Of a stretch of 64,000 bases of DNA, positions 1 through 64,000 are shown in pieces. The notes beneath the pieces were generated by a model, which saw only the letters and a list, made by a program, of their open reading frames with translations, made no database searches and was not told the DNA's origin. Made by a program: the position numbers and the translations under genes. Every line of letters starts with the position of its first letter. The first letter of the stretch is position 1. The stretch is from Pyrococcus sp. NA2 (GTDB taxonomy: Archaea; Methanobacteriota_B; Thermococci; Thermococcales; Thermococcaceae). The stretch lies in NCBI RefSeq assembly GCF_000211475.1, contig NC_015474.1, forward strand, positions 1,764,122 to 1,828,121, written 5' to 3'.

Positions 1-23
1 CATATTTAGGAAGGAGAGAAAAT

Positions 24-179
24 TTGTTTGCAAAATCCCCTCTGTTTGATAGGGATACAGTTACGATAGTACTCCTAATAATTGCAATAGTGATCGTGTT
101 TAACCTATTCACCGATCCAAGACTTGGCCTATTATCCCTTGGCTTATTCATTCCTGTGATATTTTCCCTTAAAGAGTAG
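24..179 (+). CDS. small membrane protein, unrecognised (or 3' end of a longer gene)
   Basis: I do not recognise this gene. The frame ends at a TAG at 177-179 and encodes about 51 residues from a TTG at 24, which follows a good ribosome binding site (AAGGAGAG, 11-18). After a short polar N-terminus there are two hydrophobic stretches (about residues 13-28 and 35-47) separated by a TDPR turn, so the product is probably a small two-pass membrane protein. The frame stays open upstream to the window edge, so a longer protein that starts outside the window cannot be excluded. Its 3' end overlaps the convergent kinase-like gene by 11 bases. The TTG choice rests only on the ribosome binding site. Confidence 0.5.
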   Translation: MFAKSPLFDRDTVTIVLLIIAIVIVFNLFTDPRLGLLSLGLFIPVIFSLKE

Positions 180-825
180 AGAGGAGCTCAAAGACTCTAC
201 TAGGATCCTTAGTTTTCTTATAGAATCTAAGGGCGTCTTTCATCTCCTTGAGGAAATCTCCCGTCAAGTTAAACTTACTGATCACTCTCCTAGAAATTGA
301 ATTGTTTCCGAGGAATAGCATTGCCATTGCAGATGTTAAGTTTTTAGGTCTTCTAACGGTACTCGCCTTCTCGAAGTCTATTATCCAGATATCAGTCGGA
401 CTCACAAGTATGTGCTTCCCTCCCTGAATTTGCCCATGGTCTATGCCAAGTTTGTCGAGCTTATACGTTTTTTCCCCAATTTTAATTATATGATGCTTTT
501 CGATATCTGAGGTTATTAAGTGTATTCCCTCGAGATACTCCCTAACCAGAACTTCTCTATTTTCAATAGTCCCATAAAGTATTAATCTTCCAGTTATATC
601 TTGGCCTTCGAGAATTTTGAGAATCTCTGCTTCTCTTCTAAAGTTTCTCCTTGGAGAATCACCTCTCTGATATTTTATTATGACCCTTTCTCCGTTAATC
701 TCACCTAAAAACACAAAACTAGTAGTTCCTTTAGCCAGAAACTTTTGAACTTTAATCCCATGTTCGCCTAACGCCTTATTTAAATTGTCAATAATTTTAT
801 TTATCATTTCATCGATAATCATCAC
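169..825 (-). CDS. RIO/Bud32-like atypical serine/threonine protein kinase
   Basis: A 218-residue protein resembling the archaeal predicted Ser/Thr kinases of COG2112. In order I see a glycine-rich loop (GTTSFVFLG, about residues 33-41), a candidate ATP-binding lysine in VIIKYQ, a helix-C glutamate in RREAEIL, a degenerate catalytic loop (GIDHGQIQ) and a DFE in place of DFG (WIIDFEKAS). This minimal kinase fold lacks an extended C-lobe, as in the RIO and Bud32 families. The substrate is unknown. The gene is convergent with a small membrane protein and divergent from the class V aminotransferase, which starts about 50 bases away. Cytosolic location is inferred because no membrane segment or signal peptide is seen. 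Confidence 0.75.
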   Translation of the reverse strand: MMIIDEMINKIIDNLNKALGEHGIKVQKFLAKGTTSFVFLGEINGERVIIKYQRGDSPRRNFRREAEILKILEGQDITGRLILYGTIENREVLVREYLEGIHLITSDIEKHHIIKIGEKTYKLDKLGIDHGQIQGGKHILVSPTDIWIIDFEKASTVRRPKNLTSAMAMLFLGNNSISRRVISKFNLTGDFLKEMKDALRFYKKTKDPSRVFELLSTL

Positions 826-872
826 CCCATCATTTTTATATTGGATTGGGATATATAGCTATGGTGAGAACT

Positions 873-2030
873 ATGGAGATGGAGTTCGAAGAAGCCTTCA
901 AAGAAGTTTATGAAATGGTAAAGCCGAAGTACAAGCTTTTCACAGCAGGACCAGTTGCTTGTTTCCCAGAAGTTCTGGAGATAATGAAGGTTCAGATGTT
1001 CAGCCACAGATCAAAAGAATACAGGAAAGTTCACGTTGACACCGTTGAGAGGCTCAAAGATTTCCTCGAGGTTAAGAAAGGGGAAGTATTGCTAGTTCCA
1101 AGTTCAGGAACTGGAATTATGGAAGCAAGCATAAGAAATGGAGTTACAAAGGGCGGAAAAGTTCTTGTTACCATTGTTGGAGCATTCGGTAAGAGGTACA
1201 AGGAAGTCGTTGAAACCAACGGTAGAAAAGCTGTTGTTCTCGAATATGAGCCAGGGAAAGCCGTGAAGCCGGAAGATCTTGATGACGCTTTAAGGAAGAA
1301 TCCAGATGTCGAAGCAGTTACGATAACTTACAACGAGACCTCTACCGGAGTTTTGAATCCATTGCCTGAGCTTGCGAAGGTTGCCAAGGAGCACGATAAA
1401 TTGGTTTTCGTCGATGCAGTTTCTGCAATGGGAGGTGCCGACATAAAGTTCGACAAGTGGGAGCTAGACGTTGTGTTCTCGAGCTCTCAGAAAGCCTTTG
1501 GTGTTCCACCAGGATTAGCCATTGGAGCGTTCAGCGAGAGGTTCATAGAGATAGCAGAGAAGATGCCTGAGAGAGGGTGGTACTTCGACATACCGCTCTA
1601 CATCAAGTACCTCAAGGAGAAGGAATCGACGCCGTCAACGCCACCAATGCCACAGGTCTTTGGAATAAACGTTGTGCTCAGAATAATTGAGAAGATGGGC
1701 GGAAAGGAGAAGTGGCTCAAGATGTACGAGGAGAGAGCTAAGATGGTCAGGGAAGGAGTTAAAGAAATGGGTCTAGGAATACTAGCCGAGCCAGGATACG
1801 AGAGCCCAACAATCACGGCAGTTCTAACACCAGAGGGAATCAAGGGAGATGAAGTCTATGAAGCAATGAGAAAGAGAGGCTTCGAGCTTGCCAAGGGATA
1901 CGGAAGTGTGAAGGAGAAAACCTTCAGGATTGGACACATGGGATACATGAAGTTCGAGGATATTCAGGAAATGCTTGACAATCTGAGGGAAGTAATTGAA
2001 GAGTTAAAGAGGAAGAAGGGCATCAACTGA
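873..2030 (+). CDS. class V PLP-dependent aminotransferase (serine-glyoxylate/aspartate aminotransferase family)
   Basis: A fold-type I aminotransferase of about 385 residues. The PLP lysine is K207 in SSSQKAFG, and D181 in VFVDAVSAMGG is the expected pyridine-nitrogen ligand; LFTAGPV near the N-terminus is typical of the alanine-glyoxylate/serine-pyruvate aminotransferase family. Thermococcal homologues have been annotated as aspartate or serine aminotransferases and once as a hydrogenase subunit. The physiological amino donor cannot be read from sequence. Upstream in-frame starts exist (TTG 846, ATG 861), but ATG 873 follows GGTGAG at 863-868 with proper spacing and gives the family length. 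A TATA-like TTTTATA lies at about 835. The 3' end overlaps the convergent P-loop gene by 8 bases. Confidence 0.85.
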   Translation: MEMEFEEAFKEVYEMVKPKYKLFTAGPVACFPEVLEIMKVQMFSHRSKEYRKVHVDTVERLKDFLEVKKGEVLLVPSSGTGIMEASIRNGVTKGGKVLVTIVGAFGKRYKEVVETNGRKAVVLEYEPGKAVKPEDLDDALRKNPDVEAVTITYNETSTGVLNPLPELAKVAKEHDKLVFVDAVSAMGGADIKFDKWELDVVFSSSQKAFGVPPGLAIGAFSERFIEIAEKMPERGWYFDIPLYIKYLKEKESTPSTPPMPQVFGINVVLRIIEKMGGKEKWLKMYEERAKMVREGVKEMGLGILAEPGYESPTITAVLTPEGIKGDEVYEAMRKRGFELAKGYGSVKEKTFRIGHMGYMKFEDIQEMLDNLREVIEELKRKKGIN

Positions 2031-2604
2031 TCTTTTCCAGCTTTCCATCTTTTATTCTGTATATGGCATTGACTTTTCTGAGTCCAGTCTTAACATCACG
2101 ATAGAGCTCAACTATAATCTCAAACTTCTTTAACAGTTCGTCATCAATCTTAAGCCAATGCTTTATCTCTCCACTTATATCCCTGGATAGTGCTAAAGAA
2201 GTCACTATAAAGCCATATTTATCCATAAGTCTCCTTAAAACTTCTGCAACATTTATCGTGTGGAGGACATCTATTATGACATAGTCCGGATCTATCTTAG
2301 TTATCTCCGCTATAACGTCGTTGGTTCTACTCTCAACGGACCTTCCATCGAATTCCGTGTTTATCACCTTAATGTTCTCCTTAAATGGCTTGAATTCATT
2401 GTAAGCTGTGATGACTGCTATCTTCCAGTCTTCTGGAATTAAAAATGTAATAGCTTCAATGAGTTTAGTTTTACCAGCTCTCGTGCCCCCTATAATTATT
2501 ATGTCCCCCTTATTTTCAACCTCTCTTCTGAGGATTTCTAGTTGCTCCTTGGTTATCGTTCCATATCTTAACAGATCCTCTGGAGTGAAAATATAAACCC
2601 CCAT
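2023..2604 (-). CDS. short P-loop ATPase related to VirB11/GspE-type secretion ATPases
   Basis: A 193-residue protein with a clear Walker A motif (GGTRAGKTK, about residues 39-47) and a Walker B-like strand (DYVIIDVLH). The motif spacing and the ITAYNEF segment recall the C-terminal ATPase half of type II/IV secretion ATPases, but the protein is much shorter and lacks their N-terminal domains. It may be a stand-alone NTPase rather than a secretion motor. No membrane segment is seen. The family assignment is tentative; the nucleotide-binding assignment is firm. Confidence 0.65.
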   Translation of the reverse strand: MGVYIFTPEDLLRYGTITKEQLEILRREVENKGDIIIIGGTRAGKTKLIEAITFLIPEDWKIAVITAYNEFKPFKENIKVINTEFDGRSVESRTNDVIAEITKIDPDYVIIDVLHTINVAEVLRRLMDKYGFIVTSLALSRDISGEIKHWLKIDDELLKKFEIIVELYRDVKTGLRKVNAIYRIKDGKLEKIS

Positions 2605-2639
2605 TTGTTTATCCCCTTCAGTTTTTAGCTTAAATGATC

Positions 2640-3323
2640 TTAAAGTCTTTTCATGACTTCAATGAGTAGACCAAGTTTGCCAAAGTTGAGCACCTCCTCA
2701 CCAGTGCTTACAACAACTTCCATACCCCATATGTCCTTGCCTTGAAGAATTGGAGATATTGGATTATTTATCGTTAGGTCGTTTCCATAAGCCCAGGGAC
2801 TAAACGCCGGAAGAACTATAACATTTTCACCCTTCAAGAACACTGGAACCTTTATCACAGCCCCAACTTCATCTCTGAGCCTTATAGATGGATGTTCGTG
2901 CCCTATTATGAAATTCTCCCCCTCTACTAACCTATGTCCATGTGTAATCGTCCACTTTCCAATCTCCAGGCTATCAACAATTTCAACCCCATATCTCCTA
3001 ATCCACTCTATGCCAGTATCATGATTTCCCTTCACAAGAACTATCTCACTAACTACCTCAGATATCTCCTTTAAAAATGTCCCAACTTCGAAGAATTCCC
3101 TCTTTAAGGGAGTGAAGGAATGCTTAAGATCACCATTTATCACTAACCTTTCAGCATTCATCCTTGAGATTTCTGACTTTACGGTATCTATAACCTCTGT
3201 GAGTAGCTTGGGAATATAAACTCCTTCCTTGAGGGCAACCTCCTCAAATCCTATATGGATATCCGCTATTACAAGGGTTTTACCTAGCATTACAGCCTTG
3301 CTGGGCAACAATTTTACTCTCAT
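2640..3323 (-). CDS. calcineurin-like metallophosphoesterase (COG1407 type)
   Basis: A 227-residue metallophosphoesterase. All five metal-binding blocks are visible in order: ADIHIG, NGDLKH, KGNHD, THGH and GHEHP. Proteins of this type are predicted phosphodiesterases; the substrate is not known. The ATG at 3323 is preceded by AGGGGAG on the minus strand. The gene lies just downstream of tRNA-Lys on the same strand with a gap of about 20 bases and might be co-transcribed with it. No signal peptide is seen, so the protein is probably cytosolic. Confidence 0.8.
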   Translation of the reverse strand: MRVKLLPSKAVMLGKTLVIADIHIGFEEVALKEGVYIPKLLTEVIDTVKSEISRMNAERLVINGDLKHSFTPLKREFFEVGTFLKEISEVVSEIVLVKGNHDTGIEWIRRYGVEIVDSLEIGKWTITHGHRLVEGENFIIGHEHPSIRLRDEVGAVIKVPVFLKGENVIVLPAFSPWAYGNDLTINNPISPILQGKDIWGMEVVVSTGEEVLNFGKLGLLIEVMKRL

Positions 3324-3344
3324 TCTTCTCCCCTTAGAAAAGTT

Positions 3345-3422
3345 TGGCGGGCCGGGGGGGATTTGAACCCCCGACCTGCGGATTAAGAGTCCGCCGCTCT
3401 AACCAGGCTAAGCTACCGGCCC
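3345..3422 (-). tRNA. tRNA-Lys (anticodon CTT)
   Basis: The minus strand folds as a full tRNA. The acceptor stem is GGGCCGG/CCGGCCC, the anticodon stem GCGGA/TCCGC encloses loop CTCTTAA (anticodon CTT, reading AAG), and the T-arm carries GGTTCAAATCC. Discriminator G is followed by an encoded CCA at 3347-3345. No intron is seen. A likely promoter with TATA-like CTTATAAAATATAG preceded by a CCGAAA-type BRE lies upstream on the minus strand at about 3446-3468. Confidence 0.95.
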
Positions 3423-3489
3423 ACGACCCGATGTTTCTTGGGAAAACTATATTTTATAAGTTTTTCGGTTTCGGTTAAAGAGAATAAAG

Positions 3490-4380
3490 TCAGAAGGGAA
3501 GATTATAATGCTCGACAACAATCTCGTCTATTCCAAGTTTTTCGAGTATTCTTAGAGGAACCTGAATAGATACTTGAACTATCCCTGGTAACCTTCCTAT
3601 CTCCACGGCTCCGCTTATCGTTACCCTATTTTTGACCTCTTCAACACTCATTCCGAAAAGTCTTGCTGCCCTCTCAAACCCATTGAGAGCTGCATCATTT
3701 ATTGTGGGCCCCGAACCGATAATCTGAATTGGAGCTACAGGTTCAGGTTCAATTCCAAATCTTCTTGCCAATGTGAGAACATTCTCCCATTCATCTTTTC
3801 TCCAAGGTTTGGCAAGAGGTGGTAAGTCATCCTCTGGAGGTAACAGAATGGGACCTTCCAACCTTAAATTCTTGATCACTGATACTCTAACAGTTGTCTC
3901 CGATGTTACATCAGTTGTATGTCCTGCAACTTCCCCATCTCCCTGCATTGCATGGGCATCTCCTGCATATACTCCTCCCCCAAGATCATGGTCAAATACC
4001 ATAGTGTATCCATTGACCATTCGGAAAGGAGAGGCGGAGAACCACAGTGCTTGCATCTTATGGCATCTTCACCAATACCCACAACTTCAAATTCTGGCCA
4101 AGGTTCATTGCATACTGGACACTTTTTTGCTACATAAGGATCTCCAACATATGCTCCTTCTCTCGGCTTGTCCACGCCAGAAGAAGCGGCCTTTGATAGA
4201 ACCCTTATCCTTTCTATCTTTATTGCTATAGCATCTCCAATTTCCGCCCCCTCGACAGCTACAGGAACATTGACTTCATGACCTCCTCTAATCGTTGGAA
4301 TTATCATAGGTCCCCAGCAACCCGGTGCCGTTACAAATGTTATTTTTCCTCCATCCGCTACAGGGCCAATATAAAATTTG
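3490..4380 (-). pseudogene. acetamidase/formamidase (FmdA/AmdA family), 5'-truncated and frameshifted
   Basis: Two minus-strand frames together cover one acetamidase/formamidase-like protein. The first (downstream from about 4370) carries the conserved P-V-x-V-E-G-A-E-x-G-D block and a CPVC...CKHCG pair. The second (from about 4050 to 3490) carries GGGVYAGDAHAMQGDGE, the family's metal/active-site region, and the C-terminus. Joining them requires a one-base deletion in the glycine codon after CKHC, near 4045. At the 5' end similarity continues back past the first ATG (TAPGCWGP...), then meets two in-frame stops at about 4395-4400 with no start codon. The N-terminal part of the family is therefore missing, cut at the edge of the ParB-like gene. 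A sequencing error could explain the frameshift but not the missing N-terminus. Confidence 0.7.
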
Positions 4381-4401
4381 TTTTGTTTTATTTATTAAAT
4401 T

Positions 4402-4794
4402 TCACTTTATCGTTAGATCCTCTATTTTCCTTATTCCCTGTTTTGAGACAGACTCTTCGATTTTGATTTTTACTGGCTTTAATGGTCGTAAAACTAATGC
4501 CTCTACAAAGTTTAATTTAAGAACATACCTAGCGTAAACTCTATGGTGGCCATCCAAAAGGTAATACTTTCCTTCATACTCTAGAACTATAACTGGAGCA
4601 TCATACCCATGAATCGTCTTTTCAATAACGATCTCGAGTTTCCTCCTGTCAAGTTCTCGCTGTGTCGGGATTATGTCAGATATCCTAATGTATTTGTGTA
4701 CTATTTCAAACGGAATTCCATATAGAAGCTCATTCTCTCTCTTAATCTTTTCTGCCCTCTTAAATGCTTCTTCCCTGGATATTATTCTTATCAT
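4402..4794 (-). CDS. ParB/Srx-fold (ParB N-terminal domain-like) protein
   Basis: A 130-residue protein with the signature of the ParB N-terminal/sulfiredoxin fold: an ISDIIPTQ segment, then VLEYEGKYYLLDGHHR at about residues 70-85, where DGHHR is the nucleotide-binding motif of the family. There is no helix-turn-helix, so it is not a full ParB partition protein. Archaeal stand-alone members include small-molecule kinases as well as proteins of unknown role; the substrate here is unknown. It is divergent from the DUF357 gene (57 bases apart) and lies just upstream of the acetamidase remnant on the same strand. Confidence 0.65.
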   Translation of the reverse strand: MIRIISREEAFKRAEKIKRENELLYGIPFEIVHKYIRISDIIPTQRELDRRKLEIVIEKTIHGYDAPVIVLEYEGKYYLLDGHHRVYARYVLKLNFVEALVLRPLKPVKIKIEESVSKQGIRKIEDLTIK

Positions 4795-4851
4795 GTGCTC
4801 TCCCTATAATGAAAACCGTTAAATATCAAATAATATTTCCTGAAATTGAGT

Positions 4852-5151
4852 ATGCCTGAGAGAGTTGTTAATGTTATCTCGAAGGAGAAGATTGAGAAAT
4901 ATATAGACATAACAAGGAAAGCCCTAGAAAGTATCGAGGTCGTAGTTGACGAGAAGAGTCATCTTTATGTAGTCGCGAAAGACTTTTTAACGATGGCCAA
5001 AAGCTACTTTGAGGACGCAAAATACTACTATGAAAAGGGAGACTATGTCACGGCCTTTGCCGCAATAAACTACGCACATGGGTTTATTGACGCAGGAGTT
5101 CGACTTGGAGTGTTTAAAGGTGAGAACAGCAAACTATTTGCCTTTGGGTGA
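4852..5151 (+). CDS. DUF357 family protein
   Basis: A helical protein of about 99 residues matching the archaeal DUF357 family (COG1849), with the characteristic SYFEDAKYYYEKGDYVTAFA and NYAHGFIDAG segments. The helices resemble a four-helix bundle of the kind seen in HEPN- or nucleotidyltransferase-associated proteins. No biochemical role is established to my knowledge. ATG 4852 is preferred over TTG 4846; the ribosome binding site is weak. It is followed after 6 bases by the DUF555 gene, with which it likely forms an operon. Confidence 0.7.
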   Translation: MPERVVNVISKEKIEKYIDITRKALESIEVVVDEKSHLYVVAKDFLTMAKSYFEDAKYYYEKGDYVTAFAAINYAHGFIDAGVRLGVFKGENSKLFAFG

Positions 5152-5157
5152 TGCGAG

Positions 5158-5553
5158 ATGGGGGATTATATAGTTGTTTTGGAGGCTCCAATAATTGTTA
5201 AGGACGTTGAGAGTGTTGAAGAGGCCATAGAGGCTGCCGTGAATAGAGTTAAAAGTGCTCTCGAAAAGGAAAAGTTAGACTTCGTGAGAGTTGAACTTGG
5301 TTATTCAAAGTGTCCAGTGTGTGGAACTCATTTTGAGAGTGCATTCGTAATCGGAAGTGTAGGTCTCGTGGGAATATACTTAACATTAAAGGTTTTCAAC
5401 GCTCAAAGTCTTGAACACGCAGAGCGGATAGCAAAAGCCGTTGTTGGGAAAGCATTGAAGAAAATTCCACTAAAACTTTTTGAAATTAGAGAGTTGAATA
5501 ATGGAAGGGAGAGTGGAGGAGTAATTGCAGGTGAAGACAACTTAGAGGCCTAG
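5158..5553 (+). CDS. DUF555/UPF0212 family protein
   Basis: A 131-residue protein matching the archaeal UPF0212 (DUF555, COG1885) family. The CPVCG motif at about residues 57-61 could bind a metal with other ligands. The remainder is predicted alpha/beta with the conserved NAQSLEHAERIAKAVVGKAL helix. Function is unknown. It follows the DUF357 gene with a 6-base gap, and its 3' end overlaps the convergent THUMP-domain gene by 12 bases. Confidence 0.75.
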   Translation: MGDYIVVLEAPIIVKDVESVEEAIEAAVNRVKSALEKEKLDFVRVELGYSKCPVCGTHFESAFVIGSVGLVGIYLTLKVFNAQSLEHAERIAKAVVGKALKKIPLKLFEIRELNNGRESGGVIAGEDNLEA

Positions 5554-6465
5554 CCTGCCTCTTAGATCCTCAATATATTCGGTAGGTAGGGCAATAAGAG
5601 GATAATAGACTGGAACTGGAAACTTAGCTTTGTCTTCATGTATCTCTAGGATCTCACCACCAAGATCTTTCGGCCTTATGCCCTTAATTACACCCTTTGC
5701 CCCAAAATCCTTGATCAAATTAATGACCTTTTTTTCACTTTCTACAACCACTAATTGAGCCTTTGAACCATAAGAGTACTTCCTTAAAAAGTTCCACAAT
5801 TCTCTTGCTTTTTCTACATCCTTTTCATCTGTCTTGACGTGAACGGGTATAACTTCAACCCCTCTCTTCATCATAAGAAATATCGCTAGGGCAGAAAGTT
5901 CATCTGTAAGAATTCCAATCATTTTTCCCTGGGTTCCAATAGGCAAACCCCCCCATCCTCGAATCTTTTCAGTATAGATATATGCCCTACCCTCCATAAT
6001 CTCTATGCCGATCTCTATGTCATAATTACGTAAATCCACTTCACATTCCTCATTACTCAAGATGAACTCCCCGACTTTAGCTTGAATTTCGAGACTATTT
6101 AAGGGGAACTCCTTGGTAATCCTCCTAGCACTAACTCTAAATTTGGGCCTTTCTTTTCCAATCTCCCTTGCTTTCCTTCTAAAAATTGTTAACGCAACCT
6201 TATTTATCTTTTCAAGTGAAGCATCAACTTCCATTGCCGGAGAAAGAGAAACTATACCAAACACCCTGGCTAAAACAAATGCCGCCCTTTCGGCTGAGTT
6301 AGTTCTAACTATGACTCGCCCATGCTTTGAAAAAACTTCTTTATAATTTACCTCCTCGTCAATTAGAGCCTCCCTAATATTATTTACAAGTATCCTCTCA
6401 AACCACGCTCTTGTTTGCCTCGACTTTGTTCCTATTTCACCATACCGTACAATTACTGAGTTCAT
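5542..6465 (-). CDS. ThiI-like THUMP-domain protein with a degenerate PP-loop
   Basis: A 307-residue protein built like the tRNA 4-thiouridine synthetase ThiI. An N-terminal ferredoxin-like region with VRYGEIGTKS is followed by a THUMP domain (to about residue 165) and a Rossmann-like PP-loop domain. The nucleotide-binding SGGxDS motif expected after the GTQGKM strand is replaced by LTDELSALA, and the C-terminal rhodanese and catalytic cysteine region of ThiI is absent. It probably binds RNA but is unlikely to catalyse the classical adenylation. A Pyrococcus horikoshii homologue was solved as a THUMP protein (recollection). It is divergent from the next gene, 90 bases away. Confidence 0.75.
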   Translation of the reverse strand: MNSVIVRYGEIGTKSRQTRAWFERILVNNIREALIDEEVNYKEVFSKHGRVIVRTNSAERAAFVLARVFGIVSLSPAMEVDASLEKINKVALTIFRRKAREIGKERPKFRVSARRITKEFPLNSLEIQAKVGEFILSNEECEVDLRNYDIEIGIEIMEGRAYIYTEKIRGWGGLPIGTQGKMIGILTDELSALAIFLMMKRGVEVIPVHVKTDEKDVEKARELWNFLRKYSYGSKAQLVVVESEKKVINLIKDFGAKGVIKGIRPKDLGGEILEIHEDKAKFPVPVYYPLIALPTEYIEDLRGRLGL

Positions 6466-6555
6466 GGTGTTACGTTAATGCTTCCCCACAAATATTTTTC
6501 GACCAAGCCCAAAATTTTAAAAACTTAAAAGTTTTAATAACTATTGGTGAGTAAA

Positions 6556-7224
6556 ATGCTTGAGGGTTACTACATAATAGAAAACCCAGGAGTTGTTCCC
6601 TCAGAAAGGAGATTCAGAATGAAAGACCTAAAAGCCTGGGGTTATGATTTGCACTTAGGAACGATTGAAGGCGAGAGAGCGTATTTCATTTCAAGAACTG
6701 GTGAAAGACAAGTTGGTGAAACGTATACAATCCAGGGAAAAGAGTATCATATTGAAGAAACAAAGAAAGAGATCCCAGAGAATGCCAGACTATTGGCGAG
6801 GATAATAATAGAAAGAGGGAATCCTTATCTTGAGATATGGCTAGAAGAAGAGGACATCAAGTTTCCCCTTGGAAGGGAAGATCCAAGAATTATACTTAAA
6901 AGAATATGGGAAAAAGAAAAGTTAAATCAGCTATTAAAGCATGTGAGAGCCGTTGGTTTGACCACTGATTTTTACAAGGATAACGTCTTCATAAAGTCAA
7001 TACCTCTACCATATGAGGAATATCCGCCGAAGGTTAGAAGAGTTCTCAGAGAAGTTAGAGACGTCCACAGAGATTTAACTGGATTTGGTAGGTTTGTCTT
7101 TCAGTACTTTGGGGAAGCTGATAAGGTTCACAACTATAGGCTTTACTGGACATTGCCAACCCTCCATCTATTTGATGTGGACATAGCCAATGAAATCGAT
7201 AAGATTCTGGGAATGCTCGACTAA
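6556..7224 (+). CDS. conserved hypothetical protein
   Basis: I do not recognise a family. The 222-residue product is soluble, charged and rich in aromatic residues, with predicted beta strands in the first half (ISRTGERQVGETYTIQGKEY) and helices in the second. It has no signal peptide or membrane segment. ATG 6556 follows GGTGAG at 6546-6551 with a 4-base spacer and is preferred over the upstream TTG. An AT-rich promoter (CTTAAAAGT, about 6525) precedes it. The last bases are followed after about 45 bases by the HEAT-like gene. Confidence 0.7.
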   Translation: MLEGYYIIENPGVVPSERRFRMKDLKAWGYDLHLGTIEGERAYFISRTGERQVGETYTIQGKEYHIEETKKEIPENARLLARIIIERGNPYLEIWLEEEDIKFPLGREDPRIILKRIWEKEKLNQLLKHVRAVGLTTDFYKDNVFIKSIPLPYEEYPPKVRRVLREVRDVHRDLTGFGRFVFQYFGEADKVHNYRLYWTLPTLHLFDVDIANEIDKILGMLD

Positions 7225-7271
7225 ATGTTTTAAAATCTCCACTCCTCTTAATTTAAGTTAGGTGGGAATAA

Positions 7272-7814
7272 ATGCCACTATTCTCATTTGGAAAGAAAAA
7301 TAAGATAAAAAAGATGCTTGAAGATGGAAAAATAGAAGAGGTCGTTAGGAAGGCTCTAGAGGACAAAAAAGTAAGAAAACAGCTGATAGAATTGTTACAT
7401 GACGAGAACCAAGGGATAGTCGGAGATTCCCTCATTGCAATATCAACTCTTCTCAGAGAGAATCCCAATGCAATAGAGTTTGAAGAAGATATCGTTAAGG
7501 ATATACTCAAGTTACTAAACTCCAAAACAGCATATGTAAGAGATGGGGCAATGGCTCTCTCCCTTGAAATAGCAAGGCTTTATGGAGACAAATTTAGGAA
7601 CGTATTCAAGGATACTATTGAGAGAAACCTAAAAGAAGGAGATAAAAACATTGTAGCTTTTTCGCTTCTCTTGATAAGGGAACTTAAGTTGGCCGAACTT
7701 AAGGATGAAGTGAAGAGGTTTGTGGACATAGAAGATAAGGTCATGCTCCCATTTGAAGGTATGAGATGGGTTAAGCTTGGAGATATAGCAAAGGAGACTT
7801 TAAATTCTCTATAA
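7272..7814 (+). CDS. HEAT-repeat-like helical protein
   Basis: A 180-residue all-helical protein whose pattern of paired helices (LIELLHDENQGIVGDSLIAI, LLNSKTAYVRDGAMALSLEI, EGDKNIVAFSLLLIRE) resembles HEAT/Armadillo repeats, the usual scaffold for protein-protein contacts. About three to four repeats can be counted. A basic N-terminal FGKKNKIKK precedes them. The start ATG follows GGTGGG. The function and partner are unknown. The 3' end overlaps the convergent PHP gene by 6 bases. Confidence 0.65.
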   Translation: MPLFSFGKKNKIKKMLEDGKIEEVVRKALEDKKVRKQLIELLHDENQGIVGDSLIAISTLLRENPNAIEFEEDIVKDILKLLNSKTAYVRDGAMALSLEIARLYGDKFRNVFKDTIERNLKEGDKNIVAFSLLLIRELKLAELKDEVKRFVDIEDKVMLPFEGMRWVKLGDIAKETLNSL

Positions 7815-8459
7815 ATATTCTGAGAATACGAGGTCTTCTTTTTTACCTCCAGCCTTTTCAAATATTTTGAGACTCCAAGCAACTTTCCCAACATCTTCTG
7901 GTCTATGAGCGTCCGTTGCTATCGAGAGTTTTATCCCCCTTTTAATGCATTCTCTCACAAACTCAAGATCTGGAACCTTGTACCTGGCACTAATTTCAAA
8001 GGCCTTACCATAGGCTTCAGCCAAATCCAGGACTTCTTTGATTTCCTCCTCACTTGGATATCCTATCCAGGGAAATGTGTTCCCAAAGTGACCTATTATA
8101 TCTACATTCTCATCAATTATTGCCCTCTTCACGTATTCAATGTATTTGTGAACCTCACCTTCTCCAAACCATTCGTGAACACTCGCAATAACATAGTCGA
8201 GCTGTTTTCTAAACTCCTCAGTTATATCCGGTCCATTCTCAAGGATATTCGCCTCTATGCCTGCCAAAACCAATACATCGCTCTCCTCTCTAACGACCTT
8301 TATTTCGTTAATATAGGAGGAGAATTTTGAGGGAGTAAAGAAATGGAGATGGTCACTTATTCCAACTATTTTTAGCCCCCTCTTTTCAGCCCAAGCAACA
8401 TTATCTCTAATCAATCCAACGCCATCTGAATATCTCGTGTGAGTGTGTAGATCCATCAT
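7809..8459 (-). CDS. PHP-domain metal-dependent phosphoesterase
   Basis: A 216-residue PHP-domain protein. The motifs are DLHTHTRYSDG (metal ligands H, H and D) at the extreme N-terminus, ISDHLHF, GIEANI, SVHEW, IIGHFGN and ATDAHRPEDVG at the C-terminus. The family includes histidinol phosphatase-like enzymes, tRNA/polymerase-associated nucleases and nucleotide phosphatases; the substrate here is not clear. The frame is open further upstream, but similarity starts at the tandem ATG at 8459/8456. A TTTTAAAG box about 25-30 bases upstream suggests a leaderless or nearly leaderless mRNA. Confidence 0.75.
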   Translation of the reverse strand: MMDLHTHTRYSDGVGLIRDNVAWAEKRGLKIVGISDHLHFFTPSKFSSYINEIKVVREESDVLVLAGIEANILENGPDITEEFRKQLDYVIASVHEWFGEGEVHKYIEYVKRAIIDENVDIIGHFGNTFPWIGYPSEEEIKEVLDLAEAYGKAFEISARYKVPDLEFVRECIKRGIKLSIATDAHRPEDVGKVAWSLKIFEKAGGKKEDLVFSEYL

Positions 8460-8535
8460 GGATGTGCGATTTAGGTAAAACTTTAAAACTGCTACGGTTA
8501 AGCGAAAGTTGGATAAATTAGTGGGAGGGATGAGA

Positions 8536-8739
8536 ATGGGGAAGATAAGGCAAGGATTCATTAAGAGGATTGCGAGAGAGTTAGTTAACAAGTATCCAAA
8601 TGAGTTCACAACGGATTTCGAACACAACAAGAAGAAGGTCCAGGAACTTACAAACGTAACGAGCAAGAAGATCAGGAACAGGATAGCAGGATATGTAACG
8701 AAACTTGTAAGAATGAAAGAGGAAGGAAAGATACTCTAG
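8536..8739 (+). CDS. rps17e: 30S ribosomal protein S17e
   Basis: A 67-residue basic protein that matches archaeal/eukaryotic S17e along its whole length ([44 protein letters not shown]). It is a component of the small ribosomal subunit. The second ATG (8536) is chosen because GGGAGGG at 8523-8529 is correctly spaced for it and directly abuts the first ATG (8530). It is divergent from the PHP gene and overlaps the convergent gcvH by 4 bases. Confidence 0.95.
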
Positions 8740-9140
8740 AGTGACTTTAGGTATTCTGCATACTTTTCAGCATCCATAAGCTCCTTCAATTCTTCTTCTA
8801 AGTTCTTTGGCTTTAGCTTTGCTATCCAAGCTCCATATGGATCTTCATTTATCTTTTCTGGACTCTCACTTAGCTCTTCGTTTACCTCCACTACTTCGCC
8901 GCTTACAGGGGCGTAGACTTCGCTAACGGCCTTGACGCTTTCCACTTCACAGAGGACATCTCCCTTGTTAACTTCCTTTCCAACCTCTGGCAACTCAACG
9001 TAGGCTAAGTCGCCGAGTTCCTTCTGTGCATAATCTGTGATACCTACAAGAACGGTTCCATCATCTAGAACCTGAACCCACTCGTGCTCCTTGGTATAGT
9101 ATAGTCCTTCCTTAACTTTGTATTCTCCAACCTCGATCAT
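8736..9140 (-). CDS. gcvH: glycine cleavage system H protein
   Basis: A 134-residue lipoyl-carrier protein. The lipoylation lysine is K70 in ESVKAVSEV. The surrounding [22 protein letters not shown] and [12 protein letters not shown]-type segments are typical of GcvH, which shuttles the aminomethyl group between the P, T and L proteins of glycine cleavage. Those partner genes are not in this window. The start ATG is preceded by GGTGATCCT. The product is cytosolic. Confidence 0.95.
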
Positions 9141-9209
9141 AGGATCACCACGATGAACTTAGGGAGCAACCTTTAAAATCTTTATAGTGAAAAAGCTGGG
9201 GAGTTAACA

Positions 9210-9671
9210 ATGAAAGTGTTAGAAATGAGGGAGATCAAAACAGAACACATTGTCATTTCTCCAAGACCAGTATGGAAGTGTAGAACTTGTCCTATGTACG
9301 GAAAGAGACCAAGTTGCCCACCTCATGCTCCTTCATGGAAAGAAGCCAAAGAACTCTTTAAGCATTACAAAAGAGCTCTTATAATAAAGTTCAAGGTTGA
9401 TATGAAGAATTTTGAGACTGAAAAAAGGAAAGTTCTATTGTGGTTGCTCGAAGAGGAGAAGAAGCTTTTCAGGAAAGGATACTATTACGCCCTGGCTTTA
9501 TTTCCTGGGAACTGCAACTTATGTGATGAATGCACATTTGAAAGTGAAGGAAAATGTAAGATGCCCGAAAAAGTTAGGCCTAGCATTGATGCCATTGGCA
9601 TCGAATTATCTTCCATAACAAACATAAGGTTTGAAGAACCGGTACTCTATGGCATGATATTGCTCGAATAA
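9210..9671 (+). CDS. DUF2284 predicted metal-binding protein
   Basis: A 153-residue cysteine-rich protein of the DUF2284 type. The N-terminus has CRTCPMYGKRPSCPPHAPSW, and the C-terminal half has CNLCDECTFESEGKC, followed by KMPEKVRPSIDAIGIEL. The cysteine spacing suggests one or two metal sites or an iron-sulfur cluster. Function is unknown. The start ATG follows GGGGAG, and CTTTAAAATC at about 9171-9180 is a plausible TATA box. Confidence 0.75.
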   Translation: MKVLEMREIKTEHIVISPRPVWKCRTCPMYGKRPSCPPHAPSWKEAKELFKHYKRALIIKFKVDMKNFETEKRKVLLWLLEEEKKLFRKGYYYALALFPGNCNLCDECTFESEGKCKMPEKVRPSIDAIGIELSSITNIRFEEPVLYGMILLE

Positions 9672-9754
9672 TACTCATATCATTACAATATTGATCTCAA
9701 TAACTGAGAGAAAAGTTATTAAACATTGGAGCGTAAGGCCATGTGGTGAACACC

Positions 9755-10324
9755 ATGGGCCTTGGTAATGCAAAGATATATGGTGGAGTTGGAGGTATCC
9801 TAAGCCTCATTGGACCATTGGCAGGCAGTTTTGGACTAATACTGTCAATAGCAGGACTAGTACTAGTATTTCTGGCAGTAAAGACAATAAGTGATGAGAC
9901 GGGAGACGAAAGGATATTCAGCCTGTTTTTAAAAGCATTCATCTCAATGGTAGCTGGCCTAATAATATTCATAATAGTAATTATAGCAACAGTGGGATCT
10001 TTTGCCTTTGGAATGATTGGAAAGGGAATGATGAGCCCAGGAAACCTCATGGCGGTGATAGGATCAATTTTAGTAGGTTTCCTAATCTTGTGGATTACAT
10101 ACATCATAGGAACTTACTTCCAGAAGAAGAGCTTCGAGCTAATTGCCGAATATACAGGGGTTAATCTCTTCAAGACCACAGGACTCGTTTACTTCATAGG
10201 GGCCATTTTGATTATAATAGGAGTTGGATTCCTAATAATCCTAGTAGGAGCCATACTGGAGATAGTTTCATTCTTCTCGCTACCAGAGGAAGCTAAAAAG
10301 TTAGAAACTCCTGTATCTCCTTAG
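9755..10324 (+). CDS. DUF996 family membrane protein
   Basis: A 189-residue integral membrane protein resembling DUF996. About five hydrophobic segments can be seen: a glycine-rich pair near residues 5-40, an FIIVIIATVG helix, a VIGSILVGFLILWITYIIG helix and a C-terminal LIIIGVGFLIILVGAILEIV helix. Function is unknown. ATG 9755 follows GGTGA at 9745-9749 with a 5-base spacer, so it is preferred over the GTG at 9743. The 3' end overlaps the convergent NOG1 gene by 24 bases. Confidence 0.7.
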   Translation: MGLGNAKIYGGVGGILSLIGPLAGSFGLILSIAGLVLVFLAVKTISDETGDERIFSLFLKAFISMVAGLIIFIIVIIATVGSFAFGMIGKGMMSPGNLMAVIGSILVGFLILWITYIIGTYFQKKSFELIAEYTGVNLFKTTGLVYFIGAILIIIGVGFLIILVGAILEIVSFFSLPEEAKKLETPVSP

Positions 10325-11371
10325 TTGCTCTTCAATTTTCCTTTTTGCAACTTCTTCAGCAAGTGGTCTGAGGATTTCTATTATCTTTTCTCTAACTTTC
10401 TCGATGCCAATACCCTTTAGAGCGGAGACCTTTATTGGCTCAAGCCCTTTGTCTCTTAAGAAGTCTTCAACCTTCTTCACATTCTCTTCACTCGCAACAT
10501 CTATCTTGTTAATAACGGCCAAGAATGGTAACTCTCTGAACTCATCAAATATCTCGGAGAATAGGTGCATCTGCTCCTCTAGAGGGAAGCCACAGTACTC
10601 ACTTGGGTCGAAAATGTAAACTATCAAGTTCCCCAAGTGTTTTAATGCAAGTATTGCCTGCTTTTCTATTTCATTTCTTTCACTGAGCGGCCTATCCAAG
10701 AGACCAGGAGTATCTATGACCTGATATCTAAAGTATCCATCCTCAAATTGTCCAACATTTATTCCCCTAGTCGTGAAGGGATAACTTGCTATTTCTGGCT
10801 TAGCTGTCGTTAGTGCCTTTAACAATGTTGACTTCCCAACGTTAGGGTGACCCGCTATAACAACAGTCGGAATTTCAAGATCAACAACAGGCAGGTCCTT
10901 CAACACTTCCCTAGCCTTATTCAAATATCTCAACCTGTCATCTATATCTCTAAGTATGCTTGCTACTCTACCGTAGAACTGTCTCCTTAACTCGGCTATT
11001 TCTCCAGGATCATTGGAATATCTAATCCTCTCCACGTACCTCTCCTCCAACTCCCTAACCATTCTGATCGCCCAATCTATCCCAGCCATTGCCTTGTGGA
11101 ACGTATCCCTATCAACCAAAACATCAACTAGCTCCTGATAGAACTTTGGAAGTGTGGAAAGGCCAGGAGTTCTTTCAAGGATCTTCCTTAGATTGTCTCT
11201 TATTACATTGCTAACGGTTCTCACCCTCAACTCTTCCCTTTGTCTCGCCTTTTTCACCCTATCCCCCCTAGGTTTAAACGATGATGCCGCCTTCTCTGCT
11301 CTCCTAAATGCTTTATCTATCAATTCATCAGCGGTAAGTACCGTAGGCATTTTCTCGAATGGATTTTTCAT
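10301..11371 (-). CDS. NOG1-family GTPase (nucleolar GTP-binding protein 1 homologue)
   Basis: A 356-residue TRAFAC/OBG-HflX-like GTPase. A helical N-terminal NOG1 domain of about 165 residues precedes the G domain. G1 is AGHPNVGKST (about 173-182), the switch I region has YPFTTRGINVG, G3 is DTPGLLDR, G4 is NKID (about 285) and G5 is SALKG. By analogy with eukaryotic NOG1 it probably assists large ribosomal subunit assembly. The ATG at 11371 is preceded by a full GGAGGTGA with a 5-base spacer. It lies 12 bases downstream of the transglutaminase-like gene, probably in one operon. Confidence 0.85.
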   Translation of the reverse strand: MKNPFEKMPTVLTADELIDKAFRRAEKAASSFKPRGDRVKKARQREELRVRTVSNVIRDNLRKILERTPGLSTLPKFYQELVDVLVDRDTFHKAMAGIDWAIRMVRELEERYVERIRYSNDPGEIAELRRQFYGRVASILRDIDDRLRYLNKAREVLKDLPVVDLEIPTVVIAGHPNVGKSTLLKALTTAKPEIASYPFTTRGINVGQFEDGYFRYQVIDTPGLLDRPLSERNEIEKQAILALKHLGNLIVYIFDPSEYCGFPLEEQMHLFSEIFDEFRELPFLAVINKIDVASEENVKKVEDFLRDKGLEPIKVSALKGIGIEKVREKIIEILRPLAEEVAKRKIEEQLRRYRSF

Positions 11372-11383
11372 GATCTTCACCTC

Positions 11384-12403
11384 CTAAATTAACCACCACT
11401 CCCTCCTTTTAATCCAGAATACCCCAACTAATAGGAACAGCATGTAAGCAAATCTCCACCTGTCATCATGGAACCTCGCTTTATAAACCCTATCTAGGAT
11501 TATCTTCTTCCTTGTTATCCTGTATATTCTGATTTCCTGAATCTCCCACATCTTATCCAAATTATCCACATATTCACTAAATTTAGTTGGTCTAGAACCC
11601 CAGTCGAGTATCCAAAGGGTTCCATTAACATAGATAGCCGCCGCAGCATGACCACCACTTATATCCCCCTTGAACACGGTGTGAACTATATAGACAGGGG
11701 ATACATTGTTATACAACAACAGGTTGGCAACGAGCAATGCAAAATCACTACAAACACCTTTCTTATACATTATCGTCTCTATTGGAGTTTGAATATAGGT
11801 CACCCTTGTCTTTAGTCTACTGAAGTCATAACCCATCTTAGATATAATTCCCTGGGCTTCAATGGCTTTCCCCCAAATGTCGTTTGAATGTAATGTTATA
11901 TTTACGGTACCGTAACCATACTTAAGAACACACACCATCGCTCCTCTAAAGTCGTAAAGCCAAGCAACCCTATAGTTGCAGAGTTGTCTATAGAAATTGA
12001 TTTCCTCCCCAGAATGCACAACATAGTTGTCAAATTTGAAACTCCAGAGAGATGAAGTTAGGCTCGGGAGGATTATAAAAACGATGAGGAGCATCCCAAC
12101 AATTTTCCAGTCAATTAACTTGAAGAACTTTCCTTTTATTGGTCTTGCAAAGAACTTAACATCTGAATACACCATCCTTTCAAGTGCTTCGCCATATCTC
12201 CACAGGATGATAAGTGCCCTGTTTCTTCTTGTTCTCTCTATCTTTCTCAAACTAACATCCTCAACTATCCTCAAATACTCAAGAAACATTGCATCAAGTG
12301 ACTCAATGGAAGCAATTTCCCTAACCCTGTCAGCGATATCCGGTAGTACATCCTCCAATTCTTTAGCACATTGTAGGAGTATCCTTTTATGTTCACTTGA
12401 CAT
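11384..12403 (-). CDS. transglutaminase-like cysteine protease-fold membrane protein
   Basis: A protein of about 339 residues. A cytoplasmic helical N-terminal region is followed by a membrane segment (GMLLIVFIILPSLTSSLW), an extracellular transglutaminase-like domain and a second membrane segment near the C-terminus (YMLFLLVGVFWI). The catalytic triad is visible as Cys in KKGVCSDFALLVANLL, His in SGGHAAAAI and Asp in LWILDWG. It is probably a surface-exposed protease, peptide ligase or non-catalytic binding module. ATG 12403 sits about 25 bases downstream of AATAAATAG, suggesting a leaderless message; an upstream TTG at 12421 is less likely. Confidence 0.75.
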   Translation of the reverse strand: MSSEHKRILLQCAKELEDVLPDIADRVREIASIESLDAMFLEYLRIVEDVSLRKIERTRRNRALIILWRYGEALERMVYSDVKFFARPIKGKFFKLIDWKIVGMLLIVFIILPSLTSSLWSFKFDNYVVHSGEEINFYRQLCNYRVAWLYDFRGAMVCVLKYGYGTVNITLHSNDIWGKAIEAQGIISKMGYDFSRLKTRVTYIQTPIETIMYKKGVCSDFALLVANLLLYNNVSPVYIVHTVFKGDISGGHAAAAIYVNGTLWILDWGSRPTKFSEYVDNLDKMWEIQEIRIYRITRKKIILDRVYKARFHDDRWRFAYMLFLLVGVFWIKRREWWLI

Positions 12404-12464
12404 TGTGTCCAATTTAGGCAAAACTATTTATTAGTGTAATTGCAAAATTAAAATGGTGATGTAT

Positions 12465-13661
12465 ATGATAAAAGCCTCCAAAAGGGCCCTTTCTGTAGAA
12501 TATGCAATAAGAGATGTTGTGCTTCCAGCTAGAGAGTTAGAAAAGGAAGGAATTAAGGTAATTAGACTAAATATTGGTGATCCAGTAAAATTTGACTTCC
12601 AACCACCAGAACACATGAAGGAGGCATATTGTAGAGCCATTAAGGAAGGACACAACTACTATGGTGACAGCGAGGGCTTATTGGAATTAAGAAAGGCAAT
12701 TGTAGAGAGAGAAAAGAGAAAGAACAATGTAGATATAACCCCTGATGATGTTAGAGTTACAGCGGCCGTTACAGAGGCGTTACAATTAATATTTGGAGCA
12801 TTACTTGATCCCGGAGACGAAGTCCTGATCCCAGGGCCAAGTTATCCACCATATACTGGACTAGTTAAATTCCTGGGAGGAGTTCCAATAGAATATAGGA
12901 CTATAGAAGAGGAAGGATGGCAACCTGATATAGATGACATGAGAAAGAAAATTACTGAGAGAACAAAAGCTATAGCAGTCATAAATCCAAACAATCCAAC
13001 TGGGGCATTATATGATAAGAAAACTCTCAAGGAGATAATTGATGTTGCAGGGGAATATGACCTCGTTGTCTTGAGTGATGAGATCTACGACATGATGACA
13101 TACGAGGGAAAACACATATCTCCCGGATCATTAACTAAAGACGTCCCAGTTATAGTGATGAATGGACTCTCAAAGGTTTATTTTGCCACTGGATGGAGAT
13201 TGGGCTACATGTACTTTGTAGATCCTGAGAACAAGCTTGAGGAAGTTAGGGATGCCATTGATAGGTTGGCAAGAATAAGGTTATGTCCAAACACTCCTGC
13301 ACAATTCGCTGCAATAGCTGGATTAACGGGTCCAATGGATTACCTTGAAAAGTACATGAAGAAGTTGAAGGAGAGAAGAGACTATATCTACAAGAGACTC
13401 AATGAAATCCCAGGAATTAGCACAACTAAGCCCCAGGGAGCCTTCTATATATTCCCGAAGATAGAAGAGGGTCCCTGGAAGAGCGATAAGGAATTTGTAT
13501 TGGATGTCTTGAACAACGCTCACGTCCTATTTGTCCATGGTTCAGGATTTGGAGAATACGGTAAAGGTCACTTCAGGGCCGTCTTCTTGCCACCAATAGA
13601 GATACTTGAAGAGGCCATGAATAGGCTCGAAAGATTCATGAAAGAGAAGCTTTCTTCTTAA
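12465..13661 (+). CDS. class I/II aminotransferase, alanine aminotransferase type
   Basis: A 398-residue PLP-dependent aminotransferase that closely resembles the characterised Pyrococcus furiosus alanine aminotransferase. The PLP lysine is K237 in NGLSKVYFATGWRLGY; NPNNPTG and SDEIYD carry the other cofactor contacts, and GHFRAVFLPP contains the arginine that binds the substrate carboxylate. It probably converts pyruvate and glutamate to alanine and 2-oxoglutarate, a redox sink in fermenting Thermococcales. ATG 12465 follows GGTGAT at 12455-12460. Two earlier ATGs overlap that site and would add residues absent from the relative. It shares a 61-base divergent promoter region with the transglutaminase-like gene. 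Confidence 0.9.
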   Translation: MIKASKRALSVEYAIRDVVLPARELEKEGIKVIRLNIGDPVKFDFQPPEHMKEAYCRAIKEGHNYYGDSEGLLELRKAIVEREKRKNNVDITPDDVRVTAAVTEALQLIFGALLDPGDEVLIPGPSYPPYTGLVKFLGGVPIEYRTIEEEGWQPDIDDMRKKITERTKAIAVINPNNPTGALYDKKTLKEIIDVAGEYDLVVLSDEIYDMMTYEGKHISPGSLTKDVPVIVMNGLSKVYFATGWRLGYMYFVDPENKLEEVRDAIDRLARIRLCPNTPAQFAAIAGLTGPMDYLEKYMKKLKERRDYIYKRLNEIPGISTTKPQGAFYIFPKIEEGPWKSDKEFVLDVLNNAHVLFVHGSGFGEYGKGHFRAVFLPPIEILEEAMNRLERFMKEKLSS

Positions 13662-13686
13662 CTCCTTATTCTCTTAAAATGGATTT

Positions 13687-13763
13687 TGGAGCCGGGACCG
13701 GGATTTGAACCCGGGACCTGGGGATTACGAGTCCCCCGCCCCACCAGGCTAGGCTATCCCGGC
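13687..13763 (-). tRNA. tRNA-Thr (anticodon CGT)
   Basis: The minus strand folds as a complete tRNA. The acceptor stem is GCCGGGA/TCCCGGC, the anticodon stem GGGGA/TCCCC closes loop CTCGTAA (anticodon CGT, reading ACG), and the T-arm is CCGGG-TTCAAAT-CCCGG. Discriminator T is followed by an encoded CCA at 13689-13687. No intron is seen. Confidence 0.95.
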
Positions 13764-13862
13764 TCAAGTCCAATTCTTTTAAGCCCGTAAAGTGTTTATA
13801 AAGGTTATGGACTACAAAATTTTTATATATTCGGTAACTCTCCAAATATGAATGGTGATTCA

Positions 13863-14006
13863 ATGAAATTCGAAAGGATACTTAAAGGGATCATTAGGAT
13901 AAACATTGGATTTTCCTTATATAGAAGCTGGATACTAGGAAAACAGTGGCCAAAAGGTACGAGCGTTCATCTTTTCGATATAATTAAAAGAAAGAGAAAA
14001 GACTAA
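13863..14006 (+). CDS. small basic protein (47 residues), unrecognised
   Basis: A short open frame of 47 codons that begins MKFERILKGIIRINIGFSLY and ends in a very basic KRKRKD tail. Support for it being a gene is a strong GGTGAT ribosome binding site at 13854-13859, a TATA-like TTTTATATAT at 13820-13830 placed about 30-40 bases before the start, and a 3' end that overlaps the convergent solute-binding protein gene by 4 bases, as other genuine pairs do here. The first half is mildly amphipathic. No known family is recognised. Confidence 0.5.
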   Translation: MKFERILKGIIRINIGFSLYRSWILGKQWPKGTSVHLFDIIKRKRKD

Positions 14007-16420
14007 TTTTTCCTCCTCATGATTAGTGGAAGAGCGGCTAACACAAGAAGTACAGCCGGTCCACAGACTCCTTTCTTTGTTTTTGTTGTTTCTGAAGCTG
14101 ATGGAGATTCGACGGTTGCAGTTGGACTCTTTTCTTCAGCTGATGGCTTTGAAGTAGTTTCAGGAGTTTCAGCAAGATAGGCGCTCTTCATTGCAACTGC
14201 CGATCCTATACCAACCCATGGATCGATTATCCTGAACTTTATCCTCTTGTTAACTGGGAAGAATCTCCAGAACTCAACAGTAAATACCCTAAAGCTTTCA
14301 TACACTCCAATTGCTCCTCCAAGTCTACTTGCATCCCAGAATTTCTCTTCTGAATCTAATACTATGTTCTTGTATCCAGTCAGGTAGATTAAGAACCCAA
14401 GATCATCGTCCGTAAAGTTCAAGAGTGGCTTTATCTTTTCTGGAGTGTTATAGTACTCTAAACCCAAAGCCTTTATACCAGCTTGAAGATCACCGTTTCC
14501 TAGATACTTAAGGACCTCCTCAACTGTTGCCCTATGAGTATTTTGAGGTGTAAACCTCCATCCGACTCTCCCTGGACCATTTGCTATTGATGAATAGAAC
14601 ACTATCACCCTCTCAATTGGGAACTTTATAGAGGCACTCGCAACCCATTCTTCTGTGTAATAGTTCCACTCAAAGTTCTTTGGATCCGAAAGATAGACAA
14701 TTTCGTTTGCTGTTCTTCTGTCGACGATCTTGACTTGCACATCAAACCCAGCCTTCTTCAATATCTCTGCAATATAGTAAGCTTCGTTCTTTAGTCCCTC
14801 ATTGTCAGATCTTCCGAGGCCAATGAGTTTTATTGGTTCTCCGTTGAAGTACCATTTTCCGTTCTTCTTTTCGAGTTTGTAACCCTGTTTGGCTAGATCC
14901 TCGGCAGCCTTCCTCATAGCCTCATCAATAAGCTTCAAAGCATACTCCTCATCACCCTGCGCATCCAAACCAAAAGCATCAACAACAGACTGCATCTTTT
15001 CACTTGCATATTCCTCCCTACTTATCCAGGGAATGAACAGCGGGACTCCAGATCCTTGTAGTATGTTTTGGACGATGTAGTTTCTGTTGATTAGGTATTC
15101 CATGGCGAATCTTATTTCTCTAATTGCGAATGGGTTGAAGTACTTCTTATCACCAACCGTAACCAAATACGGATTATCCTTATCATGAACTGGATTCCAA
15201 ACAACACTCCATATTGCTCCTACATTTACGTATGTATCAATGTTTTTCCTTTCTTCATCAGAGAGTCCAGTAAACCTATAGGATGGGAATGATGACCATG
15301 CGAGATCATAGTCTCCTTTGGCAACTCCTAGGATTATTGTGTCTTCGTTTTGAACTCCATAAAGCTCGATGACGTCGAAGTATGGTTCGAAGTTGTACAT
15401 GTCTTCGGCGTACTCTGGCTTGACCCACTTGTCAAATCTTACGTATTTGAGGTAGAGGTTTTCTGGTTTGTAAACGTCGATGATGTAGGGTCCATTTGAG
15501 ATGAACATGTGGTTGTGCTTCTTTATGAAGTTAATAATGTCATCATACTCCTTCAACTCATCCTGCTCGTCATAAATGTACGGCTTCAAGAAGTCCGGAA
15601 TCGGCTTCTCCTTCTTCAACTTCTCAAGCTCCTCCATGACAACCCTAGCATGACTAGGCGTCAACATATCAATCTGCTGAACCTCCTCAGTAGCTTCACT
15701 GAAGGAGAACTTCGGATTATGTGCAACGACTTCACTCATAGCATAAATAAGCTGCCAGGGGTATCCTGCATAGAGAGTATAGTACCACTCCTGGAATGGC
15801 TTATATGGTGGGAACGTGTAGGTATGATAAACTGCAATAACAAAGTGGGTCTCGTTTTCACTTATAACCTTAACTCCAAGTAAGTGACTCAATATTTCTT
15901 TGCTAACTGTCTCCTCTGTCTTATCGTAGTATGGGTCGTTTGGTCCGTCTTTGGTTGTCCATTCCCATTCCCAGGCGAAGGTGTACATCACGTCGGCGAC
16001 GCTCAACTTGTGACCATCGTGGAAGTAAATCTTCTGGCACTCGAACTTAACATAAGTTGGAGCAACCTCACCAGCATGAGCAGCAACCCACTCCTTACTC
16101 GTTGAATTAAATATCACAGCATCCTCAGGCACCCTAACATTCTCCCCAGCCTCCAAAATCCTACACCTGTAGGGTAGAGGGGCTCCTTCTGTTGACCATG
16201 TGTAAGGACCATCGTCTCTTGCCAGACTTGCTGCTCGTCCAGAGTACCTATCCATGAATCCGGCAGCACTTGGATTCCATGCTGACATGAACAAAGACCC
16301 TGCTGCTGCATACATTGCTATCTTTAGTGTTTTCTTTTCTTGAGCTGCCACTGGATTAACAATGGGACTCACTAACAAACCCAATGCCACAACCAACAAC
16401 ATTATACCAATCTTCTTCAT
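14003..16420 (-). CDS. extracellular peptide/sugar-type solute-binding protein (family 5) with CGP C-terminal anchor
   Basis: A protein of about 805 residues of the OppA/DppA solute-binding family. A cleavable signal peptide (MKKIGIMLLVVALGLLVSP..., AAQ cleavage region) is followed by the large binding domain with FHDGHKLSVADVMYTF, FAIREIRFAMEYLINR and other family-5 blocks. A Ser/Thr/Pro-rich linker (about 745-780) precedes a C-terminal CGP motif, a hydrophobic helix and a basic RRKN end. That tail is the thermococcal CGP-CTERM anchor/sorting signal. No permease or ATPase genes are adjacent, so the transporter partners are elsewhere. GTG 16429 is in frame, but ATG 16420 has the better-spaced GGTGATC. 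A GTATAAACT box lies 30-40 bases upstream. Confidence 0.9.
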   Translation of the reverse strand: MKKIGIMLLVVALGLLVSPIVNPVAAQEKKTLKIAMYAAAGSLFMSAWNPSAAGFMDRYSGRAASLARDDGPYTWSTEGAPLPYRCRILEAGENVRVPEDAVIFNSTSKEWVAAHAGEVAPTYVKFECQKIYFHDGHKLSVADVMYTFAWEWEWTTKDGPNDPYYDKTEETVSKEILSHLLGVKVISENETHFVIAVYHTYTFPPYKPFQEWYYTLYAGYPWQLIYAMSEVVAHNPKFSFSEATEEVQQIDMLTPSHARVVMEELEKLKKEKPIPDFLKPYIYDEQDELKEYDDIINFIKKHNHMFISNGPYIIDVYKPENLYLKYVRFDKWVKPEYAEDMYNFEPYFDVIELYGVQNEDTIILGVAKGDYDLAWSSFPSYRFTGLSDEERKNIDTYVNVGAIWSVVWNPVHDKDNPYLVTVGDKKYFNPFAIREIRFAMEYLINRNYIVQNILQGSGVPLFIPWISREEYASEKMQSVVDAFGLDAQGDEEYALKLIDEAMRKAAEDLAKQGYKLEKKNGKWYFNGEPIKLIGLGRSDNEGLKNEAYYIAEILKKAGFDVQVKIVDRRTANEIVYLSDPKNFEWNYYTEEWVASASIKFPIERVIVFYSSIANGPGRVGWRFTPQNTHRATVEEVLKYLGNGDLQAGIKALGLEYYNTPEKIKPLLNFTDDDLGFLIYLTGYKNIVLDSEEKFWDASRLGGAIGVYESFRVFTVEFWRFFPVNKRIKFRIIDPWVGIGSAVAMKSAYLAETPETTSKPSAEEKSPTATVESPSASETTKTKKGVCGPAVLLVLAALPLIMRRKN

Positions 16421-16484
16421 TTTGATCACCTAGTTTATTCTAGTGGTCATAGTTTATACATGACTCACCAGATTTAAGGATCAC

Positions 16485-16534
16485 CATTGTTTCAAAAAAA
16501 TTACCGTTTAGGTACTCTTTATGTTGAAACAATG
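16485..16534. promoter_or_regulatory. 11-bp inverted repeat upstream of the solute-binding protein gene
   Basis: CATTGTTTCAA at 16485-16495 is repeated as its exact reverse complement TTGAAACAATG at 16524-16534, with 28 bases between the arms. It lies about 65-115 bases upstream of the minus-strand start and just upstream of the GTATAAACT TATA box. It could be a two-site operator. A role as an intrinsic hairpin is less likely because the loop is long and AT-rich. Confidence 0.4.
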
Positions 16535-16811
16535 CAAAAATTACTCTCAATCCTCAAAAGAAATCCAAATCATTCTAGAATATTGTAAAGGCACTGACAA
16601 AATGGCTTATTGCTCATTATTAACTTGTAGGAATATGCTGAAATCATGGAAAAGCATGAGATACCATTTCACATTCGAACATTAACTAGGAAGTTTGTCA
16701 TATTGATGAATCCATATATATTAGAAAGCGATAACTAAGTTATCTGATAAAACTGACAACGAAACGACAGGTTTAAAAGTCTAGATTGTTCCTTCCTCTT
16801 GGGTGAGAGAC
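16535..16811. promoter_or_regulatory. divergent intergenic region with 15-bp palindrome and TATA box of the YhbY-S19e operon
   Basis: This part of a 391-base gap holds no convincing gene. It contains a perfect arm palindrome GATAACTAAGTTATC at 16730-16744 and a strong TATA-like GTTTAAAAGTC at 16771-16781, which would start transcription close to 16805, a few bases before the ATG at 16812. The remainder is AT-rich sequence without visible repeats or RNA genes. Confidence 0.5.
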
Positions 16812-17231
16812 ATGGTAACTAAGCGCTTACCTGGAAAGATAAGGCGAGCATTAAGGGCGAGATATTATGATATTGAGCCTAGAGCGTGGATTGGAAAGAA
16901 AGGGATAACCGAGAGTGTAATAAAAGAGATTGAGACCCAATTAGCCAGAACAGGCGTATTAAAGGTTGAAATAAGAAAGGGAGCATTCATTGCAACTAAA
17001 ATGAGTAGGAAGGAGATAGCTGAGAAAGTTGCTGAGCTAACTGACAGTGAACTATTGGAGGTTAGAGGCAAAAGATTTATATTGTTCAAGCCGAGAGAGG
17101 GATGGGAGAAATATTTAAAAAAGCTCCAAATGAAGGAGCAGGCAAAGAAGAAGATTAAGGAAGAACCAATTCGCAAGATTAAAATTGATATCCTTGAATT
17201 CAGGAAGAAATTTAAAAGAGGGAGGGGTTGA
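16812..17231 (+). CDS. YhbY-like (CRM domain) RNA-binding protein
   Basis: A 139-residue protein. Residues 1 to about 95 form a CRM/YhbY domain (LPGKIRRALRARYYDIEPRAWIGKKGITES, with a GKKG-type loop, and LLEVRGKRFILFKP), and a lysine-rich tail follows. YhbY-like proteins associate with pre-ribosomal 50S particles in bacteria and with intron RNAs in plant relatives; here a role in ribosome assembly fits its place just ahead of rps19e (3-base gap). ATG 16812 follows GGGTGAG with a 4-base spacer; the GTG at 16803 lies within that site. Confidence 0.8.
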   Translation: MVTKRLPGKIRRALRARYYDIEPRAWIGKKGITESVIKEIETQLARTGVLKVEIRKGAFIATKMSRKEIAEKVAELTDSELLEVRGKRFILFKPREGWEKYLKKLQMKEQAKKKIKEEPIRKIKIDILEFRKKFKRGRG

Positions 17232-17234
17232 GGG

Positions 17235-17687
17235 ATGGCAACGGTTTACGACGTTCCTGGTGATCTTTTAGTTGAGAGGGTTGCTCAAAAGCTTAAGGAA
17301 ATTCCCGAAATAAAGCCTCCTGAGTGGGCTCCCTTCGTCAAGACTGGAAGGCACAAAGAGAGATTGCCCGAACAGGAAGACTGGTGGTACTACAGGGTTG
17401 CTTCAATATTGAGAAGGGTTTACTTAGATGGACCCGTTGGAATAGAGAGGCTAAGGACGTACTACGGTGGAAGGAAGAACAGGGGTCATGCACCAGAAAA
17501 ATTCTACAAGGCGGGAGGGAGCATAATAAGAAAGGCCCTTCAACAGTTAGAAGCCGCCGGCTTCGTAGAGAAGGTTCCAGGAAAGGGGAGAGTTATAACA
17601 CCAAAGGGTAGGAGCTTCCTCGACAAGATAGCTACAGAACTAAAGAAGGAGCTCGAGGAAATAATACCCGAGCTTAAGAAGTACTAA
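17235..17687 (+). CDS. rps19e: 30S ribosomal protein S19e
   Basis: A 150-residue protein that matches S19e along its length ([76 protein letters not shown]). S19e is a winged-helix protein of the archaeal/eukaryotic small subunit needed for 3'-end maturation of small-subunit rRNA. It follows the YhbY-like gene after 3 bases and is transcribed with it. Confidence 0.95.
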
Positions 17688-17729
17688 AGGTTTTTATATC
17701 CCATTTCTCTAAAATTTTTGGGATGCCAA

Positions 17730-18014
17730 ATGGTTAGGATAAGGGCATCAAAGCTTAGGGATGTAGAGTTAATAACAGATACAGGCATTAGACTAGGATG
17801 GGTCTACGATTTGCTATTTGAAGAAGATGGTGGCGAAGAAGAAAAAGGAAGGATAATAGCAATTTTGGCGGATCCTGATGAAGATCTTGACATAAGCAAG
17901 TTTAAGGTTACAAAGGATGGCCTTCTAATAATTCCGATAACAGCTGTTAAGAGCATTGGGGAAGTTATAATTATAGACTCTGGGAAATTATCCGTTGTAG
18001 CGAGAAGAAGATGA
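17730..18014 (+). CDS. PRC-barrel domain protein
   Basis: A 94-residue protein consisting of one PRC-barrel: VRIRASKLRDVELITDTG, RLGWVYDLLFEED, GRIIAILADP and LLIIPITAVKSIGEVIII. Small archaeal PRC-barrel proteins are linked to RNA processing or CdvA-like functions, but this one has no assigned role. ATG 17730 is preceded by GGGATG and lies about 35 bases after TTTTTATATCCC, a likely TATA box. Its stop overlaps the next start (ATGA), so the two are translationally coupled. Confidence 0.75.
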   Translation: MVRIRASKLRDVELITDTGIRLGWVYDLLFEEDGGEEEKGRIIAILADPDEDLDISKFKVTKDGLLIIPITAVKSIGEVIIIDSGKLSVVARRR

Positions 18015-18604
18015 GGATAGAAAGGATTTTTCCAGAAGAGGGGAAAGTTTATGAATGTCTACTGGTTACTAGGTTAAACATTACTCCGATTGGAGTTATA
18101 AGGGAGGGAAGATACCTCAAATTTAAAATTTTTGAGGGGAAAAGTTTTGAAGATTTAGAGATTGACAATTCTGCAATAATCCAAGTTGTAGATGATCCCG
18201 AATTGTTAGTTGCCATAGCGTTTAACATATTTCCAAAGCTTGAACTAGAAAAAGCTAAAGTTCTCTCAATTAAGAAGATAAAGGGATACCCCTGGATAGA
18301 GGGAAAAGTTGAATGTAAGGAGATAAAAGTTGTAGATGAACTTGGAGAAAGCAGGGCAAAGCTCTGTAGATTCATCCCTTTGTATATTGGGACAGTTAAG
18401 AAAATCCCAAGACCAATTAGCAGAGCGGATAACATCCTATTGGAGCTTGGTGTATTGGGAACAAGGATTCTAGTTGCAAGGAAGAGGGGATTAAACGTTA
18501 ATAACCTCGTTAGGAAGGCTAAGGAATTATATGAAACATACCTTAAGCTTGGTGGCAAATCAGAGATTGGAGAAGAGATATTTAAAATTATTAAAGGAGG
18601 ATAA
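18011..18604 (+). CDS. DUF447 family protein (FMN-binding split barrel-like)
   Basis: A 197-residue protein of the archaeal DUF447 family (COG2457), with YECLLVTRLNITPIGVIREG at the N-terminus, a central beta-barrel region and a helical end (LLELGVLGTRILVARKRGL). The fold is believed to be an FMN-binding split barrel. In methanogens the gene is often near tetrahydromethanopterin genes, but no such neighbours occur here. Its ATG overlaps the stop of the PRC-barrel gene, and its end overlaps the convergent surface-protein gene by 14 bases. Confidence 0.75.
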   Translation: MRIERIFPEEGKVYECLLVTRLNITPIGVIREGRYLKFKIFEGKSFEDLEIDNSAIIQVVDDPELLVAIAFNIFPKLELEKAKVLSIKKIKGYPWIEGKVECKEIKVVDELGESRAKLCRFIPLYIGTVKKIPRPISRADNILLELGVLGTRILVARKRGLNVNNLVRKAKELYETYLKLGGKSEIGEEIFKIIKGG

Positions 18605-20147
18605 GCTGAAGGACAGCTTCTTCCCCAGGTTCAAGCTTGTCTATCTCCCACACGACTTTACCCTCCTTCATTTCAACTCTACCCTTGCTGGCCCAGGCAT
18701 TTTTAACGTTAGCTATCTTTTCATATCTGAATTTCCTAAGTTCTCTAAGCCTTGGAGCTCTTACCTTAACAAAGTAGTAGCCTTTGATCATGTCTTCAAC
18801 TATAACTGGTCTAAAAAATGCCATATACGATGAACTTCCCAATGTTACGAAGAAACCCAAAAGTAAGAGTATAAGCGGTATATCAATCCCTTGTCTACCA
18901 GGAGCAATTGTTGTTTGCGATGTTTGTGAGGGCACTGATGTTATATTTGTTTTTGTACTTACATTTCTTGCTGGTGTGGGAGTTGGGGTAGTTGTTTGCC
19001 TGATTCTCCATTCTCTAACGACTATACTCGCCTTGGAAGCCAGATATTTATCGCTTATAACCTCAATTCTTACAACTCCGAGCCCTAACTTCTCCACATC
19101 AAACTTGCATGTTCCATTTTCATTTGTGATTGAGTAAAATGTTCCTTTAGGCCCTTTGGCAACAACCATTACCCTGTTTATAGGCCGACCCTCAGAATCG
19201 ATGACCCTAACTCTTAGCGTTGAATTTAGTTGAGAAGCAAAAATTATTGGTCTCTCAACCTTTACTATCTTTTCTTTTATTATTCCATCGAGATTTGCCT
19301 TAACAATGAAGATCCCTGGCTCTTTGACATTCAATATAACCAACCCCGATGCATCTGTTTTGAATTCTCTATCGTTAATCCAGACTTTAATTCCCTTTAC
19401 AGGCCTTCCATTTTCCGTTACCCTGACTATTATCTTTCCATTTTCAAAACGCGCATCAAGATATAAATTTCTCCTGTATACCGTAAAATTGTACATAAGG
19501 GTTTTCTTTCTTCCATAGAAATCAGCCTCAAAGAGTAGCGAGTAATTGCCTAAAGAAAGGCCTCTAATGCTTAATTTTTCTGTCCATGAACCCCAGCTCT
19601 TGATCATTGGTTTATAAGAAAATTCTTTTATCTTTTTGCCCTCTTTAAAGAGGATTGCCTTTGCGTTCCCGTATAACAAGATGTTTGAATGTGAGTCTAT
19701 ATGTAACAATATTGATACGTTCTCCCCATACAAATATCTATCCTTGCCCTCAATTGATAGTGTGAAGTTCACTATAGATTTAACTTTAAGTTTAAAGTTC
19801 CCCTCGGCTATTTGGTGACCAACCTTAGCGGCTACATGAACGTCATAAAGACCAGCCTCCGGCTTTAGGAGGAATATCTTCATTGGGAAGGTATAAGAGG
19901 AATTTGGATTTAAGAATTGAATGAAACCCTGAGTGAAGAGAACTCCCTTTAATATATCAGAGGAATAGATTGTTATATTCCTGGCAGTCTCATTTCCAAT
20001 ATTGATCACAGTGACATTAACCACTAGAGTTTCACCGGGGAATCCTTCAACTTCTTCTGGTGAAACCTTCACTAATAGGACAGGTTGAGCTCTAACTGTG
20101 GGAATCACCAGAAACAAAAGTAGTAGAATGATAAATTTTCGCTTCAT
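18591..20147 (-). CDS. cell-surface protein with CARDB/Ig-like domains and cytoplasmic C-terminal tail
   Basis: A 518-residue exported protein. A signal peptide (MKRKFIILLLLFLVIPTVRA) is followed by Ig-like/CARDB beta-sandwich repeats with many N-glycosylation sequons (NVTV, NETA, NITI). A Thr/Pro/Ser linker (about 385-415) precedes a transmembrane helix (IPLILLLLGFFVTLG) and a folded cytoplasmic tail of about 90 residues. The tail is unusual for a simple anchored protein and may contact an intracellular partner. The second of two tandem ATGs is taken because GGTGG is 5 bases ahead of it. The gene ends 9 bases upstream-side of hjc on the same strand. Function is not recognised. Confidence 0.75.
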   Translation of the reverse strand: MKRKFIILLLLFLVIPTVRAQPVLLVKVSPEEVEGFPGETLVVNVTVINIGNETARNITIYSSDILKGVLFTQGFIQFLNPNSSYTFPMKIFLLKPEAGLYDVHVAAKVGHQIAEGNFKLKVKSIVNFTLSIEGKDRYLYGENVSILLHIDSHSNILLYGNAKAILFKEGKKIKEFSYKPMIKSWGSWTEKLSIRGLSLGNYSLLFEADFYGRKKTLMYNFTVYRRNLYLDARFENGKIIVRVTENGRPVKGIKVWINDREFKTDASGLVILNVKEPGIFIVKANLDGIIKEKIVKVERPIIFASQLNSTLRVRVIDSEGRPINRVMVVAKGPKGTFYSITNENGTCKFDVEKLGLGVVRIEVISDKYLASKASIVVREWRIRQTTTPTPTPARNVSTKTNITSVPSQTSQTTIAPGRQGIDIPLILLLLGFFVTLGSSSYMAFFRPVIVEDMIKGYYFVKVRAPRLRELRKFRYEKIANVKNAWASKGRVEMKEGKVVWEIDKLEPGEEAVLQLILL

Positions 20148-20156
20148 CATGACCAC

Positions 20157-20525
20157 CTATATTAATTTCTTCTGAAGGCCAATGATAACTTCCAGAGGCT
20201 CTCCATCTTCTTCTTTAATTACTTTTTTGTTGCTCTTGTGAGCATAATCCAATTTTATAAACCTCCAACCAACTTTAAGGAACTTCACGGCTAAGACAGG
20301 AACACCTCCAAACCTCTTGGCAAAATCAATAGTTTTCTTTATATCATCCTCTTTTAAGTAAATTTTGTCCCTTTTAGTGACTTTCACCTCAATGCAGAGA
20401 TAAACTCTGCCATTTCCAGCTACAAGGTCAACTTTTTTGCTACCCGCTGACCTTATTACTGCGAATCCTAATCTTTCAAGTTTCCTTATAAGTTCCCTCT
20501 CGGCATTTGCTCCTTTCCTGTACAT
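20157..20525 (-). CDS. hjc: Holliday junction resolvase Hjc
   Basis: A 122-residue endonuclease with all Hjc catalytic residues: E9 (GANAEREL), D33 (KKVDLVAG), E46 and K48 (CIEVKVTK). Hjc cuts four-way DNA junctions symmetrically as a homodimer during recombination and replication restart. The C-terminal 25 residues differ from the form I recall in P. furiosus. The ATG lies about 30 bases downstream of an AT box shared with the divergent lhr gene, so the mRNA is probably leaderless. The surface-protein gene follows on the same strand. Confidence 0.95.
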
Positions 20526-20549
20526 CTTTGATATGTAGTCATCCCATAC

Positions 20550-20560
20550 TTTTAAATTAA
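20550..20560. promoter_or_regulatory. shared AT-box for divergent hjc and lhr, both probably leaderless
   Basis: The element TTTTAAATTAA lies between two divergent starts only 54 bases apart. Its centre (about 20555) is 25 bases from the lhr start and 30 bases from the hjc start, which places both start codons where transcription would begin. Neither gene has a visible ribosome binding site. Confidence 0.5.
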
Positions 20561-20579
20561 CCTCACGGACAATTTAGTG

Positions 20580-23321
20580 ATGCACATCCTACTAAAGAAA
20601 GCTATCAAAGAAAAGTTTGGGAAATTAAACAAGCTTCAAATAGAGGCCTTTAAAAGAATAGTACGAGACAGGAATAGCACCCTTATCATAGCTCCTACTG
20701 GAAGTGGTAAAACAGAGGCCGCCATCTTACCTGTCTTAAATGCGATCTTAGAGGAGAATTTATCACCCATAACTTGTTTGTATATAGCCCCAATTAAGGC
20801 ATTAAATAGGGATCTCCTTGATAGATTAAAATGGTGGGAAGAAAAGACTGGAATAAGGATAGAAGTTAGACATGGAGACACTCCTCAATCTAAAAGAAGT
20901 AAACAAGTTAGAAGTCCTCCTCATGTCTTAATAACAACTCCCGAAACTTTACCTGCGATATTGACAACAAAGTCACTTAGACCATATTTAAAGAATGTGA
21001 AGTTCGTGATCGTTGATGAAATAACTGAACTCGTTGATAATAAAAGAGGTGCCCAGCTTATTCTGAATTTGAAGAGACTCTCTCTAATCGCAGATTTCAT
21101 AAGGATTGGACTATCGGCAACCGTTGGTAATGAGGAGGAGATTAGGAGATGGCTAGATGCCGATGTAGTTATAAAACCAACGCTTAAGAAGAGATACAAG
21201 TTTAAAGTTCTTTTTCCTCAACCCGACGAAAAAGATAGGGAGATTGCAGAGAAGCTTAACGTTCCATTGGAGGTGGCAACTAGGCTTAGAGTATTGTGGA
21301 ATATCGTTGAAGAATACAAAAGAGCCTTGATCTTTGTTAATACGAGACAATTTGCTGAGATCCTCGGTCATAGACTAAAGGCTTGGGGAAAACCAGTTGA
21401 AGTTCACCATGGTAGTCTTTCGAAGGAGGCAAGGATAGAGGCTGAAAGAAAGCTAAAAGAAGGTAAAATAAAGGCTCTAATTTGCACTTCATCAATGGAA
21501 CTCGGAATTGACATAGGAGATATTGACGTTGTTATCCAATATATGAGCCCAAGACAAGTTAACAGGCTAATTCAGAGAGCTGGAAGAAGTAGGCATAGAT
21601 TATGGGAAGTTAGTGAAGCATATATCATCACCACGGGAATTGAGGATTATCTCCAAAGTCTAGTAATAGCTAAGAGGGCCCTAGAGGGAAAGCTCGAAAG
21701 AATTAAACCCTACGAAAATGCACTGGATGTCCTTGCTCACTTCATAGTTGGATTGTTAATCGAATACAGAGAAATACCGGTAGTAGAGCCTTATAAACTT
21801 GCAAGAGAAACTTACCCGTATAGAAATCTCAGTTGGGAGGACTATGTTGAAGTTGTGAGAACCCTTGAAGAGGCGAGAATCGTAAAGATCAGAGAAGGGA
21901 AACTTAAGCTTGGAAGTAAAGCTTTCAAGTATTACTTTGAAAATCTATCAACAATTCCAGATGAGATGAGCTATAAGGTCATAGACATCGTTTCTGGAAA
22001 GGTCATTGGTAGACTTGATGAGAATTTTGTCATGGATCTAGAGGAAGGTCTAGAGTTTATAACGCGTGGAAGGACGTGGTTAGTTCTCGAGATTAACGGA
22101 GAAGAGGCGATAATTAAAGTGAGAGAGAGTGAAAACATAGAAGGGGCGATACCAAGTTGGGAAGGAGAATTAATTCCAGTCCCGAAAGAAGTTGCAGTGG
22201 AAGTGGGCAAACTTAGGAGAGAGCTAGTTTATGACATAAAAAGGGCAAAAAAGTTAATTGAGGGCGTTGAATACGTTGATGAAGAGTTAGAGTTAGTTAG
22301 AAACGAACTCCTCAAACAAGAACTAGTTCCAAGCGATAGAGATGTTGTGATTAATGTTCTGCCAAACATGACAATTATTCACTCTGACCAGGGAAACAAA
22401 GTTAATGAGGGACTTGCAAGATATATACTGGCTCTCCTCTCCCTAAAGTATGGAAACATATTCTCAATAAGAGCCTATGCACATGCGATAATAATATCAT
22501 CACCCTTTAGAATGAACCCTGCTGAAATCCAAGAAATGCTAATAAGTGGGGAATTAGTTAACGATGCAATTATAAGAGCACTTAGAGGAAGCACAGCCTA
22601 TAGATGGAAAATGATAAACGTTGCAAAGAGGATGGGTGCCATCAAGAAGAATGCAAGGATTAAGAGGATTGAAAGGTTGTTTGAGGGTACCATAATAGAA
22701 AAGGAGACACTAAATGAAATATTCCACGATAAGATAGATATCAGTGGGTTGCATGAGGTATTGAAGAAGATCAAGAGGGGAGAGATAAGGATCAGGGGAA
22801 AGATCATTGAAGAACCAACGGATCTTGATTTAGAATACTTAAAATTCGGAGGGGAGTTTTTACTTACAACTCCCCTACAGAAGGAGGAAGTTGAGACAAT
22901 ATTCAGAGAAAAATTGCTCGAAACAACGTTAGAAGTTGTATGTACTAACTGCGGGTTCTCCTGGGAGACAAAAGTTAGGAGGATTATAGATAGACTAAAT
23001 GACCTCAAATGTCCTAAATGTGGCTCACTAATGCTTGCTCCACTTCATCCGAAGGATGCAGAGGCCTTCAAATTAGCACTAAACAAAATTAGAAGTGGAA
23101 GGAAATTATCAAGCAGGGAAGAAAGGGCATATATTAGGGGTCTAAAGGCCTCCGATTTACTGAGAAATTACGGAAAAGATGCATTATTAGCATTAGCAAC
23201 TTATGGAGTAGGAGTTGAAACCGCATCGAGGTTACTTTCTAGAGTATCACAAAATGTATTAATAAGGGAACTAATGAAACTAGAAAGGCAATACATAAGA
23301 ACAAGGAAGTTCTGGGACTAG
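20580..23321 (+). CDS. lhr: Lhr-family superfamily 2 helicase with C-terminal zinc finger
   Basis: A 913-residue helicase. Motif I is APTGSGKT (38-45), Ia is APIKALNRDL, II is DEIT (146-149, where many relatives have DEIH), III is LSATVG, IV is FVNTRQFAE and VI is QRAGRSRH. A winged-helix/Lhr-core region follows, and a C4 zinc finger (CTNCG...CPKCG) lies near residues 780-820. Archaeal Lhr proteins unwind or anneal RNA and RNA:DNA duplexes and act in repair or RNA metabolism. The GTG at 20577 is in frame immediately before the ATG chosen. It is divergent from hjc, which suits a DNA repair role. Confidence 0.85.
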   Translation: MHILLKKAIKEKFGKLNKLQIEAFKRIVRDRNSTLIIAPTGSGKTEAAILPVLNAILEENLSPITCLYIAPIKALNRDLLDRLKWWEEKTGIRIEVRHGDTPQSKRSKQVRSPPHVLITTPETLPAILTTKSLRPYLKNVKFVIVDEITELVDNKRGAQLILNLKRLSLIADFIRIGLSATVGNEEEIRRWLDADVVIKPTLKKRYKFKVLFPQPDEKDREIAEKLNVPLEVATRLRVLWNIVEEYKRALIFVNTRQFAEILGHRLKAWGKPVEVHHGSLSKEARIEAERKLKEGKIKALICTSSMELGIDIGDIDVVIQYMSPRQVNRLIQRAGRSRHRLWEVSEAYIITTGIEDYLQSLVIAKRALEGKLERIKPYENALDVLAHFIVGLLIEYREIPVVEPYKLARETYPYRNLSWEDYVEVVRTLEEARIVKIREGKLKLGSKAFKYYFENLSTIPDEMSYKVIDIVSGKVIGRLDENFVMDLEEGLEFITRGRTWLVLEINGEEAIIKVRESENIEGAIPSWEGELIPVPKEVAVEVGKLRRELVYDIKRAKKLIEGVEYVDEELELVRNELLKQELVPSDRDVVINVLPNMTIIHSDQGNKVNEGLARYILALLSLKYGNIFSIRAYAHAIIISSPFRMNPAEIQEMLISGELVNDAIIRALRGSTAYRWKMINVAKRMGAIKKNARIKRIERLFEGTIIEKETLNEIFHDKIDISGLHEVLKKIKRGEIRIRGKIIEEPTDLDLEYLKFGGEFLLTTPLQKEEVETIFREKLLETTLEVVCTNCGFSWETKVRRIIDRLNDLKCPKCGSLMLAPLHPKDAEAFKLALNKIRSGRKLSSREERAYIRGLKASDLLRNYGKDALLALATYGVGVETASRLLSRVSQNVLIRELMKLERQYIRTRKFWD

Positions 23322-23390
23322 ATACCAAAAGAGCTTTATAGTGGATTGGAATCAAAGTTAAGAGACAATCAAGGTAATGGGGGTATAGAG

Positions 23391-25454
23391 ATGAGAAAGG
23401 TCACCATCTCATTAATTCTTGCTATCATTCTAGTGGAGGCACTTGCCCCAATAACTTTTGGAGAAGAGAAGTATTCGGAACTAACTACCGTTGGGCTAAA
23501 ATTGGGCTGGAGCATAAAATTTGCTCAAAGATACGTAGTGAAGCTACAGGACGTTGACGAATCATGGAGCAAAGTCAAAATAAAAGTCTATGAAAATGGA
23601 AATCCAACTGCCACATACATATTAAGCGAAGGAGAGATGGGATACTACCCAGATAAATCAAATGTTATCCTCAGGATAAAGGTAACTGGAATCTGGAAAG
23701 ATAAAGAAACCGTCTATGTGAAGATTGGAACACCTCTGAAGTTAATTGAAGATAATCTCGTGCTAGAAAAGGGAGAATCGTATACAGTTCCGAGTCCATT
23801 CCTAAGATACAGGATTAAGGTCATCGAAATCCCATCGAACTCAGAAGCTAAGGTCGAAGTTACGTATCCTACTGGAAAAAAGGTAACAAGGATGATTAGC
23901 AAGACTTCTCCTCTCTCGATTCCTTACAAGATAAGTAATGATCTAACTCAATCCCCATACATCATGGTAGAACTTGTGAGTGCAAAAGAAGGAAAAGAAG
24001 TAGTATTAGACATTTATGGTGCAAAATTGACATTCCAAGGAGTCCAAATTCTAAAGTCGAGGGAAGAGTCTAAGCAGGAGACCCAAGAAGTAGGGGAAAT
24101 TTCACAAGAAATATACAGTGGACTGTTGTACGAGGGGGAAACATTAACCATAGAATATAACGACACCAGGTACGGAATAAGACTCTTATCAGTTGGTTAT
24201 TATTCAAGATTTGAAGTCCTAGATAAGAAGGGCCAAAGAATTGAATCATTCTCAGTGAGGGAAGGAAGCTCATACCAACTAAAAAAGATTCCCTTTAGAA
24301 TTGAGATACCACCAAACAGTATTGACCTGATCTATAATAGGACTTATATTAGAGTTTTTGGGCCGTTGGAAGCTTCAGCTATGCCAATAATTAGAGAAGC
24401 AAAGGTAGTTGCAGAGCTTTACGTTAATCAAAAGAAGGTACTCTTAAATGGAGATGAACTGATAGTTTTTATAAAGGTCAGGAACATTGGAAAAGGAAAC
24501 GCATTCCAAGTTAAAGTCCTCGCTCCTGTTCCAAATGATTTCGAACTGAGAAGTGGAATAGGAACATGGACCTTAAACACCTTAGAGGCATATTCAGAGA
24601 TGCCCGTTTTGGTCTATACCTTAAAGCCAAATAGGGTCGGAACTTATAATCTAGGTCCAGTCATTGTCGAATACTACAATGAAGCTGGCAAAAAGGTGAC
24701 TGTTAAATCAAATAGTATAGAGAAGATAGAAGTCTACGGTATCCCAGAGATTAAGTTAGAAGTTAAAGGGCTTAAAAAGGATGGAAGCTGGGGAAGTTAT
24801 ATAACGGGAGATGTTAATTCAACAATAAGGTTGAGATTTAGAGTTTCAGCTATTGGAGAGAATGAAAAATATGAGTTCATAAAAAACGCAAGTATAGTTG
24901 TCAACATTGGAGATTTCCTAGATGGTAAGGAAGTTTTACAGGTAGGAGATTTGAAAGCAGGAGATGAAAAGATCATTGAAAGTCAATACCTAATTCTAAG
25001 GGAAGGGATACATAGAGTTAGTGCCACGTTAGTTTACCAGGATCCCCTCGGAAATTGGCATAGGATTGATTATCCAAATGTTGTTATTATAAATAGCATT
25101 CCACCTAAGGTCATTGTGAAGAAAGAGGTTGTTGAAAAGTGGCCAGAGCCAAGTCAACTACCAGAGTACATAGATGTTGTCCTATCAAAACTTTCAAATC
25201 CTACCCCTCTAGCTGAAGAGATAAAGAACGTTTCACTAAAGTATATACCAAAGAGCACTGACTCGACAAAGATATTTCTCGGAACAATGTCTCTGATCCT
25301 TGGAGTTGGCCTTGTTGTCGCTGTCTACTATACAGCAAAATACAAGAACGAACTTGAAAGGTTGAAATTAAAGAAGAAAAAGCCAAGGCCTGGGGGATTA
25401 CCAAAGAAAGAGAGTTCAGAGGCAGAAAAAGAAGAGACTACCTCTACATCATAA
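23391..25454 (+). CDS. large membrane-anchored extracellular protein (S-layer/CARDB-like)
   Basis: A 687-residue exported protein. A signal peptide (MRKVTISLILAIILVEALAP) is followed by several beta-sandwich domains; the central part (about 350-460) has a CARDB/DUF11-like pattern (VFIKVRNIGKGNAFQVKV, LKPNRVGTYNLGPVIVEYY). A single membrane helix near the C-terminus (IFLGTMSLILGVGLVVAVYY) leads to a basic cytoplasmic tail. It heads the cluster of surface genes that includes cetZ and the pilins. A TATA-like CTTTATAG is at 23333-23340. The in-frame TTG upstream is rejected because only the ATG at 23391 gives a signal peptide. Confidence 0.75.
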   Translation: MRKVTISLILAIILVEALAPITFGEEKYSELTTVGLKLGWSIKFAQRYVVKLQDVDESWSKVKIKVYENGNPTATYILSEGEMGYYPDKSNVILRIKVTGIWKDKETVYVKIGTPLKLIEDNLVLEKGESYTVPSPFLRYRIKVIEIPSNSEAKVEVTYPTGKKVTRMISKTSPLSIPYKISNDLTQSPYIMVELVSAKEGKEVVLDIYGAKLTFQGVQILKSREESKQETQEVGEISQEIYSGLLYEGETLTIEYNDTRYGIRLLSVGYYSRFEVLDKKGQRIESFSVREGSSYQLKKIPFRIEIPPNSIDLIYNRTYIRVFGPLEASAMPIIREAKVVAELYVNQKKVLLNGDELIVFIKVRNIGKGNAFQVKVLAPVPNDFELRSGIGTWTLNTLEAYSEMPVLVYTLKPNRVGTYNLGPVIVEYYNEAGKKVTVKSNSIEKIEVYGIPEIKLEVKGLKKDGSWGSYITGDVNSTIRLRFRVSAIGENEKYEFIKNASIVVNIGDFLDGKEVLQVGDLKAGDEKIIESQYLILREGIHRVSATLVYQDPLGNWHRIDYPNVVIINSIPPKVIVKKEVVEKWPEPSQLPEYIDVVLSKLSNPTPLAEEIKNVSLKYIPKSTDSTKIFLGTMSLILGVGLVVAVYYTAKYKNELERLKLKKKKPRPGGLPKKESSEAEKEETTSTS

Positions 25455-25526
25455 CTTCTTTAAGCCAATTTTGTTTGCCAATAAATTTATTTATTTGGTT
25501 TATTAGATTTTGAAGGAGGGAAAGTA

Positions 25527-27596
25527 ATGAGAGTGTTCACCTACATGTTGATCCTATTGATAATAACAGCTACACCTGCCTCGGCAATTAACATGCTTGA
25601 TTATTCAGTCGACATGGTTAAGAAGATGGGGGAGCTATCAAAAACTAAGGATCTCAGTCTCATGATATTCGCACTATCACTAGCCTTCAACAGAAGCGAG
25701 AACTTAACAACAGAGGACGTTTGGAAGTTAGTTGATTTATTAATAGAACGTCAGAATAGCGATGGAGGTTGGGGTTATTTCTATGGGAGTATAAGTTCAG
25801 TTCCAGATACAAGCTTTGCATTAATTGGACTCAGTAAGGCCAAGGGAGTATTTTACAATGATATCAACAAGAGGGTAAAAATTGAAAAAGCAGTTAGAAG
25901 GGGTATCATATACCTAAAAGAAGCGTTCAATGGGGAGGGTTGGGGGTATCTTCCAGGGATGCCATCTGATTACAGAAGTACTTTACTAGCATCAGCAGCA
26001 CTATCGATGCTTGGGGAGGGCTTGAGTTATGTAAGTGAATCTTACAACGTAATCAGAGATGAGATTCCAGATGATCCTTTCATGGTATACCTTTGGATTC
26101 TCGTAACAAAAACCGTTACAGGCGAAATTCCAGAGAAGGCGATAGAGAAATTGAAGGAGATGAGGAAGGATGAAGGAGAATTAGCGGCTTCAACTTATGC
26201 CCTGCTGGAATTTGAAGGTCTGACATTCGATACAGCAATGTCACTATTAGAACTCGAAGAGTATAGGGAAACATGGAGTGATCCTTATTATCCCATTTAT
26301 ACAGCAATGGCATTTTCCCTTGTTTCAGAGAAAAGGATTAGGAGAGAAGAATTATCCGAAATATGTTCAATTTTATCCGAGCTTCAAAATGGAGATGGTG
26401 GATGGGGAGTGTATTCGGGAGTAAGCTCCAACGTCATGGTCACGTATTACGTCCTTAATTCATTCAAGAGATGCAATCCGAAAAGCGAGACTGTAAAGAA
26501 AGCTCTACACTTCATGAGGATTAGAATGCAAGAGATAGGAAATGAAGTGAAAATGGATAGACATCTAAGGAAGGAGTATCTCTACGCTCTGCTCTCTCTT
26601 ATAGAATACAATAATCTAACAAAATCAGAAAAAGAGGAAGCAATCTCCCTGATAATGTCCTCAACTTGGAAAGACAATTTAGGAAAGCAACCTGTCATAG
26701 TTGCGCTGGCAGTGAAAGCATTGCTAGAGTTGGGAATTCCAAGCAATTCCAGCATAATTGAGGAGAACTTGAAGTGGCTCGAGAAAATGAAAATCGAGGG
26801 GGGCTGGGGTTTCACATTCGAAACTCCATATGTTGAGTGGTACCTAGCCCCAACATACCCAGAAACAGTAGAAGTTTTCAACGCATTACTTCCCATACTG
26901 GGGAGAGATAGATTAAAGGATACAATAGAACTCATGAAGAAAGAAGCCCCCACAGTCGAGTGGGTAAAGTTGTATACGTATACGACATTGCTGAAACTTA
27001 GAGAGAAACCAAGCTGGGAAGTCGATATACCATCAAATTACAAAAGAAGTCCATTATTAGATGCAATGTTAATAAGGTATTACACCCTATCGCCAGAAGT
27101 CGCATGGACGAATATCCACACAGTATTCTCAGAATTTATGAACAGAAAGATTGAAATTAGAACGATGCATTCAAAGCTAGGTATTCTAATATCTAGAGGA
27201 CTCGCTGCAACTTTAAATTCAAACACAAAGCTTGAAGTTGTAAGATCGATAGTTGTGCCAGAAACAGGGTATTATGTAATAGTGGCACCAATAGGAGAAG
27301 TTGATCCATCAGTGTATAACAGGAGAATAACAATCCAAGCAGAAGCGGGGAAAGTGACAATAGATGGCATCCCCCTCAATGGAGAGGGTAACCTAGTCAT
27401 CATCCCAGGAGAAAACAGGGAGGGAGCATTACTGTTTGTCTTATATAATGGCAAGAATGTAGATAGGCTTGCGGAGATAATGTTTGATCCAAGGATACTT
27501 AGATACCTCCATGGAAAAGCAGTGATAGTGAGATGGTATGATAGAAATAATGATGGGGAAGTTGAGATGAAGGAAATAGACGTCAAGTTCCTATGA
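25527..27596 (+). CDS. secreted alpha/alpha-toroid protein with QxxDGGWG repeats
   Basis: A 689-residue protein with a signal peptide (MRVFTYMLILLIITATPASA). Residues 30 to about 500 form prenyltransferase/squalene-cyclase-type repeats: QNSDGGWGYF, NGEGWGYLPG, QNGDGGWGVY and EGGWGFTFE. These repeats build an alpha/alpha barrel also found in complement-like and polysaccharide-binding proteins. No cyclase DxDD motif is seen, so enzyme activity is doubtful. The last 150 residues are a distinct beta-rich domain ending with RNNDGEVEMKE, a possible calcium-binding loop. The start follows GGAGGG. A promoter-like AATAAATTTATTTA lies at 25480-25495. It is 12 bases upstream of cetZ, so co-expression is likely. 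Confidence 0.75.
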   Translation: MRVFTYMLILLIITATPASAINMLDYSVDMVKKMGELSKTKDLSLMIFALSLAFNRSENLTTEDVWKLVDLLIERQNSDGGWGYFYGSISSVPDTSFALIGLSKAKGVFYNDINKRVKIEKAVRRGIIYLKEAFNGEGWGYLPGMPSDYRSTLLASAALSMLGEGLSYVSESYNVIRDEIPDDPFMVYLWILVTKTVTGEIPEKAIEKLKEMRKDEGELAASTYALLEFEGLTFDTAMSLLELEEYRETWSDPYYPIYTAMAFSLVSEKRIRREELSEICSILSELQNGDGGWGVYSGVSSNVMVTYYVLNSFKRCNPKSETVKKALHFMRIRMQEIGNEVKMDRHLRKEYLYALLSLIEYNNLTKSEKEEAISLIMSSTWKDNLGKQPVIVALAVKALLELGIPSNSSIIEENLKWLEKMKIEGGWGFTFETPYVEWYLAPTYPETVEVFNALLPILGRDRLKDTIELMKKEAPTVEWVKLYTYTTLLKLREKPSWEVDIPSNYKRSPLLDAMLIRYYTLSPEVAWTNIHTVFSEFMNRKIEIRTMHSKLGILISRGLAATLNSNTKLEVVRSIVVPETGYYVIVAPIGEVDPSVYNRRITIQAEAGKVTIDGIPLNGEGNLVIIPGENREGALLFVLYNGKNVDRLAEIMFDPRILRYLHGKAVIVRWYDRNNDGEVEMKEIDVKFL

Positions 27597-27608
27597 GGTG
27601 AACAGGGT

Positions 27609-28706
27609 GTGAGAGCGATAATAATAGGAATAGGCCAATGCGGAACAAAAATCGCCGATATATTCTCCCTTGTAGATTTTGAAGCACTCGCGATAAACAC
27701 TTCAAGGAGTGACCTAGAATACCTAAAACATATACCGCAGGAAAGGAGGATTTTAATAGGGGAAAGTATAGTAGGAGGAAAGGGTGTAAATGCAAACCCT
27801 GTACTCGGAAGGGAAGCTATGAAAAGGGATCTGCCAATGGTGATGAGGAAAATAAATTCACTTGTTGGTTACGAAGATGTCGACATCTTCTTTCTAACTT
27901 TTGGGTTTGGAGGAGGTACTGGAGCTGGAGGAACCCCAGTATTAGCGGAGGCCCTTAAGGAGGAATATCCCGATTCATTGGTTGTTGCAATTGGAGCACT
28001 CCCATTAAAAGAGGAAGGTATAAGACCGACGATTAATGCAGCAATAACTATAGACAAACTTTCAAAGGTCGTAGACTCGATAATAGCGATAGATAACAAC
28101 AAGCTCAAGGAAAGTGAAGAGGACATAAGCCAGGCTTATGAAAGGATCAACTATGCGATTGTCGAGAGAATTGCCTCGCTCCTAGCATTAATTGACGTCC
28201 CTGGAGAACAGACATTAGATGCAAGCGATCTTAAGTTCGTTCTAAGGGCCATGGGGAGCTTTGCAACCGTTGGTTACGCGAAGGCAGATGCAACAAAATT
28301 GAAAAGCCTTTCAAGATTGATAATTAGGTCGTTTGAAAACGAAGGACTTTATCTCGATATCAACCTAGAGTCAGCTTTATATGGCCTAGTGGCAATCCAT
28401 GGGCCTCCAGAGGTTCTAAAGGCAAAGGATATCTTCGATGCTCTGAACGAACTCTCTCAAAGAATAAGAGGAAAGCAGATATTTAGAGGCTTCTATCCTG
28501 ATCCCAGGGAGAGGGAAGTGGAAGTTGTAACGTTACTTAGTGGAATCTATGAGAGCAAGAGCATAGAGGACATAGTTGTAACAGCAAAGAGATATGCAAG
28601 GGAGTTCATTAAAGCTAAGGAAGAGGGAGAAGTCAAAAAGAGGGAACTACTTAAAGGACTACCTGACTTCGATGACATATACCCAGGTGAGGTTGATGAG
28701 AGTTAA
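27609..28706 (+). CDS. cetZ: CetZ-family tubulin/FtsZ-like GTPase
   Basis: A 365-residue tubulin-superfamily protein. It has the N-terminal GIGQCGTKI loop, the T4 signature FGFGGGTGAGGTP (about 98-110), and the sequence SDLEYLKHIPQERRILIG that is typical of CetZ rather than FtsZ. CetZ proteins polymerise with GTP; in haloarchaea they control cell shape and motility, not division. The GTG start follows GAGGTGA at 27595-27601. It lies 12 bases after the secreted toroid protein and overlaps the next membrane-protein gene by 11 bases. The neighbourhood of exported and pilin-like proteins suggests the polymer organises or positions a surface structure; that is inference. Confidence 0.9.
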   Translation: MRAIIIGIGQCGTKIADIFSLVDFEALAINTSRSDLEYLKHIPQERRILIGESIVGGKGVNANPVLGREAMKRDLPMVMRKINSLVGYEDVDIFFLTFGFGGGTGAGGTPVLAEALKEEYPDSLVVAIGALPLKEEGIRPTINAAITIDKLSKVVDSIIAIDNNKLKESEEDISQAYERINYAIVERIASLLALIDVPGEQTLDASDLKFVLRAMGSFATVGYAKADATKLKSLSRLIIRSFENEGLYLDINLESALYGLVAIHGPPEVLKAKDIFDALNELSQRIRGKQIFRGFYPDPREREVEVVTLLSGIYESKSIEDIVVTAKRYAREFIKAKEEGEVKKRELLKGLPDFDDIYPGEVDES

Positions 28707-29289
28707 AGATTCCGTTGAGGTTGCACTGGAGCTTAATGAGAAGGAGTTGTATTCTCACATAGCTCATGAGAGTGCCGAGGATATGATAAGGATAATATCC
28801 TCGATTGACGCCGAAAGGGCAAAATTGAGAGGGGAGATCGTTTATCATCAAGACGATTGGGATCTACTCATAAGAGAGAGAATCAGAAAAGGAAAGAGGC
28901 ATACTGCCTTTGACTTCTATAATCCAATCCTGCTTGAGATATGGGAAGGAAAGGTAAAAGCGGCAAAGAGGTCAATTGGAATGTTCAAGTATTTCGTTGG
29001 AATGATAGTAGGAATCTTTGCCCTAACAATATTCTTAACTTTCAAGCTTGGATACCCAGTAATAATACTGGGACTAGGAATCTTGCCCCTTCTAATATTT
29101 GCAAGTGATTATTCCAAGGCAAGGGCAGATTTGTTTTATTATGAGCTTGTTCAACTATTCATATATGAACTCAAGGAGATAATTAAAAAGTTCGAGCTCA
29201 AAAAAGATGAGTATCCATTAAAGCTGTATAGCAGAGACTACAATGAAATAGAATTCAGGAAGAGTGGAAAAGTCTTCATAAAAATTTAA
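28696..29289 (+). CDS. membrane protein with cytoplasmic domains, possible CetZ partner
   Basis: I do not recognise a family. The product is 197 residues: a charged helical N-terminal part of about 95 residues, two adjacent membrane helices (YFVGMIVGIFALTIFLTF and VIILGLGILPLLIFA), and a C-terminal cytoplasmic stretch of about 65 residues. ATG 28696 follows GGTGAGG and overlaps the end of cetZ by 11 bases, indicating translational coupling. Such coupling makes it the natural candidate for anchoring CetZ to the membrane, but no direct evidence is visible. Confidence 0.65.
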   Translation: MRVKDSVEVALELNEKELYSHIAHESAEDMIRIISSIDAERAKLRGEIVYHQDDWDLLIRERIRKGKRHTAFDFYNPILLEIWEGKVKAAKRSIGMFKYFVGMIVGIFALTIFLTFKLGYPVIILGLGILPLLIFASDYSKARADLFYYELVQLFIYELKEIIKKFELKKDEYPLKLYSRDYNEIEFRKSGKVFIKI

Positions 29290-29325
29290 ATATAATTAGG
29301 TAATAAAATTGTATAGTGAGAAAAA

Positions 29326-29928
29326 ATGAGGAAAGGGCAAGTCTCTGTAGAGTTCCTCTTCATAATTACGATATTCATGATAATGTTACTATATTCTATC
29401 AACAATGTAACTTTTAATAGAGGCCCCTCGGTTGACCTTTTAGCAACTCAGATAAACATCGAGGAGAAGGCACTCGCAAACGCTATCTCAAATACCATAA
29501 GCCAAGTCTACGCCCAAGGACCAGGGGCCAAGGCGACAACCTACATCTCACTAACTTACCTCAGGGATGAGACCTACATTAAGAGGGCTTTTAAATTTGA
29601 AAATCCCATAATCATAATATTTTACAGGAATGGAACCTATGTCGCATTAATTGACGAGGATAATGCGACTCTAAAGACCAGGGGTTCAAATAAAAACACC
29701 TTCTGGAGCTATTCTCTCTATGCAAGAGATCTATTAACCAATTACACAGTCTTCAGAAATAACAACCTCCTAGTTAATTTGGATGGAGTATCAATGCAAA
29801 TTGCCTGTCTTAGATTGAGACCATCAGAGATACCCAAAAGGTTGAAAATAGTAGTCGAGTGGAATCCAGATCTAGAGGATTCGTGGATTTATAGTTCAGG
29901 TGAACTAAAAATAGTAATAGGTGATTAA
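29326..29928 (+). CDS. type IV pilin-like protein 1 (class III signal peptide)
   Basis: A 200-residue exported protein. The N-terminus MRKGQVSVEFLFIITIF is a class III (pilin-like) signal: a short basic leader, the KGQxSxEF processing motif and a hydrophobic helix. An archaeal prepilin peptidase of the EppA/PibD kind would cleave before the glutamine; no such peptidase gene is in the window. The mature part is a beta-rich globular domain with sequons. It is the first of six consecutive pilin-like genes and has its own TATA-like TTTAAATATAATT at 29284-29296 with a very short leader. Confidence 0.75.
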   Translation: MRKGQVSVEFLFIITIFMIMLLYSINNVTFNRGPSVDLLATQINIEEKALANAISNTISQVYAQGPGAKATTYISLTYLRDETYIKRAFKFENPIIIIFYRNGTYVALIDEDNATLKTRGSNKNTFWSYSLYARDLLTNYTVFRNNNLLVNLDGVSMQIACLRLRPSEIPKRLKIVVEWNPDLEDSWIYSSGELKIVIGD

Positions 29929-29929
29929 T

Positions 29930-30343
29930 TTGAAGGGTCAGATTTCCATTGATTTCTTGATAGCCCTAACACTCGTGATGATTACTGCATTGAACTTAGT
30001 GAGTCTTGGTCTTTCACAAACTGAAGACATAAAATCCTTCGACATCTCAGCTAGACTCAAAGTCTTTGCAATAGATGTTAGGGACACGATAACTAAGGTA
30101 TACAGTGTCGGAGAGGGATTTGCAGTTAAAAAGAGTTGGCCTTTTAAACTTGAACCAAATGAAAGGATAATATTATCTCTAAAATCCCCAGGGATCGTGA
30201 ATATAACATTGATCTCAGGAGAGAAGAGCTATACAATTCTCGAAAAAACACAGGTCCCAATAACTGAAAATAGTACTGTTGTATTAACCAGAGACAACAA
30301 AAGTTTTTGGATAAAGTTTGAAGGGGGAATAAAAATTGAGTAA
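29930..30343 (+). CDS. type IV pilin-like protein 2 (class III signal peptide)
   Basis: A protein of about 137 residues whose N-terminus (MKGQISIDFLIALTLVMI) is a class III pilin signal with KGQ at the processing site. The TTG at 29930 is preferred because GGTGA is correctly spaced and it starts directly at MKGQ; a GTG at 29921 would add three residues. It begins one base after the stop of pilin 1. The mature domain is short and beta-rich, ending in FWIKFEGGIKIE. It is probably a minor pilin or major subunit; sequence alone does not decide. Confidence 0.75.
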   Translation: MKGQISIDFLIALTLVMITALNLVSLGLSQTEDIKSFDISARLKVFAIDVRDTITKVYSVGEGFAVKKSWPFKLEPNERIILSLKSPGIVNITLISGEKSYTILEKTQVPITENSTVVLTRDNKSFWIKFEGGIKIE

Positions 30344-30761
30344 AAGAGGACAAACATCAATGGAAGAGCTGTTTATATTGGTTATCATCGTAGCAGGTAT
30401 TCTCCTTTTAATACCTAATTATATTAATGATAATTCTAAAACAATTGCAATAATTCATGTGAGAGATGTCGCCCAAGAAGCTTGTGATTACTTGAATCTT
30501 GGAGTCAGATTAAGTGAACCCAAGTACGAACCCCTCAATAATTTGCTTAATGGTTCAACAAAGTGCTTTCTAAACGGGATTTCACTTGAAGAGACCAAAA
30601 ATGAGATTAATATTACGGTCTATATAACTGGGAGAGGGAACATGACAAGAGGAATCAGAGATTTTATAATAAACTCGCTCAAGGAAAGGGGCTTTTCAAT
30701 CAAGAATGGGACTTTGGTATATAATAAAATAACAATAAACGTGGAGGTTGTTGAAGGATGA
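30336..30761 (+). CDS. type IV pilin-like protein 3 (class III signal peptide)
   Basis: A 141-residue protein with the class III signal MSKRGQTSMEELFILVII, in which RGQxSxEE matches the consensus processing motif. The start is TTG at 30336, following GGGGGAATA with suitable spacing, and it overlaps the end of pilin 2 by 8 bases. The mature part contains a cysteine pair (ACDYLNLG, KCFLNG) that could form a disulfide outside the cell, then a mixed alpha/beta region. It is tightly coupled with its neighbours. Confidence 0.75.
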   Translation: MSKRGQTSMEELFILVIIVAGILLLIPNYINDNSKTIAIIHVRDVAQEACDYLNLGVRLSEPKYEPLNNLLNGSTKCFLNGISLEETKNEINITVYITGRGNMTRGIRDFIINSLKERGFSIKNGTLVYNKITINVEVVEG

Positions 30762-32188
30762 AGAAAGGTCAATTACTATCTCTTGACGCCCTGCTTTCCT
30801 TGATAATAGTCACATTCATGATCGCATCAATAATTAACGTTTCTTCAGAAATAAAAGGTGAGATAGTGTCAATAGTAGAATGGTTCGGAAGGAGTAATAT
30901 AGCTGAAAACATGATCGATGTCCTGGTAGAATCTCCTGGGGAACCCGAAAATTGGGAAGATGACATTAATTCAATTAGGATAGTTGGACTTGGAAATACG
31001 TTTGGAGAAATTGATTATGAAAAACTTAAGAAATTTATTGAGAACATAAATAACCCCAAAATTTTAAGTTCACTATACAACTTAAGCCTTGGCAGGAACT
31101 TCCTAATGGAAGTATATCTTTCTTCTCTCCAAGTTAATGTGAGTGGTAAATTCCCAGAGGTGTATGTGGATGGCATGACTTTCTCAAATCCAAGTGGAAA
31201 CCCTCCTGGGGTGAACTTTCGAATATCAAGCCAAGGAAACAAGGCCTTCAGAGTAACGTACTTAGAGCTCATTAGGGACGGTATAAAGTATGTAAATAGA
31301 GATGTATTAGACCTTACAAGAGGTTCAACTTTAAATCTTATGGAGGGGGATAAAATAAGATTCATAATCGCCGAAGATGTAACTCTAACAGTTAGGAGAG
31401 CTAGCGGGGGAGGTACAATTTTTGAAAGAGATATTCCTGCAGAAGCTTTCATTGAGATAACAGTAAGGGGACCAGAAGTGAGTAACTTCAAGATAACCTT
31501 TCAAGGTGGAAACTGGGATACCTTTAAGTTTACAGGCATTGGAAACGTCATAGTCACAGTTACAGCGTATTCCACTTCGCATCCAACTATCATAGTCAAC
31601 AAAACATTCTACACAGATTTATTGAGAATGAGAAGACCAACTAAATTCTTTGCCTTAATAAATGGCACTCTAATAACGAATGAAACAATAATTTTAACAT
31701 CCATGAATAGATCTGAATGGATAGAGCCCGCATATCGGATAGTAATTATAAAAAGAATAGAATACGATTTATCTAAGGAACCCTCCAAAACCGATCCTCT
31801 GGTATATGGAACTCTTCCAAAATATCACTCTTTGAGGGGACTTTTAAAGATATCAGTTCCTGGAACAGAAGGTAATCTTACTTTGGTCACGATCTCAGGT
31901 TCAGATATAAAGGGGATATTTGTTTACAAAGAAACCTCCAACGATATTGTTAAAGCTGTGATCATAGATAAAAATGCTACTTATATACTTAAGGGAAACA
32001 CAACTTCGGTGTCGATACCCTTAAATAAGATATTTGAGAATAAGTATAATAATGAGATAGTGGGAATGTGGCTATATTCATGTACATGGAACAGAGAGAG
32101 AGTCAAATTGGAGATAAGCCCCTCAATGAGATGGACTTTAAAGCCAGTTAAGGATCTTGCAATGATAAGGTTAGTTGTGTGGGGATGA
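30758..32188 (+). CDS. large pilin-like surface protein 4
   Basis: A 476-residue protein with an N-terminal pilin-like helix (MKKGQLLSLDALLSLIIVTF). KGQ is retained, but the usual SxE is changed to LSLD. The ectodomain is long and predicted to be beta-rich, with many sequons (NVSGK, NGTL, NETI, NATY). Its ATG overlaps the stop of pilin 3 by 4 bases (ATGA). The length is far above that of ordinary archaeal pilins and fits a tip adhesin or a pseudopilin carrying a large head. Confidence 0.7.
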   Translation: MKKGQLLSLDALLSLIIVTFMIASIINVSSEIKGEIVSIVEWFGRSNIAENMIDVLVESPGEPENWEDDINSIRIVGLGNTFGEIDYEKLKKFIENINNPKILSSLYNLSLGRNFLMEVYLSSLQVNVSGKFPEVYVDGMTFSNPSGNPPGVNFRISSQGNKAFRVTYLELIRDGIKYVNRDVLDLTRGSTLNLMEGDKIRFIIAEDVTLTVRRASGGGTIFERDIPAEAFIEITVRGPEVSNFKITFQGGNWDTFKFTGIGNVIVTVTAYSTSHPTIIVNKTFYTDLLRMRRPTKFFALINGTLITNETIILTSMNRSEWIEPAYRIVIIKRIEYDLSKEPSKTDPLVYGTLPKYHSLRGLLKISVPGTEGNLTLVTISGSDIKGIFVYKETSNDIVKAVIIDKNATYILKGNTTSVSIPLNKIFENKYNNEIVGMWLYSCTWNRERVKLEISPSMRWTLKPVKDLAMIRLVVWG

Positions 32189-32191
32189 CTC

Positions 32192-34264
32192 ATGAGAAAA
32201 GCGTTCATATTTACACTCGATGCATTACTATCACTAATCTTAGTTGTGGTTATTTTAACCTCCATAATATCCACCGAGAGCAGAAACTCTCCAATTTACC
32301 TGACATCATTAAGGACACAATCCAAATTAGTTGCCGAGGATACACTACTCATGCTAAGGACGGTACCTCTAAACGAAATAGTTCCGCCAGAAAAGATAAA
32401 AGAGTGGAGTGACAAGGGGATACTTGACCCAGAACTTGTGGATCCCAGTATGAGCCCTTTAGATATAGTCACAACGTATTGGGCAACTCAGGACCTATAT
32501 CCCCAAAAGAATCTTAGACATAAGGCCGAGATTATTCTGGGGTATGTGCTTAACAAGACGCTACCTGATTATTATTATGAATTGATTATAAATAACTACA
32601 CAAGTCCATACCTTAGAAAGATTGGTGGAAATTATTCTAAAGCATTAGAAGTATCTCCCGCTACTTTGATAATGAGTGGCTATGCACATAATAAGACTCC
32701 AAGGGGATATGTGGCAAGGGCGTATCTCACAAGAGTTACCACTATAAGGGAGGAACTATACGGATGGATGAGAGTGTTAGCTGGAGCATATTCGTATTAT
32801 GACGATTATAATAGGATTTCTATCACAAGGGAGATAGAACTTCCTCCTGACGCTATAATATTAGCTTCGGATGGCAAATTTGTCGCAAGAGAAGATGAAA
32901 AAATAACCTTATATATTAATGGGAACCGAGTTACAAGTGATTTCGACAAAATTAATGTCGGTGATTTAACATCTTATTTGAAGCCTGGGAATAATGTGAT
33001 AAAATTAGTGTTTTCAGCTACTGGGAGTCAGAGTGAAATAGGATCCGCAAGCGGAACTACAATGTATGTGAAATATAAAAGTCAATATCTGGGGGTCGAA
33101 GATCCTGGAAAGATAAAGATATACAATGTGACATCAGAGGAAACGGGAATCATGTATCTTCTAGAGCTCTTTGTTCCAGGAGATATAACTTCAATTTACA
33201 TGAGGTTTAAAGTGCAGGGTGTAAATACTGTTAGACTTTATTATGGTCTTGGAAGGAGATTAACATTGTTACTCACTAAAACTCCAGAAAATGGGATTGT
33301 CGAATTTACCGATGACGAGATAAGAGACGCAGTAAACAGGAAAATCTGCGGAGGAAGGAATTGCTATGATGAATTTAAGAAAAACCTCAGTAAGATGGTC
33401 TTTGACTTCGTAATTGGTTTTGATGCCAAGTATAATTCTGAGAAAGGAGAGTGGAAGTATGATGGAAGAGATAACGATAGAGTTGGGAAGCGGGTCATCT
33501 ACGGATATCCAGATTCCGTTGTCATAATAAGATACAAGCCAAAAATTGTGATAACTAGGTACAGTATCCCAATTTCGATATACTTCCCCTATGGGGATCC
33601 AAGGGTTAGTTATCCTAGAAGAGGCCTTAGAGTAGAGTACTACCTACCCCCAGTTGCGGAACCCTGGTACGCTGACTTCTGGGTAGGATATACTTTTTTT
33701 ATAAACTCCGAAACAACGACCCAGAACCTTTATGAGAACGGAAAATTGTTCTATTCAGGACCCTTAGGGAGATATGCAATTAGAGTAGCCTACACGAAAT
33801 TATACGAATGGATGATGGTTCCAGGAAAAAGTAATATCTTTGAGATAAAGATGAGAGGAGGGGACTCATACGTAAGAGATGGAGAAACAAGAGGAGTAAT
33901 AAAATATTTCATACAAGGATACGCTGGATATGGAGACATATTTCCCAAGTTGATAAGGGAAGGGTGTAGAGGATATAATATCACTTATTATTGGGTGGGC
34001 GATACTTCTCCACAGCACGTCTTAGCGGGAGAAGAACCCTACTGTAGTGTAACGGCTGATGAGTTACTCGTGGGTAGGAAGATTTATGCCGTTGATGATG
34101 CAATAATAAGGCTCTTCAACAATTTGGGTGGAAATGGAACAAGAACAAGCCCCCTCCTGGTGAAACTGCCTTCCAACGTCATGATAGACTTCGCTTCTAT
34201 GGGTAATATCCCAGGACTTTTTGAGCCCATAAGGATAACACTGAGGGTATGGAGGGAGAAGTAA
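32192..34264 (+). CDS. large pilin-like surface protein 5
   Basis: A 690-residue protein with an N-terminal pilin-like membrane helix (MRKAFIFTLDALLSLILVVV). The LDALLSL segment matches the preceding gene, so the two are paralogous at the N-terminus, but the canonical KGQ has become KAF, so peptidase processing is uncertain. The ectodomain contains cysteines (KICGGRNC, GCRGYN, YCSVTA), sequons and a C-terminal region rich in beta strands. It starts 3 bases after pilin-like protein 4. A role as a structural or tip component is inferred. Confidence 0.7.
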   Translation: MRKAFIFTLDALLSLILVVVILTSIISTESRNSPIYLTSLRTQSKLVAEDTLLMLRTVPLNEIVPPEKIKEWSDKGILDPELVDPSMSPLDIVTTYWATQDLYPQKNLRHKAEIILGYVLNKTLPDYYYELIINNYTSPYLRKIGGNYSKALEVSPATLIMSGYAHNKTPRGYVARAYLTRVTTIREELYGWMRVLAGAYSYYDDYNRISITREIELPPDAIILASDGKFVAREDEKITLYINGNRVTSDFDKINVGDLTSYLKPGNNVIKLVFSATGSQSEIGSASGTTMYVKYKSQYLGVEDPGKIKIYNVTSEETGIMYLLELFVPGDITSIYMRFKVQGVNTVRLYYGLGRRLTLLLTKTPENGIVEFTDDEIRDAVNRKICGGRNCYDEFKKNLSKMVFDFVIGFDAKYNSEKGEWKYDGRDNDRVGKRVIYGYPDSVVIIRYKPKIVITRYSIPISIYFPYGDPRVSYPRRGLRVEYYLPPVAEPWYADFWVGYTFFINSETTTQNLYENGKLFYSGPLGRYAIRVAYTKLYEWMMVPGKSNIFEIKMRGGDSYVRDGETRGVIKYFIQGYAGYGDIFPKLIREGCRGYNITYYWVGDTSPQHVLAGEEPYCSVTADELLVGRKIYAVDDAIIRLFNNLGGNGTRTSPLLVKLPSNVMIDFASMGNIPGLFEPIRITLRVWREK

Positions 34265-36615
34265 TGAAAAGAGGATTTCTGTTAAATTCCACAGTCATAA
34301 TTCTACTGATTCCATTAATTTTACTCGTAGCTACTTACGAAGATGTTTCATCATTTATAATTAAAAGTCAGGGAGAGAGAATACATATTAGGACTACTAA
34401 AGATGTAGTAGTCTTTCTAAACTTGGACTTTGAGAGAACTCTAGAGATCTCTGCAAAAAGAGCAATAGTAACTGTTGTTGATTATGTTTCTCTAACTGGG
34501 AACTTCATAGATCCTTCTTACAAGGTCAACAACACAATTGCAGATTTAATAAAAACTGGGAGATCCCCCTCAATCGCTGGATATAACCCAGACAGGATAA
34601 TGAAAGGACAAACAATTGGAAGTTGGCTTTCCAATGTAAGCTCCCTATTGAAGAGACAGGGGTATGAACTCCTTCCCGATATCAATACAATTTTAAGGAA
34701 CACTGAAATAAAAGTCGCTCCCTTAGATGCGTTTAGAGTTGTAGTAAAGGGTCGCATTCTGAATATAACAATTAGGGACAAGAGCGGGAAAATCGTTTAT
34801 TCCGGTCCAATACCTAGGGACAATGGATATATATATTCAATAGTTGATATTACAGAACTCGAAGATCCTTTATTCTCAGCAATGACGGGAGGAAGATATC
34901 ATAGATCGATTAGAGCCTGCAAATACAGTTACCCAAGCCTCGGGATGATTCCACTTACGGTAGCAAATGGTAGTGGAAGAGGCAGCAATGTTGTGATAGG
35001 CAAGTTTGGAATCGATCTACAGTACAACCTAACTCATATCTGGGATTCAATTGGAAATTACATAACGAACTTAACGATAAATGGGATAGAGGCAACGACT
35101 GATATGATAATAATGAATAGTAGTGACATGGGGGTTATAGTGTTTAACGGGAGCATTGGTACAACGGGATGGTGCTCCAACTATAAATACAGGATTAATG
35201 TCACAATTAGGAACAATTTAAACAAGAAGCTAGTAGACTTTCAAGTTCCAATATCCATTTCTATATCCTCGAAAGATATGCCTCTCACACCAAAGATAAA
35301 GGTTTACAATTCGGATTGTGTACAAATTCCATTCTGGGTGGAAAAGTGGATAAAGCAGGGAAATATGCTTAATGCCGTCATTTGGGTTAAGCTTAACTTA
35401 GTTCCAGGAGATAATATTATAAGCATATATTTTGATCCAGAAGCTCCAGAAAATTGGGGTAATCCTCAAGAAGTTTTCGAGTTCTATGATGACTTTGAAA
35501 CATGGGAAGACTGGAGTACCTATAAAAAAGGGAAAGTCACCCAATCTTCAGATGTTTCTTATTACGGACACTATAGTCTTAAGAAATATTCCAAGAACGA
35601 TCCGAATGGTGGATACAAGCTGATTGGTAAAGAGCTGGGGAGGGACATAATATTAGAGGGGTATGTTTATAGACCAAGAAACTGGGGAGGAGGATCTGCG
35701 GATAGAATAGGAATTGAAGATGATAACTTTAATGGATATTCAATCTTTGTTAGCCATACTAGGAATGTTATAAGAATTGATAAGAGAACAAATGGAAATC
35801 CCAGTAGCATTTTTGGATCCCAGGGACATTGGAATCCTCCTGAAGATGATTGGTACTTCTTTAGATTGATAATAGCTGATGATGCTATTATTTTGGAAAT
35901 CTACGATAAAGACAGCTCTTATAAGTATACTATCGGCGTCGGATATCTAATAAGGGTAAGGGCTTTAGATAACACATATTCTAGATTTGATAGGGTGGTC
36001 ATCCATGGTGGATATGTATATTATGTTGACTCTATAAGGATAAGGAAATATGCCACTCAAATGCCTACGGTATTCGTTTCCTCTAAAATTGAAACAATAC
36101 CTCAACTTTCTCAACCAACAATACCAGGAAGAGTTTATGATATTCAACCCCTCATTGCCTGTCTTCTCGACAATCGTTACTTTGCTATAAGAAATGGATG
36201 GTCATTCTTCGAACGACTAGAAGGGAGCAACAGAAACCATATAATCTACGAAAAATTAGCTAATGAAACCCAGGATGAACTAGGAATAACTTACAACGGG
36301 AGGCACTATCCAATAGGGTTGGTAAGTTTCATGATACCTCACGGTGCTTATGACAACAAGCTCCTTAATGTAATGGATATGTTAGGTATTTCCATCGAAG
36401 AAGGGGAGAGTAGCACCGATTATTACTTCCTACAATATTATTTCGGCAATGGAGTAAAAGTTGAAGGATATAGAGTATGGGGCATCTCCTATGGAGATTC
36501 TTCTTCTACAGGAAATCTTGAAAATATCCCATTCTTTATAGACCCAGAGACTGCAAAAGAGATATTTGGAATTCAAGGGGCCTGTGATTTATTATATGGG
36601 TATAATTGTTCATAA
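34264..36615 (+). CDS. large pilin-like surface protein 6 with DUF2341/concanavalin-like domain
   Basis: A 783-residue protein. A short basic start and a hydrophobic helix (MKRGFLLNSTVIILLIPLIL) give a pilin-like or uncleaved anchor. The middle (about 310-400) matches DUF2341, with WCSNYKYRINVTI, FQVPISISISSKD, VQIPFWVEKWIK and AVIWVKLNLVPGDN. A concanavalin/LamG-like domain follows (about 405-600). Such domains bind carbohydrate or protein ligands, so this is the best adhesin candidate in the cluster. ATG 34264 follows GGAGGG and overlaps the previous TAA by one base. It is the last gene of the cluster. Confidence 0.75.
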   Translation: MKRGFLLNSTVIILLIPLILLVATYEDVSSFIIKSQGERIHIRTTKDVVVFLNLDFERTLEISAKRAIVTVVDYVSLTGNFIDPSYKVNNTIADLIKTGRSPSIAGYNPDRIMKGQTIGSWLSNVSSLLKRQGYELLPDINTILRNTEIKVAPLDAFRVVVKGRILNITIRDKSGKIVYSGPIPRDNGYIYSIVDITELEDPLFSAMTGGRYHRSIRACKYSYPSLGMIPLTVANGSGRGSNVVIGKFGIDLQYNLTHIWDSIGNYITNLTINGIEATTDMIIMNSSDMGVIVFNGSIGTTGWCSNYKYRINVTIRNNLNKKLVDFQVPISISISSKDMPLTPKIKVYNSDCVQIPFWVEKWIKQGNMLNAVIWVKLNLVPGDNIISIYFDPEAPENWGNPQEVFEFYDDFETWEDWSTYKKGKVTQSSDVSYYGHYSLKKYSKNDPNGGYKLIGKELGRDIILEGYVYRPRNWGGGSADRIGIEDDNFNGYSIFVSHTRNVIRIDKRTNGNPSSIFGSQGHWNPPEDDWYFFRLIIADDAIILEIYDKDSSYKYTIGVGYLIRVRALDNTYSRFDRVVIHGGYVYYVDSIRIRKYATQMPTVFVSSKIETIPQLSQPTIPGRVYDIQPLIACLLDNRYFAIRNGWSFFERLEGSNRNHIIYEKLANETQDELGITYNGRHYPIGLVSFMIPHGAYDNKLLNVMDMLGISIEEGESSTDYYFLQYYFGNGVKVEGYRVWGISYGDSSSTGNLENIPFFIDPETAKEIFGIQGACDLLYGYNCS

Positions 36616-36617
36616 GA

Positions 36618-36893
36618 TTAATCTTCCCATACCTTCACTAAACCAAAAGAAGATAAAGAATATAGAATTAGGAGATAGATGGAAGTTATTGGTTCTTTTT
36701 CAAAGGTTTTAACACAACCAAAACCAATTCTTGGAATTAAAAGTTTCTCAACGTCATTAACTTTTGGATCAACTAGTACCTCATTGTCAAATATCTCTAA
36801 ATTAAATCCAAGTCCTAAACATATTCTATCTAGAAACCTTATCATATTATCCCATTTTGATATGTTTATTTTATAATATATTGTATAGCCCAA
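36618..36893 (-). CDS. small conserved-looking hypothetical protein
   Basis: A 91-residue product that I do not recognise. It starts at TTG 36893, preceded by GGTGG with a 4-base spacer. It begins MGYTIYYKINISKWDNMIRF and has a hydrophobic C-terminal segment (SIYLLILYSLSSFGLV). The gene is convergent with pilin-like gene 6 and ends 2 bases from it. The frame, ribosome binding site and tight packing support a real gene, but there is no family evidence. Confidence 0.5.
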   Translation of the reverse strand: MGYTIYYKINISKWDNMIRFLDRICLGLGFNLEIFDNEVLVDPKVNDVEKLLIPRIGFGCVKTFEKEPITSIYLLILYSLSSFGLVKVWED

Positions 36894-36946
36894 ACTACCA
36901 CCATATTTAGTAGAAAAATATGCTTAAAAATCTTTCCCTAAATTTG

Positions 36947-37006
36947 GATGTGATGATGAGTAAACCCGTTGCTGAACTGTGATGAGAGGATCGACTAGCT
37001 GAGTTT
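36947..37006 (+). ncRNA. C/D box guide sRNA (2'-O-methylation guide)
   Basis: All four boxes of an archaeal C/D sRNA are present with canonical spacing: C box ATGATGA (36953-36959), a 12-base guide, D' box CTGA (36972-36975), C' box GTGATGA (36979-36985), a 13-base guide, and D box CTGA (36999-37002). The spacing between D' and C' (3 bases) is typical of Pyrococcus. The guides would pair with CAACGGGTTTAC-like and CTAGTCGATCC-like targets in rRNA or tRNA, which I cannot check here. It lies in the 150-base gap ahead of the TDT transporter, and the downstream TTTAAAAG promoter element overlaps its 3' end. Confidence 0.8.
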
Positions 37007-37044
37007 AAAAGTAATTTTATATGTAATATCTTTCAGGTGAAAGC

Positions 37045-38064
37045 ATGGAGTTCATAAGGAAGTTCGCACCAAGTTGGTTTGCTAGCGTTATGGGAACTGG
37101 AGCATTGGCTTTAGTAAGCCTTGCATACTCAACCAAACTTCATCCTTTAAGAGAACTGGCAATAATCCTCACCTACCTGAACACGCTTGTATTCTTCCTC
37201 CTCTTAATCCCCTGGACACTTAGGTGGGTGATGTATAGGGAGGAGGCGATTAAAGACCTGAAGCACCCAATGTTGTGTCACTTCTATGGAACCATGGGAA
37301 TAGCAATGTTAGTTCTCTCAGCCGATTATCTCATGATACTTAAGAACGCCGAAGTTGCAAAGGTATTCTGGACAATTGGAACGGCTGTAACGATACTATT
37401 CTCTATTCTAATTCCATACCTTATGTTCATAGAGAAAGAGATTGATGTTAGGAATGTAACTCCTGCATGGTTCATTCCTCCAGTTGGGCTCATAGTAATT
37501 CCATTGGCAGGAGCTCCACTAATCAACGGTTTCTCTGGAATTGGTAAGGAAATAGCTTATCTAATCAACTACTTTGCATGGGGCTCAGGCTTCTTCCTGT
37601 ACTTAGCCCTCTTCGCTATAGTCATGTACCGCTTCATAATACACGAACCCCTTCCCTGCGGGATAGCACCTGCGATATGGATAAACCTTGGTCCAATAGG
37701 AGCTGGAACTTCAACGCTCTATGCCTTAATAAGGAACAGTGAATTCATAAAAGTGAAAGAACCTCTGCTCACTTTTGGCCTTGTATTCTGGGGATTTGGA
37801 ATTTGGTGGCTAACTATGGCAATACTGATGACGCTCTACTACATAAGGAGACTCAACCTTCCTTACAGCCTAGCCTGGTGGGCGTTCATATTTCCTCTGG
37901 GGGCCTACGTAAGTGCCACCCATAACGTTGGAGTGACGTTTGGCATTGAGGCCATAGATCCCCTTGGCTTTCTCCTATACTGGGTACTCTTAGCACTATG
38001 GCTAATAACGGGAGTGAAAACGTTGATCTCTATAGTTCCCCACAGAGCCTCGCGAAGTTCCTGA
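37045..38064 (+). CDS. TDT family (TehA/Mae1/SLAC1-like) membrane transporter
   Basis: A 339-residue integral membrane protein with about ten hydrophobic segments and the family's N-terminal [17 protein letters not shown] motif. TDT proteins transport C4-dicarboxylates, malate, sulfite or anions through a channel-like pore; tellurite resistance is one phenotype. The substrate cannot be inferred here. The ATG follows AGGTGAAAGC. A promoter with TTTAAAAG is at 37004-37012. The 3' end overlaps the convergent GMP synthase subunit A gene by 35 bases. Confidence 0.8.
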
Positions 38065-38596
38065 GTATATCCTCTCCATGCTCCGTGTGAGCAACCTCAG
38101 GATGGAACTGAACACCATAAATCGGCAATTCCTCATGCTTCATAGCCTCTATTGGGCATGTTTCACTCCTCGCTAAAACCCTAAACTTTGGTGGAAGCTC
38201 CTTGACCTCGTCCATATGACTTTCCCAGACCCTCAACTTCTTCGGCAATCCCCTGAATATCTCATCTTCTTCAAGTATCTCAATCTCAACCAAACTGTAT
38301 TCAGCCTTCTCCCCCCTCCCGACCTTTCCACCAAAGAATCTAGCTATCAGCTGATGACCTAGGCATATGCCAAGTATAGGGACGTTGAACTCATCGTAGT
38401 GCTCTAAAACCTTTTCGCAGTTGCCAGTGTTCTCTAAGCTTGGGCCTCCCGAGAATATTATCCCGCTCGGCTTCATGGCCTTTATCTCTTCCAGGGGAGT
38501 CGTGTTTGGAATTATCTTAGACTCGACGCCTATGTATCTAAGTGTTCTCCATATCCTGTGCACGTATTGGCCACCGTTGTCCATTATAACTATCAT
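38030..38596 (-). CDS. guaAA: GMP synthase subunit A (glutamine amidotransferase)
   Basis: A 188-residue class I glutamine amidotransferase, the first subunit of the archaeal two-subunit GMP synthase. The nucleophile is in GICLGHQ (about residues 78-84) and the His-Glu pair is in [14 protein letters not shown]. It generates ammonia from glutamine for amination of XMP by the B subunit, whose gene starts upstream in the same direction (10-base gap). The neighbouring purP gene completes a purine operon. Its 3' end overlaps the TDT transporter gene. Confidence 0.95.
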
Positions 38597-38606
38597 CGGA
38601 TCACCC

Positions 38607-39533
38607 CTATTCGAACTCTATCGTTGCCGGGGGCTTGTTAGTTATGTCATAGAGAACTCTCCCAACCTCAGGAATCTCACTCGTTATCCTAAAAGCTATC
38701 CTCTGGAGAACCTCCCAAGGAACGTTCATCGCGTTTGCCGTCATTCCATCAGTGCTCTCAACTATTCTAACGGCTATAGTTTCCTTGTAAGCCCTAATGT
38801 CTCCCTGGACGCCAACCGTCTTGACGCCCAGGAGAACGGCAAAAGCCTGCCATGGTCTAAGCCCAGCCTTCTCAACCTCCTCCTCGACTATAGCATTTGC
38901 CTCTCTAACTATTCTGATCTTCTCAGGGGTCACCTCTCCTATGACTCTTACGGCTAAACCCGGCCCAGGGAATGGCATCCTGTTGTATATCTTCTCCGGG
39001 AGCCCCAGAAACTTCGCAAGCTCCCTTACCTCATCCTTGTAGAGATCCCTCAAGGGCTCTATTAGTTTAAGGTTAAGTCTCTCTGGAAGGCCTCCAACGT
39101 TATGGTGGCTCTTAATCTTTCCCTGGCTCTCTATCCAATCAGGGGCTATAGTTCCTTGTATTAAGTATTCCGCCCCTATCTCTCTCGCAACCTCCTCGAA
39201 CACCTCTATGAACACCCTTCCTATTATCTTCCTCTTCTCCTCTGGATCGGTAACCCCTTTCAAGGCCGAGAAGAACCTATCCTGGGCGTCAACGTAGTGA
39301 AGGTTCATTCCAAACTCATCCCTGAAGGTTTTAACCACGAACTCTGGTTCGCCTTTCCTTAAAAAGCCAGTGTTTACGAAAACAGCATGCAATCTATCTC
39401 CTATGGCCTTATACGCCAAAACAGCTGCCGTTGAACTGTCGACTCCTCCCGAAAGTGCTATGATCGCTTTGGAATTTCCAACGGTTTCCCTTATCTCCCT
39501 AACCTTCTCCTCAACGAATTTACCCCAATCCAT
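38607..39533 (-). CDS. guaAB: GMP synthase subunit B (ATP pyrophosphatase)
   Basis: A 308-residue PP-loop ATPase that adenylates XMP and uses ammonia from subunit A to form GMP. The PP-loop is [11 protein letters not shown] (about 26-36), and the dimerisation domain ends in the conserved [10 protein letters not shown]. In bacteria both domains are fused; the split form is typical of archaea. It begins one base after purP and is followed by guaAA, so purP-guaAB-guaAA is one operon. Confidence 0.95.
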
Positions 39534-39534
39534 A

Positions 39535-40601
<1,067 letters not shown>

Positions 40602-40613
40602 GAATAACCAGGA

Positions 40614-42599
40614 CTAGTGTTTTAACTTGGAGATTCTTGCGGCAGAGAATTTCAGCTCTGGAGTTCCGGCCTTATTGAGGGCATCATTTGTCAACAAGTT
40701 GGCATCGAAGTGGAATGGAACAACTATAACTCCCTCCCTAACCTTAGCTATCTTAGCCCTTAGAACTATTGAGCCCCTTCTCGTTTCAACTTTGACTGGG
40801 TCCCCATCCTTTATTCCATATTTTCTTGCATCTTCCTCACTTATGTAAACCACCGGCTCATCCATTAGCTTAACCAGCGAGGGGCTCCTCATGGTCATTT
40901 CACCCGTGTTATAGTGACTTATCACCCTAACAGTTGTCAAAATAAGCGGATAATCACCATTTGGTTGTTCCCAGGGAGTTATCTGCTCCACAGCAATCAA
41001 TCTGGCCTTTCCATCAGGGGTTTGGAACCTTATCGTGTGAAGCCTCTTGTAAGGAATTATTATTCCCTCTGAATTTTTAAGATCCTCAGCTCTCATTCCA
41101 GAAAGTTCGGGAAATAGTCTAAAATATTCCTCCGTTATCTCTTCAACCGAGGTGTAGTTAAATCCTGGAAGGTTGAGAGATCTACCGAGCATCGTCAGTA
41201 TCTCCCAATCTGGCCTTGCTTCGCCAGGAGGGTCACAGACCTTTTCGCTCCACTGAATCCTCCTCTCACTGTTCATGTAGCTCCCCTCTTTTTCACAGAA
41301 GGCCGCAGCGGGTAAAACATAGTGAGCAAACCTTGCAGTTCTCGTCAGAAATATGTCCTGAACAACGAGTAGCTCGAGCTTTTGAAGGGCTTTTCTAACC
41401 TTGAGGACATTCGCCTCACTAACGGCTGGATTCTCGCCAACTATGTATAGGGCCTTCAAATCACCACTCAATATTGCATCCCAAAGCTCAGTCAAGTAAA
41501 GTCCCCTCTCGGTTGGGAGATCATCTACACCCCAGAGTTCAGCAACTCTCCTTCTAAAGCTCGAATCACTCAACGGAACATAGCCCGGTAGGAACTCACT
41601 TAGGGCTCCCATGTACGCCGCTCCTTGGACATTGTTCTGACCTCTCATTGGGTAAAGGCCACCTCTCTCCCCTATGTATCCGAGGAGCAGGGCTATATCT
41701 ATCAATGCTATGACGTTTTCAACGCCTGAGACGTGCTGAGTCAATCCCATCCCCCACATTATTGCACCGCTTCCAGCTTTGGCGAACTCCCTTGCAACTT
41801 TCCTTATTAACTCGGCATCAATTCCAGTGACCTTCTCAGCGTACTCCGGAGTGTACTTCCTGACGGCCATTCTAATCTCAGAGAACCCCGTTGTTCTCGT
41901 CCTAACGAAGTCCCTGTTGTAAAGTCCTTCGGATATTATAACGTTCATCATTGCGTTTGCAAGTGTTATGTCCGTTCCTGGTCTTGTAATCAACTTGTAA
42001 TCCGCGAGATTCATCGTCCTTGTTTCCCTAACGTCGATGACGATTATCTTAGCTCCTTTTCTCTTGGCCTTAACTATGTAATCCATGACAACTGGATGGG
42101 TCTCCGCTGGATTGTATCCCCAGATCATTATCGCGTTGAAATTCTCAAGATCAGAGTAAGGGTTCGTCTGAACACCGGCTCCAACCGTCATTTTGAGGGC
42201 ATGAACACTTGCCTCATGGCACAATCTCGCACAGTTATCTATATTATTGGTTCCGAAGAGGCGAGCGATCTTTTGAAGCAGGTAGTTTTCTTCATTTGAA
42301 ACCTTCGAGGATGCTATGAACGCGACGGCATCGGGCCCGTATTCATCTCTTATCCTAAGCAACTCCCTGGATATCTCACCAATCGCCTCCCTCCAGGATA
42401 TCTTAACGAAGTCATCCCCAACCCTCTTCAAAGGAACCGTCAATCTATCCTTGGAGAAGACGAACTCCAAGGCATGCAAACCTTTAGGGCACAGCTTACC
42501 TCTGTTGGGCTCTCCTTTGTAAGGTCTCACCCTAAGGGTCTTGGGATCTATGAGTAGGTTACATCCAAAACCACAGTAGGGACAAACAACCCTTTTCAC
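40614..42599 (-). CDS. formate dehydrogenase alpha subunit-like Mo/W-bis-pterin oxidoreductase
   Basis: A 661-residue member of the DMSO reductase superfamily. The N-terminal [4Fe-4S] cysteines are C6, C9, C13 (CPYCGFGC) and C37 (KLCPKG). The metal-ligand position of formate dehydrogenases is occupied by cysteine (C127 in NCARLCHEASV), not selenocysteine. GYNPAETHPV and the C-terminal SHYNTGEMTMRS blocks bind the pterins. In Pyrococcus the metal is probably tungsten. GTG 42599 follows GGTGG; an ATG 66 bases upstream would add an unrelated N-terminal extension. No electron-transfer subunit is adjacent. It lies between pdxT and purP on the same strand. Confidence 0.85.
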   Translation of the reverse strand: MKRVVCPYCGFGCNLLIDPKTLRVRPYKGEPNRGKLCPKGLHALEFVFSKDRLTVPLKRVGDDFVKISWREAIGEISRELLRIRDEYGPDAVAFIASSKVSNEENYLLQKIARLFGTNNIDNCARLCHEASVHALKMTVGAGVQTNPYSDLENFNAIMIWGYNPAETHPVVMDYIVKAKRKGAKIIVIDVRETRTMNLADYKLITRPGTDITLANAMMNVIISEGLYNRDFVRTRTTGFSEIRMAVRKYTPEYAEKVTGIDAELIRKVAREFAKAGSGAIMWGMGLTQHVSGVENVIALIDIALLLGYIGERGGLYPMRGQNNVQGAAYMGALSEFLPGYVPLSDSSFRRRVAELWGVDDLPTERGLYLTELWDAILSGDLKALYIVGENPAVSEANVLKVRKALQKLELLVVQDIFLTRTARFAHYVLPAAAFCEKEGSYMNSERRIQWSEKVCDPPGEARPDWEILTMLGRSLNLPGFNYTSVEEITEEYFRLFPELSGMRAEDLKNSEGIIIPYKRLHTIRFQTPDGKARLIAVEQITPWEQPNGDYPLILTTVRVISHYNTGEMTMRSPSLVKLMDEPVVYISEEDARKYGIKDGDPVKVETRRGSIVLRAKIAKVREGVIVVPFHFDANLLTNDALNKAGTPELKFSAARISKLKH

Positions 42600-42671
42600 C
42601 CTACCACCAATAAACATGAAGATGTCAAAAATATAAAGATTTTTGGACAGAATTGACCAGTTCATGTAAAA

Positions 42672-43259
42672 TCAGATTTTGGCCAGGAAATACTCGTGGA
42701 TCCTCGTGTCATCCGTTAACTCGGGATGGAACTCCAGGCCAATTATGTTGTCCTGCTCGACTCCAACCACCCTATCCTCGAGCCAAGCTAGAGGTTTGAC
42801 TTTCTCGCTCAAAAGTTCCACTATCCTTGGAGCTCTTATGAAAACTCCGATGAACGGTTCATCGTCGAAGGCAAGCTTTATTGGAGCTTCAAAGCTGTCA
42901 ACTTGTCTTCCATAGGCGTTTCTATTTACTTTAACGTCCAACACCTCTAAAAACCTCTGCTCTGGAGTTGCTCCAAGAACTTCCTTGGATAGCATAATCA
43001 AACCTGCACATGTTCCCATGACTGGAAGACCATCCTCTATCATCTTCTTAAGCGGATCGAATAGTCCAGTTCTCTGCATTAGCCTTGATATTGTTGTGCT
43101 CTCTCCACCAGGGATTATCACAGCACTGATATCCTTGAGCTGTTCAGGTTTCTTAAGCCAAACTGCATCTCCGGAAATCCCTGATCTTTCCATTGCCCTC
43201 TTAACAGCCTCGATATGCTCGCTTACGTCACCCTGTAACCCAATGACTCCAACCTTCAT
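42672..43259 (-). CDS. pdxT: pyridoxal 5'-phosphate synthase glutaminase subunit PdxT
   Basis: A 195-residue class I glutamine amidotransferase (SNO/YaaE family). It has the N-terminal KVGVIGLQGDVSEH, the nucleophile in MGTCAGLIML (about residues 79-88), and the His-Glu pair in GLEFHPELT. It supplies ammonia to PdxS for de novo synthesis of PLP. A GGAGGT site precedes the ATG. The pdxS gene lies 30 bases upstream on the same strand. Confidence 0.95.
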   Translation of the reverse strand: MKVGVIGLQGDVSEHIEAVKRAMERSGISGDAVWLKKPEQLKDISAVIIPGGESTTISRLMQRTGLFDPLKKMIEDGLPVMGTCAGLIMLSKEVLGATPEQRFLEVLDVKVNRNAYGRQVDSFEAPIKLAFDDEPFIGVFIRAPRIVELLSEKVKPLAWLEDRVVGVEQDNIIGLEFHPELTDDTRIHEYFLAKI

Positions 43260-43289
43260 CCCTATACCTCCAGGAAAAAAGAAAGGAAA

Positions 43290-44297
43290 TTAAACGCCCC
43301 TCTCCTCCATCCTAACCTGGAGCTCCTCTATTGCCTGTCCCCTCATTGGTTCACCTATCTCCCTGCTTATTTCAGCGAGGACATCTGGTTCATCCCAGTG
43401 ATTAACTGCCTCGACTATTGCCCTCGCCATCTTTGGTGGGTTCGAGCTCTTGAAGATTCCAGAACCTACGAACACTCCATCCATTCCCATCGCCATCATC
43501 AAGGCTGCATCCGCTGGAGTTGCAACTCCACCCGCTGCAAAGTTAACCACCGGCAACCTTCCAAGCTTCTTTATTTCCAATAGTATCTTGTATATTCCCT
43601 CGACTATCTCCCTGTAAGTGAAGCCCTCATATATTGGTTCGTTCTCAAGAACCCTCTTTGGAAGGCCACTGATCTCCTTAACGCTGAACGCGAGCCTAAG
43701 GTAGGGCTCGGCGAACTTCTCAGCAACTCCGTATATTTCATCATCAGTCATCCTCTGGATTAGCCTTATGTTCTCGTTAACTAACCTTACGTGCCTAACG
43801 GCCTCAACTATGTTTCCAGTTCCTGCCTCTCCCTTCGTCCTTATCATCGCTGCGCCTTCCCAGATCCTTCTGACTGCCTCTCCCAAGTTCCTTGCTCCAC
43901 AGACAAACGGAGCAGTGAACTTCTTCTTGTATATGTGGAAGAATGGATCCGCTGGTGTTAGAACCTCGCTTTCATCTATCATATCAACGCCCAAAGCTTC
44001 CAGAATCCTTGCCTCCGCCTCATGTCCAATTCTGCACTTGGCCATCACGGGAATCGTCACGGCATCCATGATCTCCTGTATCTTCTCAACAGGAGCCATC
44101 CTGGCAACTCCACCAGCCTTCCTTATATCCGCTGGAACCTTGTGGAGGGCCATCACAGCTACGGCACCAGCTTCCTCAGCTATCCTCGCCTGCTCTGCAT
44201 TCGTGACATCCATAATGACTCCGCCCTTAACCATCTTTGCAAATCCCCTCTTGAGCCTCTCAGTTCCCTTCTCCATTATTATTTTCAACTTGTCCAT
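43290..44297 (-). CDS. pdxS: pyridoxal 5'-phosphate synthase subunit PdxS
   Basis: A 335-residue PdxS (SNZ/YaaD) that makes PLP from ribose 5-phosphate, glyceraldehyde 3-phosphate and ammonia. It has [32 protein letters not shown], the [18 protein letters not shown] active-site stretch with its lysines, and [17 protein letters not shown]. It is about 40 residues longer than the usual bacterial form because of an insertion around residues 205-245 ([20 protein letters not shown]), a known feature of Pyrococcus enzymes. ATG 44297 follows GAGGTGAT with a 4-base spacer. A TATA-like TTTATATTAA element is about 55 bases upstream on the minus strand. Confidence 0.95.
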
Positions 44298-44400
44298 GGC
44301 CATCACCTCAAGTAGAGCCTTTCAACTTAATATCAAGCTAAAACTTAATATAAAGCTTTTCCTTGATAACTTGACAGCCATGAAAAAACAAGAGCAAGGC

Positions 44401-44664
44401 TCAAGTTAGGAGAGCATTCAGCGCCACCAAGATTAAGTACACTGCTACAGAGCCCCATCCAAATTTTACTATCCTCATGAAATCGGGCTCTGGAGGGGAA
44501 GCCATGACGTAGAGGTAGAAGAAAAGCGGAGGTATCGTAGCTAGTAGGTAGAATATTAGCCCTTCGATTTCAATTAATCCCAGGATACTCAGCAAGACGA
44601 GGAAGTTAAACATCCAAATTATCATGACAAAAGTCCAGAACACATTCCTCTTCGTGATTCTCAT
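44401..44664 (-). CDS. small membrane protein of the SpoIIM-array, PPEPDF family (copy A1)
   Basis: An 87-residue protein with about three hydrophobic segments. The pattern TKRNVFWTFVMIIWMFN, a central ILGLIEIE turn, then MASPPEPDF and a last helix recurs in two further genes at 45996-46253 and 51057-51332. GGAGGGG precedes the ATG. It is the last gene of the minus-strand array and lies about 100 bases from the pdxS start. Function is unknown; an immunity or accessory role in the array is speculation. Confidence 0.6.
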   Translation of the reverse strand: MRITKRNVFWTFVMIIWMFNFLVLLSILGLIEIEGLIFYLLATIPPLFFYLYVMASPPEPDFMRIVKFGWGSVAVYLILVALNALLT

Positions 44665-44688
44665 ATCACTCCCCTCCTACCTACCCTA

Positions 44689-44892
44689 TCAATATCTTCT
44701 CGCATAATGTTTCAATATGATGACGCTTCCAAGCGAATGAAAAGTCAAGACTGGAATTAGTGTCATCAGGGCAACTTTTGCCATGTCTTCAGGGGTATAA
44801 CCCTTGATCCTCGTTAGATATAAGAAGATTGAGATAGCCATGACCAGACTAATCGTATAAAGCACTAAAAACGCTTTTTTCTCTTCTTTCAT
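44689..44892 (-). CDS. small membrane protein of the SpoIIM-array (copy B1)
   Basis: A 67-residue protein with two hydrophobic helices (FLVLYTISLVMAISIFLYL and MTLIPVLTFHSLGSVIILKH) joined by a charged RIKGYTPEDM loop. GGTGAAGG precedes its ATG, which overlaps the end of the upstream 121-residue gene by 4 bases. A decayed copy that keeps KGY and IILKHYG lies at 45750-45948. No known family is recognised. Confidence 0.6.
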   Translation of the reverse strand: MKEEKKAFLVLYTISLVMAISIFLYLTRIKGYTPEDMAKVALMTLIPVLTFHSLGSVIILKHYARRY

Positions 44893-45254
44893 TGACCTTC
44901 ACCCCACACTTCAAAACGTTTTTGGTTCAAAATTTTCGTTGTTTCTATTAGGGAGATTGTAAGGAGGCTTATTAGGCCTGCAACTATGACGCTAACTGGA
45001 TCATCAAACTTCATCGTAAGCTGGGAAACGGCAACTGAAGAAACTATGAATCCCAACCCAAACAGCGACCACTTGATTTTGGACTCTTTATAGACCCTAA
45101 ACGCCCCATACAGGGAAACCACCGCAACACCAAAGAACACCAGCATGACACCAACATGCCTCAAATTAACATCTGAAACTGAAAAAACCGCAAAAATCAG
45201 TGATAACAATGCTATACTACTACCAACCCACAACAAACGCCTCTCCACATCCAT
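44889..45254 (-). CDS. four-helix membrane protein of the SpoIIM-array (C)
   Basis: A 121-residue protein with four hydrophobic segments (about 8-22, 30-48, 60-78, 85-100) and a charged C-terminal tail. ATG 45254 is preceded by GGAGGTG. It is coupled to the B1 gene by a 4-base overlap. It has no recognised family and no clear second copy in the window, though the 105-residue protein at 49575-49892 has a similar size and topology. Confidence 0.55.
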   Translation of the reverse strand: MDVERRLLWVGSSIALLSLIFAVFSVSDVNLRHVGVMLVFFGVAVVSLYGAFRVYKESKIKWSLFGLGFIVSSVAVSQLTMKFDDPVSVIVAGLISLLTISLIETTKILNQKRFEVWGEGQ

Positions 45255-45299
45255 ACTACACACCTCCTATCCAAATACTAAGATCCCAATGGGGGATTC

Positions 45300-45545
45300 A
45301 CGGTCTTCATTGCCAATTCCAGTTCAGCCTGCAGACCTCGTCTTAAGCAGTTCGGAGGTTATCACCTTGCACGAGAGAGGATGCCTGACAGCGTTTTCTC
45401 CTAATGGTGGGCACAATGAAACCCTCTCACCAGGTTTTTGAGCAATCTTTTCGAGGCCTTATTACACTTCAAAGTTTAAAAGAGTTTCGGCGATTTAAGG
45501 GTTATACTGCATTCCAGCCCTAAAGGGCAAGACCTTCAAAAGAAG
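45300..45545 (+). mobile_element. remnant resembling the right end of an IS200/IS605-family element (copy 1)
   Basis: This gene-free stretch shares an arrangement with 50200-50395. A segment CCTTATTACACTTCAAAG, then TTTAAAAGAGTTTCGGCG, is followed by the short hairpin GCCCTAAAGGGC and a CTTCAA terminus at about 45538. A subterminal hairpin and a TCAA end are typical of IS200/IS605 right ends, where the 3' part of tnpB and its guide RNA lie. No intact tnpA or tnpB is present. The upstream part is too diverged to call a tnpB tail with confidence. Confidence 0.45.
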
Positions 45546-45749
45546 AAAAGAGTAAGAACTAACGGTCATTACTTCTAACTTTATGACTAGACCTTATATA
45601 TTTAAAATAACCTAGTTCCATCAGTTGTATTCCTGCTACAGTTGCTTATCACTCCCACCCACATTGACACGCCTTAAGCGGAAAACTCTCAGCCTCTAGG
45701 CTGAACGGAAACTGTTTCTGAAACTAATGTACTCTACGGTGGTTTTGAC

Positions 45750-45948
45750 TGTATTTTCCATAATGTTTCAGGATGATTATTGTGTCGATAGTTGTAGAGG
45801 CCAAAATTGGTAAAATGTATTAAAACCATTTTCAGAAGATCACCCGGCTATAACCTTTGACTATCGTTAGGCTATAAGAAAAAGCCCCATCCTCATATAA
45901 TCAAACTAATCGCGTAACATTTTTCGTTGCTCATTTTCTCTTGTTCAT
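45750..45948 (-). pseudogene. decayed copy of the 67-residue array protein (B2)
   Basis: The minus strand keeps the pattern of the intact gene at 44689-44892: an ATG-AAC-AAG start at 45948, a KGY segment after the first helix and IILKHYG near the end. Stop codons and frameshifts interrupt it (a stop after the fifth codon and others later). It follows the A2 gene at 45996-46253 on the same strand. The rest of the gap 45545-45995 holds no further feature that I can support. Confidence 0.5.
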
Positions 45949-45995
45949 CTTGCATTGCTTATCACCCTAACCTTACGCACTTGCCTTCCATAATT

Positions 45996-46253
45996 TTAGG
46001 GTTTAATAAGGGTTAGTATTGTCCCAATGGCTATGGATGTTGCTAGCACTTTAACCGTGGGAATAAAATCGGGCTCTGGAGGCTTTGCCTTCACAAACAG
46101 AAGGTAAAGTACTGGAAAAGTTATTGTAATTGCTTGAAACGTTAAATTGCTGAACTTTCTAATGCCAGTAATGTCAAAGATTAAGAGGCAATTGTATAGC
46201 CATATCACAGCAATTATGAGTCGAACAACATTCTTTTTTGTTAAGAGTGTCAT
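45996..46253 (-). CDS. small membrane protein of the SpoIIM-array, PPEPDF family (copy A2)
   Basis: An 85-residue protein with the same layout as A1 and A3: TKKNVVRLIIAVIWLYNCLL, a DITGIRKF turn, a second helix, KAKPPEPDF and a C-terminal helix. ATG 46253 follows AGGTGAG with a 4-base spacer; a GTG at 46262 lies within that site. It is placed directly downstream of the MW3 peptide remnant, as A3 is downstream of MW1. That shared order is evidence for duplicated modules. Confidence 0.6.
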   Translation of the reverse strand: MTLLTKKNVVRLIIAVIWLYNCLLIFDITGIRKFSNLTFQAITITFPVLYLLFVKAKPPEPDFIPTVKVLATSIAIGTILTLIKP

Positions 46254-46285
46254 ACTGCTCACCTGCCCACATTGCGTTTATTGGC

Positions 46286-46438
46286 TTATGATCTAAGATT
46301 ATAATCAGATAACAGCATCACCGAGGTTAGTGACCGTAAGTAAACCTTCAACATACGATATCCCCTTATCCCTGTTGCTCCAACTACCATTCCAATTGCC
46401 ATCAACACCACCCCTAGCACTAAAGCTTTCCTCCACAT
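46286..46438 (-). CDS. short MWRKALV-type peptide gene, probably degenerate (MW3)
   Basis: A 50-codon frame that begins MWRKALVLGVVLMAIGMVVG, almost identical over its first 20 residues to the peptide at 51371-51592, and then runs into unrelated sequence (GIRGYRMLKVY...). The divergence just after the hydrophobic leader suggests a truncated or frameshifted copy. The AGGTGA that would serve as its ribosome binding site is also the last codon and stop of the SpoIIM remnant upstream, the same junction as at SpoIIM1-MW2. Confidence 0.5.
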   Translation of the reverse strand: MWRKALVLGVVLMAIGMVVGATGIRGYRMLKVYLRSLTSVMLLSDYNLRS

Positions 46439-46444
46439 TTCTAA

Positions 46445-46905
46445 TCACCTTAAGCTTTTTGCAATTTTAAGCGTTATCATACTTTCGATTAGAGCTCTTC
46501 CTTCTTGCCCAAAGCAAACCTTAACAGTTCATAAGGAATCTTGAAGCCTGCTGCTTCGGCAATAATCATCCCAGGAATCTCAAAGACGCCATGAGGGAAA
46601 ATTAAGAGAAAGAATGTTTTAAGATCATTCGAAATGAGCGCATCGTAAAAATTACTCCCAAATTCATGCCGTTAAATAGTAATTCAGAGGTGTCAATCCC
46701 CAAATGTCAAAACACCATCGAACCGAAGGATAGAAAGCAAAGTTGCTTTAGAATTGCTGAGGAAGATATAAGAGAGACTTAGTTTTTCTTTACTGAACTC
46801 TTTTTCTAAAAGTGGCATAACGTCTCTCTCTCCGTGTCTGTCGAATGTTCCATTAGTTATAAAGGAATCCTACAAAAAACAACAAAAATGAGACAAAAAT
46901 TAGTC
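46445..46905 (-). pseudogene. SpoIIM/DUF95 family membrane protein remnant (SpoIIM-4)
   Basis: The minus strand encodes, in several frames, recognisable pieces of the SpoIIM proteins at 48724-49278 and 50512-51042. These are an N-terminal LEKEFSKEKLSLSYIFLSN, then NGMNLGVI, FYDALISNDLKTFFLL, and PHGVFEIPGMIIAEAAGFKI ending in ALGKKEEL. A deletion of roughly 100 bases then leads to ALIESMITLKIAKSLR and a TGA at 46445. At least three frameshifts and the deletion make it non-functional. It lies directly after the D2 gene, mirroring the intact D1-SpoIIM-2 pair. Confidence 0.7.
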
Positions 46906-46918
46906 TGATAATTTCTTT

Positions 46919-47179
46919 TCAACTTTGAACCTCCTTAGCTCCTGGCAGGAGGAACTCAAGTACATAGCCGAGCTCTGCATATATTAACGTAAAGGCTAAT
47001 GTTGCTCCAAGGAAGTCTGTTACCGAGTTAATAGGAAAAATACCATTAAACACCATAGCCACGCTTACAGCTGTTCCTAGAGCCATTATAAACCCGACTA
47101 CGAGCAACCGATACACTTCTTCAGAAATTTCTTCATATTGACACCCCCTATCTTTTTTAAGCCCACACTGCAATGCCAA
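46919..47179 (-). CDS. two-helix membrane protein of the SpoIIM-array (copy D2), possibly broken at its 5' end
   Basis: The body (EVYRLLVVGFIMALGTAVSV, then FPINSVTDFLGATLAFTLIY) is paralogous to the 87-residue protein at 49295-49558, which has IPVKSVRDFLEVTFVFSLIY at the same place. The start is doubtful. A well-placed GGGGTGTCAAT-ATG exists at about 47132, but it is in another frame and reaches a stop after 12 codons; the open frame instead reaches back to a TTG at 47179. This suggests a recent frameshift near the 5' end. Function is unknown. Confidence 0.45.
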   Translation of the reverse strand: MALQCGLKKDRGCQYEEISEEVYRLLVVGFIMALGTAVSVAMVFNGIFPINSVTDFLGATLAFTLIYAELGYVLEFLLPGAKEVQS

Positions 47180-47221
47180 CGCATGGTATTACCCTTGATA
47201 CAGTTTTTAGTCCTCACCATG

Positions 47222-47400
47222 TGCTAAACTCTCGGTTATTTTAAGTGTTACCGTGATAAACGAGTTTAAAGAGTTCTTTAGCGTTCTTCTCCGTGATTAT
47301 ACTCCCTGCCCAAAACAAACCTTGAGAGGGAATCTTAAAACCAGCAACAATGGCTAGTGTTTTATAATATTTTTGAACCTAAATCATGCCATTAAAGGTT
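47222..47400 (-). pseudogene. SpoIIM/DUF95 family membrane protein fragment (SpoIIM-3)
   Basis: A short minus-strand remnant. LTFNGMI is followed by a stop and a deletion, then AIVAGFKIPSQGLFWAGS, then IITEKNAKELFKLVYHGNT and a stop. The pieces align in order with the C-terminal half of the intact SpoIIM proteins (IIAGAAGFKIPYE, IITEEDAKEFFKLVAI). It lies between the 73-residue gene at 47510-47731 and the D2 gene. The rest of the gap 47400-47509 shows nothing. Confidence 0.65.
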
Positions 47401-47509
47401 AATCCAACAGAGTCCTCCTCCGATTGCTTTATTCTAGGTTCCAAATTAATATTTATGTTTAAAAGAAAAACAACTTGCAAATACAAGAGCAGACAAGCAG
47501 AAGAACTCC

Positions 47510-47731
47510 TCACGGCCAGAACTTTGGGAGGAGAGTGTAACCCATGAGGAGTCCTAAGATGAGTCCTACAGCCGCTATAGCATTCTTCCATGAGCGCTTG
47601 GTAGTTGCCAAGAAGGCTCCAAGAGTAAGTCCTGCCACAATCCCAAAAACGACATCCTCCACTACCCTCGTAATTAGCATCAACATAAGAAAAGGAACAA
47701 AAAACCAAGCAAGTACCTTTAAAACATTCAT
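47510..47731 (-). CDS. small membrane protein of the SpoIIM-array (G)
   Basis: A 73-residue protein with two to three hydrophobic segments (VLAWFFVPFLMLMLIT, VVFGIVAGLTLGAFLA, AIAAVGLILGLLMGYTLL) and a TTKRSWKN loop. GAGGTGAG precedes its ATG, and it overlaps the stop of the upstream 79-residue gene by 4 bases (ATGA). The coupling and strong ribosome binding site support a real gene. It is not recognisably related to the other small proteins of the array. Confidence 0.6.
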   Translation of the reverse strand: MNVLKVLAWFFVPFLMLMLITRVVEDVVFGIVAGLTLGAFLATTKRSWKNAIAAVGLILGLLMGYTLLPKFWP

Positions 47732-47967
47732 TCCAGACTCACCTCGTTAATACCCAATCGTAGCACCATCCCTTTCCTAGTATCATCTCCTGTTTCTATC
47801 TTTTTGCTTAGCATACTCTCGACTTCTTTCCCTGTTCCATATCCTGCAAGTGCCGAGGCTACTGCCCTTGCAGTCCCTTCGACGTGAAGGACTCCAAGCA
47901 ACCAGTAGATGAGCGAAGTAACCACGGCTATTACACAGAGGATGACCATGAAATTTTTGATAGTCAC
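47728..47967 (-). CDS. small membrane protein of the SpoIIM-array (F)
   Basis: A 79-residue protein with one or two hydrophobic segments at its N-terminus (MVILCVIAVVTSLIYWLLGV), then a glycine/alanine-rich stretch (GTARAVASALAGYGTGKEVE) and a charged tail. The start is GTG 47967 after GGGGGT, or ATG 47949. Its upstream region (48011-48073) duplicates the region upstream of the MW1 peptide, so it is transcribed from a copied promoter. It resembles MW1 in having an N-terminal hydrophobic leader, but no alignment is convincing. Confidence 0.55.
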   Translation of the reverse strand: MTIKNFMVILCVIAVVTSLIYWLLGVLHVEGTARAVASALAGYGTGKEVESMLSKKIETGDDTRKGMVLRLGINEVSLE

Positions 47968-48010
47968 GCAATCAATACCCCCTACTCATGTCTGAAGCAT
48001 ACCATGAATG

Positions 48011-48073
48011 TCATGGATACTACTTAAGGGTTTCCTTGTCATCCTGTTTTTTGTTTATCTTACTTTTAAATTT
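48011..48073. repeat. duplicated promoter region, copy 1 (matches 51628-51690)
   Basis: About 63 bases match 51628-51690: TCATG-x-x-TACTACTTAAGG, then a T-rich part ending TTTTTTGTTTATCTTA(C/T)TTTT. Both copies lie just upstream of minus-strand array genes (F here, MW1 in the other). CCTTAAGTAGT on the minus strand is a plausible TATA-like element. Confidence 0.6.
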
Positions 48074-48082
48074 AGTGAGACA

Positions 48083-48506
48083 CTACAAGCGTTTGGAGAC
48101 GTCTTTGTATTGTTCTAGGAGGTAGTAAGCCTCAATTTCAAATTTTTTAGCATTTTTGACCATCACCTTGTCGTTTGAGACTAGAATTGAATCAGTCATT
48201 TTTGCCGTTGCAATGAAGTACGCATCAATAGCTCTGCATCCTGTTTGAAGGGACACTAAAAACGCTAATTCATTCGGATTCTCAATTAATTTCACCTTTG
48301 ACACGAGCTCCATAATGAAGTCTAGAATATCTTCTCTTTTGAATTTTCTTGCTAAAACACCTGCTAGCTCTACCTTGAAGACCTCTGGCTCGTAAATCTG
48401 AAGTTCTTTATTCTTCGACAAGCTTAATCAGATTTTCAGCTAAGCTTCTTCTGTAGGGATTTTCCAAAAACAAATCTAGCCAGACTGAGGTGTCTATTAC
48501 AATCAC
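48083..48506 (-). pseudogene. vapC: VapC-type PIN-domain toxin, frameshifted
   Basis: Two frames together give a PIN-domain protein of about 140 residues. The first starts at GTG 48506 and reads VIVIDTSVWLDLFLENPYRR, with the first catalytic Asp, up to LVEE and a stop at about 48410. The second continues with ELQIYEPEVFKVELAGVLAR (Glu), RAIDAYFIATA (Asp) and LVSNDK (Asp). The combined length is one base over a multiple of three, so a one-base insertion near 48412 separates the halves. All acidic residues of a PIN nuclease are retained. The start overlaps the vapB stop. A sequencing error is an alternative. Confidence 0.75.
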
Positions 48507-48691
48507 CTTCTCTCCCCCAAGAATTCCTCAACGTCTTCCTCGCTAAATTTAAACTTACCTTGATACCTTTTTATTATCTCAAACAATCCTTCCCTATCTA
48601 TTTTGAGAATAACCTTCTCACCTTCTTTGAGCTTTAGGGGCTTTAAAGGCTTTAGCACGCCTTTCTCATAGACTGCTTCGATAATTTCCAT
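48503..48691 (-). CDS. vapB: VapB-type antitoxin (AF2212-like/DUF104)
   Basis: A 62-residue protein of the short archaeal antitoxin type. IIEAVYEKGVLKPLKPLKLKEGEKV is the N-terminal signature of the AF2212-like/DUF104 family, and the acidic FSEEDVEEFLGERR tail would bind the toxin. ATG 48691 is preceded by GGTGAAAGTC. The stop overlaps the GTG start of vapC. With vapC broken, the antitoxin may be a stranded survivor. The pair is inserted between SpoIIM-2 and the F/G genes. Confidence 0.75.
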   Translation of the reverse strand: MEIIEAVYEKGVLKPLKPLKLKEGEKVILKIDREGLFEIIKRYQGKFKFSEEDVEEFLGERR

Positions 48692-48723
48692 GACTTTCAC
48701 CATTTCCTATCTCGTTTTAATCC

Positions 48724-49278
48724 TTAAATTCTTTCCGCTATTTTTGCTGTTATTTTACTTTCAATTAAGGCAGCAATGAAAATTAATACTACTGAAATCG
48801 CCACAAGCTTGAAAAACTCTTTTGCATCCTCCTCCGTAATAATCTCCTCTTTCTTGCCTAAAGCAAATCTTAAAACTTCATAAGGGATCTTAAAACCAGC
48901 AGCACCAGCAATAATTAAGGCTGGAATTTCGAAAATGCCATGAGGAAGTAGCAAAATAAAGAATGTTTTAGTGTCCTCCATAATCAAGAAATCGTAAAAT
49001 AGTGTTCCTATATTAATTCCATTTAGGATTAAATTTAAAAAAGTTAATCCACTAAAAGTCAGAGCACCACCAAAAGAAAGCAATAAGACAACTCTAAGAT
49101 TGTTAATGAAGATATAGGTAAATGTAATATGACCCGTATTGAATTCTTGTTCTGAAAGCTCTAAAATTGATTTGGGACTTGTATCTTCCGAGATGTTGTA
49201 GTGAGATGATAAAGAGAATCCAAGAACAAATCCTGTGATGAATAACAAAAATGAAAGAAGGATTAAATTGCGTTTCAT
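48724..49278 (-). CDS. SpoIIM/DUF95 family membrane protein (SpoIIM-2)
   Basis: A 184-residue integral membrane protein with about five hydrophobic segments. It carries the family core: an N-terminal helix, NNLRVVLLLSFGGALTF, LNGINIGTLF, LLPHGIFEIPALIIAGAAGF and a C-terminal helix LVAISVVLIFIAALIES. SpoIIM relatives include a Bacillus engulfment protein and the DUF95 proteins required for circular bacteriocin production. Its last 60 residues are almost identical to SpoIIM-1 (50512-51042), more than the N-terminal halves are. It follows the D1 gene after 16 bases and precedes vapB. Confidence 0.8.
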   Translation of the reverse strand: MKRNLILLSFLLFITGFVLGFSLSSHYNISEDTSPKSILELSEQEFNTGHITFTYIFINNLRVVLLLSFGGALTFSGLTFLNLILNGINIGTLFYDFLIMEDTKTFFILLLPHGIFEIPALIIAGAAGFKIPYEVLRFALGKKEEIITEEDAKEFFKLVAISVVLIFIAALIESKITAKIAERI

Positions 49279-49294
49279 AAGTTCTGTCCCCTGT

Positions 49295-49558
49295 TTATTC
49301 TAATACAATTTTCTCAATTCTTTTAAAGTGTTTTTCAATATTCTTGATTTCTTGCTTAGCCTCAGCTATCACTATATACACATAGAGCAGTACTCCGTAT
49401 ATTAAGCTGAATACAAAAGTTACTTCGAGAAAATCCCTTACTGATTTAACTGGAATTACTTGGGTATAGGTCATAGTCACGGTAGTTAAAGTGCCCATTA
49501 CTACCAAGGGCATTAAAACAGCAACTAAGAAATCCCGCAAATCCTCTTTGACCCTCAT
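49295..49558 (-). CDS. two-helix membrane protein of the SpoIIM-array (copy D1)
   Basis: An 87-residue protein with two hydrophobic helices (FLVAVLMPLVVMGTLTTVTM and FVFSLIYGVLLYVYIVIA), joined by a loop IPVKSVRDFLEV that is shared with the D2 gene at 46919-47179, and a charged coiled C-terminus (AKQEIKNIEKHFKRIEKIV). GGAGGAG precedes the ATG. It is followed by SpoIIM-2 after 16 bases; D2 is likewise followed by a SpoIIM remnant. Function is unknown. Confidence 0.6.
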   Translation of the reverse strand: MRVKEDLRDFLVAVLMPLVVMGTLTTVTMTYTQVIPVKSVRDFLEVTFVFSLIYGVLLYVYIVIAEAKQEIKNIEKHFKRIEKIVLE

Positions 49559-49574
49559 TGTGATCTCCTCCCAC

Positions 49575-49892
49575 TCATATAGAGCTTAATAGCACAGTAA
49601 TGAATAGGATAAAGTTCAGTATGGACAATAAGCTCCATATCCTGTTTATCAGATGTGACCTTTCAAAAATCAAATCCTTATATGCCCATAATAGCGTACA
49701 AAGAAATATTGCAAAAGTTCCGTACTCTACGAACGACGACTTAAGCTTAACCAGGAGAATTTCAACGATTCCAGAAACTAGAATAGAGAAAATTAGTGGT
49801 CTAACAACTATTCTCTTAGTATTCATATAAGTCCCCATTAGGACTCCACAAGAGAAAATTAAAAACAAGCTAAAGACAATCATCTTTTCCAT
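49575..49892 (-). CDS. membrane protein of the SpoIIM-array (E)
   Basis: A 105-residue protein with four hydrophobic segments (MIVFSLFLIFSCGVLMG, PLIFSILVSGIVEILLV, GTFAIFLCTLLWAY and a C-terminal FILFITVLLSSI). GAGGTGG precedes the ATG. Its codons for MGTYMNTK (plus-strand TAGTATTCATATAAGTCCCCAT at 49821-49842) are repeated almost exactly at 50116-50138 next to the insertion-like remnant, where they read MATYMNTK. That points to duplication or recombination at this place. No family is recognised. Confidence 0.55.
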   Translation of the reverse strand: MEKMIVFSLFLIFSCGVLMGTYMNTKRIVVRPLIFSILVSGIVEILLVKLKSSFVEYGTFAIFLCTLLWAYKDLIFERSHLINRIWSLLSILNFILFITVLLSSI

Positions 49893-49914
49893 TTTCCCAC
49901 CTCACGTAACTAAT

Positions 49915-50076
49915 TTACAATGCAACTCCTACTCCAATAGCAGCTACTTCTAATCCTGCTACTGCACATACCAAAGCAATTTTTGCTACTAACCCTGTCT
50001 TTACCATACCATACACAATTCCACCTGCAGCAACAAGTGCACTTCCTGCTTCAGCCACTTTTGCACCTCTATCCAT
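49915..50076 (-). CDS. 53-residue Gly/Ala-rich hydrophobic peptide (P)
   Basis: A small peptide that starts MDRGAKVAEAGSALVAAGGI and continues as a nearly uninterrupted hydrophobic, Gly/Ala/Val-rich chain with one cysteine. A GGAGG lies about 12 bases before the ATG. The composition, size and two predicted helices are reminiscent of circular or leaderless bacteriocins, but no homology is claimed. The GAKVAEAGSALVA part resembles GAVAEKAEIGLVLA of MW2, so P might instead be the surviving C-terminal part of an MW-type peptide whose leader was replaced by the insertion-like sequence directly upstream. Confidence 0.5.
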   Translation of the reverse strand: MDRGAKVAEAGSALVAAGGIVYGMVKTGLVAKIALVCAVAGLEVAAIGVGVAL

Positions 50077-50079
50077 CAG

Positions 50080-50395
50080 CTGACCTCCTCCCCGCCGTGA
50101 AGGGCGAGGGTTTTTAGTATTCATATAAGTCGCCATTGAGGGGAGGTTTACGGGCCCATCACCTACTCGGTCGGCCCGAGGGCCTGGTCTCAGACCCATT
50201 ACCCCTACCGGCGGCTCGGGGTTATCGTTTGAGAGGAGACCTACCGGCGTCAACCACTCCAAGGTGGAGTGGTAACGTGAAACCCCTCTTTTGATTGGCC
50301 CCTCCAAGACCTTATTACGCTCCAAAGTTTAAAAGAATTTCGATGGTTTAAAGACTGTTGTTTCTCCCCGCCCTAAAGGGCAAGGCTTTCAAAAA
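50080..50395 (+). mobile_element. GC-rich remnant resembling an IS200/IS605-family end (copy 2)
   Basis: This stretch is strikingly GC-rich (about 50140-50300) in an AT-rich surrounding. It is bounded by a hairpin-like CCGCCGTGAAGGGCGAGG at about 50091-50109 and by CCCCGCCCTAAAGGGCAAGG with CTTTCAA at about 50367-50393. The right part matches copy 1 at 45440-45540. Subterminal GCCC-x-GGGC hairpins and a TCAA terminus fit IS200/IS605 ends, and the structured GC-rich portion could derive from a tnpB 3' end with its guide RNA. No transposase frame is intact. It interrupts the array between MW2 and P. Confidence 0.5.
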
Positions 50396-50506
50396 GTAAT
50401 CCTTCGCAAGTACTAATCCTATTTCTGCTTTTTCAGCAACTGCTCCTCCCATTACTATCCCTACAACCATTGACACCGGCTCCAACACTAAAGCCTTTCC
50501 CCACAT
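50348..50506 (-). CDS. short MWGKALV-type peptide gene, truncated (MW2)
   Basis: A 52-codon frame beginning MWGKALVLEPVSMVVGIVMG, then GAVAEKAEIGLVLAKD. After that it enters the insertion-like remnant (FLKALPFRAGRNNSL is encoded by its terminal hairpin). The natural peptide therefore seems to have been cut by that element after about 37 residues. Its ribosome binding site AGGTGA is the last codon and stop of SpoIIM-1, so it was translationally coupled to SpoIIM. The hydrophobic leader ends with GG, as in MW1. Confidence 0.5.
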   Translation of the reverse strand: MWGKALVLEPVSMVVGIVMGGAVAEKAEIGLVLAKDYFLKALPFRAGRNNSL

Positions 50507-50511
50507 TCCGA

Positions 50512-51042
50512 TCACCTCAAACTCTCGGCTATTTTAAGTGTTATTGGACTTTCAATTAAGGCAGCAATGAAAATTAAAACTATTGAGATAGCAACGAGCT
50601 TGAAAAACTCTTTTGCATCTTCCTCCGTAATAATCTCCTCCTTCTTGCCCAAAGCGAACCTTAACAGCTCGTAAGGAATTTTAAATCCTGCTGCTCCGGC
50701 AATAATCATTCCGGGGATTTCAAAAACACCGTGCGGAAGGATTAGGAGTAATGTTTTGGTTAAACCTATCTGCCCAGCGGTGGTTTTTACTGCCGAACCT
50801 AGAATCATACCGTTAAAGGTTGAATTCCAAAGAGTTGTAGCTCCGAAAGTTACTGCTCCACTCCAGAGTATAAGAACAACTTTAAGGTTGTGCTTGAAGA
50901 AGAACAAAGCATCGGGATTAGGACTATCAAAAGGATCAAAGCCAAAATAAGCAGAATAATCATGATAACTTGCCGAAAATAATCCGAGAGTTATACTAAA
51001 AAGGAAAATAAACGTTGAAAAATAAAAAACTTGTCGAGACAT
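50512..51042 (-). CDS. SpoIIM/DUF95 family membrane protein (SpoIIM-1)
   Basis: A 176-residue membrane protein with the SpoIIM core: HNLKVVLILWSGAVTFGATT, NSTFNGMILGSAV, LILPHGVFEIPGMIIAGAAG and a C-terminal helix LVAISIVLIFIAALIES. ATG 51042 is preceded by AGGTGC; an in-frame GTG lies within that site. It is flanked by the A3 gene (14 bases upstream) and MW2 (downstream, coupled). See SpoIIM-2 for the near-identical C-terminus. Confidence 0.8.
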   Translation of the reverse strand: MSRQVFYFSTFIFLFSITLGLFSASYHDYSAYFGFDPFDSPNPDALFFFKHNLKVVLILWSGAVTFGATTLWNSTFNGMILGSAVKTTAGQIGLTKTLLLILPHGVFEIPGMIIAGAAGFKIPYELLRFALGKKEEIITEEDAKEFFKLVAISIVLIFIAALIESPITLKIAESLR

Positions 51043-51056
51043 CAAAAGCACCTGCC

Positions 51057-51332
51057 CTAGGCATGTATGTATAATCCAACTGCCAGCAATATCATACCCG
51101 TTACTACGGGTATAGTAGCGATTTTAAATTCAATGTTTTTGTCCAGAGCTGGTGGGCTTGCTCGATTGTAAAGTAGTGCAAGAAATGTTCCAAGCACTGG
51201 AAATGGGTACAGTAAAGCCCTTTGGAAATTTATGACACCCACTAAATCAAGAAACAAGAGGGCATTAAATATCCACGCTAGACCTATCATGAGCAAAAAG
51301 ACGCACTTTTTCGTCAGAAACGTTCCCTCCAT
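51057..51332 (-). CDS. small membrane protein of the SpoIIM-array, PPEPDF-like family (copy A3)
   Basis: A 91-residue protein with the same layout as A1 and A2: LTKKCVFLLMIGLAWIFNAL, an LDLVGVINF turn, a second helix, RASPPALDKN in place of PPEPDF, and a C-terminal helix. ATG 51332 follows GAGGGGTG. It lies between the MW1 peptide and SpoIIM-1 on the same strand, forming the most complete module of the array. Function is unknown. Confidence 0.6.
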   Translation of the reverse strand: MEGTFLTKKCVFLLMIGLAWIFNALLFLDLVGVINFQRALLYPFPVLGTFLALLYNRASPPALDKNIEFKIATIPVVTGMILLAVGLYIHA

Positions 51333-51370
51333 CTTATACACCCCTCACTTCTATTATAGTTAAAATTTTT

Positions 51371-51592
51371 CTACAAAAACACCGCTGCTGAGCTCGGTGG
51401 AAAGAACAATGTAAGTAGGATGCCAGCAATTCCAAAACCTACTCCTACCAAATCTCCATGCGCTGCACTCCAGCAAGCTGAAGCGGCACTAAGGTAATAT
51501 GAAGCATTACTAACTTCAACTGTAATTGCTCCTCCTACCACCATTCCAATTGCCATCAACACCAACCCTATAACCAGGGCCTTCCTCCACAT
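51371..51592 (-). CDS. 73-residue MWRKALV-type hydrophobic peptide (MW1), possible secreted peptide precursor
   Basis: A short protein starting MWRKALVIGLVLMAIGMVVG, a basic-hydrophobic leader that ends with GGA, followed by a Ser/Ala/Gly-rich hydrophobic segment with a single CW (SAASACWSAAHGDLVG) and a C-terminal FFPPSSAAVFL. A textbook GGAGGTG with 6-base spacing precedes the ATG. It is the first gene of the array and has the only complete MW-type product. It could be a signal-peptide-bearing secreted peptide, a bacteriocin-like precursor or simply a two-helix membrane protein. Confidence 0.55.
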   Translation of the reverse strand: MWRKALVIGLVLMAIGMVVGGAITVEVSNASYYLSAASACWSAAHGDLVGVGFGIAGILLTLFFPPSSAAVFL

Positions 51593-51627
51593 TTGGAACA
51601 CCTCCAAGTTCTTCACATCACAGATAT

Positions 51628-51690
51628 CATGAGTACTACTTAAGGTTTTTTCTAAACTCATGTTTTTTTGTTTATCTTATTTTTGAATTG
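51628..51690. repeat. duplicated promoter region, copy 2 (matches 48011-48073)
   Basis: The sequence upstream of MW1 repeats that upstream of gene F. On the minus strand ACCTTAAGTAGT at about 51636-51647 could act as the TATA box, giving a start of transcription about 25 bases before the MW1 ATG. See the other copy for the conserved parts. Confidence 0.6.
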
Positions 51691-51755
51691 GCGACAATAG
51701 CCATAAAGTAATAATTTTAAGTAACTAAATTGCCATTCAAGAACTGGTGAGGTGT

Positions 51756-52727
51756 ATGAATGTCATGAACATCGCAATCAAAGATTTCGAAGTTAGCATT
51801 AGAACAAGAAAATTCCAAATAATAATGATTCTCTTCGCAATAATCTCCCTGGGAATGATTTACAGCTCAAAAAGACTTGGTATAAGTGCAAACTTATATA
51901 AAACGCCCTTCCAAATGCTCTTCCTCTCAAGCTTCTCCAATGCGTTCAACTACTCAATATCCCTATTGGGGATTCTCCTCGGGGCAACCGCAATAAGTGA
52001 GGAGATTGAGAAAGGAACCCTTAAGTTGATATCCTCAAAACCCGTGCATAGGGATGAGATACTTCTCGGCAAACTCCTGGGAGGTTTGTTAATACTCACA
52101 ATGGCTCTATCCCTGTTTTATATGATAACGATTTCTCTAGCTCTAATCCTGGGGGTTCCAGTAACTAGAGATGATTTAATGAAGTTCCTGGTAACCCTAC
52201 CTTTTAGCATCCTTTACGGCTTGGTCTTCCTAAGTGTAGGACTCCTCATCTCAACGTTCATTAGAAGGACAAAGAACGCAACTATAATGGCGATTTTTCT
52301 GTTCGTCTTCTTCAGCTTCATACTCCCAATGATCTCTGGAGTAATAGGATTAGCCATAGCTGGCCTTCCGCCGATTCCAGACATTCCAGAAGATGCCACC
52401 AATCTAACTGAAGAGCAACTTCAAGAGTTATTCTTAAGGGATCCAGAGTACCAGGAGTGGCTGGTGAAGTTAACGACAACAGTTGAAAGGATACTCTACA
52501 TCTCTCCAAATTACCACTATCAGGAAATAATAAGGATCTTATTTGGAGGGAAGCCTCAGATTAGTGAGATAGTTTCCGCCTTTGCGTATCAGCAGAGCGT
52601 CGTTGAAGATAGGCCAATCATGGAGAGCTTTGGGCTTATAAGAGGGAACATCATTTTACTGTTCCTCATGCTCGTCCTTCCCCTGGTGGTAACCTACATA
52701 AGATTTATGAAAGGGAATTTAGCCTAG
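51756..52727 (+). CDS. ABC-2 type transporter permease without a neighbouring ATPase
   Basis: A 323-residue membrane protein with about six helices and the ABC-2 permease pattern: NIAIKDFEVSIRTRKF at the N-terminus, a TAISEEIEKGTLKLISSKPV cytoplasmic element and GKLLGGLLI. It is clearly paralogous to the permease at 61752-62720, with nearly the same N-terminus (NIAVKELETSIRTKRF) and the same EIEKGT motif. That relative sits with its ATPase, whereas here the next gene is the convergent thi4. ATG 51756 matches the paralogue's start and follows GGTGAGG. It is divergent from the SpoIIM array, 163 bases away. Confidence 0.8.
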   Translation: MNVMNIAIKDFEVSIRTRKFQIIMILFAIISLGMIYSSKRLGISANLYKTPFQMLFLSSFSNAFNYSISLLGILLGATAISEEIEKGTLKLISSKPVHRDEILLGKLLGGLLILTMALSLFYMITISLALILGVPVTRDDLMKFLVTLPFSILYGLVFLSVGLLISTFIRRTKNATIMAIFLFVFFSFILPMISGVIGLAIAGLPPIPDIPEDATNLTEEQLQELFLRDPEYQEWLVKLTTTVERILYISPNYHYQEIIRILFGGKPQISEIVSAFAYQQSVVEDRPIMESFGLIRGNIILLFLMLVLPLVVTYIRFMKGNLA

Positions 52728-53476
52728 AGCTTCCTCAATATTTCCTGGGCAGCCTTCCTTCCACTTAGGAACATTCCTCCGAATATCGGCCCCATCCTGG
52801 GAGCTCCGCTCACCGCATTGGCCGCCATTCCGGTAACGTAGAGCCCAGGGAAGATTTCTCTGGTGTTCTCAACTGTTAGCTTTTCTCCCTGCTCAGCCCA
52901 CATCGCTCCCTCTCCTGGGATTTTCTCTATTAATCCTCTCTTAAAGAGCAACTGGGCTATTTGTGCACCATGACCCGTTGAATCTACAACGTACTTGGCC
53001 TCAACAGTTAGCGGATCCACGTGCAATCCCGTCATTAGAACTGGGGTCCAGTTTATCACTATTCCAGAGACTCTGTTGTCCTTCACGACGAGATCCTCTA
53101 CCTCTATCATGTTGAATATCTTAACTCCCGCCTTGACCGTTTTGCTCGCTATCGTAGTTGCAACCTCTATTGCATCGGCCACGTAGTATCCTTTCTCGAA
53201 CTCCTCGTATCTTATACCGAACTCGTCGAGTATCTCCCTAGCCTCCTCCTGGACAACGACCTTGTTAAATCCCATCCCACCTCCCCAGATTCCGCCACCT
53301 ATTGACAACTTCTTCTCGAATATCGCTACCTTTGCACCTCCCTTGGCGAGATAATATGCAGCGACCATTCCTGAAGGCCCAGCTCCAACTATGGCCACAT
53401 CTAGCTCAAGGCTATCAAGCAGGTCTCTATAGTAGCTCTCAATTATGGCCCTGCTTATGACGACCTCCCTGAGCAT
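52724..53476 (-). CDS. thi4: thiazole synthase Thi4 (archaeal, Cys-less type)
   Basis: A 250-residue flavin-type Rossmann protein that makes the thiazole moiety of thiamine from NAD and glycine. It has VAIVGAGPSGMVAAYYLAKGG at the dinucleotide site, GGGIWGGGMGFNKVVVQE and a glycine-rich C-terminus (GAPRMGPIFGGMFLSG). The donor cysteine of the yeast suicide enzyme is not present at the STGHG motif. This matches archaeal Thi4 proteins, which use free sulfide and iron catalytically. Older databases call such proteins ribulose-1,5-bisphosphate synthetase. ATG 53476 is preceded by GGTGATGGTG. The 3' end overlaps the ABC permease gene by 4 bases. Confidence 0.9.
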   Translation of the reverse strand: MLREVVISRAIIESYYRDLLDSLELDVAIVGAGPSGMVAAYYLAKGGAKVAIFEKKLSIGGGIWGGGMGFNKVVVQEEAREILDEFGIRYEEFEKGYYVADAIEVATTIASKTVKAGVKIFNMIEVEDLVVKDNRVSGIVINWTPVLMTGLHVDPLTVEAKYVVDSTGHGAQIAQLLFKRGLIEKIPGEGAMWAEQGEKLTVENTREIFPGLYVTGMAANAVSGAPRMGPIFGGMFLSGRKAAQEILRKL

Positions 53477-53507
53477 CACCATCACCATCGAAAACTCAGT
53501 TTTAGCA

Positions 53508-53966
53508 TTAAAAAACTTTGTTATAAGGAACCCTGGGAATGCCGAGCATCGAGAGAACGCTTGATATCTCCTCCGGTTTGTTGGTTGAGAATGACACGTT
53601 CATTCCGCTCCTCCTCTTAATCAGGACGCAACCTTTGGCCGGAACCGAGAAGTGCATTATCATCGATTTATACTGACAACTCATCCATCCCTCACTCACC
53701 GAATACCACTCGATCTCCTCGAGCCTTATCGTCTTCCTTATAAGCAAGCCGAGCCTCCCCCTTATCTTGATAGACTCATTATCTATGAGTATTCTAATAG
53801 CAGAAGCATCCAAGACTATCGTCAGAACTACTATCCCTTCAACAGTGAGTATCTTTAAAGCTGATGGCTGGTTCCTGAGGTACACCATGAGAATGAGAAT
53901 TGGCAGAATTACTATGGCTAATATCGCGTTCATGAGTTTACTTGTGACGGTTTCTTCATATAACAT
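53508..53966 (-). CDS. membrane protein with PH-like beta domain, unrecognised
   Basis: A 152-residue protein. Two hydrophobic segments at the N-terminus (LAIVILPILILMVYL and IVVLTIVLDASAI) are followed by a beta-rich domain resembling bacterial PH/YdbS-like domains (SIKIRGRLGLLIRKTIRLEE, CVLIKRRSG). It likely sits in the cell membrane with the domain facing the cytoplasm. No function is known. It lies 31 bases upstream of thi4 on the same strand and could be co-transcribed. Confidence 0.6.
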   Translation of the reverse strand: MLYEETVTSKLMNAILAIVILPILILMVYLRNQPSALKILTVEGIVVLTIVLDASAIRILIDNESIKIRGRLGLLIRKTIRLEEIEWYSVSEGWMSCQYKSMIMHFSVPAKGCVLIKRRSGMNVSFSTNKPEEISSVLSMLGIPRVPYNKVF

Positions 53967-54009
53967 GGAGCATTATTCTTTGTCAAGTTTAAAAAATTAA
54001 AGGAAGAAA

Positions 54010-56154
54010 TCAGCCAGAAACCTCAATGTTTATCTCCTTGAATTTTGTAACTCCATAGAGGAATGGACCGACCCAATCATCTGAGTCAAGGTAATCTGGG
54101 AACCAACCCATTATGTGCACATCATAGTCTCCATGCTCTATCTTTGAGAGATAAACTGGACGTTCGTAACCATTTATTGTCACTCTGAAGCCCAACTGGC
54201 TCCATACGTTTTGGATCAGGCTCATGACTTTCTCCCAAGGCGAAACATCTGCACTGTATATTAATGTTATCTGGTAATCAGATGGATTTATTCCAGCTTC
54301 TTGTAGCATTTGTCTGGCCTTTGCTATGTTGTACTCGTATTTGATTATTCCATATTCAGTGTAACCCGGCCACGGCTTCGGTATTGGACCCCAATTACGT
54401 TCAAGCAGATTGTTGTAGACTATTTTTGCTATCTGATCATATGGTATTGCGTAAGCTAACGCCTGCCTAACCTTAACATTATCAAAGGGCTTCCTTTGAG
54501 TATTGAAGATAATGAACGTCTGGAAAGGCCTCAATATCTCCTTCTCGACAACTATCTTGAATCCATTGAGCGTCTTACCCTCAACATCCTCTATTTTTTC
54601 TGGAGGAATTGCTGCCAAATCCGCAGTTCCAGTTAGCAAGAGTTGCGTTCTTGAGACGGGGTCATTATTTATTATTATGACAACCCTCTTGTGTCCTGGG
54701 TTGTTTGTTGCGTTCCAGTAGTGTGGGTTGTATTCTAGGACTATGTAGGAGTTCTCTTGGTAGTCCTTCACGTAGAATGGTCCTGTTCCAACTGGGTACT
54801 TGTGCATTAACTGGTGCGTCGCATCAGTAGAACCCTTCTGAACATAAGCCTTCCAAGCATCAGGATTCTTACCATAATCACTAGCCCTCAAAGCCTCCTC
54901 ATACTTATCACCAAGCAAATACTCCATAGGGACTATACTTAAGAACGGATCCACTAGGATATTTAATATTCCCGCATAAGGGTGTGGTAGTACTAGTTTG
55001 AATACTCCTGCTGTTTTTCCTTTGTATCCGAAGAAGTCTAGTAGTTCTTGTAGGGATTTGACTTCTTTAGTCTTCCCGTGGTATTCTGCAATGAGTGGGT
55101 GGCTCTTTAAGTATTCATCAAACTCCTCCTCTGTCAAGGCTTGTGAGGCTGACACATTCATGAAGGTCTTGACCATCCAGCTGACGGAGTGTCCTAATCT
55201 GGCAACGCGCCAGAAGCTGAAGAGGACGTCAACAGCATCAATCGGATAAGTCTTGTCATGCCATGGATCATAAGCCTTCACACCACCCCTAATCACAAAG
55301 TACCACTCAGTACCCTCCTTATTGTGAGCCCAAGCCACCGCCAAATCAGGAGAAACCTCCTTAGTCTCCCCCTTCCAATAAGTAACTAAAGTATCACCAA
55401 TTTGATGCCAAATGGCCCAGCTAAATTCTTCGTAACTCCATGCCGGATCAAAGCTCTCCGGCCATCCAATCGTTGCAATTACAAGTGTTTCTGGATCGTT
55501 CTTGTAGTCTCCAATTCCAGTGGGTACTACTGGGGCATTCTTATCCTCCCAGAGGAGGTCGTATCTCTCCGCGAGAGTTGGATGGAAGTACCTACCCTTA
55601 ACCCAACTCCAGTAAACACGAAGTTGCTTATTTTGGCCAAGTGGTACCTCTGGGACGTAGTAGTTTCCTAGGATGTAGAGGGCCTTGAATATCTCTGTTC
55701 TTATTTCTGGATTAGTCTCCCTCCTCGCAGCAATAACAAGAGCATCAACATTAGTATTCCTAAAGAAAGCAGGATTTATAATGCCAAACCCTTGTCCTTT
55801 TTCCATGAGTTCTTTTATTGAGGGAGTATTCTTTTCGTCGACGATGTATGTTATTCTTATGATTTTCTTGCCGCTTGGTATTTTAACTGTTGGTTCGGCG
55901 CCTTTTGGCCCAACAACGACTATTGCAGTGCCAGTATCAACGACTGTAACCTTACCCAACTCGAGAATAGCCTGGGTAACACCCTGGGGTTGAGGTTGAG
56001 TGGGGGTTGGCGACTGGGTTTGAGTTGGAGAACCAGTAGGAGACTGAGTTGGCGATGCCGTCTGAGTTGGTGTACCACCACCAATACAACCACTAGCCAC
56101 AACACCAAGCACCAAAACACCAACCAAAAGGATACTTACTAGTCCTTTACTCAT
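54010..56154 (-). CDS. lipoprotein solute-binding protein, peptide ABC transporter family 5
   Basis: A 714-residue solute-binding protein. The lipobox VVASGC places the lipidated cysteine at C23, followed by a Thr/Pro/Ser/Gln-rich linker (about 28-62). The binding domain has family-5 blocks such as ETLVIATIGWPESFDPAW, DAVDVLFSFWRVARLGHS, VKVRQALAYAIPYDQI and ARQMLQEAGINPSDYQI. It presumably captures oligopeptides or glycosides for an ABC importer, whose other genes are not here. GGGTGAG precedes the ATG and a TTTTATT element lies about 35 bases upstream. The anchor type differs from the binding protein at 14003-16420, which uses a C-terminal CGP anchor. Confidence 0.9.
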   Translation of the reverse strand: MSKGLVSILLVGVLVLGVVASGCIGGGTPTQTASPTQSPTGSPTQTQSPTPTQPQPQGVTQAILELGKVTVVDTGTAIVVVGPKGAEPTVKIPSGKKIIRITYIVDEKNTPSIKELMEKGQGFGIINPAFFRNTNVDALVIAARRETNPEIRTEIFKALYILGNYYVPEVPLGQNKQLRVYWSWVKGRYFHPTLAERYDLLWEDKNAPVVPTGIGDYKNDPETLVIATIGWPESFDPAWSYEEFSWAIWHQIGDTLVTYWKGETKEVSPDLAVAWAHNKEGTEWYFVIRGGVKAYDPWHDKTYPIDAVDVLFSFWRVARLGHSVSWMVKTFMNVSASQALTEEEFDEYLKSHPLIAEYHGKTKEVKSLQELLDFFGYKGKTAGVFKLVLPHPYAGILNILVDPFLSIVPMEYLLGDKYEEALRASDYGKNPDAWKAYVQKGSTDATHQLMHKYPVGTGPFYVKDYQENSYIVLEYNPHYWNATNNPGHKRVVIIINNDPVSRTQLLLTGTADLAAIPPEKIEDVEGKTLNGFKIVVEKEILRPFQTFIIFNTQRKPFDNVKVRQALAYAIPYDQIAKIVYNNLLERNWGPIPKPWPGYTEYGIIKYEYNIAKARQMLQEAGINPSDYQITLIYSADVSPWEKVMSLIQNVWSQLGFRVTINGYERPVYLSKIEHGDYDVHIMGWFPDYLDSDDWVGPFLYGVTKFKEINIEVSG

Positions 56155-56271
56155 GACTTACTCACCCAGGGAATATTAGTAACAATTAGAAAAATAAAAG
56201 TTTTTGATGTTAACTTTGTATAAAAGACAAAATATAGAGTTTCGATTTTGTGTTTAATATTTTGCTATTAT

Positions 56272-56288
56272 TGTAACATTTAGTTACA
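56272..56288. promoter_or_regulatory. 17-bp palindrome in the solute-binding protein upstream region
   Basis: TGTAACATTTAGTTACA has 6-base perfect arms around a 5-base centre. It lies about 118 bases upstream of the lipoprotein gene start and 90 bases after the end of the oxidoreductase gene, in a 221-base gap that is otherwise AT-rich and without a gene. It may be a transcription factor site; distance to the start is long for a direct role. Confidence 0.3.
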
Positions 56289-56375
56289 TATATTTAGCAA
56301 ATATTTGTGCCATTTTACCAAATTTCTAGCAACATTAATATAAATAGCAATAAAAATGGGGTCTATTTATCCATG

Positions 56376-58304
56376 TTAACTTGCGGTATCAGGAAAATTA
56401 CTTTTCACGACATTTACCCATGTTGAGTGAAAGGCCGAACCCTTTCCATATTTCTCCACTTTTTCATCCGTTGTTAGGAAGTTCACGTTCCAACCAAGAA
56501 GCTTGGGCCAAAAGGCCTTGTAAAGGACAACGACTCCTGGAGGAACGTCCTCAGTCAACTTAACCTTCGTGACAACTCTACCTCTATCGTTGAATACGAT
56601 CACCTCGTCTCCATCCCTTATTCTCCTTTCAGCAGCATCCTTGGGATTCATGTAAAGGTTTGGATCTATAATTCCGTGGGTGTTATGGTATTGACTAGTT
56701 ATGGTCATCCTATGGGTCGGGCTAAGTAACCTTAGAGGATAGCTCCCCTTGAACTTCCTGTATTCGGGGAAGGGACTTAGACCTCTCCCCACGGCCCTTT
56801 GAGAATAGAACTCTATCTTTCCACTCGGCGTTTTCCACTTTCTTTCTTTTTCAGGAATCTTTACGAATCCTTTCCTCTTCAACTCCTCAAAGCTTATCCC
56901 GTTCATCTCAAGGACCTTCTTTATCACATCTTCATCGCTCTCGTACAGGTAGTGATTCTTTATCCCCAAGGCCCTTGCAATCAATCTTGTTACTTCGCTA
57001 TTACTCTTTCCTGGGCCCTTGGCAACTGGCTCGTTGAGTAATACGTAGCGGTGGTAGTAGGAATCAACTATGTCCAGCCTTTCAAAGAACGTATTCGCGG
57101 GAAGAACGATATCTGAGTAAAGAGCTGTATCGGTGAGGAATATGTCGTGAGTAACAACGAAGACGTCACTTCTCTCCAATGCCTTCCTAAGCCTATTCTG
57201 GTTTGGATAACTCGCCAATGGGTTCGAGTTGTATATGTACAGGAACTTAATCCTTCCATCCTCTATAGCCTCACTTAGCTCCATTTGAGGAATCCTTGTC
57301 TCAGGTTTTGTTCTTAAGAACTTCGCCTCCGCATAGCTTTTGTCTATCGTCTTCATATCATATATGAAGCCAAATCTGTGGCCAACGAGGGCTGGAAGAA
57401 TTGCTATAGCCCTAACAGCCTCTCCTCCCGCTAAAGATCTTTGGAAGCCATATCCTATGTGAATTATCCCCCTTTTCTCCGCGAACTCCCTTGCGAATTC
57501 CTTAATTCTCTCAACTCCTACTCCCGTCTCCTTACTTATGTAATCAAGTGATAAATTAATTACATAATTCTTGAATTCTTCAAAACCATAAACGTTTTTC
57601 CTCACGAAATCTTTGTCGTAAAGTTCTTCCTCTATCATGACCTTAGCAACGCCAAGTGCAAAGAGGACGTCCGTATCTGGTTTCACTTGGAAGAATTTAT
57701 CACTCCTCTTTGCAGTTTCTGTTTTAACAACGTCAACGGTCCATATCTCCACTCCGCTCCTCTTAGCCAACATAAAGCCATGAATGTTCGTCCAGAATGC
57801 ATTGATCCCCCAATAGACTATCAATTTATGTCTAGGAATATCCTCTGGATCGATTCCGATGGCAGTTCCGTAAATGTCCTTGAGAGCTTCCTGCCCTGCT
57901 CTATCACATATTGCTCCATCTATTAGGGAGGCATTTAAATAGTGAAACAACCTCCTCGGAAAATAGTAGTTGACAACCCCTCTATCTCCTGCGTAATTAT
58001 AAACCAGCACACTTTCGCTTCCATACTCTTTTATGGTCTCCGTTATCTTTTCAGCGATAATGGAAAGTGCCTTCTCCCACGATATTTCTCTAAAATCCTC
58101 TTTCCCTCTTTTTCCTTCCCTTATCAGTGGTGTCCTTAATCTATCACTTGAATGGAACCACTTTGGAAGCAAGGCTCCCTTGGGACAGAGAAAGCCTCTT
58201 GTTATGGGATGCTCTGGATTTCCCCTCACATAAAGCTTCCCATTTCTAACTTCACTTATTATCGAACAGGTATCATAGCAATCCCTCATGCATGCTGAAA
58301 ACAT
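56376..58304 (-). CDS. Mo/W-bis-pterin oxidoreductase (DMSO reductase superfamily)
   Basis: A 642-residue enzyme. N-terminal [4Fe-4S] cysteines are C5, C9, C13 (ACMRDCYDTC) and C40 (FLCPKG). The residue at the metal-ligand region is probably C133 in GAICDRAGQEAL, distinct from the RLCHE motif of the formate dehydrogenase-like protein at 40614-42599. Pterin-binding segments include YNSNPLASYPNQNRL and LSPTHRMTITSQYHNTHG. The substrate is unknown; relatives reduce or oxidise sulfur, arsenic or organic compounds. No Tat signal is seen, so it is probably cytosolic. GGAGGTGA precedes ATG 58304. Two small genes precede it closely. Confidence 0.8.
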   Translation of the reverse strand: MFSACMRDCYDTCSIISEVRNGKLYVRGNPEHPITRGFLCPKGALLPKWFHSSDRLRTPLIREGKRGKEDFREISWEKALSIIAEKITETIKEYGSESVLVYNYAGDRGVVNYYFPRRLFHYLNASLIDGAICDRAGQEALKDIYGTAIGIDPEDIPRHKLIVYWGINAFWTNIHGFMLAKRSGVEIWTVDVVKTETAKRSDKFFQVKPDTDVLFALGVAKVMIEEELYDKDFVRKNVYGFEEFKNYVINLSLDYISKETGVGVERIKEFAREFAEKRGIIHIGYGFQRSLAGGEAVRAIAILPALVGHRFGFIYDMKTIDKSYAEAKFLRTKPETRIPQMELSEAIEDGRIKFLYIYNSNPLASYPNQNRLRKALERSDVFVVTHDIFLTDTALYSDIVLPANTFFERLDIVDSYYHRYVLLNEPVAKGPGKSNSEVTRLIARALGIKNHYLYESDEDVIKKVLEMNGISFEELKRKGFVKIPEKERKWKTPSGKIEFYSQRAVGRGLSPFPEYRKFKGSYPLRLLSPTHRMTITSQYHNTHGIIDPNLYMNPKDAAERRIRDGDEVIVFNDRGRVVTKVKLTEDVPPGVVVLYKAFWPKLLGWNVNFLTTDEKVEKYGKGSAFHSTWVNVVKSNFPDTAS

Positions 58305-58308
58305 GATA

Positions 58309-58575
58309 TCACCTCCCAACCTTATACCTTACAACGTATCTCCCCCTTTCAAAATCCTCCTCGCTTTCCACGATTTCAACAGGTTTTATCTTCAATCCAA
58401 AGTCCATGGCCTCCCAGGAGATGTCCTCGAAGTAATCGTATAATCCACATGTCTTGCAGAAGCTACCTTCAAATTCTATTATAACCTCATCTTCTTTTAC
58501 CTCCAATATCTTTGCCTGAGCCTCACTTCCATGTAGCCTATTGAATTCTTTAATTACATAATTAAGTTTTTCCAT
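58309..58575 (-). CDS. small CxxC protein, possibly NifU-C/FSCA-like, next to the oxidoreductase
   Basis: An 88-residue protein with the layout of a NifU C-terminal or FSCA-like domain: a first helix, then VKEDEVIIEFEGSFCKTCGLY, with a CKTC motif, and a second beta segment (KIKPVEIVE). Such domains donate or carry iron-sulfur clusters. The gene is 4 bases upstream of the oxidoreductase, and its ATG lies 2 bases after the stop of the preceding gene, so the three form an operon. It may assist cluster or cofactor insertion; this is inference. Confidence 0.55.
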   Translation of the reverse strand: MEKLNYVIKEFNRLHGSEAQAKILEVKEDEVIIEFEGSFCKTCGLYDYFEDISWEAMDFGLKIKPVEIVESEEDFERGRYVVRYKVGR

Positions 58576-58577
58576 AA

Positions 58578-58856
58578 TCAATCCCCTCCTATGTACTCTA
58601 GGGTTTCCTCAATGAACTCGTCAAAGGCTTCTTCACTGACATTTTCAAGCTTAAAAGAGGTACTATTTCCTAGGTACCATCTTATCGCAACCTTTCCCTT
58701 GCTGGTTTCAGCTATTATTAACCCAAAGGGTAAATCTCCTGCCCAATGATGTCTATAAAAGTTTACCTTAAAACCGTGTTGAGTTAGCATTTTAAGTACG
58801 AAATTCAGGGCTTCTTCCGGTCCCCCCTCAACTTTTGCAAACCCTATAAGTGGCAT
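58578..58856 (-). CDS. small hypothetical protein, first gene of the oxidoreductase operon
   Basis: A 92-residue protein that I do not recognise. The pattern LIGFAKVEGGPEEALNFVLKM, then FKVNFYRHHWAGDLPFGLII, a KVAIRWYLG strand and an acidic C-terminal helix suggests an alpha/beta domain. No cysteine or membrane segment is seen. ATG 58856 is preceded by GGTGA; a GTG three codons earlier overlaps that site. It is divergent from the proline dehydrogenase alpha gene and is followed by the CxxC gene and the oxidoreductase. Confidence 0.6.
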   Translation of the reverse strand: MPLIGFAKVEGGPEEALNFVLKMLTQHGFKVNFYRHHWAGDLPFGLIIAETSKGKVAIRWYLGNSTSFKLENVSEEAFDEFIEETLEYIGGD

Positions 58857-59045
58857 ATTTTTCACCTTTGGTTGGATTTTTGTCTTATATTTATTTGATT
58901 CTCGAACCTTTATAGCTTTTTCTTAGCTTCTTTTTAGTTATGAGAACCTTTTGTTCTAAACGATTTTTGGTAAACCTAATGTTTTATAAGCTCGGAATGA
59001 CTAGTAGGTTTTTGACTATCCTTCAATGTATTGGAGGTGCTATTT

Positions 59046-60521
59046 ATGAGACCCCTGGATTTAACAGAGAAGAGTGACAAAAAAGTTAAAATTTACTTCG
59101 AGGGAAAGGAATTGGAAGCTTATGAAGGAGAAAAACTCTCCGTGGCTCTTCTCGCGAATGAGGTTTACTGGTTAACAACATCGACGGAAGGTAGGAAGAG
59201 AGGGGCCTTTACCTTTGGACCAGTGCCAATGAAGGTTAATGGAGTTAGAGGCGTTGATGCTAGGAAAACGAGGGTTACGGAGGGAATGAAAGTAGAGAGA
59301 CAAAGTTATCCAGAATTCCATGAAGAACCGGTCATAGAAGGGAAGGAAACAACTCAGTTTGTCGTTGATGTGGCTGTAATAGGGGGAGGCCCAGCTGGAA
59401 TTGGCGCAACTCTTGAGTTGCAAGAGGACTTAACAGTAGCTTTAATAGAGGAAAAGGGGTGGCTTGGAGGGGACATGTGGTTGAAGAGTTCAAAGCAGGA
59501 GGGATTCAACGAGAGAGCCAGGAAAGCAGTGGAAGAATTAACCAGGAATATAAAGGAGGACGTTAGGGTATTCCTAGGAGCCTCTGCCCTGGGAGTTTTC
59601 GATAAGGGAGAATACTTTTTGGTTCCAGTTGTGAAGGAGAGCTCTTTAATAGAGATCATGGCGAAGAGGGTTGTGCTAGCAACTGGGGCTGTGGACAGCA
59701 TAATGCTCTTTGAGAACAACGACATGCCGGGAATCTTTAGAAGAGATTTTGCGCTTGAAGTGATGAACGTTTGGGAGGTGGCTCCTGGATGGAATGTTGC
59801 CGTAACAGGAAGTAGAGCCGAAGAGGTAATCCAGGAACTAGAGAGATGGGGAATTGATTACGTTTACATTCCAAACGTGAAGCGTGCCGAAGGAGAAGAG
59901 AAAGTGGAGAAGGTTGTAGACATGAACGGTAACGAGTACAAGGTCGATGCATTGATATTCGCTGACGGTAGGAGACCGGATATAAACCCAATAACTCAGG
60001 CTGGAGGAAAGATAACATTCAGGAGAGGTTACTACGGGCCAATAATAGATGAGAAACACAGGATTAGAGAGGGGATATACGTTGCTGGAAGTGCCGTTTC
60101 TATAAAGTCTCACTATGCCAACTATCTTGAGGGGAGGCTTGTTGGTGCTTACATCTTAAGAGAGTTTGGCTTTGATGCTGAACCTTGCATCTATGAGGAG
60201 AAGCTCAAGGAATATGAGCCCGAAAGCCTGCCAATACCAAGGATACCTCTGGAGAAGTTCAACCTCGAGGATGTCCAGATATGCGGATGCGACGTTTCCC
60301 TGAAGAAAGTTGATGACGTGATAAGGAGAGGCATAACTGATCTCCAGATAATCAAGAGACTCACACACCTTGCAATGGGTTACTGCCAGGGAAGATATTG
60401 TCTCTTCAATGGAGCCCTAGTAGTTTCTCAGAGAACTGGGAAGAAACTTGGTGAGATAGATCTACCTGTGGCAAGAAGTCCCATCAAAAATGTTAGGATG
60501 GGTGTTCTCGCCAGGAGGTGA
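59046..60521 (+). CDS. dye-linked L-proline dehydrogenase, alpha subunit
   Basis: A 491-residue flavoprotein related to sarcosine oxidase and the alpha subunit of Pyrococcus proline dehydrogenase 1. An N-terminal ferredoxin-like domain (VKIYFEGKELEAYEGEKLSV) is followed by a Rossmann fold with VAVIGGGPAGIGATL, GIYVAGSAVSIKSHYANYLEG, and a C-terminal BFD-like iron-sulfur motif (ICGCDVSL, GYCQGRYC). With the beta subunit it forms an alpha4beta4 complex that carries electrons from proline. GGAGGTG precedes ATG 59046; a promoter with GTTTTATAAG is at 58980-58990. The beta gene follows after 4 bases. Confidence 0.85.
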   Translation: MRPLDLTEKSDKKVKIYFEGKELEAYEGEKLSVALLANEVYWLTTSTEGRKRGAFTFGPVPMKVNGVRGVDARKTRVTEGMKVERQSYPEFHEEPVIEGKETTQFVVDVAVIGGGPAGIGATLELQEDLTVALIEEKGWLGGDMWLKSSKQEGFNERARKAVEELTRNIKEDVRVFLGASALGVFDKGEYFLVPVVKESSLIEIMAKRVVLATGAVDSIMLFENNDMPGIFRRDFALEVMNVWEVAPGWNVAVTGSRAEEVIQELERWGIDYVYIPNVKRAEGEEKVEKVVDMNGNEYKVDALIFADGRRPDINPITQAGGKITFRRGYYGPIIDEKHRIREGIYVAGSAVSIKSHYANYLEGRLVGAYILREFGFDAEPCIYEEKLKEYEPESLPIPRIPLEKFNLEDVQICGCDVSLKKVDDVIRRGITDLQIIKRLTHLAMGYCQGRYCLFNGALVVSQRTGKKLGEIDLPVARSPIKNVRMGVLARR

Positions 60522-60525
60522 TTTC

Positions 60526-61674
60526 ATGCTTCCGGAGAAGAGTGAGGTTGTTGTTATTGGCGGTGGAATAGTTGGAGTTGCCATAGCCCATGAGCTAGCC
60601 AAAAGAGGGATCGATGTAACGGTTTTGGAGAAGAGGTTCATTGGTTCAGGATCAACTTTCCGTTGTGGGACTGGAATAAGGCAACAGTTCAATGATGAGG
60701 CAAACGTTAGGGTAATGAAAAGGTCAGTAGAACTCTGGGAAAAATATTCCAGAGAGTATAACTTCTCCTTCAGCCAGACGGGTTATCTATTCCTGCTGTA
60801 CGATGAGGGAGAAGTTGAGACGTTTAAGAGGAACATAAAAATCCAGAACAAGTTTGGAGTCCCCACAAGACTGATAACTCCTGAAGAGGCCAAGGAGATA
60901 GTGCCACTGCTTGACATAAGTGAGGTAATAGCTGCTTCCTGGAACCCAACTGATGGCAAGGCTGATCCATTTGAGGCGACTACAGCATTTGCGATTAAGG
61001 CTAAAGAGTATGGAGCAAAGCTACTTGAATACACGGAGGTTAAGGGTTTCATAATAGAGAATGGTGAGATTAAGGGTGTTAAGACAAATAGAGGAATTAT
61101 AAAGACCGGGATAGTCGTGAACGCGACAAATGCTTGGGCCAAACTAATAAACGCGATGGCTGGAATTAGGCTTAAGATACCTATAGAACCCTACAAGCAT
61201 CAAGCGGTCATAACTCAACCGATTAAGAGAGGAACGATCAATCCAATGGTTATCTCATTTAAGTACGGACACGCTTATCTAACCCAGACCTTCCATGGTG
61301 GAATAATCGGGGGGATTGGATATGAAGTTGGGCCAACCTACGATCTAACTCCCACATATGAGTTTCTCAGGGAAGTCAGTTACTACTTCACGAAGATAAT
61401 TCCAGCTTTGAAGAACCTCCTGATACTTAGGACGTGGGCTGGTTACTACGCCAAGACCCCGGACAGCAATCCGGCTATAGGAAAGATCGATGAGTTAAGT
61501 GACTATTACATAGCGGCAGGATTCTCTGGACATGGGTTCATGATGGCTCCAGCGGTTGGAGAGATGATTGCGGATCTCATTACCAGAGGGAAAACTAATT
61601 TGCCAATAGAGTGGTATGATCCATACAGGTTTGAGAGGGGGGAGTTGAGAACGGCAGCACTTCAGATGGGCTAA
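60526..61674 (+). CDS. dye-linked L-proline dehydrogenase, beta subunit
   Basis: A 382-residue FAD-dependent amine dehydrogenase of the DAO family, the catalytic subunit that oxidises proline to pyrroline-5-carboxylate. It has VVVIGGGIVGVAIAHELAKRG at the FAD site, GSGSTFRCGTGIRQQF, and a C-terminal GFSGHGFMMAPAVGEMIADL. GGAGGTGATTTC precedes the ATG; the alpha gene's stop lies within that ribosome binding site, so translation is coupled. The gamma and delta subunits that accompany the other Thermococcales complex are not present next to it. Confidence 0.85.
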   Translation: MLPEKSEVVVIGGGIVGVAIAHELAKRGIDVTVLEKRFIGSGSTFRCGTGIRQQFNDEANVRVMKRSVELWEKYSREYNFSFSQTGYLFLLYDEGEVETFKRNIKIQNKFGVPTRLITPEEAKEIVPLLDISEVIAASWNPTDGKADPFEATTAFAIKAKEYGAKLLEYTEVKGFIIENGEIKGVKTNRGIIKTGIVVNATNAWAKLINAMAGIRLKIPIEPYKHQAVITQPIKRGTINPMVISFKYGHAYLTQTFHGGIIGGIGYEVGPTYDLTPTYEFLREVSYYFTKIIPALKNLLILRTWAGYYAKTPDSNPAIGKIDELSDYYIAAGFSGHGFMMAPAVGEMIADLITRGKTNLPIEWYDPYRFERGELRTAALQMG

Positions 61675-61751
61675 TCTGCTGGTCTTTTATGCCATTCTTA
61701 ATATGGAAAAATTTTTAATGGTTTATCTCTTTTACACTACGGGGTTATAAA

Positions 61752-62720
61752 ATGGGTGCACTAAACATTGCAGTTAAAGAATTAGAAACAAGTATTAGAA
61801 CCAAAAGGTTCTATGCAGTCCTAATGTTATTCATAGTACTGGCATTGTTGTTCATAAAAATCACAGCAAGTTTTGCTGGAATGCTTTCAACAATGTATGT
61901 AACTCCCTTCCAAGAACTCTTTCTATCCTCTCTTAACAGCCCCTTAGTGTATTCGATAACGTTGATATCCCTGCTTCTTGGAGTAACGGCAATAAATTCA
62001 GAAATTGAGAAGGGAACAATCAAAATCCTATACTCAAAGCCCATCTACAGGGATACAATAATCTTTGGAAAATTGCTTGGTGGATTTTTGCTCTTGGCAA
62101 TGGTTCTAGGGATCTTCTACCTGATTATCGTCGGCATCTCATTAGTTAGAGGAGTACCAATCTCGAGCTATGATGCCACAAGGTTACTCGCCATCTACCC
62201 CTTCTCGATCCTATATGGATTGGCCATGTACTCCCTTGGCCTATTCCTCTCAACGCTAATAAGGAGCCAGAGGAACGGGATAATCGCTGGAGTGCTGGTG
62301 TTTCTGCTGATAGTCATCGTGATACCAATGATCCTGGCCCCACTCATAGCCTTCGTGATAGTTGGACCTCCAACCTTTGAAACTGCAATTTCGGCGAACA
62401 ACTCAAGTGTAACATTCTCAAAGGAAACCCAGGAATGGACCGAGAGATATGTGTCAACTCTCCTCAAGATATACTCCCTCTCTCCCTTATATCATTATGA
62501 GCAGATAACCGCAATGATATTTGGCCAGAAGCCCACAGAAGAGATAATTGAACAGATGCCTGCAATCACCCTCGGTGGGATGGAATTTATAGTCACTGAG
62601 GAGAGACCCATTATAGAAGGGTTGAAACTATGTGTGAACAACATAGTGGCAATACTCGTCCTCTTGTTCGTATCCCTGGGATTGAGTTATTACAAGTTCC
62701 TTAAGATGGATTTGAGGTGA
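61752..62720 (+). CDS. ABC-2 type transporter permease
   Basis: A 322-residue permease with about six membrane helices. It starts MGALNIAVKELETSIRTKRF, has the cytoplasmic NSEIEKGTIKILYSKPI element and is paralogous to the permease at 51756-52727. The ATPase gene follows after 6 bases and a secreted-protein gene after that, so this is the first gene of an export operon. A TATA-like TTTTTAATGG lies at 61711-61720. The substrate is unknown. Confidence 0.85.
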   Translation: MGALNIAVKELETSIRTKRFYAVLMLFIVLALLFIKITASFAGMLSTMYVTPFQELFLSSLNSPLVYSITLISLLLGVTAINSEIEKGTIKILYSKPIYRDTIIFGKLLGGFLLLAMVLGIFYLIIVGISLVRGVPISSYDATRLLAIYPFSILYGLAMYSLGLFLSTLIRSQRNGIIAGVLVFLLIVIVIPMILAPLIAFVIVGPPTFETAISANNSSVTFSKETQEWTERYVSTLLKIYSLSPLYHYEQITAMIFGQKPTEEIIEQMPAITLGGMEFIVTEERPIIEGLKLCVNNIVAILVLLFVSLGLSYYKFLKMDLR

Positions 62721-62726
62721 TCAATT

Positions 62727-63650
62727 ATGAACGCTATAGAAATTGAAAATTTGACTAAGACCTATGGGAAAGTCAAGGCAGTTGACAACCTTTCCCTCAC
62801 CGTTGAAGATGGTATTGTGTTTGGATTTTTAGGACCAAATGGAGCCGGAAAAACGACAACAATTCTAAGCATGCTTGGAATAATAATTCCCGATGGTGGG
62901 ACGATAAAAATATTCGGACATGATGTATTTAGGGAACCAATCAAGGCAAAGGAAAGAATAGGATTCCTCCCTGAAAACGCCACAATTTATGAGGAGTTAA
63001 CAGCGTGGAGAAATCTGGACTTCTTTGCGAGCTTTTACAGAATGTCAAGACAGGAAAAAGAGAAGAGAATAGAGGAGCTTTTGAAACTCGTTGGCTTGTG
63101 GGATGTGAGATACAGAAAAGTCAAGACATTTTCAAAGGGAATGAAACAAAGACTGTTACTTGCCCAAGCCTTAATTAACGATCCAGAGTTATTGATACTC
63201 GATGAGCCAACTAGCGGTTTGGATCCAGAAGGTGCAAGGCTCGTGAAGGATATAATTAGAGAACAAAGGAATGAGGGCAAAACGGTGTTCTTTTCATCCC
63301 ACATTCTCAGTGAGGTAGAGGAGTTAGCGGACAAAGTGGGGATAATAGTTAAGGGGAAGATAAGAACGATGGGCACCCTTGAGGAGATAAAGAAGCAGTA
63401 CATGGAACTTGAAGGTTATGAAATAAAGATTGAAACAAAACAGCCAATTCCTGAGATGAATTTACCGGATGTGATAAGGATCGAGAAATTAAAGGACAAC
63501 AAGGCGATAATATTTGCAAAGTCCGATATAAGGGAGATAATAAGCGAGGAACTCGCCAAGAGAGGGATAACGGTGTTAAGTCTTGAGATTGAGGAACCAA
63601 GCCTTGAGGATGTGTTCCTAAAGACGATATATAGGAGGGAAGAAAAGTGA
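62727..63650 (+). CDS. ABC transporter ATP-binding protein
   Basis: A 307-residue ATPase of the ABC-2 exporter type. Walker A is GPNGAGKTT (36-44), the signature is FSKGMKQRLL (136-145), Walker B is LLILDEPTSGLDP (156-168) and the H-loop is SSHILSEVEEL. A C-terminal extension of about 80 residues follows, as in antibiotic or surface-component exporters. GGTGATCAATT precedes the ATG. It pairs with the permease upstream, and the secreted-protein gene overlaps its stop. Confidence 0.95.
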   Translation: MNAIEIENLTKTYGKVKAVDNLSLTVEDGIVFGFLGPNGAGKTTTILSMLGIIIPDGGTIKIFGHDVFREPIKAKERIGFLPENATIYEELTAWRNLDFFASFYRMSRQEKEKRIEELLKLVGLWDVRYRKVKTFSKGMKQRLLLAQALINDPELLILDEPTSGLDPEGARLVKDIIREQRNEGKTVFFSSHILSEVEELADKVGIIVKGKIRTMGTLEEIKKQYMELEGYEIKIETKQPIPEMNLPDVIRIEKLKDNKAIIFAKSDIREIISEELAKRGITVLSLEIEEPSLEDVFLKTIYRREEK

Positions 63651-64000
63651 AACGTCTTATCGCCTTGTTCCTTTTGTTTACGTTGTTAACCCCCCACTAT
63701 GTTTTTGCATATTCAAGTTCAGAGAAGGTAAGGGAAATAGACATATTTGAAGGTAGGATTCTCCCCGGAGAAAAGCTAACGATTGGAGATTACGTTATTA
63801 CCGTGGAATTCGGTATTGACAATTATCCATACGTTATAGTCTCGAAGGATTCTAGGAAACTCGCAATAACTAGAGGCGAGTTTGGAGCAAAGATTGAAGT
63901 CGAAAACCTGACATTAACTCTTGGAAGTTACAACACTAAGGAGGGTCTACTGATATTGGCCTCCTGGAGATCACAGGGAATGAAGTATAGGGGAAGTGTT
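63647..64000 (+). CDS. exported protein, 5' part only (continues beyond the window)
   Basis: A GTG at 63647 overlaps the ATPase stop (GTGA) and is preceded by GGAGGG. The 118 visible codons begin with a signal peptide (MKRLIALFLLFTLLTPHYVF, cut after FAYS or nearby) and continue as a beta-rich extracellular region (ILPGEKLTIGDYVITVEFG, LILASWRSQGMKYRG). It resembles the N-terminal part of thermococcal surface proteins or of a CARDB-type domain protein associated with ABC-2 exporters. Coupling to the transporter suggests joint function, for instance as an anchored accessory. Confidence 0.7.
   Translation, partial: MKRLIALFLLFTLLTPHYVFAYSSSEKVREIDIFEGRILPGEKLTIGDYVITVEFGIDNYPYVIVSKDSRKLAITRGEFGAKIEVENLTLTLGSYNTKEGLLILASWRSQGMKYRGSV

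Follow-up and report, generated by a model that had tools for sequence, protein, structure and literature searches.

A cetZ gene embedded among pilin-like genes in Pyrococcus sp. NA2 and the conservation of this arrangement in Thermococcales

The window analyzed in this study is a stretch of 64,000 nucleotides from Pyrococcus sp. NA2 (assembly GCF_000211475.1, contig NC_015474.1, positions 1,764,122 to 1,828,121 of the forward strand). A run of ten plus-strand genes had been described at positions 23391-36615 in the first-pass annotation, and all ten reading frames, referred to below as genes A to J, are present. The genes and two predicted promoter elements are as follows:

23391..25454, plus strand: A, exported surface protein with a signal peptide and a C-terminal membrane anchor with a basic tail
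25480..25494, plus strand: predicted BRE/TATA element of the B-C-D unit (z 9.8 over 19 loci)
25527..27596, plus strand: B, secreted alpha/alpha toroid protein with a squalene-cyclase-like fold (Prenyltrans, 1.3e-7)
27609..28706, plus strand: C, CetZ, tubulin-superfamily GTPase with the conserved C-terminal tail motif LLxGLPDFDDxY
28696..29289, plus strand: D, membrane protein with two membrane helices, start codon inside the end of cetZ
29281..29294, plus strand: predicted BRE/TATA element of the E-J unit (z 5.0 over 20 loci)
29326..29928, plus strand: E, minor pilin-like protein, class III signal KG/QVSVE
29921..30343, plus strand: F, pilin-like protein, class III signal KG/QISID (signal motif, conserved order)
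30336..30761, plus strand: G, pilin-like protein, class III signal RG/QTSME (signal motif, conserved order)
30758..32188, plus strand: H, large pilin-like protein, class III signal KG/QLLSLD (signal motif, conserved order)
32192..34264, plus strand: I, large pilin-like protein, atypical class III signal KA/FIFTLD
34249..36615, plus strand: J, large DUF2341 protein, atypical class III signal RG/FLLN, probable tip adhesin

Gaps of 72, 12, 36, and 3 bp separate A-B, B-C, D-E, and H-I, respectively, and the remaining neighbors overlap by 11 bp (C-D), 8 bp (E-F and F-G), 4 bp (G-H), and 16 bp (I-J). Gene A, whose match to a BatD/DUF11-like domain is weak and below the Pfam cut-off, was seen solely in the genus of the window (seven same-genus loci; absent from 13 others, profile search included), and B was found in all but one of the 19 relatives.

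The product of gene C matches Tubulin (PF00091, 1.2e-30) and CetZ_C (PF21011, 1e-15), both above the curated Pfam cut-offs, and its score against the FtsZ equivalog model lies far under the cut-off of that model. Its best matches in the PDB are 4b46, 4b45, and 3zid, entries titled FtsZ or tubulin/FtsZ, which we take to be the structures of Haloferax CetZ1 and CetZ2 and of a Methanosaeta CetZ. The GTP-binding signature GGGTGAG and the motif LDxSD, presumably the T7 loop by comparison, are invariant across 20 CetZ sequences. Judged by its sequence, gene C encodes a predicted CetZ with an intact GTP-binding signature and the acidic residues of the catalytic loop. The protein terminates with the motif LLxGLPDFDDxY in all 30 loci inspected, and mean pairwise identity reaches 86% in this tail, compared with 69% in the preceding linker and 42% in the end that follows. 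Thermococcales have a single CetZ. To our knowledge, the roles of CetZ are known in haloarchaea only, and no experimental work on CetZ in Thermococcales was found in the literature searched.

Gene D encodes a cytosolic N-terminal domain (residues 5-91), two membrane helices, and a C-terminal domain. Conservation is concentrated in the first of these, where identity is 81%, as opposed to 32% across the membrane part and 51% at the C-terminus, and the majority of invariant residues fall within the N-terminal domain. The predicted model is mainly helical, with the membrane segments in two long helices; it had no match among solved structures at E < 0.001, nor did the sequence profile of D find a match in the PDB.

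The six proteins E to J had been described as carrying class III signals, and a motif of the FlaFind type with a hydrophobic segment after it was indeed found in all six. The window holds 50 open reading frames that reach 150 aa, and only one of them besides these genes matches the motif, which is also kept in relatives (E, 19/19; F, 15/19; G, 17/18; H, 19/19; I, 18/19; J, 18/19). The signals of E to H are canonical, having Q at +1 followed at some distance by an acidic residue, those of I (KAFIFTLD) and J (RGFLLN) are atypical, and E alone of the six passes the cut-off of the Pfam class III signal model. The predicted model of E combines a long N-terminal helix with a beta head, a pilin-like architecture, although comparison of this fold with the PDB gave no significant match. 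J contains a DUF2341 domain (8.7e-12, Pfam), also seen in three relatives from other genomes. H, I, and J are 476-788 aa long, and there is no small major pilin within E-J.

Gene order was compared over 19 kb around cetZ from 19 relatives belonging to six genera. The order C-D-E-F-G-H-I-J is the same in all 19, except that G was undetected in one locus and I is interrupted (it looks split) in another; in these relatives, the overlaps of G-H and H-I are mostly 4 bp. The proposed tie between cetZ and pilin genes is borne out by this comparison, since cetZ stands apart from the pilin genes in none of the 19 relatives. CetZ is thus consistently embedded with pilin genes. For CetZ and the membrane protein D, for which translational coupling had been suggested, an overlap of 4-26 bp between the two genes is kept in every relative.

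A crude BRE/TATA score of our own, evaluated against shuffled upstream sequence, stands out before B and E, and no signal stands out before C, D, F, G, H, I, or J; before A, the score reaches z 1.5 over seven loci only. This pattern suggests three predicted transcript units (A, B-C-D, and E-J), between which read-through may occur. Because promoter-like elements precede B and E, a single operon of all ten genes is unlikely; B-C-D and E-J probably form two transcripts whose expression ratio could vary, and with a separate promoter predicted for each, CetZ is less tightly linked to the pilins.

These predicted promoters bear on a reading in which CetZ and D form a general cytoskeleton of cell shape or envelope, with the pilin genes as neighbors by history or shared regulation. 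A gene neighborhood can reflect shared regulation, and B-C-D has its own conserved promoter-like element, separate from E-J. CetZ is also far more conserved among relatives (80-95% identity) than the pilins (25-77%), and Haloferax CetZ1 affects shape and motility (Brown and Duggin, 2023, PMC9856176). However, the C-J arrangement persists across six genera though the flanking genes differ between genomes, and in two orders haloarchaeal cetZ2 independently adjoins a different pilus locus (PMC9856176), so that we regard this reading as rather unlikely.

Across the family, CetZ was found in 89 of 94 genomes and D in the identical set; the five genomes that lack both are fragmented drafts. The two genes are adjacent wherever coordinates were compared. 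Outside the family, CetZ_C was not found in 21 other genomes of the phylum, and D had no convincing match in the same genomes. Two weak, partial matches to D, from two further families of the phylum (E 3e-4 and 1e-3), were considered as distant homologues but put down to chance, as they extend over the membrane and C-terminal part alone. As CetZ and D are near-universal in the family, their pairing is informative chiefly through the conserved overlap and the family boundary.

Consistent with the first-pass annotation, which had noted that a pilus ATPase and a TadC-like platform gene are missing from the cluster and had taken either the motor to be elsewhere or the system to be unlike standard type IV pili, none of the ten genes is a T2SSE or T2SSF gene; the nearest T2SSE-like match in the window is sub-threshold and lies about 20 kb upstream of the cluster. 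Two clear secretion ATPases are encoded in the genome outside the window. One, which adjoins an archaellum FlaH-like gene, we take to be the archaellum ATPase. The other is of the KlbA type, interrupted by an intein, and lies at ~1.169 Mb, some 620 kb from cetZ, in a locus of about 1166.7-1173.5 kb that encodes a DUF515 membrane protein, a surface protein, the T2SSE ATPase, and two T2SSF proteins. The co-occurring TadA/TadC-like genes that were sought are located at this one locus, as one ATPase and two TadC-like platform proteins. Other parts of the genome encode a prepilin peptidase (Arc_PepC/Peptidase_A24) and, in tandem, class III proteins of about 63 aa; these small stand-alone proteins fall into the size class of known archaeal major pilins.

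With the ATPase, two platform proteins, the peptidase, and small stand-alone pilins all in the genome, the suggestion that the system might be unlike standard type IV pili is not supported, and the need for an unknown motor is rejected because the motor locus is present in the same genome. The absence of the motor from the cluster is expected, since scattered pilus loci are documented in Methanococcus maripaludis (PMC3875500). We assign the KlbA-type pilus ATPase to clade 1 by inference, as Makarova et al. (2016, PMC4858521) list thermococci there and the other strong T2SSE protein is taken as the archaellum ATPase.

The KlbA-type ATPase was identified in 93 of 94 family genomes (74/74 good ones), and it is never near cetZ, the two being about 30 kb or more apart in the closed genomes compared. 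No good-quality genome with cetZ but without pilus genes, or the reverse, could be established. Since nearly every genome of the family has CetZ, D, and KlbA, little can be concluded from their joint presence by itself. The archaellum ATPase (FlaI) was not detected in 12 of the 74 good genomes: 11 of these keep cetZ and D and all 12 keep KlbA, and six single-contig genomes among them keep cetZ, D, KlbA, and pilin I. The retention of cetZ in such genomes indicates that CetZ in Thermococcales is independent of the archaellum. A reading in which CetZ serves the archaellum, with the pilus cluster as incidental, would fit the implication of Haloferax CetZ1 in archaellum assembly and positioning (PMC11621097); against the genomes without detected FlaI, this reading is largely refuted and appears very improbable.

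Taken together, the six prepilin-type signals, the DUF2341 domain, the fixed C-J order, and the separate machine loci in the genome lead us to consider it somewhat probable that the cluster is the module that supplies minor pilins, a tip adhesin, and a cytoskeletal element to the clade 1 type IV pilus of Thermococcales. The dedicated cytoskeleton-linked surface appendage of the first-pass annotation survives in part: the conserved embedding of CetZ among pilin genes speaks for it, but the association is not new, and a departure from standard archaeal type IV pili is not supported. The machine might instead be a short pseudopilus for secretion or DNA uptake, positioned by CetZ. The mostly large and atypical pilins of the cluster, with no small one within E-J, would suit this, and H, I, and J in particular would fit a stubby structure; since the genome encodes small class III pilins (about 63 aa) outside the cluster, and M. 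maripaludis builds visible pili from the same scattered layout (PMC3875500), we judge a pseudopilus improbable.

For the clade 1 pilus module, the following mechanism can be proposed. The prepilin peptidase would cleave E-J, KlbA and the TadC proteins would assemble the small stand-alone pilins on a base of the minor pilins E-I, and J would sit at the pilus tip. The part played by CetZ and D is less certain. FtsZ binds membrane anchors by a short conserved C-terminal peptide, and by analogy with this tail CetZ may bind D. CetZ might polymerize under the membrane, where D could tether it through binding of its conserved cytosolic N-terminal domain to the conserved CetZ tail, and the pair might mark or stabilize the site at which the pilus machine is constructed. 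The partner of the tail could also be something other than D. That CetZ is a dedicated pilus-placing filament, held at the membrane by its short conserved C-terminal tail through a family-specific anchor, is accordingly a possibility that we put forward tentatively. If true, CetZ-D would resemble the FtsZ tail and its membrane anchors but serve a surface appendage instead of division. With a single CetZ, locked to D and a pilus module, in genetically tractable hosts, a role of a tubulin homologue in type IV pilus assembly becomes testable.

Several known systems resemble the present cluster. Haloarchaeal cetZ2 by the pilB2/C2 loci shares the position of a CetZ adjoining type IV pilus genes, but differs in having the ATPase and platform genes within that one locus; the pilus belongs to clade 4F (Makarova et al., 2016), and the CetZ to another subfamily. 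The EppA-dependent pili of M. maripaludis (PMC3875500) share a minor-pilin operon and an ATPase with two membrane proteins at a second locus, and their major pilin, about 74 aa long, is encoded at a third; unlike the present cluster, no CetZ is described at the pilus locus. The clade 1 archaeal type IV pilus (PMC4858521) is another such system: an FtsZ-family gene (arCOG02202) and a squalene cyclase occur in clade 1 loci of most Thermococci, an observation that Makarova et al. (2016) credit to Szabo (2007), and it likewise shares several minor pilins, an ATPase with two TadC proteins, stand-alone small major pilins, and DUF2341 proteins, which these authors likened to PilY and modeled as tip adhesins.

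The same gene neighborhood as the present cluster was described by Brown and Duggin (2023, PMC9856176), in whose analysis all Thermococcales cetZ regions are pilin-associated, comprising CetZ, predicted pilins numbering five to six, and in the typical case two envelope proteins, and who suggested that CetZ may scaffold type IV systems. The association of cetZ with pilins is therefore already known, having been reported in 2016 and 2023 (PMC4858521, PMC9856176). The overlapping membrane protein D, the CetZ tail motif of this group, promoters, and archaellum-less genomes are not discussed in the main text of the 2023 study. As the association itself is published, the value added here lies in the candidate partner D and the proposed interface between its N-terminal domain and the CetZ tail, to which we add the C-J order in 19 relatives, the CetZ-D overlap and co-presence, the retention in archaellum-less genomes, and the predicted promoters.

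The gene for the pilus ATPase (KlbA type) of Pyrococcus sp. NA2 (8525-11011 of its locus, L037; G000:C1 about 1169024-1171510 in genome coordinates), which lies about 620 kb from cetZ, contains an in-frame intein, in which a splicing domain was matched at 7.6e-23. The insertion point is flanked by GHDG on one side and CMGTIHS on the other, and the first intein residue is Ala, not Cys or Ser. The reading frame of the pilus ATPase spans 1,100-1,200 aa in many relatives and about 620 aa in others, suggesting larger inteins in the former and no intein in the latter.

Among the cetZ loci of relatives, L050 (genome G019) retains cetZ, the membrane protein gene D and every pilin gene; the 6.5 kb stretch fetched from upstream of cetZ shows no recognisable toroid gene B. 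The archaellum ATPase went undetected in the G019 genome. In L043 (genome G011, same genus as NA2), the match to pilin-like gene I is split around 11168-11645 and a gap of 476 bp follows gene H, which may reflect a long insertion or the choice of start codon. Some CetZ proteins of genus g3 (L051, L052, and L054) carry 20-25 extra C-terminal residues that include a second PDF-like piece and have a basic end (e.g., SFPDFNEVTKGLRRREDD); the extension may be a duplicated docking motif.

The window also holds two molybdopterin oxidoreductase-like (formate dehydrogenase-like) genes, named from sequence appearance alone, and a pair of membrane proteins that are paralogues, their C-terminal halves being almost the same in sequence:

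40614-42665, minus strand, molybdopterin oxidoreductase-like gene
56376-58319, minus strand, molybdopterin oxidoreductase-like gene
48724-49278, minus strand, membrane protein, first member of the paralogue pair
50512-51051, minus strand, membrane protein, second member of the paralogue pair
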